64,000 bases of DNA from an uncultured SAR116 cluster alpha proteobacterium (GTDB lineage: Bacteria > Pseudomonadota > Alphaproteobacteria > Puniceispirillales > Marisalimonadaceae), in contig CACCZR010000004.1 in NCBI GenBank assembly GCA_902550555.1, positions 1 through 64,000 on the forward strand. The letters run 5' to 3'. This document shows positions 1 through 64,000 of this stretch, piece after piece; within the stretch, counting starts at the first letter, position 1, and each line of letters opens with the position of its first letter. A program made the position numbers and the translations under genes. A model generated the notes under the pieces. The model was given only the letters and a program-made list of their open reading frames with translations, was not told the DNA's origin and made no database searches.

Positions 1-604
1 AAAAAGTTTGATAGATTATAATAGCAAAATTAATCTAAGGCTTCTTATACCAATTGCAGAAAATTCGATTTCTCAAAAATCTATGAGACCTATGGATATT
101 AAATTTTCAAGAAATAAAACGCCAGTTGAAATTGGAAATACCGATGCAGAAGGACGTTTAATTTTAGCAGATACATTATCTTATGCCCAAGAGGGTAAAA
201 TTAATCCTGATCTTATAATTGATTTTGCTACTTTGACTGGAGCAGCAAGAGTAGCTCTTGGCACAGAAGTTCCAGTATTCTTTTCAAACAATGAAAACAT
301 CTCAAAAAAGCTTTTAGATAATTCAATTACAATGGTTGATCCTGTATGGCAATTACCTCTTTTTACTCCATACAAAAGGTTCCTTCATTCTGAAAATGGT
401 GCTCTTAATAGTACAGGCTTTTCTGGCACAGGTGGTGCAATCACTGCAGCATTATTTTTAGAACAATTTGTTGATAAAAAAATTAATTGGGTTCATTTTG
501 ACTTAATGGCTTGGAATCTTACCTCAAGACCTGGCTTCCCAAAAGGAGGAGAAGCAATGAGCTTAAGAACAGTATTTAAAACGATTAATGAAATGTTTAA
601 TTAA
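1..604 (+). CDS. pepA: Leucyl aminopeptidase (M17), C-terminal part
   Basis: The reading frame is open from base 2, so the gene starts before the window and only about 200 C-terminal residues are present. The M17 signature NTDAEGRL is intact. In this family it supplies two metal-binding acids and the catalytic arginine of the two-metal aminopeptidase that removes N-terminal residues from cytoplasmic peptides. The usual length is near 480-500 residues, so the missing part holds the N-terminal domain and the catalytic lysine. The stop codon overlaps the end of the convergent hisN gene by 4 bp. Family assignment is secure; M17 subtype is not. Confidence 0.93.
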   Translation, partial: KSLIDYNSKINLRLLIPIAENSISQKSMRPMDIKFSRNKTPVEIGNTDAEGRLILADTLSYAQEGKINPDLIIDFATLTGAARVALGTEVPVFFSNNENISKKLLDNSITMVDPVWQLPLFTPYKRFLHSENGALNSTGFSGTGGAITAALFLEQFVDKKINWVHFDLMAWNLTSRPGFPKGGEAMSLRTVFKTINEMFN

Positions 605-1395
605 TTCAAAAATTGAAGAACTTCATTAAGCAAATCTTTATTGTAAGCTGCAACAACTTTGAATTTCTTTTTTGTTTTAAAATCAAATGATATTTCTGAG
701 CCACTCCAATCAGTTATTGATATTTCCCTAGATTTTAATATTGGAATAAGTGGCAAAATATCCCATGAATTTAAATTTTCTTCAATGACTAAGTCTATTT
801 TACCTTGCGCAAGTAAAATATAATTATGACAATCACCTGACCATATATTAAATTTTACATTATCAATTATTGAATTAATTTTTTGTAAGTTAAAAAATTC
901 AAAAAACTCAGGTGCTGTTGAAGCAAAAATTGCATTTTTTAAAGTTAAATCTTCTTTCTCTAAAAAACTACAATCATTCCCATTTAAAATTAGTTTATCC
1001 TTATACCCAATCCATAATTGATCTAATTCAGGAAAATCAACCATTCCAATAATAGGTTTATTATTTTTCAAGAGACCAATCATTGTTCCCCATAATGGTC
1101 TTCCAGACATATATGATTTCGTTCCATCAATAGGATCAATAATCCATGTAAATTCAGATTTTTTATCAATTACTTTTAACTCTTCACCAATAATATTGTG
1201 AGAAGGGAAACTATTTTCTAAATATTTTCTAATATAGTTTTCAGCTTCTATATCGTATTTTGTAACAGGGCTGTCGTCCGTTTTAATTTTATAATTATTT
1301 TCCAGGTTTGATTTATTTAGTGTAATTTTTCTAACGTTATGACTTATTTCATTAAGGCAACTTGCAAAAGAAGAAAAGTTTTCTAAACTCATCAA
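601..1395 (-). CDS. hisN: Inositol monophosphatase family, probable histidinol-phosphatase
   Basis: A 264-residue protein of the magnesium-dependent inositol monophosphatase fold. Visible motifs are GEE near residue 70, the metal-binding DPIDGTKSYMSGRP, and the C-terminal WDILPLIP segment. The SGRPLWGTMIGL continuation after DPIDGT is typical of HisN-type histidinol-phosphate phosphatases (histidine biosynthesis) rather than SuhB or CysQ, so HisN is preferred by inference. It lies tail-to-tail with pepA and 2 bp after cycM on the same strand, so the two are probably co-transcribed. An alternative is a general sugar- or inositol-phosphate phosphatase. Confidence 0.82.
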   Translation of the reverse strand: MMSLENFSSFASCLNEISHNVRKITLNKSNLENNYKIKTDDSPVTKYDIEAENYIRKYLENSFPSHNIIGEELKVIDKKSEFTWIIDPIDGTKSYMSGRPLWGTMIGLLKNNKPIIGMVDFPELDQLWIGYKDKLILNGNDCSFLEKEDLTLKNAIFASTAPEFFEFFNLQKINSIIDNVKFNIWSGDCHNYILLAQGKIDLVIEENLNSWDILPLIPILKSREISITDWSGSEISFDFKTKKKFKVVAAYNKDLLNEVLQFLN

Positions 1396-1397
1396 AA

Positions 1398-1937
1398 CTA
1401 TTTATTTGGCAGAGGTGCCGGAGCGTTTGATCTTTCTCTTAACCATGCAATGAGATTTGCTCTGTCTTTGGTTTTCTTTAAACCTGCAAAATTCATTTTT
1501 GTACCTTTAACGTATTCTTTAGGCTTATAAAGAAATTTGTTTAATTCTTCATAAGTCCAATTACCATTCAATGCTGCAAAAGCCTTGGAGTATCCGTAGT
1601 CTGCTTTTCCAATTGGTTTATTAACGATGTTGTATAATCCTGGACCTACTTTATTATTTCCTCCGTCAACAAAAACATGACATGCTGTACATTTTTTAGC
1701 AACTTTTTCGCCTTCCATAATATTAGCACTTGCTAAAAGGTTGATAATCGGCTCAATTACTGACGCTTCTTTTACTTGAGTGTTTTTAGTATCCACGTTA
1801 GCGACTTCAATTGGGTATGCATTTTTCTCTAAAGTTTTTGAATTAACTAGAAAACTACCAACTTTACTAAATCCCATTATTAATAACCCAGCACATAAAA
1901 CTCCAGCTGCTATTTTATTAAATTTCAAAGGATCCAT
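1398..1937 (-). CDS. cycM: Membrane-anchored cytochrome c (CycM / c552 type)
   Basis: 179 residues. Residues about 8-30 form a hydrophobic segment that is probably an uncleaved N-terminal anchor, followed by a linker and a class I cytochrome c domain. The haem motif CTACH is near residue 83 and a likely axial methionine lies in GTKMNFAGL. In alphaproteobacteria such anchored c552 proteins pass electrons from the bc1 complex to the terminal oxidase on the periplasmic side. It is divergent from kdsB across 130 bp of very AT-rich DNA that must hold both promoters, though I could not fix them. hisN follows 2 bp downstream. Confidence 0.9.
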   Translation of the reverse strand: MDPLKFNKIAAGVLCAGLLIMGFSKVGSFLVNSKTLEKNAYPIEVANVDTKNTQVKEASVIEPIINLLASANIMEGEKVAKKCTACHVFVDGGNNKVGPGLYNIVNKPIGKADYGYSKAFAALNGNWTYEELNKFLYKPKEYVKGTKMNFAGLKKTKDRANLIAWLRERSNAPAPLPNK

Positions 1938-2067
1938 GTTAACTCCACTCTATCAAAATAAGGTATAATATTTTTATATTTCATTATATAAATTTTTCAA
2001 TTAAATTATTAAAATAAAATAATTTTAATCAAGATTAAATTCTTTATTACATTTACAGGCATTTAAA

Positions 2068-2820
2068 TTGTCATACAAAAACTTTGCTATTTTAATTCCA
2101 TCAAGAATAGGATCAACAAGACTTAAAAACAAAGCCTTGATCGAAATAGATAAAAAACCACTCATAGAGCATGTAATTAGAGGTGCAATAAAATCTAATT
2201 TAAAAGTGCCTATTATAGTTGCGACAGATACTCAAGATATTGTAAATGTAGCTGAAAGATGTGGACAAGTAGGAATGCTTACTTGCAAAGATCATAAAAG
2301 TGGATCTGATAGAATTTATGAGGCACTTGAAAAATTTGATCCACAAAAAAAAATAAAAAAAATTATTCACCTTCAGGGTGATTTGCCTAATGTTTCAAAA
2401 AAATTAATTGTAAGTCTGGCAGATATAATTAAGAATAATAAATGTATTGCCACTCCAGTAGTTCAAGCAGATAAAAATGAGATTTTAGATCAAAACATTG
2501 TTAAATGTGTAGCATCTTTTAAAAACCCAAAACCAAAAATTGGAGAGATTGGAAATGCGCTTTATTTTAGTAGATGTCCAATTCCTTGGGGAGATAGTAT
2601 TAAATGGCATCATCTTGGTATTTATGGCTGGGATAGATCTATAATTGAAAAATACATAAAACTTAAACCATCAAATTTAGAAATGAGTGAAAAATTAGAG
2701 CAATTAAGAGCCTTAGAAGCTGGAATTAACATCAAAATCTTAATTACAAATGAGAAACCTATTGGTATAGATACTATTAGTGATTTAAAAAAATTTAAAA
2801 AGAGTATCAATGCTTATTAG
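2068..2820 (+). CDS. kdsB: 3-deoxy-manno-octulosonate cytidylyltransferase
   Basis: 250 residues. It activates KDO with CTP to give CMP-KDO for the lipopolysaccharide inner core. The N-terminal nucleotide-binding signature IPSRIGSTRL is clear, as are ATD near residue 50 and the HLQGD motif near residue 105. Length matches the family (245-255). The start is a TTG at 2068; no in-frame ATG retains the N-terminal beta strand. The last 11 bp overlap pheA, so the two are translationally coupled. It implies that this organism makes KDO-containing lipopolysaccharide. Confidence 0.92.
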   Translation: MSYKNFAILIPSRIGSTRLKNKALIEIDKKPLIEHVIRGAIKSNLKVPIIVATDTQDIVNVAERCGQVGMLTCKDHKSGSDRIYEALEKFDPQKKIKKIIHLQGDLPNVSKKLIVSLADIIKNNKCIATPVVQADKNEILDQNIVKCVASFKNPKPKIGEIGNALYFSRCPIPWGDSIKWHHLGIYGWDRSIIEKYIKLKPSNLEMSEKLEQLRALEAGINIKILITNEKPIGIDTISDLKKFKKSINAY

Positions 2821-3670
2821 TAAAAAGAAATTAAAGATAGCTTTTCAAGGCATGGCAGGGGCATATTCTAACATGGCTTGTGAAGAATGTTTTCCAAATG
2901 CAAAAGCAATTCCCTGTATTTCATTTGAAAACATGTTAGAAACTACAAAAAGTAAAGTTTCAGATTTAGCTATGGTACCTATTGAAAACTCAGTAGCAGG
3001 CCGTGTTGCAGATATACACAATCTTATACCAGAAAGTAGACTTCATATAATTGGAGAACATTATCAAAAAGTAAATCACCAACTTTTGGCCTTAAAAGGT
3101 GCTACCCTCAAAACAATAAAAACAGTTAAAAGTCATTCACAAGGTCTTGCACAATGTAGAAAATTAATAAAACAACTGAATATAACACCTATTCAGCATA
3201 TAGATACTGCAGGAGCCGCACATGAATTATCAAAAGGAAATGATATAACTGTAGCAGCAATAGCATCTAAAATGGCTGCAAAAATATATGGATTAAAAAT
3301 TCTGAAAAAGAACATTGAAGATGAGGTTAATAACACAACAAGATTTTTAATTATGTCTAACAAAAAACACATACCCAAATACGACAAAAGTAAAGTTTTT
3401 GTAACGACTATTGTTTTTGAGATGAAATCTGTTCCTGCTGCTCTATATAAAGTTTTAGGTGGGTTTGCTACTAATGGGATTAATCTAACAAAATTAGAAA
3501 GCTATATAAGTGGAAAAAATATGAAAGCGGCAAGATTTTATGTAGATGCTGAGGGTCACCCGCACGAAAAAGGAATGCAAAACGCGCTTGATGAAATGAA
3601 ATTTTATACTCTAGAAGGAAGTATTAAAATATTAGGTTCATATTTAAGAAATATACCAACAAAAATTTAA
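2810..3670 (+). CDS. pheA: Prephenate dehydratase with ACT domain
   Basis: 286 residues. It converts prephenate to phenylpyruvate for phenylalanine synthesis. The catalytic PDT domain starts at FQGMAGAYSNMA, has the VPIENSVAGRV segment near residue 58, and contains the TRF motif (NNTTRFLIM) near residue 178. A C-terminal ACT domain (about 195-275) with the ESYISG motif binds phenylalanine for feedback control in this family. There is no chorismate mutase fusion. The ATG start overlaps the end of kdsB. The ffs RNA gene follows on the same strand. Confidence 0.94.
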   Translation: MLISKKKLKIAFQGMAGAYSNMACEECFPNAKAIPCISFENMLETTKSKVSDLAMVPIENSVAGRVADIHNLIPESRLHIIGEHYQKVNHQLLALKGATLKTIKTVKSHSQGLAQCRKLIKQLNITPIQHIDTAGAAHELSKGNDITVAAIASKMAAKIYGLKILKKNIEDEVNNTTRFLIMSNKKHIPKYDKSKVFVTTIVFEMKSVPAALYKVLGGFATNGINLTKLESYISGKNMKAARFYVDAEGHPHEKGMQNALDEMKFYTLEGSIKILGSYLRNIPTKI

Positions 3671-3675
3671 ATATC

Positions 3676-3706
3676 TTGAAAGTCATAATAAACTAATACA
3701 TATTAT
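3676..3706 (+). promoter_or_regulatory. Probable sigma-70 promoter for ffs
   Basis: A TTGAAA box at 3676-3681 and a TATTAT box at 3701-3706 sit just before the first paired base of the SRP RNA at 3711. The 19 bp spacer is longer than ideal. A shifted -10 box CATATT at 3699 would give 17 bp. Both boxes are read by eye. Confidence 0.45.
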
Positions 3707-3710
3707 CTTT

Positions 3711-3800
3711 GGAGAGTTTCATGGACGTGACTCTTGCTAACCCGGTCAGATTCGAAAGAAAGCAGCCGTAACAATGATAGCGGGTCATGAAGCTCTCTTT
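3711..3800 (+). ncRNA. ffs: Signal recognition particle 4.5S RNA
   Basis: The domain IV core is visible: GGTCAG at 3734-3739, a TTCGAAAGAA apical part, then AGCAGCC. CCCGGTCAG pairs at its base with the later GCGGG. The outer arms GAGAGTTTCATGG and TCATGAAGCTCTC pair with G-U allowance, giving one long hairpin that ends in a short T run acting as terminator. It binds Ffh to target membrane proteins co-translationally. It sits directly upstream of dnaX. Ends are set from pairing and may be off by a few bases. Confidence 0.9.
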
Positions 3801-3812
3801 TAAGAAAATAAA

Positions 3813-5435
3813 ATGAATTATAAAGTTCTTGCAAGAAAATATAGACCTCAAAATTTCCAAGAATTAATTGGTCAAGATATACTAGTTAACACCCTTAAAA
3901 ATGCTTTAAATGACGGTAGATTAGCCCACGCTTTTTTATTAACCGGAATAAGAGGAATAGGAAAAACAACTACTGCTAGGATAATTGCCAAAGCTTTTAA
4001 TTGTGAAGGTAATAACAATAACAAACCAACGTTTGAGATTTGTAATAACTGCGGACCTTGTAATGCTATTACAAAAGGGAATTCACTTGATGTTATTGAA
4101 ATTGATGCGGCAAGTAAAACAGGTGTCGATAATATAAGAGAAATCATAGAATCTGTGATGTATTCTACAAACGAAATGCGCTTTAAAATTTATATCATAG
4201 ATGAAGTGCATATGTTATCTACTGCCGCTTTTAATGCATTATTAAAAACACTTGAAGAACCTCCAAATAATACCAAATTCATATTTGCAACAACTGAAAC
4301 AAAAAAAATACCCGCTACTATTATTTCTAGATGTCAAAGGTTTGATCTAAAAAGAATTGATGACGAAGTTTTAATAAATCATTTAAAATCTATATGTGTT
4401 AAAGAGGACATCACTGTTGATGATAAATCACTCAAACAAATTAGTTCTTCCTCAGAGGGTTCAATGCGAGATGCTTTATCTATTTTAGATCAAGCAGCTG
4501 CACTTTCAAATAATCAAATTCAAATTAAAGAATTAAGACAATTATTAGGAATAAGAAGTAAATTAGATTTTATTAAACTTTATAAATTCTGCTTAGATTC
4601 CGAAGCATCAGAAGCTTTAAACTATTATTATCAATTAATTCAGGACGCTACAAACCCAGCAGATATACTTAATAGTTTAATAAGTATTTGTAGTGATGCA
4701 TGTAAATTTGTTGTTAATAATAATCTTTTAGATGAGCATGTAGACGAATTCAAAAAAATATCAGAACATGGCATCACTAAACTTTTAAGGTCTTGGCAAG
4801 TTTTAATTAAAGGACTTGATGAGACAAAAAATGGAACAAACCAAATAGAAATTGTATCTATTATCATTGTAAAGTTATGTTATACATCCTCAGCTCCAAT
4901 GCCAGAGGAATTAATCAAAAAACTTGATAAAAAAATTTTAAATAACAGCACTAATCAAACTAGTACTAAAACAATTGAAAACAAAAGTATTGATCAAAAA
5001 ACTGCAACAAGTGATTCTTTCAAAAACGATAAGACATACCAACCTCTAAAAAATGAAAATAAAGTAGATAGTGAAAATAAAACTTCTCTTAATACTTTTG
5101 AAGAACTACTTACATTTTTAATTGAAAATAGAGAAGCATTATTACACGCACAATTAGTAAACAATGTGGTAATTGATAGTTTCAAACGTGGAAAAATTTC
5201 AATGAAAATATCTGAAAATTGTTCATTTGATGTTGTAAAAAATTTATCAAAATTTCTTAAGGATAAAACAGGTTTAAAATGGGTTATAGAAGAATTGCAA
5301 ACAACAAACAATAAAACCTATCAAGAAATAAAAGATATTAATTTTGAAAAAGAGAAAAAAGAAATTGAATCAGACCCTATAATAAATGAAGTTAAACAAC
5401 TTTTTCCAAATGCTGAAATAAAAGATATAGAATAA
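3813..5435 (+). CDS. dnaX: DNA polymerase III subunit gamma/tau
   Basis: 540 residues. It is the AAA+ motor of the clamp loader. Walker A GIRGIGKT lies near residues 43-50. A zinc knuckle with cysteines (CNNCGPC) is near residue 77, the Walker B region is IIDEVHMLS, and the sensor region is ATTETKKIPATIISRC. The C-terminal third (about 390-540) is lysine- and glutamate-rich and matches the tau part that contacts the polymerase and DnaB. I saw no obvious slippery heptamer for a short gamma product. The gene lies 7 bp before recR; the ybaB gene often found between them is absent here. Confidence 0.95.
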   Translation: MNYKVLARKYRPQNFQELIGQDILVNTLKNALNDGRLAHAFLLTGIRGIGKTTTARIIAKAFNCEGNNNNKPTFEICNNCGPCNAITKGNSLDVIEIDAASKTGVDNIREIIESVMYSTNEMRFKIYIIDEVHMLSTAAFNALLKTLEEPPNNTKFIFATTETKKIPATIISRCQRFDLKRIDDEVLINHLKSICVKEDITVDDKSLKQISSSSEGSMRDALSILDQAAALSNNQIQIKELRQLLGIRSKLDFIKLYKFCLDSEASEALNYYYQLIQDATNPADILNSLISICSDACKFVVNNNLLDEHVDEFKKISEHGITKLLRSWQVLIKGLDETKNGTNQIEIVSIIIVKLCYTSSAPMPEELIKKLDKKILNNSTNQTSTKTIENKSIDQKTATSDSFKNDKTYQPLKNENKVDSENKTSLNTFEELLTFLIENREALLHAQLVNNVVIDSFKRGKISMKISENCSFDVVKNLSKFLKDKTGLKWVIEELQTTNNKTYQEIKDINFEKEKKEIESDPIINEVKQLFPNAEIKDIE

Positions 5436-5442
5436 ATTTAAA

Positions 5443-6051
5443 ATGAATTATGAAAATGAAAATAATTTTCTTGAAACTTTAATAAAAAGAATTTCAAAAC
5501 TACCTGGATTAGGGCCACGTTCTGCAAGAAGAATTATATTTTATCTTTTAAAAAATAAAGAATTACATTTAATACCGCTTATTGAGAGTTTAATTCAAGT
5601 AGAAAAAAATATTAAAAAATGCAAAGTTTGCGGTAATATTGATCTGAACGAGATCTGTTCAATTTGTTCAGATGAAAATAGAAATAAGCTATCGATATGT
5701 ATTGTAGAAAATGTTCCTGATTTATGGGCAGTTGAAAGATCTGGTATATATAAAGGAATGTATCACGTTCTTGGGGGTGTTCTTTCAGCGATTGATGGAA
5801 TTAACCCTGAGGAACTAAATATTCCTTTGTTAGAAAAAAGAATTAAAGAATCTAAAGAAATTGAAATAATTATAGCTATTTCTGCTACACTAGATGGCCA
5901 AACAACAGCACATTATTTGTCTAAAGTAATCAATAGATATGGAAATAAAATTACAAAATTAGCTCATGGTGTACCAGTTGGAGGTGAACTTGATTATTTA
6001 GATGATGGAACAATTATCCAAGCGCTTAAAGGTAGAACTCTCTTTGAGTAG
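5443..6051 (+). CDS. recR: Recombination protein RecR
   Basis: 202 residues, the usual RecR length. The order is a helix-hairpin-helix (LPGLGPRSARR), a four-cysteine zinc finger (CKVCGNIDLNEICSIC) and a Toprim domain beginning ICIVENVPDLWAVE. It works with RecO and RecF to load RecA on single-stranded gaps. It begins 7 bp after dnaX and is surely in the same transcript. The gene ends 4 bp before the convergent rmuC. Confidence 0.96.
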   Translation: MNYENENNFLETLIKRISKLPGLGPRSARRIIFYLLKNKELHLIPLIESLIQVEKNIKKCKVCGNIDLNEICSICSDENRNKLSICIVENVPDLWAVERSGIYKGMYHVLGGVLSAIDGINPEELNIPLLEKRIKESKEIEIIIAISATLDGQTTAHYLSKVINRYGNKITKLAHGVPVGGELDYLDDGTIIQALKGRTLFE

Positions 6052-6055
6052 TTGT

Positions 6056-7105
6056 TTAATTAATTATTTTTTTATTGTCACTTTTATCTTCAACATCAAT
6101 TGAAATTATCTTACTTCCGCGTGAATGAACTTTTTTTTGTGAAATCTTTGCCAACTCTAAATCTTTTTGCGCTAATTCAAAATGTTTATCAAGTTTATCA
6201 AATCTTTCATTCAAATTATTTAAATCAGTTAAAAGTTTATTAACCTCAACCTGTATTTCACTTGCTAGTTTATTCATATTAGCATCTCTGATAATTGCAC
6301 GAACAGTGTTCAAAATAAGCATTAAATTATCAGGTCCAGCTAAATAAACTTTTTTTAACCTACTTTCATCAACAATTTTTGGTAATTTTATATTAATTTC
6401 ATGATAAATTGATTCACTTGGTAAAAACATTACTGCGCTATCAGCGGTTTCTGAAAGATCAATATATTTTGTTGAAATATCATCAATATGTTTCAAAACA
6501 GAGCTTCCAAATTTTTTTAAGAATTCTTTTTTTTCATTTTCATCTCTTGCAGCTACATATGATCTATAATGTTCAAGTGGAAACTTTGAATCAATACAAA
6601 TTGGACCTGGTGGGTAAGGTAAATTTACCATGCAATCTACTCTAAAACCATTTTTAAGAGTATGTTGGAACTTATAAGCATTTTGAGGCAAACAATCTCT
6701 TATCAAGTTCTCAAGTTGAACTTCACCAAATGCTCCACGAAGTTGTTTATTTGATAAAATGTTCTTTAAACTGTGAACTTGGGCACTTAATTCATTTAAG
6801 TTATTTTGAGCTTTATCTATAACAGCTAACCTCTCTCTTACATCAGACAATGATTTTTGTGTTTTTTCTGTTTGTTCATTTAAACTTGAGCCAATATTTT
6901 TATTTATATTATTTATTTTTTCTTCAACAGTTTTGGTTAACAAAATAATTGAACCTTGAATTTCACTTATATTTTTTTGAACATTAATTGTGTCATTTTC
7001 TTGTATGGAGGTACTGCTTTTATTTTTGAATAACAGATAAATTACTAAAAAAAATAAAATTATAATTATGAAAATTAGTAATAAATCAGAATACTCTTGA
7101 TTCAT
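6056..7105 (-). CDS. rmuC: DNA recombination protein RmuC homologue
   Basis: 349 residues. One N-terminal membrane helix (about 8-26) is followed by a coiled-coil region (about 40-125). The conserved RmuC domain then begins at LRGAFGEVQLENLI, with the D-x-K element IDSKFPLEHY typical of a PD-(D/E)XK-like fold. RmuC limits inversions and affects recombination outcome in E. coli; its biochemical activity is poorly defined. It is shorter than the E. coli protein (475), mostly in the coiled coil. It is convergent with recR and divergent from def. Confidence 0.88.
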   Translation of the reverse strand: MNQEYSDLLLIFIIIILFFLVIYLLFKNKSSTSIQENDTINVQKNISEIQGSIILLTKTVEEKINNINKNIGSSLNEQTEKTQKSLSDVRERLAVIDKAQNNLNELSAQVHSLKNILSNKQLRGAFGEVQLENLIRDCLPQNAYKFQHTLKNGFRVDCMVNLPYPPGPICIDSKFPLEHYRSYVAARDENEKKEFLKKFGSSVLKHIDDISTKYIDLSETADSAVMFLPSESIYHEINIKLPKIVDESRLKKVYLAGPDNLMLILNTVRAIIRDANMNKLASEIQVEVNKLLTDLNNLNERFDKLDKHFELAQKDLELAKISQKKVHSRGSKIISIDVEDKSDNKKIIN

Positions 7106-7169
7106 TTCTTGCCCTTTCCTGACAATTTACTTATAAAAAATTTATTAATAAAACTAACTTAGCACTAAT

Positions 7170-7700
7170 ATGGCCTTACGAAAAATAATAAAAATGCCAA
7201 ATAGCTTTTTAAGAAAAAAAGCTTCTGCTGTTGATACAATAGATAATGACATTAAACATATTTTAGATGATATGCTTGAAACAATGTATAATGCTAATGG
7301 TATAGGATTAGCAGCCACACAAATAGGAATTGATAAAAGGTTAATTGTTATGGATTGTGGTTTGAAAACAGATGATGATCATTTGGAACCTAATCCCATT
7401 AAAATGATTAATCCTGAAATTACTTTTTTAAGTAAAAACTTTAATGAAAGAGAAGAAGGATGCTTATCAATTCCAGGTCATCACGCGATTGTAAAAAGAC
7501 CTGATCAGGTTATTGTTAATTACAGAGATGAAAATTTTAAACAAAAAGAATTAAAAGCTGATGATTTATTAGGAGTTTGTATTCAACATGAAATAGATCA
7601 TTTGAACGGAATATTATTTATAGATCATTTATCTAGGATTAAAAAAGAAATGATTTTAAAAAAAATTAAAAAAGAAAATCTCAACGAAAATAGAAGTTAA
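7170..7700 (+). CDS. def: Peptide deformylase
   Basis: 176 residues. All three family motifs are intact: GIGLAATQIG, EGCLSIPG (with the metal-binding cysteine) and QHEIDHLNG (two metal-binding histidines and the catalytic glutamate). It removes the formyl group from nascent proteins. fmt begins on the very next base after the stop, and truA then overlaps fmt, so def-fmt-truA is one transcript. This pairs removal of the formyl group with the enzyme that adds it. Confidence 0.96.
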   Translation: MALRKIIKMPNSFLRKKASAVDTIDNDIKHILDDMLETMYNANGIGLAATQIGIDKRLIVMDCGLKTDDDHLEPNPIKMINPEITFLSKNFNEREEGCLSIPGHHAIVKRPDQVIVNYRDENFKQKELKADDLLGVCIQHEIDHLNGILFIDHLSRIKKEMILKKIKKENLNENRS

Positions 7701-8627
7701 ATGAATATTTTTTTCATGGGAACACCTGAATTTGCTGTTCCTACTTTAGATAAATTAAATAAAAAATATAATGTTATTGGTGTTTTTACCCAACCACCTC
7801 GTCCATCTGGAAGAGGAATGAAAGAAATCAAATCTTCAATTCAAGAATATTCAGAAAAAAATAAATTGAATTTCTACACACCTAATAACCTTAAAAAGGA
7901 TGAAACCATAAAACTTTTAAAAAACCTTAACCCAGATTTAATAGTTGTTGTTGCATATGGATTATTAATTCCAGAAGTGATTTTAAAAATTCCGTCATAT
8001 GGCTGCATAAACGGTCATGCTAGTTTGTTACCAAAATGGAGAGGAGCAGCTCCCATCCAAAGAGCAATTGAAGCAGGAGATATAAAAACTGGATGCACAT
8101 CCATGTTAATGGAAAAAGGTTTAGACACAGGACCTATGATTCATAAAAAAGAAATATTAATTAAAATAGATAATGATGTAATTGATCTTTTTAAAAGTTT
8201 ATCATTACTAACCGCAGAATGCCTTCATGAAACAATCCAAAAATTAATTTCTGGAGATTCTAAACAAACACCTCAAAATAATTTAGAAGCTTCTTACGCC
8301 CATAAATTGACTAAAGAAGAAGGATTAATTAACTGGAATAATAATTCGTTAGATATTTACAATAAAATGCGAGCATTTAAAATTTTTCCAGGAACTTATT
8401 TTTACTACAAAAATGATAAAATTAATATAATTGATGGATACCCTTTAGATAAAACACATAATGAAAATCCAGGAACAATTTTAACAACATCAAATAACCT
8501 CCAAATTGCTTGTAGTAAAAATACTGTTTTCCAAATAAATTCATTAAAAAAATCTGGAAAAAAAAGCATGTCTGCAAAAGAATTTTTAAATGGTAATAAT
8601 TTGAATGTTGGTGAAGTAATTGATTAA
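7701..8627 (+). CDS. fmt: Methionyl-tRNA formyltransferase
   Basis: 308 residues. The N-terminal formyl-transfer domain opens with FMGTPEFAVPTL. It has HASLLPKWRGAAPIQRAI, with the catalytic asparagine/histidine region, and GLDTGPMI. A C-terminal OB-like tRNA-binding domain covers about 205-300. It transfers a formyl group from 10-formyl-tetrahydrofolate to initiator Met-tRNA. It abuts def and overlaps truA by 8 bp. Confidence 0.96.
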   Translation: MNIFFMGTPEFAVPTLDKLNKKYNVIGVFTQPPRPSGRGMKEIKSSIQEYSEKNKLNFYTPNNLKKDETIKLLKNLNPDLIVVVAYGLLIPEVILKIPSYGCINGHASLLPKWRGAAPIQRAIEAGDIKTGCTSMLMEKGLDTGPMIHKKEILIKIDNDVIDLFKSLSLLTAECLHETIQKLISGDSKQTPQNNLEASYAHKLTKEEGLINWNNNSLDIYNKMRAFKIFPGTYFYYKNDKINIIDGYPLDKTHNENPGTILTTSNNLQIACSKNTVFQINSLKKSGKKSMSAKEFLNGNNLNVGEVID

Positions 8628-9429
8628 CAATGAAGTTGAAAAAATTAGATTAGCATTATTAATAGAATATAATGGAAAGAATTTAGTTGGATGGCAAAAA
8701 CAAAATAATGGTAAATCTGTTCAAGGAGAAATCGAACAAGTTGCTAAAATTCTCTTTAAAATAGATTGTCCTGTTCAAGGTGCCGGAAGAACTGATGCGG
8801 GCGTAAATGCATTAGGACAAGTTGCACATATTGACATTCCAAAATTGAACAGATTTTCTGATAAAAGTAACGTATATATATTGACAGCTTTTAATTCTTT
8901 ATTAATAAAGACTGAAATAAGAATAATTTCTATTCAAAATGTATCTTTTGAATTTAATGCAAGATTTTCTGCTATTAAAAGGACTTATAAATATAAGCTT
9001 TTACTAAGATCAGCATTTCCTCTTAAGTTAAATGAAAATTTTTGGCATGTAAGACAAAAGTTAAATGTAAATAATATGAAGAAAGCTTCTAAATTTTTGA
9101 TTGGAAAGCATGATTTTACTAGTTTTCGATCCCGATCTTGCCAAGCTTTAACTCCTATAAAAACAATCGATAAAATTGATTTTGATATGGAAAGAAAAAA
9201 AACTAATTTAACTATAAAGATAGAAGCAAAAAGTTTTTTACATAATCAAGTTAGAATTATTGTAGGGTCACTCATTAAAGTTGGCTTAGATATTTGGCAC
9301 CCAAATGAAATCGAAAAAATTCTCAAGCTTAAATCAAGAGATGAAGCTGGTGAAACTGCTCCAGCATATGGTCTTTATCTATATAAAGTTCATTATCCAA
9401 AAGAGTTATTAAAATCAGATTGGCCATAA
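8620..9429 (+). CDS. truA: tRNA pseudouridine(38-40) synthase
   Basis: 269 residues. The catalytic aspartate lies in GAGRTDAGVNALGQVAH. KRTYKYKL and the NQVRIIVGSL segment near the C-terminus are also typical. It isomerises uridines 38-40 in the anticodon arm. The likely start is a TTG at 8620 inside the end of fmt; the nearby ATG at 8630 is out of frame. The gene ends 6 bp before a convergent membrane-protein gene. Confidence 0.94.
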   Translation: MINNEVEKIRLALLIEYNGKNLVGWQKQNNGKSVQGEIEQVAKILFKIDCPVQGAGRTDAGVNALGQVAHIDIPKLNRFSDKSNVYILTAFNSLLIKTEIRIISIQNVSFEFNARFSAIKRTYKYKLLLRSAFPLKLNENFWHVRQKLNVNNMKKASKFLIGKHDFTSFRSRSCQALTPIKTIDKIDFDMERKKTNLTIKIEAKSFLHNQVRIIVGSLIKVGLDIWHPNEIEKILKLKSRDEAGETAPAYGLYLYKVHYPKELLKSDWP

Positions 9430-9435
9430 CAAATT

Positions 9436-10032
9436 TTATTTAGAAATTTGTGAGCTAACAAAAAAAAGTATAATTATAGTCATTTGCACAAAACCAGAAA
9501 GCAAAATCATTCCTACAGAACCCCATCCACTTAAAATTATTTCTTCTTTCCCTAATCTCCAAAGTGTAAAAACAACTATTATTATCGTAAAAAACTGAAT
9601 AAAACGGACTAAAAAAAGAGGTAAGAAAGCCACAGAAAAAACTAGTAATAATATAATTAATTGTTTAAGTGCTTGTATCCAATTAAATGGTATAATGTAT
9701 TTCAAAAATAAGTTTTCTTTTTTAACATTTTGGAAAATAAAAAAAACTATTATTGCATATAACATAACATCAATAAAAATAATAAGAGCTAACTTAGCAA
9801 TTATATTATCAACAAATAATGTATAAAAAGCAGCTTTATTTGCTTGAAAGGCAAGAACAAATGCTAATATATTTATAATACAAACGATCCAACAACTCTG
9901 CCAAAATTTTTCATTATCTAACTTAAATAAATTATCTACGTTATTTTTTCTTCTAATAAAATCAAAAGAAGATTTAAAACCATTTTTTATGTCAATGAAC
10001 GAAGGAGGTGGACTTATCATATTAGTTGGCAA
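9436..10032 (-). CDS. Multi-pass inner-membrane protein, unknown function
   Basis: 198 residues, with a short soluble N-terminus and about five hydrophobic helices from residue 48 to the end. The layout recalls YIP1-type membrane proteins, but I see no diagnostic motif. It overlaps the end of dapE by 11 bp and is the last gene of the long leftward operon that begins at rpmH. A role in envelope biogenesis is only suggested by the company of dapE, dapD and yidC. Confidence 0.7.
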   Translation of the reverse strand: MPTNMISPPPSFIDIKNGFKSSFDFIRRKNNVDNLFKLDNEKFWQSCWIVCIINILAFVLAFQANKAAFYTLFVDNIIAKLALIIFIDVMLYAIIVFFIFQNVKKENLFLKYIIPFNWIQALKQLIILLLVFSVAFLPLFLVRFIQFFTIIIVVFTLWRLGKEEIILSGWGSVGMILLSGFVQMTIIILFFVSSQISK

Positions 10033-11173
10033 AATATATTTCTAAAAAGTTTTTATAAATTTTCTTTAATCCTTTTATATCATCAATAGAAACTTTTTCA
10101 TCAACTTTATGCATGAGCTTTCCCACTAAACCAAATTCTACTACAGGACAAATATCTCTAATAAATCTTGCATCTGAAGTTCCTCCATTAGTTGATAAAT
10201 TTGGAACGAGTCCTGTTATTGATTTTATTGCACTTTTTAGTGATTTTACTAAATGACCAGGATTTGTATAAAAAGGTTCAGCATTACAAAAATAATCAAA
10301 TGAGTAATTTGAAATATTAAGAGATTTAAATTTTTCAGTGAGCATTTTAGTTAAACTTTTTGAACTGTGAAGATTATTAAATCTAATATTAAACTTAACA
10401 TTTACCTTTGCAGGAATAATATTATATGATGGATTTCCAACATCTATACTTGTAATCATAATTGTAGATGGTTCAAAATTTTCATTTCCTTTGTCTAACT
10501 CTACTTCAGATAGTGGCTGTATTAATTTTAACATTGAGTTAATTGGATTTTTAGCTAGATGAGGATATCCAACGTGTCCTTGTATACCATTGACAATTAA
10601 ATTTCCTGAATAACTACCTCTTCTTCCAATCTTGATCATGTCGCCTAATTTATCAGGGTTAGTAGGCTCACCTACAATACAATCATCTATGTTTTCTTTA
10701 TTGTTTTTTAACCACTCAACAACTTTTTTAGTCCCATTTATTGCTTTACCTTCTTCATCCGAAGTAATAATAAAGGAGATACTACCTAAACTTTCAAATT
10801 TATTATTTTCTTCTAAAAACTCAATTGTTGATGAAATAAAAGTTGCAATTGATGATTTCATATCTACCGCACCTCTACCACAAAGTTGATCGTTAATTAT
10901 TTCACCTGAAAATGGCCCAAAAGACCAGTCCTCAGAACTTCCTTCAGGTACTACATCAACATGTCCTGCAAAACACAAATTTGGAGATTTTTTTCCATAT
11001 CTTGCGTATAAATTTACTACCTCATCTTCTCCCTCTCCAAAAGTTAGTATTTTACAATCAAAATCATGATTTTCTAAAATTGACTTGATGAGATTTATAG
11101 CCTCTTGCCCATAAGGAGTTATACTTTTTATTTTTATTAAATCTGACGCCAGTTTAACAGGATCTAAACTCAT
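10022..11173 (-). CDS. dapE: Succinyl-diaminopimelate desuccinylase
   Basis: 383 residues, M20 metallopeptidase fold. Metal ligands are visible in FAGHVDVVPEG (His), GRGAVDMKSS (Asp, bridging), TSDEEGKA (catalytic Glu and a ligand Glu) and the C-terminal EFGLVGKLMHK (His). GGTSDARF is typical of DapE. It removes succinate from N-succinyl-LL-diaminopimelate in lysine and peptidoglycan precursor synthesis. dapD lies 4 bp upstream and supplies an earlier step of the same succinylase route. Confidence 0.95.
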   Translation of the reverse strand: MSLDPVKLASDLIKIKSITPYGQEAINLIKSILENHDFDCKILTFGEGEDEVVNLYARYGKKSPNLCFAGHVDVVPEGSSEDWSFGPFSGEIINDQLCGRGAVDMKSSIATFISSTIEFLEENNKFESLGSISFIITSDEEGKAINGTKKVVEWLKNNKENIDDCIVGEPTNPDKLGDMIKIGRRGSYSGNLIVNGIQGHVGYPHLAKNPINSMLKLIQPLSEVELDKGNENFEPSTIMITSIDVGNPSYNIIPAKVNVKFNIRFNNLHSSKSLTKMLTEKFKSLNISNYSFDYFCNAEPFYTNPGHLVKSLKSAIKSITGLVPNLSTNGGTSDARFIRDICPVVEFGLVGKLMHKVDEKVSIDDIKGLKKIYKNFLEIYFAN

Positions 11174-11177
11174 TTAA

Positions 11178-12038
11178 TTAGTCTCTTAGCAAATCATTGA
11201 CTGATGTTTTTGATCTAGTTTTAGCATCAACTCTTTTTACTATTACCGCACAATATAAATTAGGTGAATTAGATATTTCATTATTTTTACTTCCAGCCAT
11301 AGAACCTGGGACAACTACTGAATATGATGGGACTCTTCCCATATAAATTTCTCCAGTTGATCTATCAACAACTTTTGTTGAAGCACCTATATAGACTCCC
11401 ATCGATAAAACAGATCCTTCTTCTATAATAACACCCTCTGCAACTTCAGAACGTGCACCAATAAAACAATTATCCTCTATAATGACCGGATCAGCTTGTA
11501 AAGGTTCTAGTACACCACCTATACCTGCACCTCCAGACAAATGAACATTTTTACCAATTTGTGCACAAGACCCAACAGTTGCCCACGTATCAATCATTGC
11601 ACCCTCATCTACAAAAGCACCCAAATTAACAAAAGATGGCATTAAAACAACATTTTTGTTTATGAAAGCTGAATGTCTTACTATTGAACCTGGAACTGCT
11701 CTAAATCCTGCCTTTTTAAAATCATCAGATGACCAGTTTGAAAATTTTGATTTAACTTTGTCCCACCAAACAGAAGGGCCACAATCCCAACTTTCTGGCC
11801 CACCTTGGATTATTCCCATATCGTTCAGTCTAAATGAAAGTAAGACAGCTTTTTTAGACCACTGGTTTACACGCCACTTACTAGAACCAAGAGGTTCAGC
11901 TACTCTAAGCTTTCCTGAATCAAGTAAATTTAATGTTTCATCAACAGCGTCTCTTATCTCCCCTTCTGTATTTATCGTAACATCTGAGATATTATCAAAA
12001 GCCTTGTCTATAACATTTTTTAAATTATCTTGATCCAT
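11178..12038 (-). CDS. dapD: Tetrahydrodipicolinate N-succinyltransferase
   Basis: 286 residues. The N-terminal helical domain is followed by a left-handed beta helix of hexapeptide repeats (about 105-240), with the family segment [19 protein letters not shown]. It succinylates tetrahydrodipicolinate with succinyl-CoA, the step that commits to the succinylase branch completed by dapE. The gene lies between the HAD phosphatase (1 bp upstream) and dapE (4 bp downstream). Confidence 0.96.
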
Positions 12039-12039
12039 A

Positions 12040-12714
12040 TTATCCTCTCAATTTTATTGTATCTAAAAACTCATTCAAATTATTAAAACTATAATCGATG
12101 AAACTAAAGTTTTTTTTAAAATCTTTTTCATTTATTGAATTTTTCATCCACACAGTTGTAATTCCTAGCTCTTTAGCAGGTACTAAATTTTTAACTGTAT
12201 CTTCAAAGAAAATTGTTTTATCTAAATTTTCTTTATTAAGATTTAAACATTCTAATAACTTTTTATATGATCTTTTATCTGGCTTAGGAATATATTCTAA
12301 ATCCTTAATGTCAATAATTTGATCAAAATCATCTTCCAATTCTAATATTTTTAAAATTTTTTTAGCATGTTTAGAAGTAGCATTAGTAAAAATTATCTTC
12401 TTGCCTTCTAATATTCTTATCTTTGATATTAATTGATCATTTTTTTTTAATTCTGGATGCTCAACATCATGAACATAATCAAGAAATTCTTCTGGCTCTA
12501 ATTTTTTTTCGACAATTAGACCTCTTAAAGTTAAGCCATATTTCAAATAATATTCTTTTTGAATTTTTTTAGCCTGATCAATATCTAAAGAATATTTAGA
12601 CATTATAAAATCAGTTATTCTATTTGAAATTTTTTTAAATAGACCTAAATTAATATCATAAATCGTGTTATCCAAGTCAAATATCCAATTTTGAAAACTA
12701 TTTTGATAAATCAT
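12040..12714 (-). CDS. HAD-family phosphatase, pyrimidine 5'-nucleotidase type
   Basis: 224 residues. HAD motif I is [10 protein letters not shown], motif [13 protein letters not shown], then a lysine in PKPDKRSY and motif [12 protein letters not shown]. The IYDxxxGLF continuation after motif I and the alpha-helical cap are typical of the SDT1/pyrimidine 5'-nucleotidase group, commonly found beside dapD and argB in alphaproteobacteria. The substrate is not provable from sequence. It lies 22 bp after argB and 1 bp before dapD. Confidence 0.82.
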
Positions 12715-12736
12715 TTATATTCAACCATTGATTAAA

Positions 12737-13621
12737 CTAATCATTAATTAAAGTTCCAACACCGTTTTCAGTGAATAGTTCAACCAAAAGAGAATGTTTT
12801 TTTCTACCATCCATTATAACAGCTGCTTCAGCACCGTCTCGAACTGTTTTAATACAAGTATTAATTTTAGGTATCATTCCTCCATGAACAACGTTTTCTT
12901 TGATCAATTCCTTACATTTTTTTACAGATAATTCTGTAATGATTTGACCATTGCTATCTAATACACCTTCTACGTCAGTTAACATCATCATTCGTGTGGC
13001 TTTCATTGCCGAAGCAATTGCACCTGCTGCTGTATCCGCATTAATATTATATGAAAGACCATTTTCACCAATGCCAACTGGTGCAATAACCGGAATCATT
13101 TTTTGATTTATCAAAGCTTGAATTACTTCTGTGTTAATTTTATTTGGTTCTCCAACAAAACCTAAATCCACAACATTCTCAAGATTTGAATCAGAGTTTT
13201 TATCAATTACTGACAATCTCTTTGCAGAAATTAAATTCCCATCTTTACCGGATATCCCAACTGCATTAGCACCCTCATTTGATATTGCTGAGACAATACT
13301 TTTATTAATGATGCCACATAAAACCATTTCAACAACATCAATAGTAGCTGCATCAGTAATTCTTAAACCATCTATAAAATTACTTTCAATTTTTAATTTT
13401 TTAAGCATTTCTCCAATTTGAGGGCCACCACCGTGGACTACTATTGGAAGTATTCCTACTTGTTGTAGTAGCGATACATCTTGAGCAAAAGTCTTTACGT
13501 ATTCCTTTTTCCCCATAGCATGCCCGCCAAATTTTATAACTATAACTTTGTTTGAATACCTCCTCATAAAAGGAAGTGTTTCCATTAGGATTTCAGCTTT
13601 ATCGTTTAAATTATTTTGCAT
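12737..13621 (-). CDS. argB: Acetylglutamate kinase
   Basis: 294 residues, amino-acid kinase fold. The N-terminal IKFGGHAMG, the substrate segment VVHGGGPQIGEMLKKL and the C-terminal GGMIPKI are all present. It phosphorylates N-acetylglutamate in arginine synthesis. It lies 44 bp after engB, the largest gap in this operon, so an internal promoter is possible. No arginine-responsive N-terminal helix extension stands out. Confidence 0.95.
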   Translation of the reverse strand: MQNNLNDKAEILMETLPFMRRYSNKVIVIKFGGHAMGKKEYVKTFAQDVSLLQQVGILPIVVHGGGPQIGEMLKKLKIESNFIDGLRITDAATIDVVEMVLCGIINKSIVSAISNEGANAVGISGKDGNLISAKRLSVIDKNSDSNLENVVDLGFVGEPNKINTEVIQALINQKMIPVIAPVGIGENGLSYNINADTAAGAIASAMKATRMMMLTDVEGVLDSNGQIITELSVKKCKELIKENVVHGGMIPKINTCIKTVRDGAEAAVIMDGRKKHSLLVELFTENGVGTLIND

Positions 13622-13665
13622 ATCATTATTACTTTTAGTTATTTTATCCTACATTATAAATAAAT

Positions 13666-14313
13666 CTAATTTTTTGCAAACATTGCTATGTATGCTCTCA
13701 ATTCTTCTAGCCCTGTTTTCTTTTCGCTAGATGTACAAAAGAAGTGTGGGTATAGAGTAATTTTATTTTTTAGAGCATTTTTTAAATTAATCATTTTGGA
13801 AGAAACTTCTGATTTTTTTATTTTATCGGCTTTTGTTATGACACATGTCCATCCTAAGCCTTGGCTTTCAAAAAAATCTATCATCTTATTATCCTCTTTA
13901 GTTAATTCTCTTCTTGCATCGATCAATAAAAGTATTGTTCTTAAATTTTGTCTTGAAGAAATATAATCAAAAATTAGATTTCTCCATTCTCTTTGCTCTG
14001 TTTTGGATACTTTTGCAAATCCATATCCTGGTAAATCAACAAAATTTAAACTATATAATTTATTTTCAATTTTAAAAAAATTTAATTGCCTAGTTCTTCC
14101 AGGTGTCTTACTAAATTTAGCTAGTTTTTTTTTATTAGTTAAAGAATTAATTAAAGAACTTTTACCTACATTAGATCTTCCAAAAAATGCAACTTCACTA
14201 TTGTTTTGTGAAGGCAGTGTATCAAGGGACACACATGATTTTATAAATTGACAATCTCCTAAAAAAAGTTTTCTGCCAATTTCTTTATCTTCATCTGAAA
14301 ATTCAATATTCAA
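13666..14313 (-). CDS. engB: Ribosome biogenesis GTPase EngB (YihA/YsxC)
   Basis: 215 residues. G1 is GRSNVGKSSL, G2 lies in TPGRTRQLNFF, G3 is DLPGYGFAKV, G4 TKADK and G5 TSS. It is a TrmE-Era-type GTPase needed for large-subunit assembly. The start overlaps the end of yidC by 4 bp. The yidC-engB-argB order is common in alphaproteobacteria. Confidence 0.95.
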   Translation of the reverse strand: MNIEFSDEDKEIGRKLFLGDCQFIKSCVSLDTLPSQNNSEVAFFGRSNVGKSSLINSLTNKKKLAKFSKTPGRTRQLNFFKIENKLYSLNFVDLPGYGFAKVSKTEQREWRNLIFDYISSRQNLRTILLLIDARRELTKEDNKMIDFFESQGLGWTCVITKADKIKKSEVSSKMINLKNALKNKITLYPHFFCTSSEKKTGLEELRAYIAMFAKN

Positions 14314-16016
14314 CTTTTTTCTTTATTAATTTTCCTAGTAATTATCCATTGTTGAGCAATTGATAAAAGATTATTCCATGTCCAGTAGATCACTAAACCT
14401 GCGGGGAAAGTTGCAAGTAAAAAAGTAAAAACAACTGGCATCCAAGCAAAGATCTGAGCTTGTACAGGGTCTGGTGGTTTAGGATTTAGTCTTTGTTGGA
14501 GCACCATAGTAGCACCCATCAATAAAGGCCAAATTCCCAAATTAAGAAAATCTGGTAAAAAATCTGTGCTATAAGGCAACAGGCCAAAAAGATTAAATAT
14601 ACTTGTAGGGTCTAACGCAGATAAGTCTTTTATCCATCCAAAAAATGGAGCTTGCCTCATTTCAATGGACACAAATAAAACTTTATATAAGGCAAAAAAC
14701 ACTGGAATTTGTACAAGTATTGGCAAACATCCAGCCGCAGGATTTACTTTCTCCCTTTTATATAAAGCCATCATCTCCATATTCATTTTTTGTCTATCGT
14801 TACCGAATCTCTCGCGCAATTGTTGAAGTTGAGGTGTTAAAACCCTCATCCTAGCCATACTTTTGTATGATTTATTTGCTAATGGGAAAAATATAATTTT
14901 TACAACTACTGTGATAGCAAGAATTGCCAACCCAAAGTTACCCAATATATTATTTGCCCATGATAAAGCATAGAAAAATGGTTTTGTAAGAAAGTAGAAC
15001 CAACCAAAATCTATAGCTAAGTCAAAATTTTTGATTTTTAAATCCTCTTCATATTTATCAAGCAAGTTTAATTTTTTTGCTCCAGAAAATACTCTAGACA
15101 CAATTTCAATTTCTCCATTTGCTGGAATTTTTGAAAGCTCACCTAAAAAGTCAGTTTGATATGATGCAGAATTATTAACATATCTGAAAGTAAAATTAGA
15201 GTTAGTATTTTGATCAGGTATTAAAGCTGCCATCCAATATTTATCTGTTATACCAATCCAACCACCATTTTCTTCAGTCTTTATAGACATTCCTTTTTGG
15301 CCAGTTTCTTTTAAATCTGAATAACTATGTTCTTCTAATGACCCATCAAAAACACCCAATGGTCCTTCATGTAAAACAAAAAAATCAGTGGTTTTTGGTT
15401 CACCAGATCTTCTTATAAGACCATAAGGATATAGGTTTACTGAATTGTTAGTTTCATTTTTTACCTTTTGAACAACCTTGATCATGTAATTATCGTCTAT
15501 AGATATTATTTGAGAAAAATTTAATCCTTCTCCATTATTCCATGTCAGTGTCACAGGATTATTTGGGTCTAAAGAAGATTTAGAAGCCTTCCACACTGTA
15601 TTTCCATTAGGAACTTTATTTTTATTTGGTGAACTCCAGCCAAATTGAATGAAAAATGGTTCTCTTTCATCAATTTTTTTTAAGAACCTTATCTGATCAC
15701 TTTCTGGATCAAGGGTTTTTCTGTAATTTTTTAAAACTAAATCATCTATTCTTGCTCCAAGAAGTGAAATTGATCCTTGAAGCTCATCATTAATAATATT
15801 TATTCTATCTATATTTCTTGTCTTCTTTGTAACTTCTGTCAATGATGTATTATTATCTTTAGGTAGTTCAATTGAAGGTTCATTGTTTTTATCAACTAGC
15901 TGTTGTTCTTTTTTTACATTTTGCGGTGTTGGTTCACCAAATAAAATTTGGTATCCAATTAAAACTGACATTGAAAGACAAATAGCTGCAATTAAGTTTC
16001 TAGTATCTGGATTCAT
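14310..16016 (-). CDS. yidC: Membrane protein insertase YidC
   Basis: 568 residues, as in Gram-negative YidC. An N-terminal membrane helix (about 7-24), a large periplasmic beta domain (about 60-340) and the conserved five-helix insertase core (about 345-560) can be seen. The cytoplasmic loop contains MARMRVLTPQLQQL. The conserved NPxAGCLPILVQIPVFFALY segment lies in the core. It inserts inner-membrane proteins alone or with SecYEG. Start and stop overlap yidD and engB by 4 bp each. Confidence 0.96.
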   Translation of the reverse strand: MNPDTRNLIAAICLSMSVLIGYQILFGEPTPQNVKKEQQLVDKNNEPSIELPKDNNTSLTEVTKKTRNIDRINIINDELQGSISLLGARIDDLVLKNYRKTLDPESDQIRFLKKIDEREPFFIQFGWSSPNKNKVPNGNTVWKASKSSLDPNNPVTLTWNNGEGLNFSQIISIDDNYMIKVVQKVKNETNNSVNLYPYGLIRRSGEPKTTDFFVLHEGPLGVFDGSLEEHSYSDLKETGQKGMSIKTEENGGWIGITDKYWMAALIPDQNTNSNFTFRYVNNSASYQTDFLGELSKIPANGEIEIVSRVFSGAKKLNLLDKYEEDLKIKNFDLAIDFGWFYFLTKPFFYALSWANNILGNFGLAILAITVVVKIIFFPLANKSYKSMARMRVLTPQLQQLRERFGNDRQKMNMEMMALYKREKVNPAAGCLPILVQIPVFFALYKVLFVSIEMRQAPFFGWIKDLSALDPTSIFNLFGLLPYSTDFLPDFLNLGIWPLLMGATMVLQQRLNPKPPDPVQAQIFAWMPVVFTFLLATFPAGLVIYWTWNNLLSIAQQWIITRKINKEKS

Positions 16017-16270
16017 AAAATATTTTCTTTTTTTTGTTTGTTAACAGGATCATAACCACTTTTACCCCAAGGATGGCATTTTGTTAATCTTTTAATAGCT
16101 AAAGCTCCACCTTTAATAACTCCCTTACTAGCAATTGCTTCAGATGCATAATCTGAACATGATGGTAAAAAGCGACAGTTGGTTCCAATAAAAGGTGATA
16201 TTAAAAACTTGTAAGCTTTTAAGAGAATTAAAATTAAAATTTTAATTGATTTTTCAAATATATTTATCAT
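16013..16270 (-). CDS. yidD: Membrane protein insertion efficiency factor YidD
   Basis: 85 residues. The family core CRFLPSCSDYASEAI and RLTKCHPWGKSGYDPV is intact, behind an amphipathic N-terminus. It assists YidC insertion at the inner membrane. It sits between rnpA (7 bp upstream) and yidC (4 bp overlap), the classic rpmH-rnpA-yidD-yidC order. Confidence 0.95.
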   Translation of the reverse strand: MINIFEKSIKILILILLKAYKFLISPFIGTNCRFLPSCSDYASEAIASKGVIKGGALAIKRLTKCHPWGKSGYDPVNKQKKENIL

Positions 16271-16277
16271 TCCAATA

Positions 16278-16625
16278 TTAACTAGCTCTATTAGATTTAA
16301 ATTTATCCATTAATTCATTTTCTAAGTCATCATAAGAAACTTTTACAATTTCTCTTTTACAAATCAATATATAATTAAAGCTTAAATCAAAATATTTATC
16401 TCTATACTTTAATAATTCTCTTATTATTGATTTAAGTCTTCTTTTAATTTTATTTCTTACAATAGCTGAACCAATTTTTTTTGTAATAGTAAAACCAAAA
16501 TGAGGTATATTATCATTTTTGGTTGATTCAAGTCTTTGAATAATAAAAATTGGACTATAAATTTTTTTTGAAAATTTATTAGATCTTATAAATTCAGATC
16601 TTTTTTTTATAGTTATTAAAGTCAT
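16278..16625 (-). CDS. rnpA: Ribonuclease P protein component
   Basis: 115 residues, basic. The central RNR-type motif RNKIKRRLKSIIREL is present, and FGFTITKKIGSAIVRNKIK matches the family. It binds the M1 RNA to mature tRNA 5' ends. It begins 12 bp after rpmH. Confidence 0.93.
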   Translation of the reverse strand: MTLITIKKRSEFIRSNKFSKKIYSPIFIIQRLESTKNDNIPHFGFTITKKIGSAIVRNKIKRRLKSIIRELLKYRDKYFDLSFNYILICKREIVKVSYDDLENELMDKFKSNRAS

Positions 16626-16637
16626 GAAAGCTTTGAT

Positions 16638-16772
16638 TTAAGCTGATAGTCTTTTTCTTCCTTTTGCACGACGTCTTCTAATAACATTTCTGCCACCAAC
16701 AGTTGCCATTCTTGCTCTAAAACCGTGTCTTCTTTTTCTAACTAAATTGCTTGGTTGAAATGTTCTTTTCAT
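16638..16772 (-). CDS. rpmH: 50S ribosomal protein L34
   Basis: A 44-codon gene: it starts [19 protein letters not shown] and ends [12 protein letters not shown]. This is a full-length, canonical L34. A GAGGT Shine-Dalgarno element lies 7-11 bp before the ATG at 16772. It is the first gene of the leftward operon. dnaA, its usual divergent neighbour near the origin in many bacteria, is not in this window, so no replication origin is claimed. Confidence 0.97.
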
Positions 16773-16823
16773 AATAACCTCTTTGAGAGTTCTTAATAAA
16801 ATTAATTTAAATAGTCAACTTTA

Positions 16824-17306
16824 TTATTTATTTATTTGCTCACTTATAGTTGGTGCAGGTTTCATCTCTAAGTCCCATGGGAAATAGATCCAAGTGTCTT
16901 GAGATACTTCAGTAATAAAGGTATCTACTTGAGCTCTTCCAGCAGGTTTTGCATACACTGTAGCATAGTGGGCTTTAGGAAGAATTGGCCTTAAAGCTTT
17001 TATTGTTTCACCTGTATCAACTAAATCATCAACTATTAACCAATTATCACCATCTTCAGCCATTGTTTTATTTTTCAAAAATTCAACATCACTTCTTGTT
17101 TGTTCTTTATAAGAACTAACACATACTGTATCGATTAATCTCATATCTAATTCTCTTGCTACAATAGCTGCTGGAACTAGTCCACCTCTAGTTACAGCGA
17201 TAATACCTTTAAATGAAGCTATATCGTGCAATCTCCATGCTAAAGCTTTACTATTTCTATGTATTTCTTCCCAAGATACAGGAAATGATTTTTCATAACT
17301 GTTCAT
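16824..17306 (-). CDS. gpt: Xanthine-guanine phosphoribosyltransferase
   Basis: 160 residues, type I phosphoribosyltransferase. The PRPP-binding motif WLIVDDLVDTGETIKAL is near residue 95, and AVTRGGLVPAAIVAREL lies near residue 40. It salvages guanine and xanthine. It is followed on the left by rpmH on the same strand after 51 bp. To its right, 130 bp of non-coding, very AT-rich DNA separates it from the start of the variable island. I see no terminator or attachment site there. Confidence 0.93.
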   Translation of the reverse strand: MNSYEKSFPVSWEEIHRNSKALAWRLHDIASFKGIIAVTRGGLVPAAIVARELDMRLIDTVCVSSYKEQTRSDVEFLKNKTMAEDGDNWLIVDDLVDTGETIKALRPILPKAHYATVYAKPAGRAQVDTFITEVSQDTWIYFPWDLEMKPAPTISEQINK

Positions 17307-17436
17307 GCTAATCTCATTTAAATTAATTTTAAAATATTAAACAAAATGAATACATAAATCAAATTCATAGATATTAATTTAAAATTTAATAGTAAAGATT
17401 ATCCAGTACAAAAATTTAAAGTTCAAAAATTGTAAA

Positions 17437-18237
17437 TTACTTTTTTGGTTTAAACTTGTTAATAAAATCCAATTCTTCTGATGTAATATACATGTCATGA
17501 TATTGAACTTTAAGACATCCTGTACAAACACCTATAAAATCATTTGGAGAATATCTTTTTATAGTGTCATCAATTAAAATAGCATGATATAGTTGTTTCA
17601 TACCTGATACATTGATTTTACATTTTTGACATGTCCATTTTTTATTAGATTTTGCCGCTTCAAGTATTCTAGGAAAATCATTAGGTAAAGTTTTTAAAAA
17701 TTGCGATGTTGTAAAATCACTAAATAATTCTCTTTCTATAGAGAACATTTGCTTATGAAACTCTAAAACATTAAATTGATCTATTATTATTCTCCTAGAC
17801 CAATCAGCCGCCTTTACAAAATTATTCCAGTTTGTTTTTTTAAGACATAAGCGACACGGTATAAAATTATTATTTTCACTTTTTTTCTTAATATCTAATT
17901 TTTCAGATTCAGGTAAAATTAAAGTAGCACTTGATTCATAATTATTTAAATGATCTATGAATTGTGAGCAATTTGAAAAATGAAATATGATCTCATCATT
18001 TTGGTCTAAATTTTTAAAATAAATAGCAACAAAATTATTTTGATAAAATGTTAAACCTGCGAAAAAATCAATTTGAAGATTTTCTATTGTATCTAACGTG
18101 CCATCTGTTTTAAATTTTTTTCTTGTAGAGGCTATCTTAGATTTATTATTTACAAAATGATATCTAAAGTTTAGTTCAGCTCCAACTTGTTTCAAAGCAG
18201 CATTTAATTTACTAAAATTAGCATTAATTTTTACCAT
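17437..18237 (-). CDS. Zinc-ribbon / degenerate HNH-like protein of a Zorya-like operon
   Basis: 266 residues, not recognised as a whole. Three CxxC pairs are seen at 128/131, 203/206 and 238/241. From about 200 to 250 the layout WTCQKC...LYH...SPNDF...CTGC...YH resembles the zinc-ribbon HNH nuclease fold. The paired catalytic histidines expected after LYH are Ile-Leu (220-221), and the CH after the last cysteine pair is CL. That alignment is from memory and is inference. It overlaps the zorB-like gene by 14 bp, so it is the third gene of a coupled operon. In type II Zorya the third protein, ZorE, carries an HNH nuclease. Here it may be an inactive DNA- or motor-binding relative, or a new effector. 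Confidence 0.6.
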   Translation of the reverse strand: MVKINANFSKLNAALKQVGAELNFRYHFVNNKSKIASTRKKFKTDGTLDTIENLQIDFFAGLTFYQNNFVAIYFKNLDQNDEIIFHFSNCSQFIDHLNNYESSATLILPESEKLDIKKKSENNNFIPCRLCLKKTNWNNFVKAADWSRRIIIDQFNVLEFHKQMFSIERELFSDFTTSQFLKTLPNDFPRILEAAKSNKKWTCQKCKINVSGMKQLYHAILIDDTIKRYSPNDFIGVCTGCLKVQYHDMYITSEELDFINKFKPKK

Positions 18238-18967
18238 TTTTTTTTAATTCGCTTTTTATAAAATTAACTTTTTCAGTTTCATTTAAAACATATCTAAATT
18301 CAACTCTTCTTGATTTTATAGAATTCTCAGAACCATCTATATTTTTAATAAGTGATCTAGATGAAAGCCCAGACGCACTTACTTTATCAAAAGCCCAGTT
18401 AATTTCTTTTTCGGATAAATTAAATTTTGTTAAAGAATTTAATGATTCATTCAAAACAGAAATTGTTCTTTCTTGAGATAAAACCATATTTTTTATGTAA
18501 GCTATTTGATTAGTTTCATCTTTCCACTCACTTGATGTATGTCCCTCTATCCTAATTTCAGATACAAGTGAACCAAATTTAGATAAAACCTTTATGTATC
18601 TAGGAAAAAAGGCATTAATAATAGTTTTAAATCTATCGCTTAATTCAAAATTACTTTTTGAAAACATTACATCAGGAGCATTAAACCTTATTAAATTTTC
18701 CTCCGGTATGATTTCAAGTTGCCATTCCTTTTTTTCTTGATCAGTAAATTCATCTTTTAATTTTTCGTCAATATCATTTTCTAAATTATCTGTATAAGAT
18801 AAATAATTTAAAACATAGTCTTGTGTGCCGACTACTTCAGGAGCTTTCTCTCTGATAAAACCAATTGAAATAAATAAAAAAATTATCATCAATCCAGCCA
18901 TTAAGTCTGAATTTGATAACCAAACAGAATTATCAATATCTCCTTTTTTAGAACCTAAAAATTTCAT
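18224..18967 (-). CDS. zorB: ZorB-like OmpA/MotB-domain stator protein
   Basis: 247 residues. One N-terminal membrane helix starts in SNSDLMAGLMIIFLFI, with Asp21 placed where MotB and ZorB carry the ion-binding aspartate. A linker leads to a periplasmic OmpA/MotB peptidoglycan-binding domain (about 85-230) with EGHTS (141-145), SQERTISVL and SRRVEFR (219-225). In Zorya, ZorB forms the rod and anchor of a proton-driven motor with ZorA. It overlaps the zorA-like gene by 4 bp (ATGA type) and the zinc-ribbon gene by 14 bp. A plain MotB or TolR role is less likely, given the long partner tail and the island setting. Confidence 0.8.
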   Translation of the reverse strand: MKFLGSKKGDIDNSVWLSNSDLMAGLMIIFLFISIGFIREKAPEVVGTQDYVLNYLSYTDNLENDIDEKLKDEFTDQEKKEWQLEIIPEENLIRFNAPDVMFSKSNFELSDRFKTIINAFFPRYIKVLSKFGSLVSEIRIEGHTSSEWKDETNQIAYIKNMVLSQERTISVLNESLNSLTKFNLSEKEINWAFDKVSASGLSSRSLIKNIDGSENSIKSRRVEFRYVLNETEKVNFIKSELKKNGKN

Positions 18968-20160
18968 CTACTTGTTTTACTTCTATTTGCTAATTCTATT
19001 AAACTTCTCAAACTTGTTACAAGTGGTTGATAATCCTTAACCAACTGTTCCGATAAAGATCCCAAATGTGCTCCCATTACTTCAATGGCTTTTTCCAACT
19101 CATTAGTCATTTCATTATCTAATTTTTGTAGTTTTCCTGAAACATCTGCAATATCTTTTGATAGTGTATTAGTTAATTGTTTTAGACTTGTTTGTAATGT
19201 AGGAATAGCATTTTCAGCGTCTTCCCGAAGTTTAGATAATACGTCTAGTGTTTTTTCGGTCTGCTTCCTTTCTTTATTAATTGTTTGAATAACATTACCA
19301 ACAGGAGTTAACATTTTTGGAATATAATCTAATTTTGCATGAATTGTTTCGACAGTTTTTTCATGTTGAACAATTAAATTATTAGCTAAATCTATTGCTT
19401 TTTTTGTCTGATCTAATTCAGTTAAGTATGTTGATTGCCATTCTAAAAGTTTTTCAAGTCCTGAGTTGAATTTTTTAAAATTTTCGCCAAATTGTTCTTC
19501 TATTTTTGAATTAAAATCTTTAATGACACTTTCAATAGCTTTAATAAGTTGTTCAACAGTACTTTCACCAAGTGATGATGTGAATTCTGTTAATTTAATT
19601 TCCATATCTCTAATGCCTTGTTCAATTTTTAAAAGGTTTTCATTTTGGTTTTTAAATTGAGCATAAAAATCTTCTTCAGAAATAGTATCTTCTTGAACTA
19701 TTTCTGGTTGAACAAAACTAATGAGTTTAACAATAGCACTTCCAACCATGCCTACTATACTTGTAGAAAAAGCTAATTTTAATCCATCAAGTAAAATTGG
19801 TAAGCTTAAATCAATATTTCCTGGATCAAATTCACCAAGACCTTTGAAAATGCCAAGGAATGTTCCTACCAAGCCTAAAGCTGGTAATAATGATGGAAGA
19901 TAAGTTGTAAAATTGAGTACTTTTTTATTTTGAGTTATAAATGGCAACCATACTCCAAAAAATGTAAGAAAATACAAAAAAATTAAATAAAAACCAACAA
20001 ATTTATCTTCTTCACCAGAGACAATTAATTGGCCAATATAATCCACATTAATTAATTCATTTCTAAAATCATTCCAAAATATAAACGGTAAAAAAAATAG
20101 AAATGGTACTAGAGTAAACTCTATAATTTTATTAATTAATTGTAACAATTTGCTGAACAT
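18964..20160 (-). CDS. zorA: ZorA-like MotA/ExbB-family motor protein with long tail
   Basis: 398 residues. Four membrane helices lie at about 12-30, 54-75, 88-108 and 126-149. The third and fourth (PSLLPALGLVGTFLGIF and LAFSTSIVGMVGSAIV) carry the MotA/TolQ/ExbB channel signature. Residues about 150-398 are an almost unbroken charged helical tail, as in ZorA, whose cytoplasmic tail is proposed to pass the phage-infection signal to effectors. It is the first gene of the leftward trio. Start at 20160 leaves 71 bp to the divergent gene. ExbB or TolQ would lack this tail and usually sit beside tonB or tolR. Confidence 0.8.
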   Translation of the reverse strand: MFSKLLQLINKIIEFTLVPFLFFLPFIFWNDFRNELINVDYIGQLIVSGEEDKFVGFYLIFLYFLTFFGVWLPFITQNKKVLNFTTYLPSLLPALGLVGTFLGIFKGLGEFDPGNIDLSLPILLDGLKLAFSTSIVGMVGSAIVKLISFVQPEIVQEDTISEEDFYAQFKNQNENLLKIEQGIRDMEIKLTEFTSSLGESTVEQLIKAIESVIKDFNSKIEEQFGENFKKFNSGLEKLLEWQSTYLTELDQTKKAIDLANNLIVQHEKTVETIHAKLDYIPKMLTPVGNVIQTINKERKQTEKTLDVLSKLREDAENAIPTLQTSLKQLTNTLSKDIADVSGKLQKLDNEMTNELEKAIEVMGAHLGSLSEQLVKDYQPLVTSLRSLIELANRSKTSR

Positions 20161-20170
20161 TTTTATCTAT

Positions 20171-20184
20171 TTTTTGTACAAAAA
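20171..20184. promoter_or_regulatory. Perfect palindrome between divergent genes
   Basis: TTTTTGTACAAAAA reads the same on both strands. It lies in the 71 bp gap between the zorA-like gene and the divergent 336-residue gene, 11 bp from the first and 47 bp from the second start. It is a candidate operator for joint control. It could also be a chance palindrome in AT-rich DNA. Confidence 0.35.
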
Positions 20185-20231
20185 TTCACCAATATGATAC
20201 ACTTAATGAAAATTTTTGAAAAGATATTTAA

Positions 20232-21242
20232 ATGCAAGATCCTTTTGGTGGAATTAAAGGTAGAGAAATTGAGTCATTGTCAGGTTTTGCAATTGACAAA
20301 GAAGAAGTTCTTCGCGAACTTCAATATTCAATAGATTTACTTGATGAAAAAAAAATTGTTAAAAAAACATTTTTAGAAAAATTAAGACAAAAAAATCTTG
20401 GAATAAAAGAAGCTGACGAAAGAGCTTTATTCTGGAATCTAATGAAGGGTACTGATGATGAGTATGCACAGGTAAATTTAAGGTGGTCTAATAAAAATAT
20501 AAGATCAATTTATGGTGTGCCTTTTAAATCTATTAAAGTTGCTTTAAATGGTTTAAAAGCATTTTATAATCAAATTAATGTAAAAAAACCAAATATAGAT
20601 CATCCAGATGTATTAGAATTTTATAACTTAAGTCAACAAAATTATCCTGATTTACCAAAACTTACTCCAAATAATGAAAACGAAATTACAGATGATTTTT
20701 TAGAATTAGATCCTTTTGCAGGAGTAAGAGGTGTAGACATTTACAAAAAATTTAATGATTTAAAAAAAGATAAGGATAAGACATTACTAGAGTTAGATTA
20801 TTCCATTGAATTTTTAGATCAATTAGAACTACCAAAAGGAAGAAGAGAAAAAAAATTCATTAAAAAGCATCCTAAATTTCTAACTTTCACATTTAAAACA
20901 TCAGAACATTATTTAAATGTCCATTTTTGGTGGATAGGTACAATTGTTAGAACTATAAAAAATGTTGAGTTAGGAAGAGCAAGATTGGCTCTAGCCTCGC
21001 TTAAAAAATTTGTACAAGATATTGACGTTGAATTTCCAGACTTAGAAAATGAAGATATTAATGAAATTTATATGATCACAAAAAAGAAACATAGACCTGG
21101 ACAGCTAAAAAATTCAAAAGATGAAATTAAACCAGAGTCTGAAGGTGGGATGAGTTATTGGTCAACAGTAACTCATAGATGGGTATTACCAAAATTAGAT
21201 AAACATACTAAAAAATATATCCCCCCCAAAAAAAATTTATAA
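20232..21242 (+). CDS. Unknown protein of two internal repeats, divergent from Zorya-like operon
   Basis: 336 residues, not recognised. It is made of two related halves: DPFGGIKGREI (3-13) recurs as DPFAGVRGVDI (159-169). ELQYSIDLLDEKK recurs as ELDYSIEFLDQLE, VNLRWSNKNIRSI as VHFWWIGTIVRTI, and ALNGLKAFYNQINVKKPN as ALASLKKFVQDIDVEFPD. A basic tail of about 35 residues follows. There is no signal peptide or membrane segment. It is acidic and basic in patches, probably cytoplasmic. It shares a short divergent promoter region with the zorA-like gene, so joint regulation is plausible; a role in the same system is inference. Downstream is decayed island DNA. Confidence 0.75.
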   Translation: MQDPFGGIKGREIESLSGFAIDKEEVLRELQYSIDLLDEKKIVKKTFLEKLRQKNLGIKEADERALFWNLMKGTDDEYAQVNLRWSNKNIRSIYGVPFKSIKVALNGLKAFYNQINVKKPNIDHPDVLEFYNLSQQNYPDLPKLTPNNENEITDDFLELDPFAGVRGVDIYKKFNDLKKDKDKTLLELDYSIEFLDQLELPKGRREKKFIKKHPKFLTFTFKTSEHYLNVHFWWIGTIVRTIKNVELGRARLALASLKKFVQDIDVEFPDLENEDINEIYMITKKKHRPGQLKNSKDEIKPESEGGMSYWSTVTHRWVLPKLDKHTKKYIPPKKNL

Positions 21243-21269
21243 AATATAATTAATTAATAAAATAAGTTT

Positions 21270-21413
21270 TATTATTTATTCGTATGTTAAAAGAATAACT
21301 GATTTATGATAAATAAAGAGATGTCTAGTAGTTTTTTTAATAAAATTAAAGTATAAAGGTGGAGCTTTATAAAAACAGTCAAAAATGAATCTGAAAAAGT
21401 AAAAAAAAACAAT
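21270..21413 (+). repeat. Decayed copy of the DNA upstream of tRNA-Arg
   Basis: This stretch aligns with 30250-30404. Shared blocks include TTATTCG, AGAATAA-TGATTT-TGATA-ATAAAGAGATGT and AACAATGCGCTCG. It matches the tail of the small gene at 30164-30280 and the spacer before the tRNA, with many substitutions and gaps. It is the left part of a relic whose tRNA portion follows directly. Confidence 0.7.
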
Positions 21414-21453
21414 GCGCTCGAAGCTCAGCTGGATAAAGCACTAGACTACGAAT
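21414..21453 (+). pseudogene. Relic 5' half of tRNA-Arg
   Basis: The 40 bases match 30405-30444 of the intact tRNA-Arg(ACG) with two differences: one at the first base after the acceptor strand, one breaking the D stem. Similarity stops just after the anticodon loop begins its 3' side. The 3' half is absent, so no functional tRNA can form. The break lies inside the 49 bp segment used as attachment core at the intact gene, as expected for a displaced attachment-site half. Confidence 0.85.
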
Positions 21454-21558
21454 GAAAGTTACTGTCATTTAGCTTGGTTATCCTTAAATAAAATATTCCC
21501 TCAAATACAAGCAAAAATAGGCTTTACAGACCATTATAATATAAGGTTAAATCAATAA
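21454..21558 (+). pseudogene. Short coding-like remnant, unknown
   Basis: A frame without an ATG reads through CHLAWLSLNKIF and QAKIGFTDHYNIRLNQ to a stop at about 21556-21558. The amino-acid mix looks protein-like rather than random AT-rich frame, and it begins exactly where the tRNA relic ends, so it may be the tail of a gene from an element once inserted there. I do not recognise the family. At 35 codons it may be chance. Confidence 0.3.
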
Positions 21559-21771
21559 ATTTATGGTTGTCAATAGAACGCTTTTTTTGATGTAAAAGTG
21601 TTGCTACAAGTTGAGAAATAAGAGGGCAGTTAAAGTTATGATCTGCTCGATCACATTGATTGGTATTGTTAAAGTTAGATAATTCAACTAATTTATATAT
21701 AATCTAACAGCCTATAGTGTTATGATTTAATTAAAAATTTTATTAAAATTAACTAAAGACAAGGCTATCTA
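21559..21771. other. Non-coding island DNA with possible third relic of the tRNA leader
   Basis: No gene is seen. Bases 21590-21611 (TTTGATGTAAAAGTGTTGCTAC) split into blocks that resemble 30324-30345 upstream of the intact tRNA, allowing a 2 bp gap. The match is short and may be chance. The rest is AT-rich without clear hairpins. Confidence 0.3.
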
Positions 21772-23571
21772 TTAAACTTTTTCAATCCAAAATTGATACA
21801 TATATGCAAAACTATTTTTGAATTTATTTTCAAATTCATCCCACTTAGTAAGATCGTATATAAAATCACTTGACTGATAATGATCTATAAATTTGTCAAC
21901 AACATTTGCAACATTTTCAAATCCACAAAATTTTAAACCTAGTTTGCTTAACATTTTATCAATTTTACTAATTGTAAATTGATGTTCCATTTCATGACAA
22001 ATTAAATCTTTAAATTCACTAGTTTTGTAAAAGTCGGACCAACATATAAAATTATTTAATTTAGAATAATCATCAATAATTTTATCTCTAAAAATTCTCA
22101 AATTTTCAATATTATTTAATAGATAATTTTTCTTAGCTTGTTCTTGAAAGTTACTAATACTTGATCTTCCTATTTTACTATAAAGTGAAATCTTCATTAA
22201 TCCATTTTTATTAAGAGAATTATATAATTTTTCGAGCCCCTTAATTGGCTCTTTCATATGATGCAACACTCCATTGCATAAAATCATATCAAAATTTTTG
22301 TTTAGTTTATCAATATTTAAAATGTCACAATGAAATAATTCTGCATTATTGATTTGATACTCATTACATTTTCTTAAAGCATAAGCTATACTAGATTTAC
22401 TTATATCAATTGCAGTTATATGTACATTTGAGAACATACTGCCTCTATCTACAATTTCCTTTCCAGTCCCACAACCAGCAATCAAAATATTATGAATTTT
22501 TGACTTATCAAATATTTTATTATTATAATCTAAATTAAATGACTTAATAAAATTTACTATATCAGTCTTTTGTAAATAAGTGTCAGAGTAAATCCATTGT
22601 GGATAAGGAAATTTCTCATACTGTTCCTTTACCTTTATAGTTGTTTGATTATTAAAACTTGAAATTGTTTTTATGCTATTCCTTAATCTTTTTTCATTAA
22701 GGTTATTTGTTACTGTAATCTTTTTTAATTTTTCAGTAATGTTATTAAAATTTATTGAATTGTAAAAAATAAAATCTACTAGTTTTGAGTACATGCCTAA
22801 ACAAACATATTCTAAGTCATTTATTTCACAATCTAATTTCAGATTATCAACAAGGTTACCTTTTAATTTTTGAATTTGTTTTTTTTCTTCTAACGTCTCA
22901 CTCCAAATATATTCATTTAAGTATGAATTTATTGCCAAATTAGTTGAAAGTTGTAATATTCCAACTTTGTTTTTAATTTTTTGTCTGTTAAATAATATTG
23001 ATTTCCTTAAAATTTTTAAAAATTTTTCAAAATGAATGTTACACACAACACACTCATCAATACATAAATTTAATAAATTTAAATTAGCTAGTTTATCCAA
23101 ATCATTAGCATTAATTTTGGAATTATCATTTACTAATTTAGATTTAATCTTTCTAAATAACTCGGTCTTTAGCAAATATTCAGCAGTCTTAATAACTAAA
23201 TTAGTTAAATTATGATTACCTAAATATTTTTTATTACTGAGCAATAATTCAAATCCCTCGGAGATATCAAAATACTTATGAAAATTTGAAAAATATTTAT
23301 CTATATCAATTTCAATTAAAAGAGAATAAAGATTTTCAAATTTAATCTCATTAAATTTATCTAATTCAGCTGCAAGCTTAAAATAATAAAATGCACTTGG
23401 AATATCATTTAATTCTTTAAATACATTACCGATAAATGATATTGTTTCAACTTCACTTGAATTATTTTTTAATATTTTCAACGCCTCTTGCAAGGCTCCA
23501 TGAAAATCTTTTTTTTGATAAAGCGCATTCATTAACATTTTGTTAATTTTATTATTATCAATATGATTCAT
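21772..23571 (-). CDS. TPR protein with C-terminal SAM-dependent methyltransferase
   Basis: 599 residues. The N-terminal 15-80 region shows TPR-like helices (ALQEALKIL, FIGNVFKEL, AFYYFKLAAELD). A middle helical part of no clear family follows, with a run of cysteines near 170-180. Residues about 330-500 form a class I methyltransferase: motif I ILIAGCGTGKE, ITAIDISKSSI, and motif IV region FDMILCNGVLHHMKEP. Such TPR-methyltransferase fusions are common in SAR11-type genomes, but their substrates are unknown. It stands alone within the island, between two relics, at low GC like its neighbours. It is not a recognisable DNA methylase: there is no NPPY or PC motif. Confidence 0.8.
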   Translation of the reverse strand: MNHIDNNKINKMLMNALYQKKDFHGALQEALKILKNNSSEVETISFIGNVFKELNDIPSAFYYFKLAAELDKFNEIKFENLYSLLIEIDIDKYFSNFHKYFDISEGFELLLSNKKYLGNHNLTNLVIKTAEYLLKTELFRKIKSKLVNDNSKINANDLDKLANLNLLNLCIDECVVCNIHFEKFLKILRKSILFNRQKIKNKVGILQLSTNLAINSYLNEYIWSETLEEKKQIQKLKGNLVDNLKLDCEINDLEYVCLGMYSKLVDFIFYNSINFNNITEKLKKITVTNNLNEKRLRNSIKTISSFNNQTTIKVKEQYEKFPYPQWIYSDTYLQKTDIVNFIKSFNLDYNNKIFDKSKIHNILIAGCGTGKEIVDRGSMFSNVHITAIDISKSSIAYALRKCNEYQINNAELFHCDILNIDKLNKNFDMILCNGVLHHMKEPIKGLEKLYNSLNKNGLMKISLYSKIGRSSISNFQEQAKKNYLLNNIENLRIFRDKIIDDYSKLNNFICWSDFYKTSEFKDLICHEMEHQFTISKIDKMLSKLGLKFCGFENVANVVDKFIDHYQSSDFIYDLTKWDEFENKFKNSFAYMYQFWIEKV

Positions 23572-23932
23572 ATATTTTTTTTTAATTTATAATTTAGATA
23601 TTAGTTTTTTCATAATTATGCTTTTCACATTGCTAAAAATTGGTATTTATAAGAATTACTTCAAAAGAAATATTCATCCTGCACCAATCAATAGTTTTTT
23701 TAGAATGCTGCATTGTAGTGAAGTAGCAAATATTGTACCAGAATTGATTTAAGAACTGCTTAATCCTCTTTTTTTTGGAGAGTTCAAAATTATCCTATTA
23801 ATATTGTCAAAATTCGCTGAAATGCATTGATGAAGTTAAGGTAGGTGCATTTTAGTAGTTTTGTTTGATTGAATCTAATTATCCAGTTTTTGATCTTAAA
23901 ACCATTTATACCCAATTTTATTTAATGATTTG
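23572..23932. other. 361 bp without an intact gene
   Basis: It holds a relic of a WYL regulator gene (listed separately) and AT-rich flanks. A frame ahead of that relic reads HCSEVANIVPELI before its stop, but it does not match the intact WYL protein clearly. No promoter, hairpin or attachment site is evident. Confidence 0.6.
23741..23790 (+). pseudogene. Relic of the 3' part of a WYL regulator gene
   Basis: These 50 bases match 30041-30090 of the intact WYL gene at 47 positions. In frame they read ELI-stop-ELLNPLFFGEFKI, while the intact gene reads ELIYELLNPLYFGEFKI, so a Tyr codon became TAA. Outside the 50 bp the similarity is lost. It shows that a second copy of this regulator gene once lay here. 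Confidence 0.85.
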
Positions 23933-26900
23933 CTAATCAATATCCAACTTTGGAAGCGATTTGATGATCTTAATTGTTTCTAAAGAGACAGTTATTACTC
24001 GTTGGAACAGTTCTAAAGGATAAGCGGGGTTGTTCATTGTCTCATTTGCATAATCGTTTGCATCATTTATAATGCCACTTGATTTATCAGTCCTAACGCA
24101 CTGCCTATCCATCACCCACTCAAGCGCAGATCTTCCACATAACTTATATTCGTAAGCATCAAGAGGTATTCCCTCAATTGTTATGTTTTTATTATATTTA
24201 ACAATTTTTTTATTTTCTTTTTTTTCAAACCTCATTTTTTCAACTCGGTAAAAACTTTTAAAATCAATATTTGAAATTAGTTCGAGGCTACCTTCTCGAA
24301 AATTAACAGGATATGGTTTAACTTCTTCAAAATTGAGGTGCAAGTATATCAATTTTTCTCCTGCCTCTCGAAACTCATTAAACATTTCAAAACTTTTAAC
24401 AAGAGGTATTCTTGGCATCTCTTTAGTCAAGTTATTTGCGTATCTTGATCTATAATCATCAGAATGAAGTAAACCATATATATACTGGAGAAAATTTAAC
24501 TTTTTGATTGTAGTAGTTTTATAAGTTTCATTGATGTTAAATAATAATTTATCGTTAATAACACTCTCAGTTAAGTTTAATGAATCTTTATTTGAAAAAA
24601 GGTCATTTTCATTAACTTTTTGTGTGATCATAGTAGGAAAACATTGTGCACCCGCTTCCAAAAAATTTAAATCTACTACATGTTTCGAAACAAAAGGGGA
24701 AAGAGCATTTTTTGCCCCAATTCCATTGACACAAATTACAAGATTATTTGATAATTTATCTGAAAAAATTCTATTCATCTGATATTGCATTGCATTCATT
24801 TGCTTAGAGAAATAAAAATGTTGAAAACAAAAAGGTCTATACAATGCTTTTACTATACAATGACTTTCAAATTTATATTTTTTATAACGTTTTAGGTCTT
24901 GAAATGCATTTCTATTCCAAGACATTAATTTTGGATCAACTTTAACAAATTTTTCTGGAAGCAATGTGCTATTGCTTTCTCTATAATTATCAACTTCTTG
25001 ATTATAATATTCAATTGCTGATTTAATGTTAATACCAACTTTCTTCTTTGAAAAGTTATAACACCAAGCATCACGACCCGAAGCAACACCAAGCGAGTAC
25101 AAATTAAATATGCAGTTTTCTTGTTCTTTGGATTTACTACCTAGTGGTAAATAGTTTTTAAATGATTTATCTCCTTGATTAATCCAATCATTTTGATCAT
25201 CTGGTTTTATTAGTTTAAAATCACCTTCGTTTTCAATACCTTTTATAGATTTATAATTTCTAATCTTTGATAATTTTTCATCCTTTTTAAGATAATCACC
25301 TATATCAGCATAAAAGATTTGCCCATCTTTACTCTGATTTTTTTGCTTAACAAGAATAATAATTGTTACACCAACCCTCACATTAAAGATATTTCCACCT
25401 TCTTTACGTGCCATTTCACCAGACACTCTACTATTCCCACGTAAATTAAATACATAAATTTTTCCGAATTCTTTAGATAAACACTTTCTAAATCCGTCAG
25501 TAGCATTACCATCAATCCAACCTGAATTTGTAATAAAACCTATAACACCTTCTTGATCAACTCTATCTGCAGCCCATCTAAATGCTCTGATATAACTATC
25601 ATAAAGATCTTGTCTGTTAGTAGCACTCGATTCATTTACATAAGAATCTTCTATTCTTTTGTCTAAATTTTGATATTTTAAGTTTGCGGCATTGTCATTT
25701 GCTGTAGTCTGACCCGCAGAGTAAGGGGGGTTTCCAATTATAACTGTAATATCTCTTTTCTTCTGATTTGTTCTCCTTTCTGAATTGTCAGGAAGAAGAT
25801 CAGCAATCATATCTCTATCTTGTTCATAAAGTTGGAAAGTGTCCGTTAGAACCATTCCGTCAAATGATTGGTACTGGTTTTCCTTTACCAAATCGTCATA
25901 AACTGCTTCGATGTTGATGCAGGCAATATAGTAGGCGAGTAAAATAATCTCATTTGCGTGTATTTCTGATTTGAATTTCTTCCGAATTTGATCCTTCGAC
26001 AAAATGCCAGATTGCAATAGGCGGGAAATGAAAGTTCCCGTTCCCGAAAATGGGTCAAGAATATGAACACCTTCATTGCCGAGAGAGGAACCAAATTCTT
26101 CCTGCATTACATCTTCGACCGAATGGATAATAAAGTCGACCACCTCAATAGGTGTATAAACAATACCTAATTTCTGAGTCATTAACGGAAATGCATTTCT
26201 AAAAAAACGATCATAAAGTTCAAGAATAAGTGTTTGCCGTCCTCTTGAAGTTATAATGTCAGCGGAACGTCGCTTAACACTATCATAGAACTTTTCAAGA
26301 GTCCGAGTTTCAGTATCGATTTTATGGTCATAGATCTGTGAAAGGACTGTTTCCATTGCTTTTGAAACTGCATTTTCAGTAGTAAAACGGTTACCTTGAA
26401 ACAAAGTATCGAATACAGGACGAGTAATTATATGTTGAGCAAGCATCTCCACAGCGTCTGTTTCAGAAATATCAGGGTTAAGATCATCCCTAATCTCATC
26501 AACAAACTGCATAAATGAGGCACGCTCCTTAGTACCTGAATTAAGAACAACAGAGTTAATTCGGGTAATATGTTGTTGAGCAATCTTGGCAATATCACTT
26601 GCCCAGTTTTCCCAGTAATCGCGTGTTCCACACTTATCAACAATTTTTGCTTTAATTGCCTGCGAAAGATCTGTCAGAGTAAAAGATAACTGCTTTGGTT
26701 CTTTGTCATCTTCATCTTCGGTCTCGTCTTCACCGCCTAGATTTGTATCTGTTTCGTCCTCGCTGTCTTCTTTCTTTTTAGCCTTTGGCTTAATATCTTC
26801 AACTACTGCTGTTGTTGCCTCGAGTTCAGAAGTAGATGTGCCATCAATTATCTCAATACGATCTGAAACATCTTCACCCAAACCAATGCGATTGATAGTG

Positions 26901-28813
26901 CTATCAAATCTCTCATCATGCGCTCTTAGGGCATTCAGGATCTGCCAAACGACTTTATAACGTTCATTGTCATTGAGTGCTTTTTCTGCAGAAACACCAG
27001 GTGCAACTGTAATTGGCAGAATTACATAACCAAGTTTTTTGTCGTCTGCCTTTCGCATTACACGTCCTACTGATTGAACAACATCAATCTGACTTTTTCT
27101 TGGATGAAGAAACATAATTGCGTCTAGAGCAGGAACGTCAACACCCTCTGATAAACAACGAGCATTTGTCAAAACACGACAAACATTCTCACCTGCCTCC
27201 TCCTTTAACCAGTTGAGTTTTTCGTTTCGTTGCTCGGCATTGAAAGTGCCGTCGACGTGAAACAACTCAACCTCAAGGTCTGTTTTAGTTTCTTCAGATA
27301 CTTTTTCTTGAGAGATATAATCCTTTACAACACTGGAAAACTCAGCAGAGAACATCTGGGAAGTTTTGATATTTTGACAGAATGCTAATGCCCGTTTCAT
27401 AGGCACAGAGTCTTCAGCAGTGCTATCTTTCTTATTGTTCATTCCTACTTTTGCAAGTGCTTTGTAACAACCAACCATCTTAGTTGCATCATCGAGTTGT
27501 AATTCTGCTCCTTCCGTAAAACTACGTTGTACCCTGTCTGAAACTAGTTGTTCATCCATCATTAAGACGACAACCTTGTAATCAGTTAAGTGACCATTTT
27601 CGACCGCCCAACCAAAACCACGATGGAAAAGGTTTTTTCCAAAAGTATTTTCGTCATCCATTGATGCTAAGGCAACCTCGCCATCATCCGCTTTCTTTTT
27701 AGCAGTTTCTCCAAATATTCTAGGAGTTGCAGTCATATAAAGACGTTTCTTGCCTCTTACATTTTCGTCACTATGAATTTTAACAAAGTTTGACTCGTCA
27801 TCACCAACAAGTGTAGCCCCAGTAGTGCGATGTGCTTCATCACAAACTATTAGATCAAAATCACCAAGTTTATACTCATATTGCGATTTAGAAATTACAT
27901 CAATTGAATGATAAGTTGAAAACACCACTGTCATTTTTGATTTGTCAGCTCGATTTATCTGTTCTGATAGTTTGCGAGCATCTGTAGTTGCAGGAAATGC
28001 CAAATCGTTAAGATTAACTTCTATTTGATCATCAGATGCTTTCTTTTTTCCAACCTTATCATCTGAACATGCAGAGAATGCAATAAAGTCCTCCTTTGCG
28101 TCATTCTTCCATTCTCGAACTGTCTGAGACATCAATGCAAGCGAAGGTACCATGTAGAGAACAGTTTTACCTACACCCGCAACCTCTTCTGCTATGCGTA
28201 AACTGGTAAATGTCTTTCCAGTTCCGCATGCCATAATCATCTTACCTCTATCATCTTCTGCGAGTCCATCACGTACTGCATTCAAAGCTTTAATTTGATG
28301 ATCTCTAAGTTCTTTTTTGGAGCGCAAACGAACTGTTCCGTTACTGATGTAGGACGACCAATCGATCCGACTTTCTTCAAGTTCAGATAACTGAATACGA
28401 ATATATTCCTGATTTATATTATCAAAGACCGACTGAGCATGTTTGCCAATTGGTTGTGTAGATGTGTCTATCAGCATCAACCGTGTGAAATCATTTGTAG
28501 ATGATGCCGATATGAAAGAGTCAAGATCTGACTTAGATATGGAGTGCTCTGCTTCATAGAACTTACATTGAACTGCGCAGTATCCTTCTTCATCACGCAA
28601 CTTTGCTACCAAATCTATTCCAATATCTTTGTTGGAGTATCCCTCACGGTTTCTTGCCCAGTCTTCATAATGCCAAACTTCGCTATATTGCTGAGTTTGC
28701 GTTGCATCATTTTCAAGAAATACCTTTGCAAGTCGCTCAAATGCATTGCCCAACTCTGTGCTGTTGGATGCTTGCTCCCTAATCGTTGATAGTGCTTTTT
28801 GTAATGCAGACAT
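23933..28813 (-). CDS. Type ISP single-chain restriction-modification enzyme
   Basis: 1626 residues. The order is: an Mrr-like nuclease with Asp67 and the QCK element (82-84); a superfamily 2 helicase with GTGKT (197-201), DEAH (325-328) and QSVGRVMRK near 580; an acidic linker near 670-710; a gamma-type N6-adenine methyltransferase with DPFSGTGTF near 921 and NPPYSAGQ near 1025; and a C-terminal target-recognition region. This is the LlaGI/LlaBIII layout, in which one polypeptide methylates its site, translocates and cuts. All catalytic motifs look intact. Methylation protects the host, so the gene is probably active. The nuclease-to-methylase part is clearly richer in GC than the last ~550 residues. 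Divergent from a WYL regulator. Confidence 0.92.
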   Translation of the reverse strand: MSALQKALSTIREQASNSTELGNAFERLAKVFLENDATQTQQYSEVWHYEDWARNREGYSNKDIGIDLVAKLRDEEGYCAVQCKFYEAEHSISKSDLDSFISASSTNDFTRLMLIDTSTQPIGKHAQSVFDNINQEYIRIQLSELEESRIDWSSYISNGTVRLRSKKELRDHQIKALNAVRDGLAEDDRGKMIMACGTGKTFTSLRIAEEVAGVGKTVLYMVPSLALMSQTVREWKNDAKEDFIAFSACSDDKVGKKKASDDQIEVNLNDLAFPATTDARKLSEQINRADKSKMTVVFSTYHSIDVISKSQYEYKLGDFDLIVCDEAHRTTGATLVGDDESNFVKIHSDENVRGKKRLYMTATPRIFGETAKKKADDGEVALASMDDENTFGKNLFHRGFGWAVENGHLTDYKVVVLMMDEQLVSDRVQRSFTEGAELQLDDATKMVGCYKALAKVGMNNKKDSTAEDSVPMKRALAFCQNIKTSQMFSAEFSSVVKDYISQEKVSEETKTDLEVELFHVDGTFNAEQRNEKLNWLKEEAGENVCRVLTNARCLSEGVDVPALDAIMFLHPRKSQIDVVQSVGRVMRKADDKKLGYVILPITVAPGVSAEKALNDNERYKVVWQILNALRAHDERFDSTINRIGLGEDVSDRIEIIDGTSTSELEATTAVVEDIKPKAKKKEDSEDETDTNLGGEDETEDEDDKEPKQLSFTLTDLSQAIKAKIVDKCGTRDYWENWASDIAKIAQQHITRINSVVLNSGTKERASFMQFVDEIRDDLNPDISETDAVEMLAQHIITRPVFDTLFQGNRFTTENAVSKAMETVLSQIYDHKIDTETRTLEKFYDSVKRRSADIITSRGRQTLILELYDRFFRNAFPLMTQKLGIVYTPIEVVDFIIHSVEDVMQEEFGSSLGNEGVHILDPFSGTGTFISRLLQSGILSKDQIRKKFKSEIHANEIILLAYYIACINIEAVYDDLVKENQYQSFDGMVLTDTFQLYEQDRDMIADLLPDNSERRTNQKKRDITVIIGNPPYSAGQTTANDNAANLKYQNLDKRIEDSYVNESSATNRQDLYDSYIRAFRWAADRVDQEGVIGFITNSGWIDGNATDGFRKCLSKEFGKIYVFNLRGNSRVSGEMARKEGGNIFNVRVGVTIIILVKQKNQSKDGQIFYADIGDYLKKDEKLSKIRNYKSIKGIENEGDFKLIKPDDQNDWINQGDKSFKNYLPLGSKSKEQENCIFNLYSLGVASGRDAWCYNFSKKKVGINIKSAIEYYNQEVDNYRESNSTLLPEKFVKVDPKLMSWNRNAFQDLKRYKKYKFESHCIVKALYRPFCFQHFYFSKQMNAMQYQMNRIFSDKLSNNLVICVNGIGAKNALSPFVSKHVVDLNFLEAGAQCFPTMITQKVNENDLFSNKDSLNLTESVINDKLLFNINETYKTTTIKKLNFLQYIYGLLHSDDYRSRYANNLTKEMPRIPLVKSFEMFNEFREAGEKLIYLHLNFEEVKPYPVNFREGSLELISNIDFKSFYRVEKMRFEKKENKKIVKYNKNITIEGIPLDAYEYKLCGRSALEWVMDRQCVRTDKSSGIINDANDYANETMNNPAYPLELFQRVITVSLETIKIIKSLPKLDID

Positions 28814-28994
28814 TAAAAATCCAGTAAATAAAATATATTTTAAATCTCATCTTTATTGAGACTAACTTTTTCATAATATAATTATAAGCATATTTTATGA
28901 AATAAAAAAAACTTCATTGTAAGATGGGAGAGATTTTTTAGTTTAATATGAAGAAATTTTAGTGATTATTTCTGGGAGCTACTCACTCCCCTAT
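28814..28994. other. Upstream region of the ISP gene
   Basis: About 180 bp of AT-rich DNA ahead of the restriction-modification start. The sequence GGGAGCTACTCACTCCC at 28974-28990 can form a 5 bp GGGAG/CTCCC stem with a 7 base loop. It lies just after the stop of the small leftward gene at 28995-29090 and could be that gene's terminator, though there is no strong T run. I see no clear promoter. Confidence 0.35.
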
Positions 28995-29090
28995 TTACCA
29001 AGGTTCAAGAGTTACTGAAACAATCTCACCTTTTGCGTATTTAGTAATAGTTACTTTGTGTTTCTTTGTATATCTAATTTTAGTAGTCAT
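28995..29090 (-). CDS. 31-residue basic peptide, possible small gene
   Basis: ATG at 29090 opens 31 codons: it starts MTTKIRYTKKHKVTITK, ends VSVTLEPW, and stops with TAA. An AAGGA element lies about 8 bp before the ATG, and a small hairpin follows the stop. The peptide is strongly basic with alternating Thr/Val, like a small beta-sheet protein. It sits in the divergent gap between the ISP gene and the WYL regulator. I do not recognise it. A ribosome site plus sensible composition are the only support. Confidence 0.45.
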   Translation of the reverse strand: MTTKIRYTKKHKVTITKYAKGEIVSVTLEPW

Positions 29091-29132
29091 TTTATGTCCT
29101 TTTTGTTTAATTCTAAAATTATTGATGTATCG

Positions 29133-29157
29133 TATACTCATGACAAAAACTGTCATG
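29133..29157 (+). promoter_or_regulatory. Likely WYL promoter -10 box and overlapping operator
   Basis: TATACT at 29133-29138 is a good -10 box. Immediately after it, CATGACA (29139-29145) and TGTCATG (29151-29157) form a perfect 7 bp inverted repeat around AAAAC. The WYL gene starts at 29171. A repeat right behind the -10 box is the usual place for an autorepressor. BrxR/CapW-type WYL regulators of defence genes are known to bind inverted repeats near their own start. The -35 box is unclear. Confidence 0.6.
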
Positions 29158-29170
29158 GTTAGGATTTAAA

Positions 29171-30163
29171 GTGGCAACAAAATTTAGAAGTTTGATAATT
29201 TTTGCATCAGAATTGAAATCATCTCGCAATGGAATGACTAAAAAAGAAATGCTTAAAAGATGTCAAGAATTAGGATTATTAGGAAGAGGATCGATTAGAA
29301 CTATTGACAGATGGATAGAAGAATTAAAACTTAATTTTAACTTTGAAATAACCTCGCATTTATATGCAGATGATAAAAACCAAAGAAGATATAAAGTAAC
29401 AAATTTTCCAAATGAGATGTTTAGTTTGTCTCAAGAAGAACGAACAGGATTAGAAATATTAAAAGAGAGTTTAAGTGATGAAAATCATAAAAATGCGATC
29501 AGTAAAGTTTTAGCAACTCAACAACCTCTCTCAAACCAAGTATTAAATGATTTAAGCGAATTGATCGATAATACTTCTTATGCTTCTCAAATTGCTCCTC
29601 GATCAAAAGTTGATAATCAGTATATGCAAATTGTTGAAGAAGCAATCAAAGGTTATACAAAAATTAGGTTTAAATATCGATCAGCAAATGCCGAAAAATC
29701 GACCATACAAGAGGTATCTCCAATCGGACTAATCTTTAGTCGTTTTGGTTATTTAGTTGCTTTCTATCGGTCTAAAATCCCTATTGTTTACCGATTAGAT
29801 TTACTTGAAAAAGTTCAAGCAACTGACAAACCATCAGATCGAGATGAAGAGTTTAATTTTCAAAAATGGAGTGAACAATCATTTGGAATTTTTCATGGAG
29901 ATAAAACTTTTCGAGCAGAAATTCGCTTTTCAAAAAAGGTTGCTCATAGTGTTAAAAATATAAACTTTCATTCAAGTCAGCAAATGAGAGTTAACAAAGA
30001 TAAATCAATAACATTGATTGTTATTTGTAAAGGAATGAGAGAATTGATTTATGAACTGCTAAATCCTCTTTATTTTGGAGAGTTCAAAATCATTCAACCA
30101 GTAGAGTTACAAAAAGCATATCAAGACTACCTATTAAGTTCTTTAGATGCGATTGAGGTTTAA
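29171..30163 (+). CDS. WYL-domain transcriptional regulator
   Basis: 330 residues. An N-terminal winged helix-turn-helix (about 15-75, including KKEMLKRCQELGL and SIRTIDRWIEEL) is followed by a WYL domain (about 150-225; VSPIGLIFSRFGYLVAFYR, then YRLDLLEKV) and a C-terminal extension ending near the PLYFGEFKI segment. WYL proteins of this layout (BrxR, CapW) repress defence operons until a nucleic-acid or nucleotide signal releases them. The start is GTG, with AGGA 6 bp upstream. It is divergent from the ISP restriction-modification gene and has a perfect inverted repeat before its start, so autorepression and control of the ISP gene are likely by inference. A relic copy lies at 23741. Confidence 0.88.
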   Translation: MATKFRSLIIFASELKSSRNGMTKKEMLKRCQELGLLGRGSIRTIDRWIEELKLNFNFEITSHLYADDKNQRRYKVTNFPNEMFSLSQEERTGLEILKESLSDENHKNAISKVLATQQPLSNQVLNDLSELIDNTSYASQIAPRSKVDNQYMQIVEEAIKGYTKIRFKYRSANAEKSTIQEVSPIGLIFSRFGYLVAFYRSKIPIVYRLDLLEKVQATDKPSDRDEEFNFQKWSEQSFGIFHGDKTFRAEIRFSKKVAHSVKNINFHSSQQMRVNKDKSITLIVICKGMRELIYELLNPLYFGEFKIIQPVELQKAYQDYLLSSLDAIEV

Positions 30164-30280
30164 ATGGATTTATTTATTAGCTTTATAGTATTTGGTTTGA
30201 TTATCATTTTGATATTGCCGATTGGTATAGCAGTCGAGAGATTGGTTAATTGTTTATTCGATTGTTTAAAGAATAAGTGA
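30164..30280 (+). CDS. 38-residue single-pass membrane peptide
   Basis: The ATG follows the WYL stop codon directly, with no gap. The peptide starts MDLFISFIVFGLIIILI, is hydrophobic to about residue 23, and has a charged tail ending FDCLKNK. It is too short to assign. Zero spacing suggests translational coupling to the regulator. The decayed copy at 21270 retains the DNA for its last codons, so the WYL-peptide-tRNA order was duplicated as a unit. Confidence 0.5.
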   Translation: MDLFISFIVFGLIIILILPIGIAVERLVNCLFDCLKNK

Positions 30281-30404
30281 TTTGTGATAGATAAAGAGAT
30301 GTTTGATGATTTTTTTAGTCAATTTGATGTGTAAAAGTGGTGGCACTTCTGGTGGTACCTAGATTTTGACTAAAAATGAAGCTAAAAAAGTCAATAAAAA
30401 CAAT

Positions 30405-30481
30405 GCGCTCGTAGCTCAGCTGGATAGAGCACTAGACTACGAATCTAGGGGTCAGGGGTTCGAATCCTCTCGAGCGCACCA
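30405..30481 (+). tRNA. tRNA-Arg (anticodon ACG)
   Basis: Acceptor arms GCGCTCG and CGAGCGC pair perfectly. The D arm is GCTC...GAGC and the anticodon stem CTAGA/TCTAG encloses CTACGAA with anticodon ACG at 30439-30441. The T arm AGGGG/CCTCT encloses TTCGAAT, with a mismatch at one end. CCA is encoded at 30479-30481. It reads CGN arginine codons after deamination to inosine. Its 3' 49 bases are repeated at 33193-33241, so it is the attachment site of an inserted element and remains intact. Confidence 0.97.
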
Positions 30482-30483
30482 CA
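30435..30483 (+). repeat. attL core: 3' part of tRNA-Arg
   Basis: This 49 bp segment, from the anticodon stem through the CCA end plus two bases, is identical to 33193-33241. A long identical 3' tRNA segment flanking a few kilobases is the hallmark of insertion by a tyrosine recombinase that restores the tRNA. Confidence 0.92.
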
Positions 30484-30551
30484 ATTTGGCTTCCACGCTC
30501 ACATTTCCGAAATCTTTTTTTAAGCATTAAAAGAAAATTTGTTTTAAATGG

Positions 30552-30574
30552 GGTGCTACTATTGGTGCTACTAT
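30552..30574 (+). repeat. Left arm pair of 11 bp repeats
   Basis: GGTGCTACTAT occurs at 30552-30562 and 30564-30574, 12 bp apart start to start. The same pair is near the right end of the element. They are candidate arm-type sites for a recombinase or its directionality factor. A related GGTGGCACT / GGTGGTACC pair lies upstream of the tRNA at 30338-30359. Confidence 0.55.
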
Positions 30575-30675
30575 ACTATTTTGTTTACTAGTAAAATTTA
30601 TGAGCAAGATTTCTATTTTATTACAAATATTTGATATCTAAAATGTAATAAAGAAATTTAAATAAATCTCTCTAA

Positions 30676-30695
30676 TAGTCAATAATTTTGACTAA
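30676..30695. promoter_or_regulatory. Inverted repeat upstream of the 326-residue gene
   Basis: TAGTCAA (30676-30682) and TTGACTA (30688-30694) are perfect inverted arms around 5 bp. A further TTGACTAA is at 30709-30716. The 10-mer TTTTGACTAA occurs here (30686-30695), before the tRNA (30364-30373) and near the right end (33021-33030). It may be a binding site for the AlpA-like protein. Confidence 0.4.
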
Positions 30696-30754
30696 TTTGA
30701 TAATTTAGTTGACTAATATGTAATTTAGTCATATTTTAATATTAAGAGTAAACT

Positions 30755-31735
30755 ATGCCTAATATTATTTTGACTGAAGATGATCTAAAAAAGATGGAAC
30801 CTGAATTAAGAGGTCAGTTATTAGATTTTCTTAGTCAAGCTTTTGTTAAAAAAAATTGGCCAAAAATTCCATCAGATACAATACAAGACAATTTGCTAGA
30901 ATTTCAAAGACCAAATATAATAAGTATTGAAGGTGCGTGTTCAATTTTCTTTGGTTTAAATAAAAATTCCAGAGAATTCATTAAAATTCTAGTTAAAGAT
31001 ATTTATAGAACAAGTGACAAAAAGGGATATGACAAAGAAGACATGTCCTCTTTATTAAATTTAAGTGAAGCATCCCTTAATGGTATAGTAGGTTCAATTA
31101 ATAGGCGCTTTATCTATCGCTTCGATAGAGATGCATACGATGTTTATGGTAATCGAGATGAGATATATCCTATCAAAAGTTCTATTGAAAAAAATTTACT
31201 AAAGCTAATTAACTACACAGCAACTCCAGGAGAAAGCAAATATTGGCTTTCTCATCATAAAGATACATATTGCAATTTTGAAATCGCTATAAAACTTTTT
31301 GAGTTGAACCCAGATTTTGAAATTTATGACTATAAGGTAATAATACCAAACAAAAAATCTAAAGATAATATTGAGTTTTTTGTTAATAACGCCTCAATTT
31401 CTTCTTTTGATGAAAGAAAAGCTCATGTGGATTTTTATATGGATCATGAAGGTTTGGATCTTAATACTGAAAATGCAAAACTAGGTTTTAGGGACAATAT
31501 GGTCAAGTATTGGGCATTAAACAACGCAGGAATAAAAACACACATGTGTACAAACCATGTTTGTAATTCAATACAAGTAATTAAAAATGAAATTCAATAC
31601 AAAAAAATTGGTCCTGCAATTTTTGATTACAATAAAATGAAATTAAATTCAAAAACTGAAACCAAAGTTTATAAAAATATAAAGTTTAATATAGAGGATG
31701 TAAAAATTGAAAAATACCTGAAGAAGACATCATAA
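30755..31735 (+). CDS. Unknown protein of the tRNA-Arg element
   Basis: 326 residues, not recognised. It has no membrane segment or signal peptide. The N-terminal third has helices that could bind DNA (SIEGACSIFFGL, DMSSLLNLSEASLNGIVGSIN) followed by RRFIYRFDRDAYDV. The C-terminal part is mixed alpha/beta with a CTNHVCNS segment near 270. It is first in the element and is followed, after a strong hairpin, by the AlpA-like gene. Possible roles are replication initiation, antirepression or defence; none can be proved from sequence. Confidence 0.75.
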   Translation: MPNIILTEDDLKKMEPELRGQLLDFLSQAFVKKNWPKIPSDTIQDNLLEFQRPNIISIEGACSIFFGLNKNSREFIKILVKDIYRTSDKKGYDKEDMSSLLNLSEASLNGIVGSINRRFIYRFDRDAYDVYGNRDEIYPIKSSIEKNLLKLINYTATPGESKYWLSHHKDTYCNFEIAIKLFELNPDFEIYDYKVIIPNKKSKDNIEFFVNNASISSFDERKAHVDFYMDHEGLDLNTENAKLGFRDNMVKYWALNNAGIKTHMCTNHVCNSIQVIKNEIQYKKIGPAIFDYNKMKLNSKTETKVYKNIKFNIEDVKIEKYLKKTS

Positions 31736-31769
31736 ATTATCTTGTTAAATCTCCATGTAAGACAAGAAA

Positions 31770-31792
31770 TAGGGGGAGAAAAATCTCCCCTA
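31770..31792 (+). terminator. Strong hairpin before the AlpA-like gene
   Basis: GGGGAGA at 31773-31779 pairs with TCTCCCC at 31784-31790 around a 4 base loop. Outer T-A and A-T pairs lie beyond one bulged G. No T run follows on this strand (TAATTAAATAAAG), so it may be a weak terminator, an RNA stabiliser or a leader element for the AlpA-like gene 24 bp downstream. Confidence 0.5.
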
Positions 31793-31815
31793 ATTAAATA
31801 AAGAAAGGAAAAACA

Positions 31816-32052
31816 ATGGAACAGCAAAATATAAAAATTGAAAATGAATTTACTAGAAACACAGTATTCTTAACTCAGCCTGAAATAAGTGATTGGTTAA
31901 AGATCTCTAAATCTACAGTTTATCGATGGGTACAGGAAGGGAATTTTCCAAAACCAGTAATGATAGGTAAGCCAGAAAAAAATGGAACATCAAGATGGGT
32001 TGAAGAAGAAGTAAAGGAATGGCTTTCTCAAAGACCAAGAGAAAAATTTTAA
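31816..32052 (+). CDS. AlpA-like helix-turn-helix regulator / excisionase
   Basis: 78 residues. After a polar N-terminus, TQPEISDWLKISKSTVYRWVQEGNFPKPVMIG is the MerR-like helix-turn-helix of the AlpA family, and SRWVEEEVKEWL is its conserved C-terminal helix. AlpA proteins activate or assist excision of integrated elements, so this suggests the element can be excised if an integrase is supplied. A GAAAGGAAA ribosome site lies 8 bp before the ATG. The nuclease gene follows after 19 bp and is probably co-transcribed. Confidence 0.9.
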   Translation: MEQQNIKIENEFTRNTVFLTQPEISDWLKISKSTVYRWVQEGNFPKPVMIGKPEKNGTSRWVEEEVKEWLSQRPREKF

Positions 32053-32071
32053 TCTTTTTAATCCCTAAAAT

Positions 32072-32941
32072 ATGTTTAAGAAAGGCTCAAATTATTCAAG
32101 AAATGATGTATCTAAAATTACCTTAGGAACAGATAAACCCAAAGGTGGTGATTGGGACACGGGGTATGTAAGAGTTAATGATGATTTGTTAATATTTATG
32201 AATATTGGCGTATCAGGTGTTACTGGACATGATTTCAATAACTCTTACGACACAGAAAGTGAATTAATAACTTGGTTTGGAAAACCAAACACCCATTCAA
32301 ATCAACCTTTAATGAAAAGAATAATTAATGGAAGTATAAACTGCCATTTCTTCGCCCGATGGGATAATAAACTGACTGACTTTGTGTATTTAGGTATTGG
32401 AAATGTTATATCTTTTGAAGATGGCGCAGAAGGAAAAAACTCTCTTGGGAAAGTAGTACCAACAATTAAATTTGTAATATCATGCAAAGATGCTCCGAAC
32501 ATAATAATTGATGAAGAAAATAAAAGTATTAATTCTACGTTTGCTTTAGAAAAACATTTAGAAGAATTTATTGTAGATAACTGGAATAATATAAGCTTAG
32601 GTAAAAATTATTATAGATGTGAGAAAGAAGTTGAAGGTAAAAGAAAAAAGTTCAGAACTGATACTGGCGAAATTGACATATTTGCAAAAAGTAAAGATGA
32701 AAAAGAATTTTTAATCATTGAATTAAAAAAAGGTAGAGCAAGTGATAAAGTCATAGGTCAAATTCAGAACTATATGGGTTTTGTTAAAGAGGAATTAGCA
32801 AATAATGGAGAAATTGTTAAAGGTATAATCATCGCTCTAGAAGATGATCAAAGAATAAGAAGAGCATTAAAAGTTACAAATAATATTGAATTCTATAGAT
32901 ACAAAATTAATTTCAACCTAGAAAAAGTAATTACCTCATAA
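32072..32941 (+). CDS. Predicted PD-(D/E)XK nuclease with DUF3427-like N-terminus
   Basis: 289 residues. Residues about 5-135 (YSRNDVSKI, WFGKPNTHSNQP, FVYLGIGN) resemble the DUF3427 domain found attached to helicases and restriction proteins. That match is from memory. Residues about 155-285 match the NucS/DUF91-like nuclease: TDTGEIDIFAK gives the acidic residue, and IIELKKGRASDKVIGQIQNYM gives the E-x-K and following helix. The catalytic set looks complete. Such nucleases without a methylase partner are often modification-dependent restriction enzymes. It is co-transcribed with the AlpA-like gene in the tRNA element. Confidence 0.75.
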   Translation: MFKKGSNYSRNDVSKITLGTDKPKGGDWDTGYVRVNDDLLIFMNIGVSGVTGHDFNNSYDTESELITWFGKPNTHSNQPLMKRIINGSINCHFFARWDNKLTDFVYLGIGNVISFEDGAEGKNSLGKVVPTIKFVISCKDAPNIIIDEENKSINSTFALEKHLEEFIVDNWNNISLGKNYYRCEKEVEGKRKKFRTDTGEIDIFAKSKDEKEFLIIELKKGRASDKVIGQIQNYMGFVKEELANNGEIVKGIIIALEDDQRIRRALKVTNNIEFYRYKINFNLEKVITS

Positions 32942-33106
32942 AAAGTATGAGTTTAAACTTAATTTAAGGATTATTTAGTATACCCAGACAAGCATTACTA
33001 GAACCCAGATATCTTGCTTATTTTGACTAAAATTTATTAAAATAAATTAGTAATAATTTTCACTAATTTAAGAGACAGAAAGTCCTTAATAAATGTTTCA
33101 AAATAT

Positions 33107-33129
33107 GATGCTACTATAGGTGCTACTAT
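33107..33129 (+). repeat. Right arm pair of 11 bp repeats
   Basis: GATGCTACTAT (33107-33117) and GGTGCTACTAT (33119-33129) keep the 12 bp spacing and orientation of the left pair, about 65-85 bp inside the right attachment repeat. Confidence 0.55.
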
Positions 33130-33192
33130 AAATGTTAAAAAAATTATAGTTTAAAAACAATGGTTTATACAGAATTTTTTGCCAGATCAACC

Positions 33193-33241
33193 GACTACGA
33201 ATCTAGGGGTCAGGGGTTCGAATCCTCTCGAGCGCACCACA
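33193..33241 (+). repeat. attR core: duplicated 3' part of tRNA-Arg
   Basis: Identical over 49 bp to 30435-30483. Bases before 33193 do not match a tRNA 5' half, so this is not a second tRNA gene. Together with 32942-33192, which has only the arm repeats and TTTTGACTAA at 33021, it makes up a 335 bp stretch without genes. Confidence 0.92.
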
Positions 33242-33276
33242 TAATATTCTACTTTTGAATTTTTAATTATATTTAA

Positions 33277-33720
33277 CTAATTACATTTTCTATTGTATTC
33301 TGGTTTATCAATCATTTCTATTTTTCTTATAGGCATTTTATCAATTAAATGATGTATATTTTTTAATAAAGAAATATCTGTTGAATGTCCTTTGACTTGA
33401 CCATCATAACCAATTAACCAAATACCGTATTTATTTTTATATTTATTAGGAAAAATATAGTCTCTTTTTTCATCACCAACAATTTTTATATATTCTAAAT
33501 TTCTTATTTCATTTTCGCACCTATATTTTTTAAAAAAATCGTCTACTTCATTTATGAAATGAATATATTTACCCTTTGTAATAAATAGGACTATTCTTTT
33601 ATTCCATGAAAATGATTGAATTTGTTTTTGTAGGTCAATTTTTTCACTAGAATTACTAATGTTGGGTAATATTATAAAAATAAAAATTAAACATATTTTT
33701 TTAATCATTCCTAAAATCAT
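33277..33720 (-). CDS. Secreted DUF4174 protein
   Basis: 147 residues with an N-terminal signal-like hydrophobic stretch (about 6-22). The body fits DUF4174: WNKRIVLFITKG, GIWLIGYDGQVKGHS and HLIDKMPIRKIEM. Members are small periplasmic thioredoxin-fold-like proteins of unknown role. The start may be 12 bp further in, at a second ATG. It overlaps the end of the upstream gene. It is the first ordinary gene outside the element. Confidence 0.75.
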   Translation of the reverse strand: MILGMIKKICLIFIFIILPNISNSSEKIDLQKQIQSFSWNKRIVLFITKGKYIHFINEVDDFFKKYRCENEIRNLEYIKIVGDEKRDYIFPNKYKNKYGIWLIGYDGQVKGHSTDISLLKNIHHLIDKMPIRKIEMIDKPEYNRKCN

Positions 33721-34033
33721 ATTCCTCTAAAACCACCCCTCTATTCCCAAAAACTTTTATCAATTGGTCTTCTTTCTCATTTCTCTCAATCTCTTGAAAA
33801 ATTGGCTGACACTTTTGATATGCTTTATCATCTTCATATTCAAATAAATGTCCTAATCTGCTAACACCTTCTTTATTCCAAACCTTTGTAGTAACCATTC
33901 TTAAAATTCCATTTGCTTTTAACTTTGGCAAATATTTGTCTTTTACATTATTCCATCTAAATAATTTAAGTTCTAATTCTTTTTCTGAAACAAAATCTTG
34001 AGTAGTGTAATTTATTAATTTAGATTTTTTCAT
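33701..34033 (-). CDS. Small unknown protein, possible dimeric alpha/beta barrel
   Basis: 110 residues from the ATG at 34033, chosen over the GTG at 34042 because AAGGTGG then lies at a normal distance. The pattern of strands and helices (LELKLFRW, RMVTTKVWN, VSRLGHLFEYEDDKAYQ) recalls EthD/NIPSNAP-type ferredoxin-like barrels, but there is no diagnostic motif. It overlaps the DUF4174 gene at its end, so the two form one leftward unit. Confidence 0.55.
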   Translation of the reverse strand: MKKSKLINYTTQDFVSEKELELKLFRWNNVKDKYLPKLKANGILRMVTTKVWNKEGVSRLGHLFEYEDDKAYQKCQPIFQEIERNEKEDQLIKVFGNRGVVLEEYDFRND

Positions 34034-34170
34034 CCTCTCCACCTTTTAAATTATCCTAGTCTTCTTTTTACCAATGTTTATTATATCACGAATAATATCT
34101 GGAATTATTTTTATTTTTAAATATTTTTAGTTAAGATAATCTTGATTTTATTTTTAGAAAAAATAAGAAC

Positions 34171-34995
34171 ATGGATCTTAAATTAAATAAATTATCAAAT
34201 ATTCTAGGTTTAGAAATTTTAAATTTAGATTTGAGAAAAGTAATTGATAAAAAATTAAAAATAAAATTGAACGATCTTTTTATTGAAAACAAAGTCTTGG
34301 TTATAAGAAAACAATTTTTGAACTCAAATGAATTTCAGAAAGCAGCTGAGATTTTTGGAACAATTTTTAGACAGCACAATTCAAAATTTTCTCTCAAAGA
34401 AAACCCTTTAGTTCATTATATTTCCAATGAAGATAAATTTCCTGATGGTAAAGTATATATTCCAGGCGAAGGTTTTCATACTGATCATAGTAATGATAAA
34501 ATGCCACCGAAGGCAACTATTTTGTTATCAAAAGAAATACCCTCATATGGTGGAGATACTCAATTTATCAATATGAATTTACTTTATGAAAATCTCTCTA
34601 ATGAAATGAAAAAGAAAATTATAAATCTAAAAGCAAAACATGTTTATCAAAGTAAATTTAGTAAAAGAAAATTAATGAGCATTAAAAACCAGGATCACAA
34701 AAATAATGAAGTTTTTCACCCTCTAGTGAAAATTCATCCAGAAACTGGTTTGAAATCATTATATATAAATCCTATCAGGATAGAACAAATTTCAAATTAC
34801 TCTGATGAAAAAACTCTAGATTTGATTAATAAATTAATGAAGCATGTTAATTCATTAAAATTTGAATACAGACATAAATGGGAAGTTGGAGATTTTGTTA
34901 TTTGGGATAATAGAACTTTAATGCATAAAGCAAATGGTGATTATGACATGTCAGAAAAGAGATATCTTTACAGATTAATGCTTCAGGATGATTAA
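34171..34995 (+). CDS. TauD/TfdA-family 2-oxoglutarate-dependent dioxygenase
   Basis: 274 residues. The iron-binding HxD is in GFHTDHSNDKMPP, and the distal histidine lies in RTLMHKANGDY. The 2-oxoglutarate-binding arginine is in KRYLYRLML. Length and motifs fit the taurine/2,4-D dioxygenase group, which hydroxylates small acids to release sulfite, phenol or similar. The substrate is unknown. There is no transporter beside it. Confidence 0.88.
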   Translation: MDLKLNKLSNILGLEILNLDLRKVIDKKLKIKLNDLFIENKVLVIRKQFLNSNEFQKAAEIFGTIFRQHNSKFSLKENPLVHYISNEDKFPDGKVYIPGEGFHTDHSNDKMPPKATILLSKEIPSYGGDTQFINMNLLYENLSNEMKKKIINLKAKHVYQSKFSKRKLMSIKNQDHKNNEVFHPLVKIHPETGLKSLYINPIRIEQISNYSDEKTLDLINKLMKHVNSLKFEYRHKWEVGDFVIWDNRTLMHKANGDYDMSEKRYLYRLMLQDD

Positions 34996-35019
34996 AAATA
35001 AAATTAAAATAGTTTCATA

Positions 35020-35271
35020 ATGAAAAAAGAATTTGTAGTTCGTTCAATTAATAATATTGATCAAAGTCTTTGTATTGATATATTTAAAAGAAAAGATAAC
35101 ACTTATGGATTTGAAGAATATAGAAGAGACAAAGAAACTCATAAAGGCTGGTATAAAGTTCATTCATATGGACACGATGTTTACTTATCTGAACAAGAAG
35201 CTTTAACTAGCGCTTATAAGAATGTTAGCTGGTTAAAAGAGAACACTTCTAATATTAACCTAAAAAATTAG
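35020..35271 (+). CDS. Small hypothetical protein
   Basis: 83 residues, no recognised family. It is soluble and rich in Tyr, Lys and Asp, with the aromatic segment GFEEYRRDKETHKGWYKV. It begins 24 bp after the dioxygenase and may share its transcript. Its length and residue mix look like a real small protein. Confidence 0.6.
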   Translation: MKKEFVVRSINNIDQSLCIDIFKRKDNTYGFEEYRRDKETHKGWYKVHSYGHDVYLSEQEALTSAYKNVSWLKENTSNINLKN

Positions 35272-35337
35272 TCAAAAACTAATTTAAAAATTTCCTTTTA
35301 AAATGTATATTGATTAAAAATTTAATTTGAGGTGCAA

Positions 35338-35889
35338 ATGAGTAAACATTGTCCACGATGGGTATACATGACTGTTGTTGCACAAGCTTGCTATGATTAT
35401 GTCACTTTAGATACTGGCGCCGGCTTACTTATTATATCGCATAAGTATGATAATGGGTTAAAAGAAATTTATGAGGATGCAGATTTGCCTAAAGTCGATA
35501 CTGTTGCATTAGAGTTTTTACGAATTTGCAGTGAACTTAAAATTAACCAAAACTCAGAGCATGTATTATCTGACTATTTATATTTTAAGTTTAATTATGT
35601 TAATGTCGCTTTGAGAAGAAATTTTGATAGTTTTATGAGTGATATTAGATACTCAGAATACCCTAGATACCCAGAGACAGAGGATACTGCAAATAATTTC
35701 TATAGGTTTTCAAAGACTTGGGCGAAGAAAAAAAAGGTGCTTTATGACAAAGCATGGAATCTAAAAACTCAAGATCAATTTATTGAATTAAGAGATTTAG
35801 CTAATAAACCTTTTTCAAATGAATTATTAAAAATGCAAGATATTAACAAAGTTGAAGAGAAGCTTACATCTATTTGGACAAAAAAATAA
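35338..35889 (+). CDS. Hypothetical soluble protein
   Basis: 183 residues from the ATG at 35338, preceded by TTTGAGG at a normal distance; an in-frame GTG 6 bp earlier is less likely. It is mostly helical, with many Tyr/Asp, and has no membrane segment. I do not recognise it. It is the last rightward gene before a short leftward one. Confidence 0.65.
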   Translation: MSKHCPRWVYMTVVAQACYDYVTLDTGAGLLIISHKYDNGLKEIYEDADLPKVDTVALEFLRICSELKINQNSEHVLSDYLYFKFNYVNVALRRNFDSFMSDIRYSEYPRYPETEDTANNFYRFSKTWAKKKKVLYDKAWNLKTQDQFIELRDLANKPFSNELLKMQDINKVEEKLTSIWTKK

Positions 35890-35910
35890 TAAATCTCTTG
35901 TATCTTAAAG

Positions 35911-36105
35911 TTATTTGTCTTTCATCATTTTTCTAAGACTTGATATGAATGAAGATTTATCAACCGAATTTTTCATTTTTAGAACTGCAATTTTGTCATC
36001 CATATTTTTAGAACTATCTATGAAAGAGTTTAATAATTTATCTTTGTTAGATTTTAACTTTTGTTCACTTTTTAATTTTTTTAATTTTAAATTTTCACTT
36101 TCCAT
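35911..36105 (-). CDS. Small lysine-rich coiled-coil protein, uncertain
   Basis: 64 residues, highly charged and helical (MESENLKLKKLKSEQKL and SSLRKMMKDK). Chosen over the overlapping rightward hydrophobic frame (35915-36184) because its composition is protein-like and the other has a Phe/Ile run typical of antisense frames. Function unknown. Confidence 0.45.
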   Translation of the reverse strand: MESENLKLKKLKSEQKLKSNKDKLLNSFIDSSKNMDDKIAVLKMKNSVDKSSFISSLRKMMKDK

Positions 36106-36180
36106 ATTTTACATTACCATATTCTGGGTTATTTTTAAAAAATACATTTACGTTATTTTAAGCTTTATTATAATAAAAAG

Positions 36181-36573
36181 ATGAAAGAAAATAACTTTAT
36201 AAATTCCGACAAAATATATCTCTTTCATAATAATAGATGTTCAAAATCAAGGGAAGTTAAAAAATATCTTGATGATAATAATATCATTTATGAAGTTATA
36301 GATTATTTAAATATTTCAACTGAAGAAAGTTTTTTACAAAGTGTACTTTTAAAACTTGAAAATAATTTTCAAGAAATAATAAGAGTAAATGAAAAAATTT
36401 ATAAAAATTTAAATGATAATGAAAAGAAACAGACCTTTGAAAATATAATCAATTTAGTAATGAAATATCCAATATTATTGGAGAGACCTATTGTATCAAT
36501 TGAAAGAAATAAAAAAATTATTCAATCTATAATTTGCAGACCAACAGAACTCATCAAGTCGGTATTTAGTTAA
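36181..36573 (+). CDS. ArsC/Spx-family protein, arsenate reductase type
   Basis: 130 residues, thioredoxin-like fold. The N-terminal LFHNNRCSKSREVKKYL carries the single catalytic cysteine of glutaredoxin-type ArsC. The C-terminal part MKYPILLERPIVSI matches the family, as does the nearby ICRP. It could reduce arsenate with glutathione or act as a YfgD-type protein of unclear substrate. There is no ars operon beside it. Confidence 0.85.
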   Translation: MKENNFINSDKIYLFHNNRCSKSREVKKYLDDNNIIYEVIDYLNISTEESFLQSVLLKLENNFQEIIRVNEKIYKNLNDNEKKQTFENIINLVMKYPILLERPIVSIERNKKIIQSIICRPTELIKSVFS

Positions 36574-36577
36574 TTTT

Positions 36578-36748
36578 ATGAACACAAAAATCCCATGTCC
36601 ATATTGTTCAAGCTTAAAAGGATATATTTACGTTCAATCACATTATCAGTGTTTAAACTGCAAAAGAGTAGTTGATGATTGTTGCAGTGGAGAGAACGAA
36701 GTATGTATAAATACAAATCATTTGACTAACAAAATAAATAATAATTAA
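36578..36748 (+). CDS. 56-residue zinc-ribbon protein
   Basis: ATG at 36578, 4 bp after the ArsC-like stop. Cysteines pair as CPYC (7/10) and CLNC (25/28), a classic zinc ribbon, followed by a CC pair (35-36) and Cys43. The tail is polar. Probably binds nucleic acid or acts as a small adaptor; the function is unknown. The spacing suggests co-expression with the ArsC-like gene. Confidence 0.65.
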   Translation: MNTKIPCPYCSSLKGYIYVQSHYQCLNCKRVVDDCCSGENEVCINTNHLTNKINNN

Positions 36749-36778
36749 AACAGCTTTCTAATTTGTCGTATATAAAGT

Positions 36779-37273
36779 ATGAAATTAATTCTCATAATAT
36801 TATCTTTTTTATTTTTTACTAACTGTAGTTATACAAACACTAAATATGCTAGTAATGAAATTGAAACGAGTTCAGTTGTAACAGTTAAACCAAAAGTTAT
36901 AAATGAAAGTGCTTTTGAAAATTTTTATATGTCTGAAAAGTTAGAAAAAGAATTAAATAAAATTCAATTCACCTCAACGAGTTATTTAAGAAGTAATAAA
37001 GATTGTATAGGTATTATTAGACTATCTGTATCTGGAAGTATTGATTATTACCAATTAATTAACACGCTAAAGAAACGTGCTTACGATATTGGTGGTAACG
37101 CGATAGGAGTATATGATTACAGAGAAAAAAGACGAGTTTTTGTAAATCAACAGGGTTATAAAGTTGAAACTAAAAATAAATTCAAGCCAAAAACAGAATA
37201 TGTTTTGGTTAAAGAAAATCAGAAAGTTGCAAAAATTACAGCTGATGTATTTAAATGTAGAAAATCAACTTAA
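36779..37273 (+). CDS. Putative outer-membrane lipoprotein
   Basis: 164 residues. The signal peptide ends in a lipobox (FFTNC, Cys16). The mature part has two well-separated cysteines (about 79 and 161) and the segment KKRAYDIGGNAIGVYDYRE, which recalls RcsF/YbjQ-like small domains. RcsF itself is a stress sensor at the outer membrane. The likeness is weak, so only lipoprotein is called. Confidence 0.65.
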   Translation: MKLILIILSFLFFTNCSYTNTKYASNEIETSSVVTVKPKVINESAFENFYMSEKLEKELNKIQFTSTSYLRSNKDCIGIIRLSVSGSIDYYQLINTLKKRAYDIGGNAIGVYDYREKRRVFVNQQGYKVETKNKFKPKTEYVLVKENQKVAKITADVFKCRKST

Positions 37274-37686
37274 AGATTACTTAAATATTTAGGCAAATTC
37301 TCAATTAAGCTCATAGCAACAGCGGTACCAGTTACAGCACTTCCAATCATGATAGCTCTATCACCCCATTGCATTCCTACATATATCCAACCTATAGCAC
37401 TTAAAAAATAAGTTATTTGACCATAAAAAGTGTATGAAGCGCTAATTAAAAACACGCCTAAAACTGCAAGTATCATTGATAACCATTTGACATACCAATC
37501 TCTAGTTCCAGTTGGAGTTGTTGGTTTGACTTCATCATATTCTGCTTGAAGCTCTTTGAGTTCTTGATTGAGTCTTTTTTTCTCGTTAGCAAGTTCCATG
37601 GCTAACCTACCAGCCTTGGTCATTCCTCCATTAGAAATTTCTTCTATCTTTTGATTTGTAATAACCTCAGCATTTTTAGTAGCCAT
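37270..37686 (-). CDS. Small membrane protein with N-terminal coiled coil
   Basis: 138 residues. The N-terminal 45 or so are helical and charged (MELANEKKRLNQELKELQAE), then two or three hydrophobic helices follow from about residue 65 to 125. I do not recognise it. It overlaps the end of the lipoprotein gene by 4 bp on the other strand. CGGAGGG lies about 5 bp before the ATG, a strong ribosome site. Confidence 0.65.
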   Translation of the reverse strand: MATKNAEVITNQKIEEISNGGMTKAGRLAMELANEKKRLNQELKELQAEYDEVKPTTPTGTRDWYVKWLSMILAVLGVFLISASYTFYGQITYFLSAIGWIYVGMQWGDRAIMIGSAVTGTAVAMSLIENLPKYLSNL

Positions 37687-37727
37687 AAAACCCTCCGATA
37701 TAATTGTTAGAATTGTTATTTAATCCT

Positions 37728-38966
37728 TTAAATTAAAAAGTCAAAAGAAAAATTTAATATATCTAAATCCATCATTTTACCAATTGTAGCAACGATTATA
37801 ACGCTCGCCCATTGTGGAGTTTTTATTAAAAAAATTATGATAATTGAAATGCCAAGTAAAATTAAACTTTTATAATCATTTAAAGAAGAGGTAATCACAG
37901 GATTATAGAATGCAGAAATGAGTAAACCTACCACACATGCATTAACACCAATCAAAAAAGCTTTTATTTTTGGAACATTTCGTAAAACTGACCAATAAGG
38001 CATAGCGCCAAAAACCAATAAAAAAGAAGGAATAAAAATCATAATTAATGAAATTATACCAACAAGAATTTTATGTTGTGACAAATCCATCGAAGCTCCT
38101 AAAAAACCAGAAAACGTAAATAAAGGTCCTGGAATTATTTGAGCTAACCCATAACCAAATAAAAAAGTATCTTTATCAATTAAATTAAAATTAACTATTT
38201 CGTTTTGTAAGAGAGGTAACACAACGTGCCCTCCTCCAAAAACTAAAGATCCTACTCTAAAAAATTTGTCAGAAATTAAAATAATGTCAGAGTTATAAAT
38301 TTGATTTAAGATTGGAAAAGTAAGTAATACAAATACAAACAACAATAAATAAAATAATGGCTTATAATCTATAGATAAGGATATTTGTTTAGCCTTTGTT
38401 TTTTCACGAAATAAAAAATTTCCTAGAACTCCCGAAATTATGATTAAAATTATTTGGTAAGTATTATTTGTAAAAAATATTAAAATTAATGTAGTAATTA
38501 AAGTTATTAAAATTTTTTTATAATTATTTAAATATTGTTTAGACATACCCAAAATTGCTTGAAAGACTATTACAACTACACATGCCTTTATTCCACTCAA
38601 AAGACCTTCTGTAAAAAAATCACTATAAAATAATAAACCATATGCAGATGAAATCATAATTATTCCAGATGGCAAGGTAAAACCTAGCCACGCAAAAAAG
38701 GCTCCTAGAGATCCTTTTTGAAGATAACCTATACACATACCAACTTGACTAGAAGATGGTCCTGGCAAGAAATTTGAAAAAGAAACAATGTCTAAAAAAT
38801 TCTTATCATCTATCCATTTAATTTTATTTACAAAGTGTTCTCTGAAAAAGCCAATATGAGCAATTGGACCTCCAAACGATGTACAGCCCAATTTTAAAAA
38901 TTCAAAAAAAATAGTGAAATAAGTTACTTTATCTATTTGTTGATTTAATTTTTTTTCTTTAACCAT
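37728..38966 (-). CDS. chrA: Chromate transporter, long-chain type
   Basis: 412 residues with two homologous halves of about six helices each, as in full-length ChrA. Motifs are FLKLGCTSFGGPIAHIGFF and LPGPSSSQVGMCIGY in the first half and LVFGGGHVVLPLL and LAQIIPGPLFTFSGFLG in the second. The family exports chromate or moves related oxyanions. It is divergent from the cytochrome c' gene over 27 bp. Confidence 0.92.
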   Translation of the reverse strand: MVKEKKLNQQIDKVTYFTIFFEFLKLGCTSFGGPIAHIGFFREHFVNKIKWIDDKNFLDIVSFSNFLPGPSSSQVGMCIGYLQKGSLGAFFAWLGFTLPSGIIMISSAYGLLFYSDFFTEGLLSGIKACVVVIVFQAILGMSKQYLNNYKKILITLITTLILIFFTNNTYQIILIIISGVLGNFLFREKTKAKQISLSIDYKPLFYLLLFVFVLLTFPILNQIYNSDIILISDKFFRVGSLVFGGGHVVLPLLQNEIVNFNLIDKDTFLFGYGLAQIIPGPLFTFSGFLGASMDLSQHKILVGIISLIMIFIPSFLLVFGAMPYWSVLRNVPKIKAFLIGVNACVVGLLISAFYNPVITSSLNDYKSLILLGISIIIIFLIKTPQWASVIIVATIGKMMDLDILNFSFDFLI

Positions 38967-38993
38967 TATAATGATACTATCAAGGAGCTAAAA

Positions 38994-39437
38994 ATGTATA
39001 AATGTAAATTTATTTTAATTTTATTTTTAATTTCTTTTCCATTTTTTTCATACTCAAATGATGGAGCTACTGGCATCGTTAAAGAAAGAATGGATAAGTT
39101 TCAAGAAAGTAAAAACCTTATGAGAACTATAAATAAAAGCTTAAGTGATAATAACTTTGATATTATTAGGCAATCTGCAGAAAAGTTAAATAAATGGGCT
39201 ATTGAAATGCATAAATATTTTCCAAAGGGTAGTGAAGCTAACATCTCTAACAAAAGTCAAGCTGGTGATAATATATGGTCTGATCCAGATGGATTTAAAA
39301 AAGCAGTTAAGAAATTTGAAATTACCAGCGCAACATTAATCAAAATATCACAAAATAAAAATATTGATGATACCGTTTCTTCATTTAGAGAATTGGCGGC
39401 TTCTTGCAAAGGTTGTCATAAACAATTTAGAAATTAA
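38994..39437 (+). CDS. Periplasmic cytochrome c'
   Basis: 147 residues: a cleavable signal peptide (about 1-22), a four-helix body, and the haem motif CKGCH close to the C-terminus, as in class II cytochromes c. Members bind NO or act in stress protection. The start has AAGGAG 7 bp upstream. It precedes the alcohol dehydrogenase gene by 14 bp. Confidence 0.9.
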   Translation: MYKCKFILILFLISFPFFSYSNDGATGIVKERMDKFQESKNLMRTINKSLSDNNFDIIRQSAEKLNKWAIEMHKYFPKGSEANISNKSQAGDNIWSDPDGFKKAVKKFEITSATLIKISQNKNIDDTVSSFRELAASCKGCHKQFRN

Positions 39438-39451
39438 TTATTTGAGGCTTT

Positions 39452-40504
39452 ATGAAAGGCATAGTATTTTTAGGACAACATAAACTCGAAATTCAAGAGT
39501 TCGAAGACCCAACACCAGGGCCAGACGAGGTTATTCTTGAAATCAAAGCATCTGGGATGTGTGGGAGTGACTTAAAAGTTTACAGAGCTGTAGATGGTCC
39601 ATCTTCTTTAGGATTAGGTGGTGAAGATAAGCAAGTTATTGCTGGTCATGAACCCTGTGGAACAATAGTTGAATTAGGAAAAAACGTTAATAAAAATAAT
39701 TTCAAAAAAGATATGAATGTGATGCAACATCATTATAAAGGATGCGGAACATGTGTCCATTGTTCAACAGGATGGCAACAATTGTGCATTGATGGTGTTA
39801 AAGAAGTTTACGGCGTTACTGGTCATGGGGCTCATGCCAAGTATATGAAATGTCCTGCTGATACCCTTGTGAAATTGCGCGAAGATATTTCATTTAAAAG
39901 TGGTGCCGCGATTTCATGTGGGACTGGAACAGCTTGGGGAGCAATTGATAGACTATGTTTAAGATCTCATGAAACATTAGCAGTTTTTGGTTTAGGGCCA
40001 GTAGGGCTATCTGCAGTCATGATCGCTTCTAGCATGGGAGTAAACGTTATAGCACTAGATACTAATCAACAAAGATTAAACAGAGCAAAATCCTTTGGAG
40101 CAGAAAGTACTTTAAATCCACTAAAGATAAATAATGTCGTTGATGCGATTAAAGATTTAACTAATGGATTAGGTGCACATTCTTCGATTGATGCATCTTC
40201 TTCATCCGAAGCAAGATCTCAAAGTATAAAATGTCTTAGAACTTGGGGCAAAGCCTGTTTTGTTGGTGAAGGCGGAAATGTTGATATTGATGTGAGTAAT
40301 GATTTATTAAGAAGACAAGTCACCTTGATAGGAAGTTGGACATTTTCTAAACATGGACAATATGCATGCTCAGAATACATCGCTGAAAAGAAATTGAAAG
40401 TTGATGAATTATTTACCCATGAATGGAAACTTGAACAAGCTAAAGAAGCTTATGAATTATTTGATAAGCAATCTGATGGGAAAGGCGTAATTTATCCCTC
40501 TTAA
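39452..40504 (+). CDS. Zinc-dependent alcohol dehydrogenase, MDR family
   Basis: 350 residues. The catalytic zinc ligands lie in GMCGSDLKVY and AGHEPCG. The structural zinc cysteines lie in GCGTCVHCSTGWQQLC. The Rossmann motif is FGLGPVGLSAVMIA. It oxidises an alcohol or sugar alcohol with NAD; the substrate is not determinable. It is convergent with the D-aminoacylase gene after 4 bp. Confidence 0.9.
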   Translation: MKGIVFLGQHKLEIQEFEDPTPGPDEVILEIKASGMCGSDLKVYRAVDGPSSLGLGGEDKQVIAGHEPCGTIVELGKNVNKNNFKKDMNVMQHHYKGCGTCVHCSTGWQQLCIDGVKEVYGVTGHGAHAKYMKCPADTLVKLREDISFKSGAAISCGTGTAWGAIDRLCLRSHETLAVFGLGPVGLSAVMIASSMGVNVIALDTNQQRLNRAKSFGAESTLNPLKINNVVDAIKDLTNGLGAHSSIDASSSSEARSQSIKCLRTWGKACFVGEGGNVDIDVSNDLLRRQVTLIGSWTFSKHGQYACSEYIAEKKLKVDELFTHEWKLEQAKEAYELFDKQSDGKGVIYPS

Positions 40505-40508
40505 AATA

Positions 40509-42269
40509 TTAGACTAAATCTTTTTCTTTAAATTGTTCTTGAACATTTATTAACTTAACAAGTTTTCCTGGAAGATTAGTTTCTTTTTTACCGTTTTCAT
40601 AAGTAATTTTTCCTGAAACAATATTCACAACATAACCACTTGTCTTTTGCATTAATCTACTACCACCAGCCGGCAAATCTTGTAACATAAATGGATCTGA
40701 GGATCCAAGTTTTTCAATATCTAATATATTAATATCTGCTTTAAGGCCCTCTTTTAAAATCCCTCTATCATATAAACCTATGGCCACAGCTGTGTCTGAA
40801 GTTAGTCTTCTTATACTATCCTCTAGTGAAAATAATTTTTTATCACGTGTCCAATAAGATAAAAGCCAAGTTGGATATCCTGCATCTAATATAAATCCAA
40901 CATGTGCTCCTCCATCACCTAATCCCATTATTGAATTTGGATCCTCTAACATTTGATGACAAACATCAAAGTTATTATCTACAAAATTAACAAGTGGAGC
41001 ATAAATAAAATTTTCACCATTATTTTCTAGCATTATTTCGTATGCTAGCTCCTCTGGCGATATTTTATTTTTTTTAGCCATAAACTCAATACTATCCTCT
41101 ATATTAGGATCATAATTTGGTGGAGACCCAAACCTGTACATATGCTTAAAACTAATTCTATGAATGAGTGGAAAGGTACTATTTTTTAATCTATCTTCAG
41201 AAAGTATTTGTTTTTTTATATGATCTTTTGATAATTCCAACACTCTTTCATCATGAGATAAATTTTTTAGTTTTTTAAACGTATCGGTGCCAGAAAAAGG
41301 ATTTTGACTTCCCTTAAGTCCGAATAATAATCCTATTGGCCTTGGCGCAACCACAGGTCTGATTGATAATCCTTCTTCCTTGGCTTCTAGAGACATCTTC
41401 ATTAAATCTTTCCAAAAATCTGGTCTGTCATGTCTCTGAGTTAAACTAAATACAATTGGACGCCCTGATTTTTTTGATATTCTTTTCAGAACGTTAAATT
41501 CTGTTTCCGGATCAGGTTCATTCCAATCTGATACAATTTCCATAAATCCTGTACCGGCGTCTTTCATTCCTAAGGCTATTTCTGTAAGCTCATCTTCATG
41601 CGCTCTTAACGTAGGAGTATATTCACCTTTTAAACTTTTATGACTTATGGTTCTTGATGTAGAAAATCCAAAAGCCCCAGCCAATATTGCCTCTTTTGTT
41701 ATAAGACGCATTTTTTTTAGATCTTCTTTATTAGCTCTTTCATGTTTAATTGCACGTTCACCCATAACATAAACACGTAATGCTGCATGAGGTAACAAAG
41801 TACATATATCTATATCTCTATCTCGTTTTTCTAGAGCATCTAAATATTCTTTAAAACTTTCCCATTCCCACTTTAAACCTTCATGCATAACTGGAGCAGG
41901 TATATCTTCTACTCCTTCCATAAGTTCAACAAGTTTTTCACGATCTTGAGGTTTACAAGGAGCAAAACCAACTCCACAATTTCCCATTACAACAGTTGAT
42001 ACTCCATGAAGCGACGAAGGAGCTAATTGACTATCCCAAATAGCTTGTCCATCGTAATGTGTATGAATATCAACAAACCCAGGAGAAACTACAAGATTGT
42101 TTGCATCAATAATTTTTTTTGCAGATTCATTAATTTTGCCAATTTTTTTGATGATTCCATCTTTAATACCAATATCAGATAAAAAGGATGGCTTTCCCGT
42201 TCCATCTATAATTTGTCCATTTTTAATTAACAAATCATATTCAATTATTTCTCTATTTGAACCGTCCAT
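40509..42269 (-). CDS. N-acyl-D-amino-acid deacylase family amidohydrolase
   Basis: 586 residues. The amidohydrolase metal motif is GFVDIHTHYDGQ, and the later GDGGAHVGFI supplies the catalytic aspartate region. The C-terminal beta domain (GLKADINILD) is typical. Members hydrolyse N-acyl-D-amino acids or related amides. It follows the CoA-transferase gene by 42 bp on the same strand, so it may act in the same pathway. Confidence 0.9.
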   Translation of the reverse strand: MDGSNREIIEYDLLIKNGQIIDGTGKPSFLSDIGIKDGIIKKIGKINESAKKIIDANNLVVSPGFVDIHTHYDGQAIWDSQLAPSSLHGVSTVVMGNCGVGFAPCKPQDREKLVELMEGVEDIPAPVMHEGLKWEWESFKEYLDALEKRDRDIDICTLLPHAALRVYVMGERAIKHERANKEDLKKMRLITKEAILAGAFGFSTSRTISHKSLKGEYTPTLRAHEDELTEIALGMKDAGTGFMEIVSDWNEPDPETEFNVLKRISKKSGRPIVFSLTQRHDRPDFWKDLMKMSLEAKEEGLSIRPVVAPRPIGLLFGLKGSQNPFSGTDTFKKLKNLSHDERVLELSKDHIKKQILSEDRLKNSTFPLIHRISFKHMYRFGSPPNYDPNIEDSIEFMAKKNKISPEELAYEIMLENNGENFIYAPLVNFVDNNFDVCHQMLEDPNSIMGLGDGGAHVGFILDAGYPTWLLSYWTRDKKLFSLEDSIRRLTSDTAVAIGLYDRGILKEGLKADINILDIEKLGSSDPFMLQDLPAGGSRLMQKTSGYVVNIVSGKITYENGKKETNLPGKLVKLINVQEQFKEKDLV

Positions 42270-42311
42270 GTATTAATTAAATATCTAAGTAAAAAATCAG
42301 TCAATATAAAA

Positions 42312-43499
42312 CTAAATAATTTTATTTTTTTCTAATGTTGATATTTCATCTTTTGAGTATCCAATTTCAGATAAAATATCCTTATTATCTTGTCCAAGTT
42401 GAGGTGCTTCTCTATTTATTTTCCCGCTAGTTTCACTCAATCTTGGAAATACATTATGCATTGGTATTTCACCGTCATCTTTAGTATTTAAGTTAATTAG
42501 AATTTCTCTATCTTTAATATATGGATGTTCTACTAAATCACTAATGTCTAAAACAGGTCCGACAGTAACACCATTTTGTTCAAAAATTTCTAACAATTCT
42601 TTTTGATTATATCTCGACATGAACTCTTCAATAATTGGATCTAAAATATTTTGATTTTTAACCCTTTTCTCATTATCCAAAAAAAGTTCATTGGCTATAA
42701 GATCTTCTCTTTTTATTACCTTAGCAAGTTTTTCCCACATTGTTTGCATTGATGCTGAGAGAGATACATACTTATTATCTTTTGTTTTATAAATATTTCT
42801 AGGTGATGCAACAGGGCTTTTATTTCCCATTTTTTTTGGAAGTTCTCCCGTTATTTTATAATGAGCAGCCCAAGGACCAATAATTGAAAATAATGGCTCA
42901 AATAGAGAAAGATCGATAGTTTGACCTTTAACTTGTTTATTTTTTTGTGCAAATAATGCAAACATTATGGCAGAAACACCAGATAATCCCGATATCATAT
43001 CTGCAAGTGCAGTTGGAGGCAAAAGTGGACCTTGATTTTCTTCTCCAGTCATCGATGCAAATCCGCTCATTCCTTCAACCAAGGATCCATACCCAGGAAA
43101 ATTTTTATATAATCCTGTTTGACCCCATCCAGAAATTCGTACAAGAATTAAATTAGGATTTAATGAATCAAAAACTTCTTTTGTATAACCCCATTTTTCT
43201 AATGTACCAGGAACAAAATTTTCAATAAAAACATCTGCAGTTGAAATAAGTTTTTTTAAAATTTCAGTACCTTGTTTAGTTTTTATATTTAATGATAAAC
43301 TTCTTTTATTTCTTGAATAAACATGCCACCAATGTGAAATATTATTTACTTTCCATGTACGTAAATCATCACCCTTTTCAGGTCTTTCAACTTTAATGAC
43401 ATCTGCACCATGATCAGCCAGCATATGTGAAATCATATTACCTGCTGCTAATCTAGAAAGATCAAGAACTCTTACTCCTTCGAGAGAAGATGACATCAA
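42312..43499 (-). CDS. CaiB/BaiF family III CoA-transferase
   Basis: 395 residues. Motifs are VRVLDLSRLAAGNM, the YSRNKRSLSLNIK segment, and the catalytic aspartate in TALADMISGLSG. It moves CoA between carboxylic acids. Its start overlaps the 3-hydroxyacyl-CoA dehydrogenase stop by 4 bp, so the two act together, probably on a hydroxy acid. The acid is unknown. Confidence 0.92.
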   Translation of the reverse strand: MMSSSLEGVRVLDLSRLAAGNMISHMLADHGADVIKVERPEKGDDLRTWKVNNISHWWHVYSRNKRSLSLNIKTKQGTEILKKLISTADVFIENFVPGTLEKWGYTKEVFDSLNPNLILVRISGWGQTGLYKNFPGYGSLVEGMSGFASMTGEENQGPLLPPTALADMISGLSGVSAIMFALFAQKNKQVKGQTIDLSLFEPLFSIIGPWAAHYKITGELPKKMGNKSPVASPRNIYKTKDNKYVSLSASMQTMWEKLAKVIKREDLIANELFLDNEKRVKNQNILDPIIEEFMSRYNQKELLEIFEQNGVTVGPVLDISDLVEHPYIKDREILINLNTKDDGEIPMHNVFPRLSETSGKINREAPQLGQDNKDILSEIGYSKDEISTLEKNKII

Positions 43500-44437
43500 T
43501 TAAACACCTCCTCATTCAAATCTTTTTTCAGTTTTCTAAGAGATTTAAGCATATCATTTCTTTTTTGTGCACGCTTTAGTAATTGGTCAGCAGACAAAAT
43601 TTCACGTCTTTCTTTTTCAAGTTTTATAGCATTAGTGTCAGACCAATCTGGCAAAATTTCATTATTTTTTTCCATGTTTAAATACATATTTCCATATCTT
43701 TGCATGTAATCTTTAATACCACCAGGAGCATTAAGATCTATTGTTTCAAAAGGTCCCATAAAAGCCCACCTTAAACCCAGACCATTTCTAACAGTTGAAT
43801 CTATATGGTCAGCACTTGCGTATCCTTCACTGTACAATTTAACAGCTTCGTTTAATAAGGCTCCTTGCAATCTATTTAAGATAAAACCATCGATTTCTTT
43901 TTTTACATAAACAATAGAAAATCCAATTTTTTCAAAAATATCTTTGGTTTTATTAATAACTTCTTCAGATGTTTTTGAACTAGGAGATATTTCTACACAT
44001 GGTATTAAATGAGGTGGGTTCACAGGATGAGAAATGATACATCTATTTTTACCTTTTAAATTTTGAGTGATCAAAGAAATTGGCATACCTGAAGATGATG
44101 ATGATAAAATAACATTTTCTGGACATGAATTATCTAACTTTGAAAATAGTTCTTGCTTTATTTCAACTATTTCAGGAGAGCAGTCTTGTACAAATGTACA
44201 ATTATTACTTAAATAATTGATATCATTTACAAACTCAATATTTTTAAGAGATACTTCAATATTTATTTTATTATCTATGAATTTTAATTCTTCTAAGAAT
44301 GTTGTAACTCTTTTTTTAAATTCGTCCTCAACGTTTTTATTACTATCATAAATAACAACATTAAAACCCTTCGAGGAGAAAATAGCGGACCAACTTGAAC
44401 CAATTAATCCTGCACCAACTATTCCTATCTTTTCCAT
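43496..44437 (-). CDS. 3-hydroxyacyl-CoA dehydrogenase family (carnitine / lambda-crystallin type)
   Basis: 313 residues. The NAD motif is GIVGAGLIGSSWSAIF. The catalytic segment SHPVNPPHLIPCVEI holds the histidine, and the C-terminal helical domain has GLGLRWAFMGPFETIDLN. This layout is shared by L-carnitine dehydrogenase and L-gulonate 3-dehydrogenase. It is first in an overlapping pair with the CoA-transferase. Confidence 0.9.
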   Translation of the reverse strand: MEKIGIVGAGLIGSSWSAIFSSKGFNVVIYDSNKNVEDEFKKRVTTFLEELKFIDNKINIEVSLKNIEFVNDINYLSNNCTFVQDCSPEIVEIKQELFSKLDNSCPENVILSSSSSGMPISLITQNLKGKNRCIISHPVNPPHLIPCVEISPSSKTSEEVINKTKDIFEKIGFSIVYVKKEIDGFILNRLQGALLNEAVKLYSEGYASADHIDSTVRNGLGLRWAFMGPFETIDLNAPGGIKDYMQRYGNMYLNMEKNNEILPDWSDTNAIKLEKERREILSADQLLKRAQKRNDMLKSLRKLKKDLNEEVFN

Positions 44438-44532
44438 TTAAACCCTTTCTAGATATTTTATTTTACAAATTTCTTTTTCTAAATATATATAGAACTATTC
44501 TATTATATTATAGAAATTTTTTTTGGATTATC

Positions 44533-45459
44533 ATGGGACAGCTAATAAATGGTCAATGGACGAAATCTTCAGTAATTACTAGTGATAAAAGTGGAGTTTT
44601 TGTAAGAAAAGAGAGTCAATTTAGACATTGGATTTCGCAAACGGAAAATTTTAAACCTGAAAGTAATCGTTATCATCTCTATGTAAGTTATGCATGTCCA
44701 TGGGCTCATAGAGTTTTAATCATGAGAGAGCTTAAAGAACTTAATAAGCATATTTCTGTGGATGTAGTGCATCCTGATATGATGGAAAATGGATGGTCAT
44801 TTAATTTAGATTTTGAAAATGCTACAGGTGATACTTTATATAAAAAAAAATATTTATACGAAATTTATCAATTATGTTCTGATAAAGTAAGTACAAAAGT
44901 AACAGTCCCAATTCTATGGGATAAAAATACTCAACAAATTGTAAATAATGAATCTTCCGAAATATTAAGAATTTTTAATTCATCATTTAATCATATCACC
45001 CAAAATGATTTCGATTTTTACCCTTCTGATTTACAAGATGAGATAGATGAAATTAATGATGAGATTTATATTAATATTAATAATGGCGTTTACAAAACTG
45101 GCTTTGCCAAAACTCAATTCGCATACGATGAATCTGTTAAAAAACTATTTAATTCCTTAGATAAGATAGAAGAAAAACTAAATAATAATAATTATTTAGT
45201 AGGCAATCAACTGACTGAGGCTGATATCAGACTTGTAACAACGTTATTAAGGTTTGATAACGTTTACCATTACCATTTTAAATGTAATTTAAAAAGAATA
45301 GCTGATTATAAAAACTTATCTAAATATTTAAATCAATTTAGAAAGTTAGATTGTATAAAAAAAACAACTTTTGATGATCACATTAAAAGACATTACTTTT
45401 TTTCTCATGAAAGCATTAATCCAACAAGGATCATTCCTATAGGTCCTATTATTTCTTAA
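44533..45459 (+). CDS. yqjG: Glutathionyl-hydroquinone reductase (YqjG/ECM4 family)
   Basis: 308 residues from the ATG at 44533; an upstream extension to 44395 lies antisense to the dehydrogenase start and is not credible. The family core YVSYACPWAHRVLIMREL carries the catalytic cysteine in CPWA. The C-terminal helical GST domain includes GNQLTEADIRLVTTL. It reduces glutathionyl-hydroquinones with glutathione. It overlaps the end of puuD by 4 bp tail to tail. Confidence 0.92.
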   Translation: MGQLINGQWTKSSVITSDKSGVFVRKESQFRHWISQTENFKPESNRYHLYVSYACPWAHRVLIMRELKELNKHISVDVVHPDMMENGWSFNLDFENATGDTLYKKKYLYEIYQLCSDKVSTKVTVPILWDKNTQQIVNNESSEILRIFNSSFNHITQNDFDFYPSDLQDEIDEINDEIYININNGVYKTGFAKTQFAYDESVKKLFNSLDKIEEKLNNNNYLVGNQLTEADIRLVTTLLRFDNVYHYHFKCNLKRIADYKNLSKYLNQFRKLDCIKKTTFDDHIKRHYFFSHESINPTRIIPIGPIIS

Positions 45460-46220
45460 GATTTATATTTTAAACAAGCTTTTCCAAAACTCTCAAAAAG
45501 TTTTTTGTTTAAAAAATTTTCATTTCTTTCAGGATGATACTCTGCGTGCCATTGAACTGATATGCTAAAGCTTGGATAATTTTTTATACTGATTGCTTCT
45601 ATTAAACCATCTTCGGAATTAGCTTCAACTATAAGGTCATTTCCTAATTTATCTATGCCTTGACCATGCAATGAATTAACAACAAAATTATTTTTATTAA
45701 TTAATTCTTTAAAGTAACTGTTATCTGTAAAATCAATACGATGTTTTAATTTAAATATTTCCTCTAAAGTTGCGTCTTCATTTCTAGGCATACGATGATC
45801 AAATTTTCCATCTTGTTGATGTACCCTATAAAACAAAGTTCCTCCAAAGGACACGTTTATCTCTTGAATTCCTCTGCAAATACCAAATATAGGCATTTTT
45901 TTTGATACACATTTAGGTATAATATTTAAAACTGTTCGATCTCTATCTGGATCAATTGGCTCGTCAGCAGGAAATTCAGCTCCACCATAATGATGTGGTT
46001 CAACATTAGCTCTTCCACCAGTTAACAAAACACCATGAATGTTTTCCAAAATTTCATCTAAATCATCTGATGGAATACTGGAAGGTATTAATACAGGAAC
46101 AACATCTGCAAATTCCATTACAGATTTAACATACCTCTTTCCTGTTGAATGTGATATTTGTCTTCCATTAAAATTTATAATTTCATTTGTTATTATTCCA
46201 ACAATTGGTTTAGATGCCAT
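45456..46220 (-). CDS. puuD: Gamma-glutamyl-GABA hydrolase family (class I glutamine amidotransferase-like)
   Basis: 254 residues. The catalytic cysteine lies in FGICRGIQEINVSFGG, and the histidine and glutamate lie in SVQWHAEYHPE. The family includes PuuD, which frees GABA from gamma-glutamyl-GABA in putrescine breakdown. No other puu genes are adjacent, so the substrate is by family only. It overlaps the HAD gene by 11 bp. Confidence 0.88.
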   Translation of the reverse strand: MASKPIVGIITNEIINFNGRQISHSTGKRYVKSVMEFADVVPVLIPSSIPSDDLDEILENIHGVLLTGGRANVEPHHYGGAEFPADEPIDPDRDRTVLNIIPKCVSKKMPIFGICRGIQEINVSFGGTLFYRVHQQDGKFDHRMPRNEDATLEEIFKLKHRIDFTDNSYFKELINKNNFVVNSLHGQGIDKLGNDLIVEANSEDGLIEAISIKNYPSFSISVQWHAEYHPERNENFLNKKLFESFGKACLKYKS

Positions 46221-46938
46221 TTAACACCACCTCTTTTTCACAACCAAGTTTGTCAGCAAGATCAAAAAAATCATTTGCAACGTAATCCCAACTTTCTAAT
46301 GGTTTCAAGTCTGATTTTTGATTAATACCGTGTTCGTTAGAACGTAATATAAAAGCGGTTTTCAATCCAACATTACGAGCTGATGAAAGGTCACTGTTAT
46401 GTGCAGCTACCATCATACATTCATTTGGATTTAATCCTACTTTTTCACATGCAACCAAGTATGCTTCAGGTTGTGGTTTGTAATACCCCACAACTTCAGA
46501 GCCTAAAATCATGTCCCAATATAGTTTTGAATTTTTAGACATATTTAATATAAGCTCAATATTTCCATTTGACTGTGATGCAATTATAAATTTACTTTTT
46601 AATCTTAAAAGACCTTTTGAACTATCTTTCCACCCTGGTAATCTATGCCAAGACTTAACTAACCAATCCCAATCTTCCTTGGAAAGAATATCTAAACCAT
46701 AATTTTTTGAAATATTTTTTAAATTCTCATTATGCAGTATATCTAATTTAACAAACTCTCTGCTGCCTGATCTTACTTTTTCCATAGATGGTTGATATTC
46801 CGCTCTCCAATCATCTGCAAACTGTTTTGAGTTTTTATTAATTCCATACTTTTTTGAGATTAATTCAAAATCTTGTGATATGCCAGATCTCCAATCTACT
46901 ACTGTACCAAAAACATCAAATAAAAGTGCTTTTATCAT
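46210..46938 (-). CDS. Haloacid dehalogenase type II family protein
   Basis: 242 residues. Nucleophile motif LLFDVFGTVVDWRSG, then SQSNGNIE, then KPQPEAYLVACEKVGL, and AAHNSDLSSARNVGL. This is the L-2-haloacid dehalogenase subgroup of HAD proteins. It is leftward and overlaps puuD. Dehalogenation versus phosphatase activity is not settled by sequence. Confidence 0.88.
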   Translation of the reverse strand: MIKALLFDVFGTVVDWRSGISQDFELISKKYGINKNSKQFADDWRAEYQPSMEKVRSGSREFVKLDILHNENLKNISKNYGLDILSKEDWDWLVKSWHRLPGWKDSSKGLLRLKSKFIIASQSNGNIELILNMSKNSKLYWDMILGSEVVGYYKPQPEAYLVACEKVGLNPNECMMVAAHNSDLSSARNVGLKTAFILRSNEHGINQKSDLKPLESWDYVANDFFDLADKLGCEKEVVLNGI

Positions 46939-47012
46939 AATCGCCTACCAAAGAAAAATTTACTTAACTTCCTTATCATGTTAAGTAAATTAATGATAAT
47001 TAAATATCCATA

Positions 47013-47930
47013 ATGATAAATATAATTCTAAAATCAATTAATAATTTACCACTTTCTGTGATTGCAATTTTATTTATGATTGTATCTGGAATGTTTGCGG
47101 CATCCATGCATTGCCTCATTAGAGTAGCTGCACTTGAAAGCCATCCATTTCAAATAGCATTTTTTAGAACATTATTTGTACTAATTATATTTCTTCCAGT
47201 CGTTATGAAAGATGGTTTAATATCACTTAAAGTTGTAGATAAAAAGCTTCAATTTCTAAGAGCTATTGTTGGAAGTGGTGCAATGTGTTGTATGTTTTAT
47301 GGCATATCTATTACAGAACTTTCAAAAGCTACAGCACTCATGTTTACTGTGCCAATTTTCTCAACAATTCTTGCAATTTTATTCCTTAAGGAACAAGTTG
47401 GCATAAGAAGATGGACTGCTATGGTCGTAGGATTTATAGGTGCTATAATTGTAATTCGACCAGATATACAATTAGGTCTTGGTCCTTTGTTAATCTTATG
47501 CGGTTCTTTTATATGGTCAATGTCATTATTAATAGCAAAGAAATTAACTACCACTGAAAGCAATGCAAGCATGACTTTTTGGCAGGCAGCTGGTTTGATT
47601 CCAGCTACTTTCATAGTAGCTATACCATTTTGGTCTACACCCAATTTAGAACAATTATTTTTATATCTATTAGTAGCAATAACAGGCACGATGACACATT
47701 ATTGTCTAAATGCCGCTCTAGCAAAAGCCGATATTTCTTCTTTATTACCCCTAGATTATTTAAGATTAATTTGGTCAGTATCTTTAGGGTTTATATTTTT
47801 CAATGAAGTACCTTTAATTACAATTTGGATTGGTTCAGCAATAATAATTTTATCAACTTCATATATAGCTTACAGACAGTTAAAAAAATCAAAACAACCT
47901 CTTACAAACCAATTAAACCCAAACTTGTAA
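47013..47930 (+). CDS. EamA/DMT-family inner-membrane transporter
   Basis: 305 residues with ten hydrophobic helices in two EamA halves. The N-terminal half carries HPFQIAFFRTLFVLIIFLP, and the end of the first half is AMVVGFIGAIIVIRPD. The C-terminal tail is cytoplasmic and polar. Such proteins export amino acids or metabolites, or take up solutes. Substrate unknown. Convergent with the SDR gene, 4 bp apart. Confidence 0.88.
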   Translation: MINIILKSINNLPLSVIAILFMIVSGMFAASMHCLIRVAALESHPFQIAFFRTLFVLIIFLPVVMKDGLISLKVVDKKLQFLRAIVGSGAMCCMFYGISITELSKATALMFTVPIFSTILAILFLKEQVGIRRWTAMVVGFIGAIIVIRPDIQLGLGPLLILCGSFIWSMSLLIAKKLTTTESNASMTFWQAAGLIPATFIVAIPFWSTPNLEQLFLYLLVAITGTMTHYCLNAALAKADISSLLPLDYLRLIWSVSLGFIFFNEVPLITIWIGSAIIILSTSYIAYRQLKKSKQPLTNQLNPNL

Positions 47931-47934
47931 AAGA

Positions 47935-48669
47935 TCATCTACCTCCAGAAATTCTTACAATTGTGCCGCATACATAACTTGATTTTTCACTTAACAACCA
48001 CATCACAGTATCTGCAACTTCTTTTGCTAATCCAACACGTCCAAGAGGAACACTTGGCATTAGTCTTTCAACTCTTGATGCATCTCCCGCTTTTTCATGA
48101 ATATCAGTTGCAATTAAACCGGGTGCAACAGCATTAACTCTTATTCCATAAACACCTAATTCTTTTGCCATACCATAAGTCAACGAATCAATAGCACCTT
48201 TTGACATTGCATAATGGACCAATTCTCCAGCTCCACCAATGTCTGCAGCAATAGAAGTCATGTTTACAATATTTCCCATTTTTTGCTTAATCATAATTTT
48301 AGAACTTTCTTGAGCAACATTAAATGCACCAATAACATTTGTATCTATTAAGGATTTAAAATCCTTTGGATCTAATTCATGAATTTTAGAGACTGGACCA
48401 GTTGTACCTGCATTATTAAAAACACCGTCTAAAGATCCTGCATTATCAACAAAATTTTCAAACATTTCTTTTACTGTGCTATTTTTAGATACATCACATT
48501 TTAATATTACTCCTTCACCACCTAACTCTTTTACTTCAGATAATGTTTCTTCAGCAGCTTTGTCGTTAGAATTATAATTTATACCAATAAACATACCTTT
48601 TTTTGCAGCTTCAAGAGCTGTAGCTTTCCCTATACCTTGACTTCCTCCGGTGATTAATAAATTTTTCAT
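47935..48669 (-). CDS. SDR-family NAD(P)-dependent oxidoreductase
   Basis: 244 residues. The cofactor motif TGGSQGIGKATA, NNAGTTGPV, the catalytic serine region NMTSIA and the YxxxK motif in HYAMSKGAIDSL are all intact. It ends CGTIVRISGGR. It is close to FabG-like and sugar dehydrogenases. It lies 19 bp after the 2-hydroxyacid dehydrogenase gene on the same strand. Confidence 0.9.
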   Translation of the reverse strand: MKNLLITGGSQGIGKATALEAAKKGMFIGINYNSNDKAAEETLSEVKELGGEGVILKCDVSKNSTVKEMFENFVDNAGSLDGVFNNAGTTGPVSKIHELDPKDFKSLIDTNVIGAFNVAQESSKIMIKQKMGNIVNMTSIAADIGGAGELVHYAMSKGAIDSLTYGMAKELGVYGIRVNAVAPGLIATDIHEKAGDASRVERLMPSVPLGRVGLAKEVADTVMWLLSEKSSYVCGTIVRISGGR

Positions 48670-48688
48670 GTATTCTCCTTTATTTTTT

Positions 48689-49708
48689 CTAAATTATTTT
48701 TGATAATTTTGACTTAAATAATGATAGTATTTCTTCGTTCACAGGTCTTTCAGGAACACCCCCACTCAAAATATTTAATAACTGATTAGCTACAAATTCT
48801 GACATTTTTTTTCTACTGTCTGTAGTCACCCCAGCCATATGAGGTGTAGCAACAACATTTTGCATTTTTAATAGCTTATGATCAGAATTAGGTGGCTCCT
48901 TTTCCCAAACGTCTAAACCTGCTCCAGATAGATGGCCATTTTTTAAAAAAGTTTCTAAATCGTTCTCATTATGAATAGAACCTCTTGAAGTTGTAATAAA
49001 AAGACTGCCCTTTTTCATTTTTGAATAAAAATTTTTATCAATAAAATTATGAGTTTCTTTTGTTAATGGGATATGAACTGATACTATATCGCTTTCGAAA
49101 AGCAATTCATCTAAGTTTATTTTTTTTGCATTGAATTTGGAGAATCTTTCATTAGAAATATAAGGATCATAAGCAAGTATATTGCAACTAAATCCATTTT
49201 GACAAATCTCTGCTACCCTACCTCCCGTATTCCCAAGACCTATTAGTCCAACTGTTTTTTTAAATAAATTCCTACCGATAAAATCTTCTCTTGCTCCACT
49301 CCACCCTTTTCTTAACAACAGATCAGTTTCAGTTACCCTTTTTAACAAATCAAGCATTAGTGCTACAGCATGTTCAGCAACCGCCTCGGCATTCCCACCA
49401 GTTTGATTAACTACTAGGATACCTCTTTTAGTACATGCTTCTACATCTATAGTGTCATATCCAGCACCCCCCGATGAGACTAAAATTAAATTTGGTGTTT
49501 TTAATAAAAATTCTTCATTAACGTGAAAAATTTTTGGCACTTCATCCCGAGCAGCTGAAACTTGAAAAGCATGAGCTGTTTCCAATTCTTTGAAAGATTG
49601 TTCAAGATTATTACTTTCAATTTTTACAACTTCTATCTTATTTTGATTTTCTAAAATTGATACACCTTCTTGAGCAGGTAAATTATCTAAATATACAATT
49701 TTTGGCAT
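48689..49708 (-). CDS. D-isomer-specific 2-hydroxyacid dehydrogenase
   Basis: 339 residues. The NAD motif GLGNTGGRVAEI is near residue 155. Catalytic residues lie in TSRGSIHNENDL (Arg), DVWEKEPP (Glu) and TPHMAG (His). It reduces or oxidises a 2-hydroxy acid with NAD(P). It is likely co-transcribed with the following SDR. Confidence 0.92.
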   Translation of the reverse strand: MPKIVYLDNLPAQEGVSILENQNKIEVVKIESNNLEQSFKELETAHAFQVSAARDEVPKIFHVNEEFLLKTPNLILVSSGGAGYDTIDVEACTKRGILVVNQTGGNAEAVAEHAVALMLDLLKRVTETDLLLRKGWSGAREDFIGRNLFKKTVGLIGLGNTGGRVAEICQNGFSCNILAYDPYISNERFSKFNAKKINLDELLFESDIVSVHIPLTKETHNFIDKNFYSKMKKGSLFITTSRGSIHNENDLETFLKNGHLSGAGLDVWEKEPPNSDHKLLKMQNVVATPHMAGVTTDSRKKMSEFVANQLLNILSGGVPERPVNEEILSLFKSKLSKII

Positions 49709-49807
49709 TTTATTTATCTATATTTATTTTGTTAAGAAATTTATTGTTTAAGTTAGTCTTTATAATATAGAGTTAATAATCAATATTTTTTTTAGGTTTT
49801 ATGATTT

Positions 49808-50188
49808 ATGATTAAAAGAATTCAGATACCTGATATTTTACAACCGGTTAGTCACTATTGTCATGTCGTAGAAGCAAATAACATAATTTGGATATCAGGT
49901 TTAGTTGGAATGAATTATGATAATTCAATTCCTGAAAATACAAAAGATCAATTTGATATTGCAATGAGAGATTTTGATACTTGTTTAAAAGCTGCTGGTG
50001 GAGATTTTTCATCTGTTACAAAGGTCAGAGTTTTTTTAACTAACATAGATGATAGAAAAATTATTAATCCAAAAAGAATTGAATATTTTGGGGAGCACAA
50101 ACCTGCATCTACATTATTAGAAGTAAGTGCCTTAGTAGATCCTAGAATGAAAGTTGAAATTGAGGCTGAGGCAATAAAAATTAAATGA
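49808..50188 (+). CDS. RidA/YjgF-family protein
   Basis: 126 residues. The segments IWISGLVGMN and ASTLLEVSALVDPRMKVEIEAEAI match the family, including the carboxylate-binding arginine (DPRMKVEIE). RidA proteins hydrolyse reactive enamine/imine intermediates. The stop overlaps the amidase start by 4 bp, so they form one unit, consistent with amide breakdown. Confidence 0.9.
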   Translation: MIKRIQIPDILQPVSHYCHVVEANNIIWISGLVGMNYDNSIPENTKDQFDIAMRDFDTCLKAAGGDFSSVTKVRVFLTNIDDRKIINPKRIEYFGEHKPASTLLEVSALVDPRMKVEIEAEAIKIK

Positions 50189-51492
50189 GCTTGATAAATT
50201 TAAATGCATTTGAAATTTTAAAGTTATTTAACTCCAATAAAATCAGTGCAGTTGAATATGTTTCTGAATTAATTAGCCACATAAAATTAAGAGAGCCAAA
50301 TGTTGAAGCATGGGCTTTTTTAAATGAAGATTTAGTTAAATCTCAAGCAAAAAAAATTGATGAAAAAAGATCAAAGAATTTACAAAAACCTTTTGCTGGT
50401 ATTCCTATAGGAATAAAAGACATTATTGATACTAAAGACTTTCCAACAGAAAATGGTTCAAAAACTTGTGTAGGCAGAAAACCCAAAGAAGATGCTCACC
50501 TTGTAAGATTATTACGAGAAAATGATATCATTATATTTGGTAAATGTGTAACAACTGAATTTGCTCTATCAGCTCCTGGAAAAACAAAAAATCCAAACGA
50601 CCTTGAGTGTACACCTGGTGGTTCTTCGTCTGGATCAGCTGCTGCTGTAGCCGACAAAATGATACCCACATCAATTGGAACTCAAACTGGTGGGTCAGTT
50701 TTAAGGCCTGCTTCATATAATGGAATAATCGGTTTTAAGCCAACTTTTGGATCTATTTCTAGATCAGGTATATCTCCAATTTCTTATCGATTAGATCATC
50801 CAGGTGTTTATGCAAGATGTATCGAGGACATTAGAATTATTTCTAATTTAATCATTTCATATGATGAAAATGATTATGACATGATAAATAATTTGTCTTT
50901 AAAAGAAAACATTGTTGAAAAATCTGATTATAAATTTGCTTTTGTAAAAGGCCCTGCATGGCCTAAAGGTGATGAAGATATGAAGGAAAACTTTGAAGAT
51001 TTTATAAACAACAGCAAATTGAATATTACTGAAATAACTTTACCTGAATCTTTTGACAATGCTCTTCAGAGTCATGAGATAATAATGAATGGTGGAATAT
51101 ATTCATCACTAAAAAAAGTTTATAAGGAAGATAAAAAAAACCTTCACCCTTACACAATTAATAGAATTGAAAATGGACTTAATCTCAATGCTTCAGATTA
51201 TGTTGACGCCATTGAAAATGCAAAAAAAATGAAATTTGATTTAAGTACAATTTTCGAAAAATTTGATGCAATTATTACTCCAGCTGCTCCTGGTGAAGCA
51301 CCTAGAGACCTATCAACAACTGGGAATGCTATGTTTAACGGATATTGGACTATGATGGGTGTTCCTGCAATCAGTTTACCTTTATTAACAGGGGAAAACT
51401 CTCTTCCAATTGGTGTCCAGGTTATAACTTCATGGCAAAATGACAATTTACTCCTTAAAATTTCAGATGAAATTTTAAAAGATTATCAATAA
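50185..51492 (+). CDS. Amidase-signature family hydrolase
   Basis: 435 residues. The Ser-Ser-Lys triad is visible: lysine in GIPIGIKDIIDT, and serines in CTPGGSSSGSAAAVAD and QTGGSVLRPA. It hydrolyses an amide; it is not GatA, as no gatC/gatB is near. Coupled with a RidA gene. Convergent with the TerC gene, 5 bp apart. Confidence 0.92.
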   Translation: MSLINLNAFEILKLFNSNKISAVEYVSELISHIKLREPNVEAWAFLNEDLVKSQAKKIDEKRSKNLQKPFAGIPIGIKDIIDTKDFPTENGSKTCVGRKPKEDAHLVRLLRENDIIIFGKCVTTEFALSAPGKTKNPNDLECTPGGSSSGSAAAVADKMIPTSIGTQTGGSVLRPASYNGIIGFKPTFGSISRSGISPISYRLDHPGVYARCIEDIRIISNLIISYDENDYDMINNLSLKENIVEKSDYKFAFVKGPAWPKGDEDMKENFEDFINNSKLNITEITLPESFDNALQSHEIIMNGGIYSSLKKVYKEDKKNLHPYTINRIENGLNLNASDYVDAIENAKKMKFDLSTIFEKFDAIITPAAPGEAPRDLSTTGNAMFNGYWTMMGVPAISLPLLTGENSLPIGVQVITSWQNDNLLLKISDEILKDYQ

Positions 51493-51497
51493 ATTAA

Positions 51498-52103
51498 TTA
51501 GAAACTGATATAAGGCTTTATTTGAAAATAACCATCAATTGCCATTTCAGTAGATAGATATATCAAGAATACTAATCCAACATATGATAACCATTTAAAT
51601 TTTGTTAATAACCTAACGATTGCAGATGCAAAAATTGCAATTAATAAAATTGAAAACCCAATTCCAAACATTAATAAATAAGTTTGATCTCGAGCAATTG
51701 CTGTTACTGCAATAACATTATCTAAGGACATTGATATATCTGCAATTGTAATTGTGATTAAAGCATTTTTCATGCTCTTACCTTTAACCTTTTCAGTGAC
51801 ATCGTCTTTATTGGTTTCATCATTTTTTGAAAATTCTTTTATGTCTTGGTAAAATTTAAAACAAACCCAATACAATAATAGCGCTCCTACAAGAAGTAGT
51901 CCTGGCACTGTTATCAAATAAGATGCTATTAATGCAAATAAAATACGGAGTATAGCCGCAGCAAGTAACCCAAAGAAAATAATTTTTCTTCTATCTTTTT
52001 CTGCAAATGAAGCTGCAGCCATGCCTATAATTAAAGCATTGTCACCAGATAAAACTATATCTGCTAAAACAATTTGAGAAACGTCTAAAATAAAATCAAC
52101 CAT
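51498..52103 (-). CDS. TerC-family membrane protein
   Basis: 201 residues from the Met at 52103 (MVDFILDVSQIVL); the frame extends further but the extra residues are polar and atypical. Seven hydrophobic helices are present. The motifs VLSGDNALIIGMA and ADISMSLDNVIAV carry the conserved aspartates. TerC/Alx/YjbE members export manganese during secretion in some bacteria. No metal riboswitch is seen upstream. Confidence 0.9.
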   Translation of the reverse strand: MVDFILDVSQIVLADIVLSGDNALIIGMAAASFAEKDRRKIIFFGLLAAAILRILFALIASYLITVPGLLLVGALLLYWVCFKFYQDIKEFSKNDETNKDDVTEKVKGKSMKNALITITIADISMSLDNVIAVTAIARDQTYLLMFGIGFSILLIAIFASAIVRLLTKFKWLSYVGLVFLIYLSTEMAIDGYFQIKPYISF

Positions 52104-52260
52104 GAAGCTGACGTTATAGCAATTTAAACTTTTTTCAATCTTAGTATTTATATTTAAATTATATTTTAACAAAGTGTTTAACAATGGTACTGTGCAAAAA
52201 TGAATTTATTAAATTTAATTAACGTGTTAATTAAATTTAAAATTTATATTTGGAGAATTT

Positions 52261-53859
52261 ATGTCTAATCGATTTGACTACATTGTCGTAGGGGCTGGAT
52301 CTGCAGGATGCGCAATAGCTAACAGATTATCATCTGATAAAAATAAAACTGTACTTTTATTAGAAGCTGGAAAATCTAATCATCCTCTAGCTAGAATCCC
52401 AGTTAGTTTTGCATTATTGATTGATCATCCTACTGCAAATTGGAGATATAGATCTCATCCAGATGAAAAAACTTCAAATAGAAATATACCGATCCCTAGA
52501 GGAAAATTAGTTGGTGGATCTAGTGCCATCAACGGTTTAGTTTATGTACGTGGTCAAAGTTTAGATTATGATATATGGGCTCAAATGGGAAATAAGGGCT
52601 GGTCCTCAGAAGAGGTGTTTCCTTTTTTTAAAAAATTAGAAAATTACGTAAACCCTTGCGAAGATTTAAGGGGGAAAAAAGGCTTAGTAAATATTTCTCA
52701 GGTCACAGACCGAAACCCAATTTATGAAGCTATGTTTAAAGCTGGCGATAAATTAAAAATCCCTTTCAACAAAGATTATAATTCAGGTGATCAAGAAGGA
52801 TTTGCATACACACAAACTACTATATTTAAAGGTAAAAGAATGAGTGCAAAAGTTGCATACATTGATCCAATAAAAAATAGAAGTAATTTAAAAATTTTAA
52901 CTGAAAGCCTTGCTACAAAAATAATATTTGAACAAAAAAAAGCTATTGGCATCGAGACACTTAGAAAAGGTAAAATTGAAAAATATTTTTGTAATAATGA
53001 AATTATTTTATCTGGTGGTGCAATAAATTCACCTCAAATTTTAGAACTTTCTGGAGTTGGAAGGCCAGAAATTTTAAAGAAAAATAATATTGAAGTTATT
53101 CATGAATTAGAGGGTGTTGGCGAAAATTTAATGGATCATCTTGGACCAAGATTAGTTTATAAAATTAAAAAACCTGGTCTTTCGTATAATGAAAAAGCAA
53201 GAGGATTTGGTTTAATAAAACAAGCTTTAAATTATGCTTTTAATCAAGATGGTTTTTTAAATTTACCATCTGCTCCAGTTTTAGGTTTTTTCAAGACAAG
53301 ACCTGAATTAGCGTCACCTGACATCCAAGTTCATTTTATTCCATATAGAGTAGTGCTAGATAATGGAAAAAGAACATTAGGAAAAGATCCTGGAATTACT
53401 TGTACAGTGAACCAAAATAGACCTGAGAGCAGAGGATACATTCATATTAAATCTAATAATCCTCAAGAGCATCCTGAAATAAGCTGTAATTTTCTTGATA
53501 ACCCTCTTGATAGAGACACTTTAGTTGATGGAGTAAAACTTATCCGCAAAATCATGGGCTCTAATGAAGTTCAAAATTATTGTGGAGAAGAGTTACAACC
53601 TGGCGATAATTTTTCTTCAGATAAAGACATTCTTCAATTTATTCGTGATAAAGCTGAAACTCTTTATCACCCATCAGGAACCTGTAAAATGGGTCAAGAT
53701 AAATCTGCTGTAGTAGATGAAAAATTAAAAGTTAGAGGTTTAAAAAATTTAAGAGTTGCTGATGCGTCCATTATGCCTACTTTAATTTCTGGTAATACCA
53801 ATGGTCCGTGCATGATGATTGGAGAAAGATGTGCTGATTTTATAATGAATGGTAATTAA
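52261..53859 (+). CDS. GMC-family FAD-dependent oxidoreductase (choline dehydrogenase-like)
   Basis: 532 residues. The FAD motif DYIVVGAGSAGCAIANRL, GMC signature 1 RGKLVGGSSAINGLVYVRG and signature 2 SGGAINSPQILELSG are present. Catalytic His is in YHPSGTCKMG, with Asn in TNGPCMMIGER. It may oxidise choline or other alcohols. There is no betB neighbour, so choline is only one candidate. TTTGGAGAATTT lies before the ATG. Confidence 0.93.
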   Translation: MSNRFDYIVVGAGSAGCAIANRLSSDKNKTVLLLEAGKSNHPLARIPVSFALLIDHPTANWRYRSHPDEKTSNRNIPIPRGKLVGGSSAINGLVYVRGQSLDYDIWAQMGNKGWSSEEVFPFFKKLENYVNPCEDLRGKKGLVNISQVTDRNPIYEAMFKAGDKLKIPFNKDYNSGDQEGFAYTQTTIFKGKRMSAKVAYIDPIKNRSNLKILTESLATKIIFEQKKAIGIETLRKGKIEKYFCNNEIILSGGAINSPQILELSGVGRPEILKKNNIEVIHELEGVGENLMDHLGPRLVYKIKKPGLSYNEKARGFGLIKQALNYAFNQDGFLNLPSAPVLGFFKTRPELASPDIQVHFIPYRVVLDNGKRTLGKDPGITCTVNQNRPESRGYIHIKSNNPQEHPEISCNFLDNPLDRDTLVDGVKLIRKIMGSNEVQNYCGEELQPGDNFSSDKDILQFIRDKAETLYHPSGTCKMGQDKSAVVDEKLKVRGLKNLRVADASIMPTLISGNTNGPCMMIGERCADFIMNGN

Positions 53860-54062
53860 TGAAAACAAGAGATATTTTTGTTATTTTTTTCTCTATATTA
53901 ATACTCAATAGTTGTAGTAAAAACTTGAACGAACTTGAAAAGAGTTGGTATGAAAGTTGTTCAAAAGTCTACAAACATATTGAAGGTTCAAAAGAGTTTA
54001 TTTCATGTATGAATATTCAAAAACAAAATTTTCAGCAAAAAGTTGAATCAATTAATTCTTAA
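53859..54062 (+). CDS. Small lipoprotein
   Basis: 67 residues. The signal peptide is hydrophobic to about residue 17, with lipobox LNSC. The rest is polar with two more cysteines (CSK, SCMN). Its ATG overlaps the GMC stop by one base (TAATG), so it is translated with that gene. Function unknown. Confidence 0.65.
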   Translation: MKTRDIFVIFFSILILNSCSKNLNELEKSWYESCSKVYKHIEGSKEFISCMNIQKQNFQQKVESINS

Positions 54063-54757
54063 TTTAAAAAGTCGACTATAATTCTTTTATTCATTCTACC
54101 CTTATTTTCAACTTTGATTCTTTTTACCTCTCGTATTTCACTTGTATTGTTAACATGCGTACCTCCACAAGGTTGATAATCAATTCCTTTTCCAATATTA
54201 ATCATTCTAATTTCTCCTTTACCTCTAGGAGGTTTAACTGCCATTGTTCTTACTAAATCAGGTTTCTCATCGAGTTCAGTTTCAGAAATACTAGAAATGC
54301 TAACTTCATGATTTTGTTTAATTAAGTTATTTAACCTTTCCAGTATCTCTTCTTTGTTAGGTTTTGATTCTAAATCAAAATCAAGTCGACCTTTGTTTTC
54401 ATTAATTTGACCTCCAGTGACAGGTGCAGAAATTAATGAACATAAAAGGTGTAACGATGTATGAACCTGCATAATATTAAACCTTCTTTCCCAATCAATC
54501 TTACATTCAATTTCATCATCTAGGTTTAAATTAGAAATGTTTTCAACTACGTGTATTATCTCATTATTTACGTACCTAGTATCAATCACATCAATTTCAT
54601 CATTTCCTATTATAATTTTTCCTTTATCTCCAGGCTGTCCTCCAGCCTCCGGATAAAAAATAGTTTGATTTAATTTAATACCATTATCATCAATTTTTAT
54701 TATTTTAGAATTACAAGATTTTAAATATGAGTTATTTCTGAATAGTTCTATAGTCAT
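54059..54757 (-). CDS. Alanyl-tRNA editing protein (AlaX)
   Basis: 232 residues. Zinc ligands lie in HTSLHLL (HxxxH) and CGGTHVNN (CxxxH). FYPEAGGQPGDKG matches the AlaRS second domain. It hydrolyses mis-charged Ser- or Gly-tRNA-Ala. It overlaps the lipoprotein gene end by 4 bp and is divergent from the next SDR. Confidence 0.93.
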   Translation of the reverse strand: MTIELFRNNSYLKSCNSKIIKIDDNGIKLNQTIFYPEAGGQPGDKGKIIIGNDEIDVIDTRYVNNEIIHVVENISNLNLDDEIECKIDWERRFNIMQVHTSLHLLCSLISAPVTGGQINENKGRLDFDLESKPNKEEILERLNNLIKQNHEVSISSISETELDEKPDLVRTMAVKPPRGKGEIRMINIGKGIDYQPCGGTHVNNTSEIREVKRIKVENKGRMNKRIIVDFLN

Positions 54758-54846
54758 TATTCACCTTAAATTGTATTTAATTTTTGAAATAATAATGTTA
54801 TTAATAAAAACAATTTTCAAATGTTATTTAATATAGAAGGATTTTT

Positions 54847-55554
54847 ATGAATATTTCAGGAAAGAAAATAATTATTTTTGGTGGCACCTCAGGCATAGGA
54901 GAAGCAGCAACTAAGATCATGTCTGATAAAGGTGCTGCAGAGATAATAGCAATTAGTAGAAATCCAGATAAAATGACAAATGTTCCCAAAAATGTAACTC
55001 TTGAAAAAATTGATGTACTGGATGAAGAAGCTTTGAAATCCTTTTTTAAAAACCAAGGCAAATTTGATGTTTTAATAAATTGTGCTACAGGTGGGGCAAG
55101 AGCGGTTGGACCTTTTTTGAAGATGGACTTAGAAGGATACAGAGGTTCATTTGCAAAACTATGGGGATATACAAATGTAGTCAGATATGGAACAGAATAT
55201 CTGGCAGATAATGGTAATATTGTTTTAGTCAGTGGATCACCTGCGAGAAAGTGTAGACCAGGCCAAATAGCAATTTCATCAGTCGGTGGTGCTGTTGAAG
55301 CTTTTGCAAGAGGGATAGCTCCTGAGATTGCCCCTAAAAGAATTAATATTGTATCACCAGGTATTATCGACACGCCAATGAGCCCCCTTCAGGGTAATGA
55401 AAGGGATGAATTTTACAAAAGTGCAACTCAAAATAATTTAATTCCAAGAGCAGGAACTTCAGAAGAAGTTGCCCAAGGTATTATATTTGCAATAGAAAAT
55501 GAATTCATAACAGGAACTACTATAGATATAGATGGCGGTTGGCTAATTTCATAA
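54847..55554 (+). CDS. SDR-family protein lacking the catalytic Tyr and Lys
   Basis: 235 residues. The cofactor motif GGTSGIGEAATKIM and the C-terminal GTTIDIDGGW are intact. Where the YxxxK motif should lie, the sequence is QIAISSVGGAVEAF: Ile takes the place of the Tyr and Gly that of the Lys. VLVSGS keeps a serine. So reductase activity by the usual mechanism is unlikely. It could bind a cofactor and catalyse another reaction. An AGAAGGAT site lies before the ATG. Confidence 0.88.
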   Translation: MNISGKKIIIFGGTSGIGEAATKIMSDKGAAEIIAISRNPDKMTNVPKNVTLEKIDVLDEEALKSFFKNQGKFDVLINCATGGARAVGPFLKMDLEGYRGSFAKLWGYTNVVRYGTEYLADNGNIVLVSGSPARKCRPGQIAISSVGGAVEAFARGIAPEIAPKRINIVSPGIIDTPMSPLQGNERDEFYKSATQNNLIPRAGTSEEVAQGIIFAIENEFITGTTIDIDGGWLIS

Positions 55555-55747
55555 ATCAGAAATTTTAAGTTTAAATACAAATCATAAAAGTTTTGTTAAT
55601 TAGTTTTTTAATAATTTTTTTATTTTTCAAATTCAAATGATTAAAAGATATTCACTTATAATATAAATTTAGTATTTTTTTAAAATAATTACATTTTAAT
55701 TTCTTTAAATATTTTATTACTTAAATAATATATGTTACTATAAATTC

Positions 55748-56590
55748 ATGATACCTAGTCCATCATCAACTGATTTGGCAACTAGACCAAATAATGAAGA
55801 AAGAAGAGTTCAAGCTGTAGTTAAAACAGGATTAATTGATGCTCCTAACTCTGACTTGTTTCAAATTTATTGTGATCTTGCTAAAGATCTAACAGGATAT
55901 GAGCAAGCAAAATTTAGTCTTTTTGATGGAGAATCTCAGTGCTCAATGGGAGCTGCTGGTGTAGATGACAGTTATGAAGTTGGAGCAAAAACTGAACGGT
56001 CAAAGTGGAATGTTTGTTCTTATGTTCTTTTAGATACTGAGCCTATAATTGTTGAAGATTTTTATTTAGATAAAGATTGGGCAGAGCATCCTTATATTAA
56101 ATCTGGTGATGCACCCCATTCATATGCTGGATTTCCAGTTATTAATAAGGATAATTATGCATTAGGTACTTTATGTCTATTTAATACGGAGAGAAAAAAG
56201 CTACCAGATAGCCAAATTGAATTAATTAAAAAAATTACTAGAAACATTGCTCATTTACTAGATTTACAAGTAGAACAAAGAAGTTTGACTGCTGATAAAA
56301 TAATTAAAGCATCTGATGTAATGTCTAATGAATTTAAAGACGCATCGTTGTCAGATTTTAACTCATTATTACTTATTGAAGCTGGGGTAAAAGTCGAAGA
56401 AAGTAAGCTTAAGAACTTAATTACTCATCAATTATGTAATGTAGATCAAAATTCTAATGTTAATTTAACATCAAAAGGTCGAATACTTATCCAAGAAATG
56501 GGCCTTACACCTAAACCTATGAAAAGAATAAAAATTACTGGAAATGAAGCTTCTGATGTTATTGATAAAATGTTTGATGAGCTCCAATAG
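55748..56590 (+). CDS. GAF-domain protein
   Basis: 280 residues. Residues about 25-180 form a GAF domain (AAGVDDSYEVGAKTER, SYAGFPVINKDNYALGTLCL). The rest (about 185-280) is helical and of no known family, without a histidine kinase, GGDEF or PAS output. It probably senses a small ligand. An AT-rich gap of 193 bp precedes it, with no gene seen there. It abuts the next gene with no spacing. Confidence 0.82.
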   Translation: MIPSPSSTDLATRPNNEERRVQAVVKTGLIDAPNSDLFQIYCDLAKDLTGYEQAKFSLFDGESQCSMGAAGVDDSYEVGAKTERSKWNVCSYVLLDTEPIIVEDFYLDKDWAEHPYIKSGDAPHSYAGFPVINKDNYALGTLCLFNTERKKLPDSQIELIKKITRNIAHLLDLQVEQRSLTADKIIKASDVMSNEFKDASLSDFNSLLLIEAGVKVEESKLKNLITHQLCNVDQNSNVNLTSKGRILIQEMGLTPKPMKRIKITGNEASDVIDKMFDELQ

Positions 56591-56911
56591 ATGTATTCAA
56601 AAGTCTACAATTTAAGATTTGTTAAACCCACTGACGCAAAAGTAGCTTCTTCTTATTTCGTGGAGAATTTATCCAAGTTTATTAGAACATGCAACATGCA
56701 ATCAATAAATATATCAATGGGACCTTGTGGAAATATGTCCATAACAGCTAAATTTGATAATAGTTCAGATTTAAAAACATTTGAATCAAAGTCAAAATCA
56801 ATCTTTTCTGATGTGCAGGGATCTTTTGATTTTGTTCAAACTAACTTTTCAGGTGTTAATATATTTGCTTATGAAACAGAAAATACATCTACCCAAATTA
56901 CTCCCAACTAA
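56591..56911 (+). CDS. Unknown partner of the GAF protein
   Basis: 106 residues, no recognised family. It is mixed alpha/beta with a NISMGPCGNMSITAKF segment. It starts directly after the GAF gene's TAG, so it is translationally coupled and probably works with it. It may be a small output or regulatory subunit by inference. Confidence 0.6.
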   Translation: MYSKVYNLRFVKPTDAKVASSYFVENLSKFIRTCNMQSINISMGPCGNMSITAKFDNSSDLKTFESKSKSIFSDVQGSFDFVQTNFSGVNIFAYETENTSTQITPN

Positions 56912-56925
56912 TTTCACATAACAAT

Positions 56926-57762
56926 TTAATTATTTTGCATAACAATATTAAATTCTAAAGTCTTACAATTTGTCCCATCTTTTGGATCAGTAGAGTTTTC
57001 AAGCTTTCTAATCAAACTTTCTTTTACTGCAAAAACTGTGTCACTTTCCAAATAAGGATCTCCATCTATAAATGCATGTGTTGTTAAGTCAACGAAACCT
57101 TCTGCCTTCACCATAAAGTGAATATGAGCAGGTCTAAATGGATGCCTACCTAATGAATTTAAAATTTCACCAACGGGACCATCTGTTGGAACTGGATAAT
57201 ATTGTGGCTTAACTGTTCTAAACAAATAAGTACCATCATTGTCGGTTGTCATCTTGCCTCTTAAATCAACAACACGATTTTCTTTTTGAACATCATATAA
57301 ACCATCTGGTCCTGACTGCCAAACATCGACAGACGCATTTGAAATTGGATTACCATTTGAATCTGTTACTTTTCCTTTGACTATACATCTTTCACCTTCA
57401 ACATGATTTGCAATATTGTCTCCTAAAGATATATCTGGAGCTTCAGCATGAAAAGGACCCAAGACAGTTGATTCTGTTTCGTTTTTGGACTTTCTGTTAT
57501 TTATAGTATCAATAAGCATAGAAACGCCTAGTACATCCGATAAAAGAATAAACTCTTGTCTTCTATCATCACATTTATGTCCAGTTCTTGTTAAAAACTC
57601 GATTGCAGTTAACCACTCTTCAAATGTTGGCTCAGTTTCTTTTACTACTTCATGTAAATGTGTAACTATAGAAGACATTAATTCTTTTAATCTTTCATTC
57701 TTAATTGATGAAAAACTTTTTAATACACCTTCTGTTGCTGTTTTTTCATTAAAATCTAACAT
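56926..57762 (-). CDS. Intradiol ring-cleavage dioxygenase (hydroxyquinol/catechol type)
   Basis: 278 residues. The non-haem iron ligands are all visible: Tyr in PDGLYDVQ, Tyr in PQYYPVP, and two histidines in RPAHIHFMV. The helical N-terminal dimer domain of the catechol/hydroxyquinol group is present, and DDRRQEFILLSDVLGVSML fits hydroxyquinol 1,2-dioxygenase. It opens catechol or hydroxyquinol to a muconate or maleylacetate. No muconate cycloisomerase or maleylacetate reductase is in view. Confidence 0.9.
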   Translation of the reverse strand: MLDFNEKTATEGVLKSFSSIKNERLKELMSSIVTHLHEVVKETEPTFEEWLTAIEFLTRTGHKCDDRRQEFILLSDVLGVSMLIDTINNRKSKNETESTVLGPFHAEAPDISLGDNIANHVEGERCIVKGKVTDSNGNPISNASVDVWQSGPDGLYDVQKENRVVDLRGKMTTDNDGTYLFRTVKPQYYPVPTDGPVGEILNSLGRHPFRPAHIHFMVKAEGFVDLTTHAFIDGDPYLESDTVFAVKESLIRKLENSTDPKDGTNCKTLEFNIVMQNN

Positions 57763-57774
57763 CTAATTTTCTCC

Positions 57775-58461
57775 TTAAATTACATTTTGAATTAAAGAAA
57801 ACAATAATCCAAACAATCCACCAAAAACTCCTCCCCAAACAATAAGCCAACCAAGATGTTTTCTAATCATATTTTCAATAATAATTTTTATACCTTGGGG
57901 ATCTAATTCGTCTAACTTACTATTTAAGGCTTTTTCAATTCCAATTTTTACATCTTTAGCAATTGAATTCTCATCATTATTAAATGTTCCATCTAATTTA
58001 TCTTTAATGATTTCTTTTAATTTATTTATAACAGGATCTTTAATGGGCATTAAGGCATCTCTGCCACCAATTACTGATAACATTGGGCCTAACTTTGATG
58101 TTTCGATAGCTTCTAACAACCCATCAAAAACTTTATTGAAATCAATCTTTTCGTAAATTTTCCCTATATCAATTTGTTTGTTTTCAAAAAATTGGTTTAT
58201 TTTATCATCTGAAAATAATTCTTCTAAAACTAAATTTTTAATCCCTTCTTTGATATCTAAAAATCTATCAAGAATAACCCCTGAACCATATAAAAAAGGT
58301 ACTTTTTCAAAAAGCATCTGGACTGCAAGCCAGTTTGTCACACTACCAGACAAAGCAAAAAAACCGATTGAATAAAAAATATTAGAATATTGATTTTGAA
58401 AAATATAACCTACTAGAATGAATAAAATAGAGATTAAATTTGTAACCAAGGATTTATTCAA
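57775..58461 (-). CDS. DUF445-family membrane protein
   Basis: 228 residues. Two hydrophobic helices at the N-terminus (about 5-45) and one at the C-terminus (about 205-225) flank a helical domain with VTNWLAVQMLF, typical of DUF445. Function unknown. It begins the leftward pair with the dioxygenase and follows the FAH-family gene by 14 bp. Confidence 0.82.
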   Translation of the reverse strand: MNKSLVTNLISILFILVGYIFQNQYSNIFYSIGFFALSGSVTNWLAVQMLFEKVPFLYGSGVILDRFLDIKEGIKNLVLEELFSDDKINQFFENKQIDIGKIYEKIDFNKVFDGLLEAIETSKLGPMLSVIGGRDALMPIKDPVINKLKEIIKDKLDGTFNNDENSIAKDVKIGIEKALNSKLDELDPQGIKIIIENMIRKHLGWLIVWGGVFGGLFGLLFSLIQNVI

Positions 58462-58475
58462 TGTTATGAACCTCT

Positions 58476-59321
58476 TTACTCTGTGATAAAGTTCATAAGA
58501 ATTCCAACTTTGCCAATGTCAACTTCAACAACATCTCCTGGCTTCATATAAACTGGAGGATCTCTCCTATCACCTACTCCTCCGGGAGTTCCAGTCACAA
58601 TTACATCTCCAACAGTTAATGGTGTGAAAGTAGAAATATAATTTATTAACTTAGGGATTGGAAAAATTAGGTCTGACAATTTTGCTTTTTGCATTACTTC
58701 TCCATTTAATCTAGTTTCAATTGGAAGTTCTGTATAATCACCCACTTCATCAGATGTAACTAAATATGGACCAAATGGTCCAGTTAATGGAAAGTTCTTT
58801 CCTGGTGTGAACTGAGAGGTATGTCTTTGCCAATCACGGATACTTCCATCATTATAACATGAGTATCCTGCAACATGATCTAGAGCTTTTTCTTCAGATA
58901 TATCTCTTCCACCCTTTCCAATAACAATTGCTAATTCACCTTCGTAATCAAATCTTTCTGAAAATTTTGGTTTAAGCAATGGTTGCAAGTGACCAGTTTG
59001 AGTATTTGCAAAACGAGTGAAAATAGTTGGGTTATCTACATCTGGCCTTCCTGTTTCCTTTTTATGCTCTTGATAATTTAAGCCAATACAAAAGATTTTT
59101 TCTGGATCAGGAATAACAGGCAAGTAAGTTATTTCACTTAAAGAAATGTCTGGTGTCATTTCTTCATAAATTTCTTGAGCCTTTTTTTGTTCGTTCTTTT
59201 TTAAAAGAGATTTTATTGAAGTAACATCGTTTCCAATTCTATCGTTTAATTCAATAATACCTCCATTTTTTATGATACCAAATCCGATTTTTCCCATTCT
59301 TACATATGTTATAAGTTTCAT
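58476..59321 (-). CDS. Fumarylacetoacetate hydrolase family protein
   Basis: 281 residues. FCIGLNYQEHKKETG, the metal-binding FDYEGELAIVIGKGGR, and GDVIVTGTPGGVGD are all typical. Members hydrolyse or decarboxylate acylpyruvates or 2-hydroxy-hepta-diene-dioates made in aromatic breakdown. It lies upstream of DUF445 and the dioxygenase on the same strand, so all three may be one transcript. Confidence 0.92.
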   Translation of the reverse strand: MKLITYVRMGKIGFGIIKNGGIIELNDRIGNDVTSIKSLLKKNEQKKAQEIYEEMTPDISLSEITYLPVIPDPEKIFCIGLNYQEHKKETGRPDVDNPTIFTRFANTQTGHLQPLLKPKFSERFDYEGELAIVIGKGGRDISEEKALDHVAGYSCYNDGSIRDWQRHTSQFTPGKNFPLTGPFGPYLVTSDEVGDYTELPIETRLNGEVMQKAKLSDLIFPIPKLINYISTFTPLTVGDVIVTGTPGGVGDRRDPPVYMKPGDVVEVDIGKVGILMNFITE

Positions 59322-59524
59322 TTATTTTCCTTCATAAATTCAATATAATTAACTTTATTTGCTCAAATTTTAATAAAAATTTTTTCCTACTAGTAATAAC
59401 AAATATCTTAACCATTGTTAATTCATCTGCAATCAATTTATTTACACGTTCACCAGATTTTAATTTACTTCTATTTCAATTTTAAACATGATAATTTATC
59501 AAAAAATTCATTTGGAGGTTATTA

Positions 59525-60739
59525 ATGTCTAACAAATCAATATTAGCAATAATTCTAATTATTGTTGCTGGTGTAGTATACTATTTTACAAAAGACAAAA
59601 TAGATACAGCATCAAAAGATGAAACCATAAAATTAGGAATTATATATGGCTACACAGGGCCTATCGAATCTCTTACACCTGACATGGCAAAAGCTGCCGA
59701 ATTAGCAATTACAGAAGTCAATAACTCTGGAAACTTTATTGCAAAAAAGGTCGAAGGTGTACGAGCGGACTCAACATGCGTTGATGCAGCCGCAGCAACT
59801 TCAGCAGCTGAAAGATTAATTACTTCTGACAAGATTAAAGCAATTGTTGGAGCAGATTGTTCTGGAGTTACTACAGCAATTTTACAAAACGTTGCTATGG
59901 CTAATGGAGTTGTAATGATATCACCTTCAGCAACTTCTCCTGCATTGTCTGACTTACCTGATAATGACTTATTTTTTAGAACTGCTCCGTCTGATGCTCG
60001 CCAGGGTGTAATTATTGCAGAGTTACTTCTTCAAAAAGGATTTAAAACAGCTGCAATGACTTATACTAATAACGATTACGGAAAGGGATTAGCAGATAGT
60101 ATCCAAAAAAATTATGAAAGCAGAGGTGGAAAAATAACTATTTCAGCTTCTCATGAAGATGGCAAAGGAGATTATGGAGCTGAAGCAGGTGCATTAGCAC
60201 AAGCTGGTGGAGATATATTAATTGTTGCAGGATATCTAGACAAAGGTGGTAAAGGTGTTATTCAAGCATCTTTAGATGCTGGCTCTTTTAAAACCTTCTT
60301 TTTACCTGATGGAATGATAGGTGATTCATTGCCAACAGCTATAGGAAATGATTTAAATGGTTCTATAGGTACTGTTCCTGGAACAGACAGTCCTGGTGCA
60401 ACTAAGTTTAATGAAATAGCAAAATCCAATAATTTTAAAGCTGGACCTTACACAAAAGAATCGTACGATTCTGCGGCCTTAATTATGTTAGCAATGCAAG
60501 CTGCGAATTCAACAAATAGTAATGACTTCAAATCTAAAGTAATGGATGTTGCAAATGCCCCTGGAGAGAAAATTTTTCCTGGTGAACTTGCTAAAGGTCT
60601 TAAACTTCTTAGTGAAGGTAAAGAAATTGACTACGTTGGAGCTTCAGCTGTTGAGTTAATAGGCGGAGGTGAATCTGCTGGTAATTTCGCAGAAATTTTG
60701 ATTGATAATCAAAAAGTCACCACAGTAGGCTATAAGTAA
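59525..60739 (+). CDS. Branched-chain amino acid type ABC transporter, substrate-binding protein
   Basis: 404 residues. The N-terminal hydrophobic stretch (about 5-20) is a signal peptide or anchor, without a lipobox. The mature part is a type I binding fold (IKLGIIYGYTGP, ADCSGVTTAILQ, MISPSATSPALS). It captures a solute in the periplasm for LivHMGF-type permeases. GGAGGT lies 6-11 bp before the ATG, a strong site suited to high expression. A 203 bp AT-rich gap precedes it with no gene. A hairpin separates it from livG. The ligand may be an amino acid, amide or aromatic acid. Confidence 0.9.
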   Translation: MSNKSILAIILIIVAGVVYYFTKDKIDTASKDETIKLGIIYGYTGPIESLTPDMAKAAELAITEVNNSGNFIAKKVEGVRADSTCVDAAAATSAAERLITSDKIKAIVGADCSGVTTAILQNVAMANGVVMISPSATSPALSDLPDNDLFFRTAPSDARQGVIIAELLLQKGFKTAAMTYTNNDYGKGLADSIQKNYESRGGKITISASHEDGKGDYGAEAGALAQAGGDILIVAGYLDKGGKGVIQASLDAGSFKTFFLPDGMIGDSLPTAIGNDLNGSIGTVPGTDSPGATKFNEIAKSNNFKAGPYTKESYDSAALIMLAMQAANSTNSNDFKSKVMDVANAPGEKIFPGELAKGLKLLSEGKEIDYVGASAVELIGGGESAGNFAEILIDNQKVTTVGYK

Positions 60740-60743
60740 AACT

Positions 60744-60778
60744 AATAAGCTCTAATCTTTTAAAGATTAGGGCTTATT
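60744..60778 (+). terminator. Hairpin between the binding-protein and livG genes
   Basis: AATAAGC-T-CTAATCTTT and AAAGATTAG-G-GCTTATT are near-perfect inverted arms with one T/G position between blocks. It is followed by CATCTTT, a weak U tract. Such stems stop part of the transcripts so that the binding protein is made in excess over the permease genes. Confidence 0.75.
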
Positions 60779-60785
60779 CATCTTT

Positions 60786-61541
60786 ATGCTTCAAATCTCA
60801 AAAATTAATAAAAGTTTTGGTGGGTTAAAGGTACTTAATAATCTTTCATTAAAGATTGAAAAAGGAAGTATAAGTGGTTTAATAGGACCAAATGGAGCAG
60901 GTAAAACCACGCTTTTTAATGTTATCAATGGATCTATAAAACCAGATAGTGGAAGTGTTCAATTAAATAATTACGAATTAATTGGCCTCCAACCACATGA
61001 ATTATTCGAAATTGGTGTTTTAAGAACTTTTCAGATTCCACATGAATTTTTTTCTTTAACAGTTTTAGATAATCTTTTAGTTGTTCCACCAAATAAGATT
61101 GGAGAAAAATTTTTTGGCCAATGGTTTTTTGAAAAGAAAATAAAAAAAATAGAAGAAATTAATGTAAAGAAAGCAAAAGATATACTTGATATTCTAGGTT
61201 TAAGTCACTTAGAAAAAGAATATGCTGGAAACTTATCAGGTGGTCAGAAAAAACTTTTGGAATTAGGTAGAGTAATGATGGTTGAACCAGAAATCATTCT
61301 TCTTGATGAAGTGGGCGCAGGTGTTAATAAAACACTTCTTAAAAAAATCTCTAATATAATAAAAAAATTAAATAAAGAAAAAAAGTACACCTTTATAATG
61401 ATTGAACATGATCTAGATTTTATTTCAAAACTTTGTGATACTATTATCGTTATGGCTGAAGGTCAGTTTCTTACTCAAGGCAACATTCAACAAATTAAAA
61501 GTAATCAAAAAGTTATAGATATATATCTTGGAAAAAGTTAA
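60786..61541 (+). CDS. livG: ABC transporter ATP-binding protein LivG
   Basis: 251 residues. Walker A GPNGAGKTTLFNV, LivG-type FEIGVLRTFQIPHEF, signature LSGGQKKLLELGR, Walker B IILLDEVGAGVN, then the H-loop MIEHDLDFI. One of two ATPases of a branched-chain amino acid type importer. The Walker B tail has VGAG where PxAG is usual, a minor change. livF begins 2 bp later. Confidence 0.93.
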   Translation: MLQISKINKSFGGLKVLNNLSLKIEKGSISGLIGPNGAGKTTLFNVINGSIKPDSGSVQLNNYELIGLQPHELFEIGVLRTFQIPHEFFSLTVLDNLLVVPPNKIGEKFFGQWFFEKKIKKIEEINVKKAKDILDILGLSHLEKEYAGNLSGGQKKLLELGRVMMVEPEIILLDEVGAGVNKTLLKKISNIIKKLNKEKKYTFIMIEHDLDFISKLCDTIIVMAEGQFLTQGNIQQIKSNQKVIDIYLGKS

Positions 61542-61543
61542 AA

Positions 61544-62245
61544 ATGCTGCTTGATGTTAGAGAAATAATTTGTGGATACGAAAATACTATTATAGTTGAT
61601 GGTTGTAATTTTTCAGTTAAAAAAGGTGATATAGCTTGTATTGTTGGTCCTAATGGAGCTGGTAAATCAACTGCTATGAAAGCTATTTTTGGTTTAATTC
61701 CTATTATGAGTGGTCAAGTTATTTTTAATAATGAAGATATAACTTCTTTAAACCCTCAAGAAAGAGTTATGAAAGGTATGAGTTTTGTTCCACAAAATAA
61801 TAATATTTTTCAAGAAATGTCTGTTGAAGAAAATTTAGAAATGGGAGCTTTTATTCATCAATCTTCAATGAATGAAAATTTAAAAAATGTATATAATTTA
61901 TTTCCAATTCTAAATGAAAAAAAATCTCAAATTGCTGGAGAATTATCTGGTGGACAAAGACAACAACTAGCCGTAGGCAGAGCATTAATGACAAACCCAG
62001 TTTTATTAATGTTAGATGAACCATCTGCTGGTGTATCACCAATTGTAATGAAAGATCTTTTTACAAAACTTAAAGCAATTTCCAAAATGGGTACTTCAAT
62101 TTTAGTTGTAGAACAAAATGCAAAACAAGCACTTGAAATCTCTAATTTAGGATTTGTACTTCAAAATGGAAAAAACAAATATAGCGATACTGGTAAAGCT
62201 TTATTACAAAACCCAGAAGTTAGAGTTTCTTTTTTAGGAGGTTAA
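61544..62245 (+). CDS. livF: ABC transporter ATP-binding protein LivF
   Basis: 233 residues. Walker A GPNGAGKSTAMKAIFGL, the LivF-type MSFVPQNNNIFQEMSVEENL, signature LSGGQRQQLAVGRAL, Walker B LLMLDEPSAGVSP and the VEQNAKQAL region. It is the second ATPase, paired with LivG. Confidence 0.94.
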   Translation: MLLDVREIICGYENTIIVDGCNFSVKKGDIACIVGPNGAGKSTAMKAIFGLIPIMSGQVIFNNEDITSLNPQERVMKGMSFVPQNNNIFQEMSVEENLEMGAFIHQSSMNENLKNVYNLFPILNEKKSQIAGELSGGQRQQLAVGRALMTNPVLLMLDEPSAGVSPIVMKDLFTKLKAISKMGTSILVVEQNAKQALEISNLGFVLQNGKNKYSDTGKALLQNPEVRVSFLGG

Positions 62246-62249
62246 GTTT

Positions 62250-63260
62250 TTGGAAATTATTAACGCATTTGCTTTAATTATTAATTATATAATTATCCCT
62301 GGCCTGACATATGGATGTCAATTGGCACTTGGTGCACTAGGAGTCACAATAATATATACAGTTTTAAGATTTTCAAATTTTGCTCACGGAGAATTAATGT
62401 CATTTGGTGCAATGACAAGTATTTTAATCACATGGATTATAAGTTATTTTGACCTAAGCATCTATCCACTACCTACAGTAATATTGGCACTTCCCATATC
62501 GATTTTAATTACAATTTCATATTGTCTCCTAATTGATAAATATTGCTTCAAATATCATCGAGAAAAAAACTCAAAGAATGTTATCAGTTTGATCGTATCG
62601 ATAGGTGTAATGTTTTTTACTAGTGGTTTAATTAGAGTATTAATTGGTCCAAATGATAGAACAATTAATGATGGGGAAAGATTTATAATAAGTGCAAGAA
62701 AATTTAAAGAAATAACAGGATTAACAGAAGGTATATCTTTAAAATTATCTCAAGGTATAACAATAATTGTAAGTATTATTGCCGTTGTTCTTCTTTTTTG
62801 GTTTTTAAATAAAACTAAAACTGGTAAGTCAATGAGAGCTTATTCAGATAATAAAGATCTTGCATTACTATCAGGAATTAAAACAGAAAACGTAATATTT
62901 TACACATGGTTAATTACTGGAACTTTGGCCTGTATTGCAGGCACATTATATGGATTAGACAAAAGTTATAAACCTTTCACATATTTACAACTTGTTTTAC
63001 CAATATTTGCAGCGGCAATTGTTGGTGGCATTGGGAACCCAATAGGCGCTATAATTGGAGGTTTTGTAATATCTTTTTCAGAATTATTAATCACGTTTTC
63101 ATACAATAAGTTTTTATCTTATTTAATACCCATAAATTTTTTACCTGAAGGCAGTCTTCAACTATTAAGTACTGATTATAAAATAGCCATTTCATTTATA
63201 ATTTTAGTTTTAGTTTTAATTCTAAAACCAACTGGAATTTACAAAGGTAAATTATTATGA
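62250..63260 (+). CDS. livH: Branched-chain amino acid ABC transporter permease LivH
   Basis: 336 residues with about eight to nine hydrophobic helices. TVLRFSNFAHGELMSFGAM and FAAAIVGGIGNPIGAIIGG are the permease motifs. The start is a TTG at 62250, 4 bp after livF; no nearby ATG keeps the first helix. The stop overlaps livM by 4 bp. Confidence 0.92.
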   Translation: MEIINAFALIINYIIIPGLTYGCQLALGALGVTIIYTVLRFSNFAHGELMSFGAMTSILITWIISYFDLSIYPLPTVILALPISILITISYCLLIDKYCFKYHREKNSKNVISLIVSIGVMFFTSGLIRVLIGPNDRTINDGERFIISARKFKEITGLTEGISLKLSQGITIIVSIIAVVLLFWFLNKTKTGKSMRAYSDNKDLALLSGIKTENVIFYTWLITGTLACIAGTLYGLDKSYKPFTYLQLVLPIFAAAIVGGIGNPIGAIIGGFVISFSELLITFSYNKFLSYLIPINFLPEGSLQLLSTDYKIAISFIILVLVLILKPTGIYKGKLL

Positions 63261-64000
63261 AAACTGATTTCTTTAGTGAAAAAAAATATATTAATGCATA
63301 TTTAGTTTGTGCTTTTTTATTTTTACTTGTTGGGCTTTTTCAGAGTTGGAATGTAGCCTTTTCTATTTTAAATCTTTGCCTTATCTCTGCAATTATGTCG
63401 ATTGGTATTAATATTCAATGGGGGAATAGTGGAATAGTAAATTTTGGAGTTATGGGTTTTGCTGCAATAGGAGGATTATGTGGCGTATTAATTTCCATGC
63501 CACCAACGTTAGAAGTTTGGAAAGATGGAACTGCAGTAATACTAATTATTCTTTTTTCATTTTTAATCTCAGGAATATTAGTTAAAAAGTTTTTGAAAAA
63601 ATTTATTTATAATAAATATTTAAAAATATTACTTTCAATAATAATTATCCTTTTTAGCTTGTATTTAATAAAATCTATTTTTATCCCATCAATTAATTTT
63701 ATTGAAAACACAAATTCCGCTAAAACAGGTTATATTGGTGGTTTAAATTTACCTATAATTTTATCATGGCCTATAGCTGGTTTATTTTGTGGAGTAATAG
63801 CTTTTTTGATAGGCAAAATTGCTTTAGGTTTAAGATCAGATTATTTAGCAATTGCTACATTAGGAATTTCAGAAATAATAATTTACATTATCAAAAATGA
63901 AGAGTGGTTAGCTAGGGGTGTAAAAAATGTTAATGGACTTCCTAGACCAGTGCCTTATGAAATAGATTTACAAAAAAATGAATTTATTCAAACATTAAGT
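63257..64000 (+). CDS. livM: ABC transporter permease LivM, 5' part
   Basis: The ATG at 63257 overlaps the livH stop (ATGA). 248 codons are open to the window edge, so the gene is cut. Several membrane helices and the LivM-type segments IQWGNSGIVNFGVMGFAA and LRSDYLAIATLGISEII are visible. It is the partner permease of LivH. Confidence 0.93.
   Translation, partial: MKTDFFSEKKYINAYLVCAFLFLLVGLFQSWNVAFSILNLCLISAIMSIGINIQWGNSGIVNFGVMGFAAIGGLCGVLISMPPTLEVWKDGTAVILIILFSFLISGILVKKFLKKFIYNKYLKILLSIIIILFSLYLIKSIFIPSINFIENTNSAKTGYIGGLNLPIILSWPIAGLFCGVIAFLIGKIALGLRSDYLAIATLGISEIIIYIIKNEEWLARGVKNVNGLPRPVPYEIDLQKNEFIQTLS

What the first reader, a model, noticed from the sequence alone, without database searches (positions are those of the whole stretch)
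30405..33241. 2.76 kb tRNA-Arg element with no integrase
The 49 bp exact direct repeats define the ends. Inside are an unknown gene, an AlpA-like excision/regulatory gene and a nuclease gene. An element this small with an AlpA but no recombinase suggests movement by a helper integrase, like a satellite or cargo unit.
Basis: partly seen in the sequence, partly recalled or inferred. Interest (0 to 1): 0.7.

Follow-up and report, generated by a model that had tools for sequence, protein, structure and literature searches.

The report
Integrase-less defence cassette at tRNA-Arg
A 2.76 kb piece of mobile DNA sits cleanly inside a tRNA-Arg gene of an uncultured bacterium; it carries a likely anti-phage nuclease but no enzyme of its own to move it, and relatives at the same site show the same ends around other genes, so it probably travels with borrowed machinery.

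Summary
An intact tRNA-Arg(ACG) (30405-30481) and a displaced 3' part (33193-33241) share 49 identical bp and bound a 2758 bp element. It encodes an orphan 326-aa protein, an AlpA-like regulator and a NucS/YhcG-type PD-(D/E)XK nuclease, and no tyrosine integrase. Three congeners (G003, G004, G012) have the empty site. Two genomes of a sister genus (L056, L115) carry 2.77 and 2.51 kb elements with homologous right ends, different cargo and no integrase; exchanged tRNA 3' halves mark site-specific insertion. Both ends of the window element hold a matching pair of 12-bp direct repeats (GGTGCTACTATT/GGTGCTACTATA), as expected for integrase arm sites. The tRNA is a family-wide hotspot used by two integrase families, with further cassettes lacking an integrase on its 5' side; in the window these bring a type ISP restriction enzyme and a WYL regulator, next to a type II Zorya operon. 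No integrase with matching arm repeats was found, so the helper is inferred. Best filed as a cis-mobilizable (CIME-like) 'hitcher' carrying defence cargo. It is not a phage satellite by content. The accretion of small cassettes without integrase on both sides of one tRNA is the unusual part.

The parts
30405..30481 (+). intact tRNA-Arg(ACG); 5' half from the upstream side, 3' half carried by the element (attL-like junction)
   Evidence: ARAGORN; Rfam RF00005 68 bits
30435..30483 (+). left copy of the 49 bp core, from the anticodon loop to just past the tRNA 3' end
30552..30575 (+). left arm-like pair of 12-bp direct repeats GGTGCTACTATT GGTGCTACTATA
   Evidence: (5 matches in window against 0.45 expected); homologous left ends in L059 (z 10.6) and L055 (z 5.9)
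30755..31735 (+). ORF1, 326 aa, orphan, function unknown
   Evidence: ORF; no family; no homologue in 136 genomes of the order, viral contigs (41), phages, plasmids or PDB
31773..31790 (-). short GC-rich stem-loop between ORF1 and the AlpA gene; terminator-like on the - strand (chance about 0.8 per region)
31816..32052 (+). AlpA-like helix-turn-helix protein, 78 aa: candidate excisionase and/or regulator
   Evidence: Phage_AlpA 1.2e-8; phrog_66 excisionase 1e-11; MAD1-like HTH
32072..32941 (+). 289-aa nuclease: N-terminal DUF3427-like region (inferred from a relative), C-terminal NucS/YhcG-type PD-(D/E)XK domain (D202, E217, K219, Q230 invariant)
33107..33130 (+). right arm-like pair GATGCTACTATA GGTGCTACTATA, same orientation as the left pair
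   Evidence: right end homologous to L056 (z 7.8) and L115 (z 8.9)
33193..33241 (+). right copy of the 49 bp core: displaced host 3' half of tRNA-Arg (attR-like)
   Evidence: empty-site alignment
30339..30359 (+). arm-like pair GGTGGCACTTCT GGTGGTACC upstream of the tRNA, right end of the upstream (A-type) cassette; 77-96 bp from the core, compared with 67-86 bp for the element's own right pair
21414..21453 (+). remnant 5' half of a second tRNA-Arg (2 mismatches in 40), left boundary of the upstream cassette(s)
21772..23571 (-). methyltransferase-like 599-aa gene, cargo of upstream cassette A1; same cassette alone in G002 (L052)
23740..23812 (+). fragment matching the 3' end of the WYL gene: probable scar of the A1 right end
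23933..28813 (-). type ISP (type IIG/I-like) restriction-modification enzyme, 1626 aa, cargo of cassette A2
   Evidence: Type_ISP_C 2.5e-94; PADLOC REase_MTase_IIG
29171..30163 (+). WYL-domain regulator, cargo of cassette A2
17437..20160 (-). type II Zorya genes (ZorE, ZorB, ZorA) between the phosphoribosyltransferase gene and the array

Best explanation
A site-specifically integrated cargo element that keeps its attachment ends but has no recombinase. A tyrosine integrase supplied by another element binds the paired GGTGCTAC arm repeats at both ends and recombines in the anticodon-loop core of tRNA-Arg(ACG). On insertion the element's own 3' half restores the tRNA, and the host's 3' half is displaced to the far end. 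The AlpA-like protein probably steers the borrowed integrase towards excision or controls the operon. The cargo nuclease, a PD-(D/E)XK enzyme that may sense modified DNA, probably protects the host against phages. Shown: insertion, junctions, empty sites, relatives with the same ends, absence of a tyrosine integrase. Inferred: arm-site function, helper supply, AlpA role, defence role.
For: Exact 49 bp repeat at tRNA-Arg. Empty sites: window flanks with the element left out align over 216/233, 235/257, 230/258 and 233/256 positions with G004, G012, G002 and G003; in G003, G004 and G012 the phosphoribosyltransferase gene lies only 229-241 bp upstream and DUF4174 follows at once. L056 and L115 share the right end (z 7.8 and 8.9), have 2765 and 2509 bp between cores, no integrase between them, and different cargo (2OG-Fe oxygenase, plus a Bmp protein in L056). 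In L056 the tRNA has GGGGTTCGAATCCT and the displaced core GGAGTTCGAATCTT, so 3' halves were exchanged. Arm repeats at both ends match 22/24; family I elements with an integrase at the same tRNA have analogous 11-bp repeats TTTGACACAGATTTGACACA at both ends. No PF00589 match in the window. Full-length nuclease relatives occur beside an integrase and D5 primase at tRNA-Arg(CCG) in G051 (L139) and beside a Prim-Pol/D5 gene in G091 (L140).
Against: No integrase with GGTGCTAC arms was found in 58 family genomes, in 32 integrase upstream regions, in 385 genomes of the class, or in viral contigs. No excised circle or junction read was seen (reads not available). The element may be a fixed relic that lost its integrase. 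Only tyrosine integrases were searched by profile. The MAG is 69% complete, so a helper could be missing from the assembly.
Confidence: 0.62

Rival explanations
1. Dead relic: an ordinary integrative element that lost its integrase by deletion and is now fixed; its ends are leftovers.
For: Elements with family I ends but no detectable integrase, 1.9 and 3.0 kb, exist at the same tRNA (L146, L149). No matching integrase was found anywhere.
Against: All three genes are open and compact; both arm pairs and the 49 bp core are almost perfectly kept; the same ends carry different cargo in another genus, also without integrase.
Confidence: 0.27
2. The cassette arrived by homologous recombination between conserved flanks (for example after DNA uptake), not by site-specific recombination.
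For: Flanks are conserved within the genus, and defence islands often turn over by flank recombination (general knowledge).
Against: Junctions fall exactly at the tRNA core; exchanged 3' halves in L056 and L115; empty sites precise to the base after the tRNA. Recent strain-to-strain spread by this route remains possible.
Confidence: 0.07
3. A phage satellite in the strict sense, packaged by a helper phage (for example the marine podovirus type that uses the same tRNA-Arg core).
For: A 41 kb IMG/VR podovirus-like contig carries the same core next to its integrase (L166). Nuclease relatives sit near satellite-like D5/Prim-Pol genes in L139 and L140. AlpA is common in satellites (general knowledge).
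Against: No primase, packaging, capsid or terminase gene in 2.7 kb; no relative of ORF1 or nuclease found in viral contigs, none of ORF1 in phages; no GGTGCTAC arm repeats seen next to the L166 core.
Confidence: 0.04

Closest known systems
cis-mobilizable elements (CIMEs) and accretion, as described for ICE-related islands and discussed for Dehalococcoides ssrA islands (PMC3146451)
   Same: Direct-repeat-bounded modules without integration or transfer genes, in tandem at one RNA gene beside modules that have an integrase.
   Different: tRNA-Arg and tyrosine-integrase-type arm repeats instead of ssrA and a serine recombinase; no conjugative partner seen; cassettes accrete on both sides of the tRNA.
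Hitcher genetic elements, including CALINs and MITEs (PMC11389934)
   Same: Mobility proteins lost, DNA sites kept, small size, recombinase from another element; the 5'-side cassettes often hold a single gene.
   Different: Sites are tRNA-core att sites with arm repeats, not attC or terminal inverted repeats; the target is one fixed tRNA.
Tycheposons of marine bacteria (described in PMC10872708)
   Same: Cargo elements tied to tRNA genes in marine bacteria with small genomes.
   Different: Those carry a tyrosine recombinase and are 4-200 kb; this has none and is 2.76 kb.
PADLOC candidate PDC-S02 / NucS-domain endonucleases
   Same: C-terminal PD-(D/E)XK domain, E 5e-61 to PDC-S02; 26 plasmid records with homologues, most of those listed annotated 'endonuclease NucS domain-containing'.
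   Different: N-terminal domain differs between relatives (DUF3427-like here, another type in L141/L142); defence role untested.

Membership tests
Cis-mobilizable element (CIME) | bounded by attL/attR-type direct repeats at a known integration site | tested here: met
   49 bp repeat at tRNA-Arg, empty sites in relatives
Cis-mobilizable element (CIME) | no integrase and no transfer genes | tested here: met
   PF00589 search; three ORFs scanned against Pfam and PHROGs
Cis-mobilizable element (CIME) | mobilised with, or by the integrase of, a related element sharing its att sites | tested here: inconclusive
   Elements with integrases share the core in relatives, but none with the same arm repeats was found
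Phage satellite (PICI, P4-like, PLE) | own integrase plus replication and packaging-interference genes | tested here: not met
Phage satellite (PICI, P4-like, PLE) | packaged in helper phage particles | not testable with these tools
   no reads or particle DNA; no viral contig hit
Integrative and mobilizable element (IME) | integrase and relaxase/oriT | tested here: not met
   neither among the three ORFs by Pfam; oriT not tested
Tycheposon | tyrosine recombinase next to tRNA, 4-200 kb cargo element | tested here: not met
   no recombinase, 2.76 kb; definition from PMC10872708
PDC-S02 / NucS-type nuclease family | PD-(D/E)XK catalytic residues conserved | tested here: met
   D202, E217, K219, Q230 invariant among five relatives
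PDC-S02 / NucS-type nuclease family | protects against phage | not testable with these tools
   needs a bench assay

The most novel reading that the evidence does not exclude
The 3'-side element and the single-gene cassettes on the 5' side are one family of gene-cassette-like units without integrase, sharing GGTG-type arm repeats at 12-bp spacing. An unidentified recombinase accumulates them on both sides of a single tRNA-Arg, 5' insertions supplying a new promoter and 5' half of the tRNA and 3' insertions a new 3' half: an integron-like array built on a tRNA instead of attI/attC.
Probability: 0.3. Interest if true: 0.75.

Novelty: new variant of a known kind. Interest (0 to 1): 0.5.

Why it matters
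Many defence islands have no clear means of moving (noted for E. coli in PMC10121019). Here the bounds, empty sites, same-ended relatives and arm repeats of such units are defined to the base, so 'how do islands without an integrase move' becomes testable: find or express the integrase that reads these arms. It also shows defence genes of several types gathered stepwise at both sides of one tRNA in a bacterium with a small genome.

Tried and rejected
Search for a helper by arm repeats: pattern scans of viral contigs (39, 82) and of 84,980 species genomes (40: one hit in Croceitalea, no tRNA in the 8 kb around it, taken as chance), of the order and family (32, 93) and of the class (119: the G408 hit lies in a peptidase-like gene, 121). 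Hits away from tRNA-Arg that I looked at were coding or chance, and the genome-wide number is about that of the reversed-pattern control, so only position next to the tRNA carries weight. 55 loci, mostly integrase loci, were fetched (95-97); in the 32 upstream regions scanned the repeats are TTTGACACA, TGTGTCACA, GGGGAAT and similar, none GGTGCTAC (98). A GGTGATG repeat at a DUF6538-like integrase (L274) overlaps its start and was set aside. Hits of L119 and L272 to the right end lie in permease and phoU-like genes. Similarity of the left end to the 5'-side cassettes was not above shuffles (z -1.0), and direct right-end homology between them is weak (z 1.5), so common descent of 5'-side and 3'-side cassettes rests on arm sequence and spacing only. 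AlphaFold without alignment gave useless models for ORF1 (pLDDT 31) and the nuclease (36), so no fold search was run. The Zorya genes could not be given a tRNA-core left boundary: no 5' half remnant near 17306-17437. Misassembly at the 49 bp repeat was considered; L056 and L115 show the same layout in separate assemblies with non-identical cores.
Full report
WHAT IS THERE. The window is contig C4 of a 1.6 Mb, 69% complete genome. A tRNA-Arg(ACG) gene at 30405-30481 is followed 2758 bp later by an exact copy of its last 47 bases plus two more (49 bp; 30435-30483 and 33193-33241). Between them are ORF1 (326 aa, no relative in any library or collection searched), an AlpA-like protein and a nuclease with a NucS/YhcG-type PD-(D/E)XK domain. 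A six-frame search of the genome for tyrosine integrases finds five, none in the window.

IS IT AN INSERTION? Yes. In G004, G003 and G012, same genus, the same tRNA lies 229-241 bp from the upstream phosphoribosyltransferase gene and is followed directly by the flank that in the window begins after 33241. The window with the element left out aligns over 216/233 (G004), 235/257 (G012), 230/258 (G002) and 233/256 (G003) positions.

RELATIVES OF THE ELEMENT. In a sister genus, L056 (G028) and L115 (G072) hold elements of 2765 and 2509 bp between two cores at the same tRNA. Their right ends are homologous to that of the window element (z 7.8 and 8.9 against dinucleotide shuffles). At the left end L056 shares the first 18 bases tested after the core (z 3.1), and left ends in L059 and L055 are homologous too (z 10.6 and 5.9). 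Cargo is different: a 2OG-Fe oxygenase, and in L056 a Bmp-family protein; L115 cargo was judged from DNA identity with L056 at the oxygenase. Neither has an integrase between its cores. In L056 the 3' half of the tRNA and the displaced copy differ (GGGGTTCGAATCCT against GGAGTTCGAATCTT), so the element brought its own 3' half: site-specific recombination upstream of these positions, in or next to the anticodon arm.

ARM-LIKE SITES. The element has GGTGCTACTATTGGTGCTACTATA at 30552-30575 and GATGCTACTATAGGTGCTACTATA at 33107-33130. Within 160 bp near each end the best 24-mer match is 22/24, against at most 19/24 in 60 shuffles. Elements of family I at the same tRNA, which have an integrase, carry TTTGACACAGATTTGACACAG near both ends. 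By this analogy, and by established knowledge of lambda-type integrases, the GGTGCTAC repeats are most likely arm-type binding sites. That is inference; no binding was tested.

THE HOTSPOT. In 58 genomes of the family the tRNA-Arg(ACG) core is used repeatedly. Family I elements (327-aa integrase next to the tRNA; for example L054, L057, L058, L059, L060, L062, L148, L154, L161, L162) and family II elements (DUF6538-like integrase; L058 second element, L063, L068, L146 second element, L147, L155, L156) occur alone or in tandem. The name DUF6538 is my recollection of the family and was not tested by profile. Two elements with family I ends have no detectable integrase (L146, 1927 bp; L149, 3000 bp). 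An IMG/VR contig of 41 kb with podovirus-type replication genes carries the same core next to its 296-aa integrase (L166); phages of HMO-2011 type, which infect SAR116 and Roseobacter, often have such integrases (PMC9038755). The assignment of L166 to that type, and of the host to the SAR116 group, is my inference and was not tested.

THE 5' SIDE. Upstream of the window tRNA lies another insertion: a 5' half of tRNA-Arg survives at 21414-21453 with its upstream flank. Comparable 5'-side insertions of 2.1-3.6 kb, mostly with one gene and no integrase, occur in L052, L060, L062, L063, L116, L155, L156 and L159; a tRNA 5' half remnant is seen at the left edge in L052, L062 and L116, and in gapped form in L060. 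The 165 bp before the tRNA is alike in these (alignment scores 118-230, window 330 to itself) and unlike in sister-genus genomes without the insertion (28-37). Most of these ends have GGTG-type repeats at 12-bp spacing, 77-96 bp before the core in the window. Empty-site genomes of the window's own genus keep this 165 bp, so there it is either native or the scar of a lost cassette. Recombination with the 5' part of a tRNA is known but rare (PMC6563490, citing Zhao and Williams 2002). Homology of the 5'-side and 3'-side cassettes beyond the arm motif was not shown.

CARGO. The array collects defence-type genes: type ISP restriction enzyme and WYL regulator, the NucS-type nuclease (PADLOC candidate PDC-S02), and next to them a type II Zorya set. 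Full-length or nearly full-length relatives of the nuclease (42-45% identity) lie in G051 (L139) with an integrase and a D5-type primase at a tRNA-Arg(CCG), and in G091 (L140) with a Prim-Pol/D5 protein. The N-terminal region of L140's copy matches DUF3427 weakly (6e-4, below Pfam's cut-off); L141 and L142 have the same nuclease domain behind a different N-terminal part. A sensor of DNA modification joined to a nuclease, as in type IV restriction, is a reasonable guess, not a result.

HELPER. No integrase with GGTGCTAC arm repeats was found. The helper is therefore inferred from kept ends and from relatives, and the possibility of a relic stays open.

COMPARISON AND VERDICT. By features the element meets the tested parts of a cis-mobilizable element (att-bounded, no integration or transfer genes; concept as discussed in PMC3146451) and of a 'hitcher' (PMC11389934). 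It fails phage satellite, IME and tycheposon on tested features. What is unusual is the family-wide set of very small cassettes without integrase on both sides of one tRNA and the defined, unclaimed arm repeats. I rate it a new variant of a known kind.

Noticed in passing
17437-21242: Type II Zorya genes (ZorA, ZorB, ZorE-like) plus an unknown 336-aa gene between the phosphoribosyltransferase gene and the tRNA-Arg array; no tRNA-core boundary found on its left.
   Followed up: partly
L166:13562-14547: IMG/VR podovirus-like contig with a tRNA-Arg(ACG) core of about 60 bp next to its integrase: a phage attP for this bacterial group.
   Followed up: partly
L139:5146-8971: tRNA-Arg(CCG) element in G051 with integrase, D5 primase-helicase and a full-length relative of the nuclease.
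   Followed up: partly
L146:6091-8018 and L149:4711-7711 (+ orientation): Elements with family I ends but no detectable integrase, 1.9 and 3.0 kb: non-autonomous derivatives at the same tRNA.
   Followed up: no
L155, L156, L159, L060, L062, L063, L116: Single- or few-gene insertions between the phosphoribosyltransferase gene and tRNA-Arg: TPR-like proteins, kinase plus sulfotransferase-like, adenylate cyclase-like (names by eye, not by profile).
   Followed up: partly
L055:7808-9601: Element left end with GGGGCAACATATGGGGCTAC repeats followed by a polysaccharide lyase gene and a similar neighbour; no distal core found.
   Followed up: no
L015 (own genome, contig C37): P4-type integrase next to tRNA-Ser with an AlpA-like gene and small genes: a fuller satellite-like element in the same genome.
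   Followed up: no
L052:9010-9056: A solitary tRNA-Arg core about 3 kb downstream of the tRNA in G002, inside an insertion that interrupts the conserved right flank.
   Followed up: no
window 23740-23812: WYL 3'-end fragment between the methyltransferase and restriction genes, suggesting the 9 kb upstream segment is two cassettes.
   Followed up: partly
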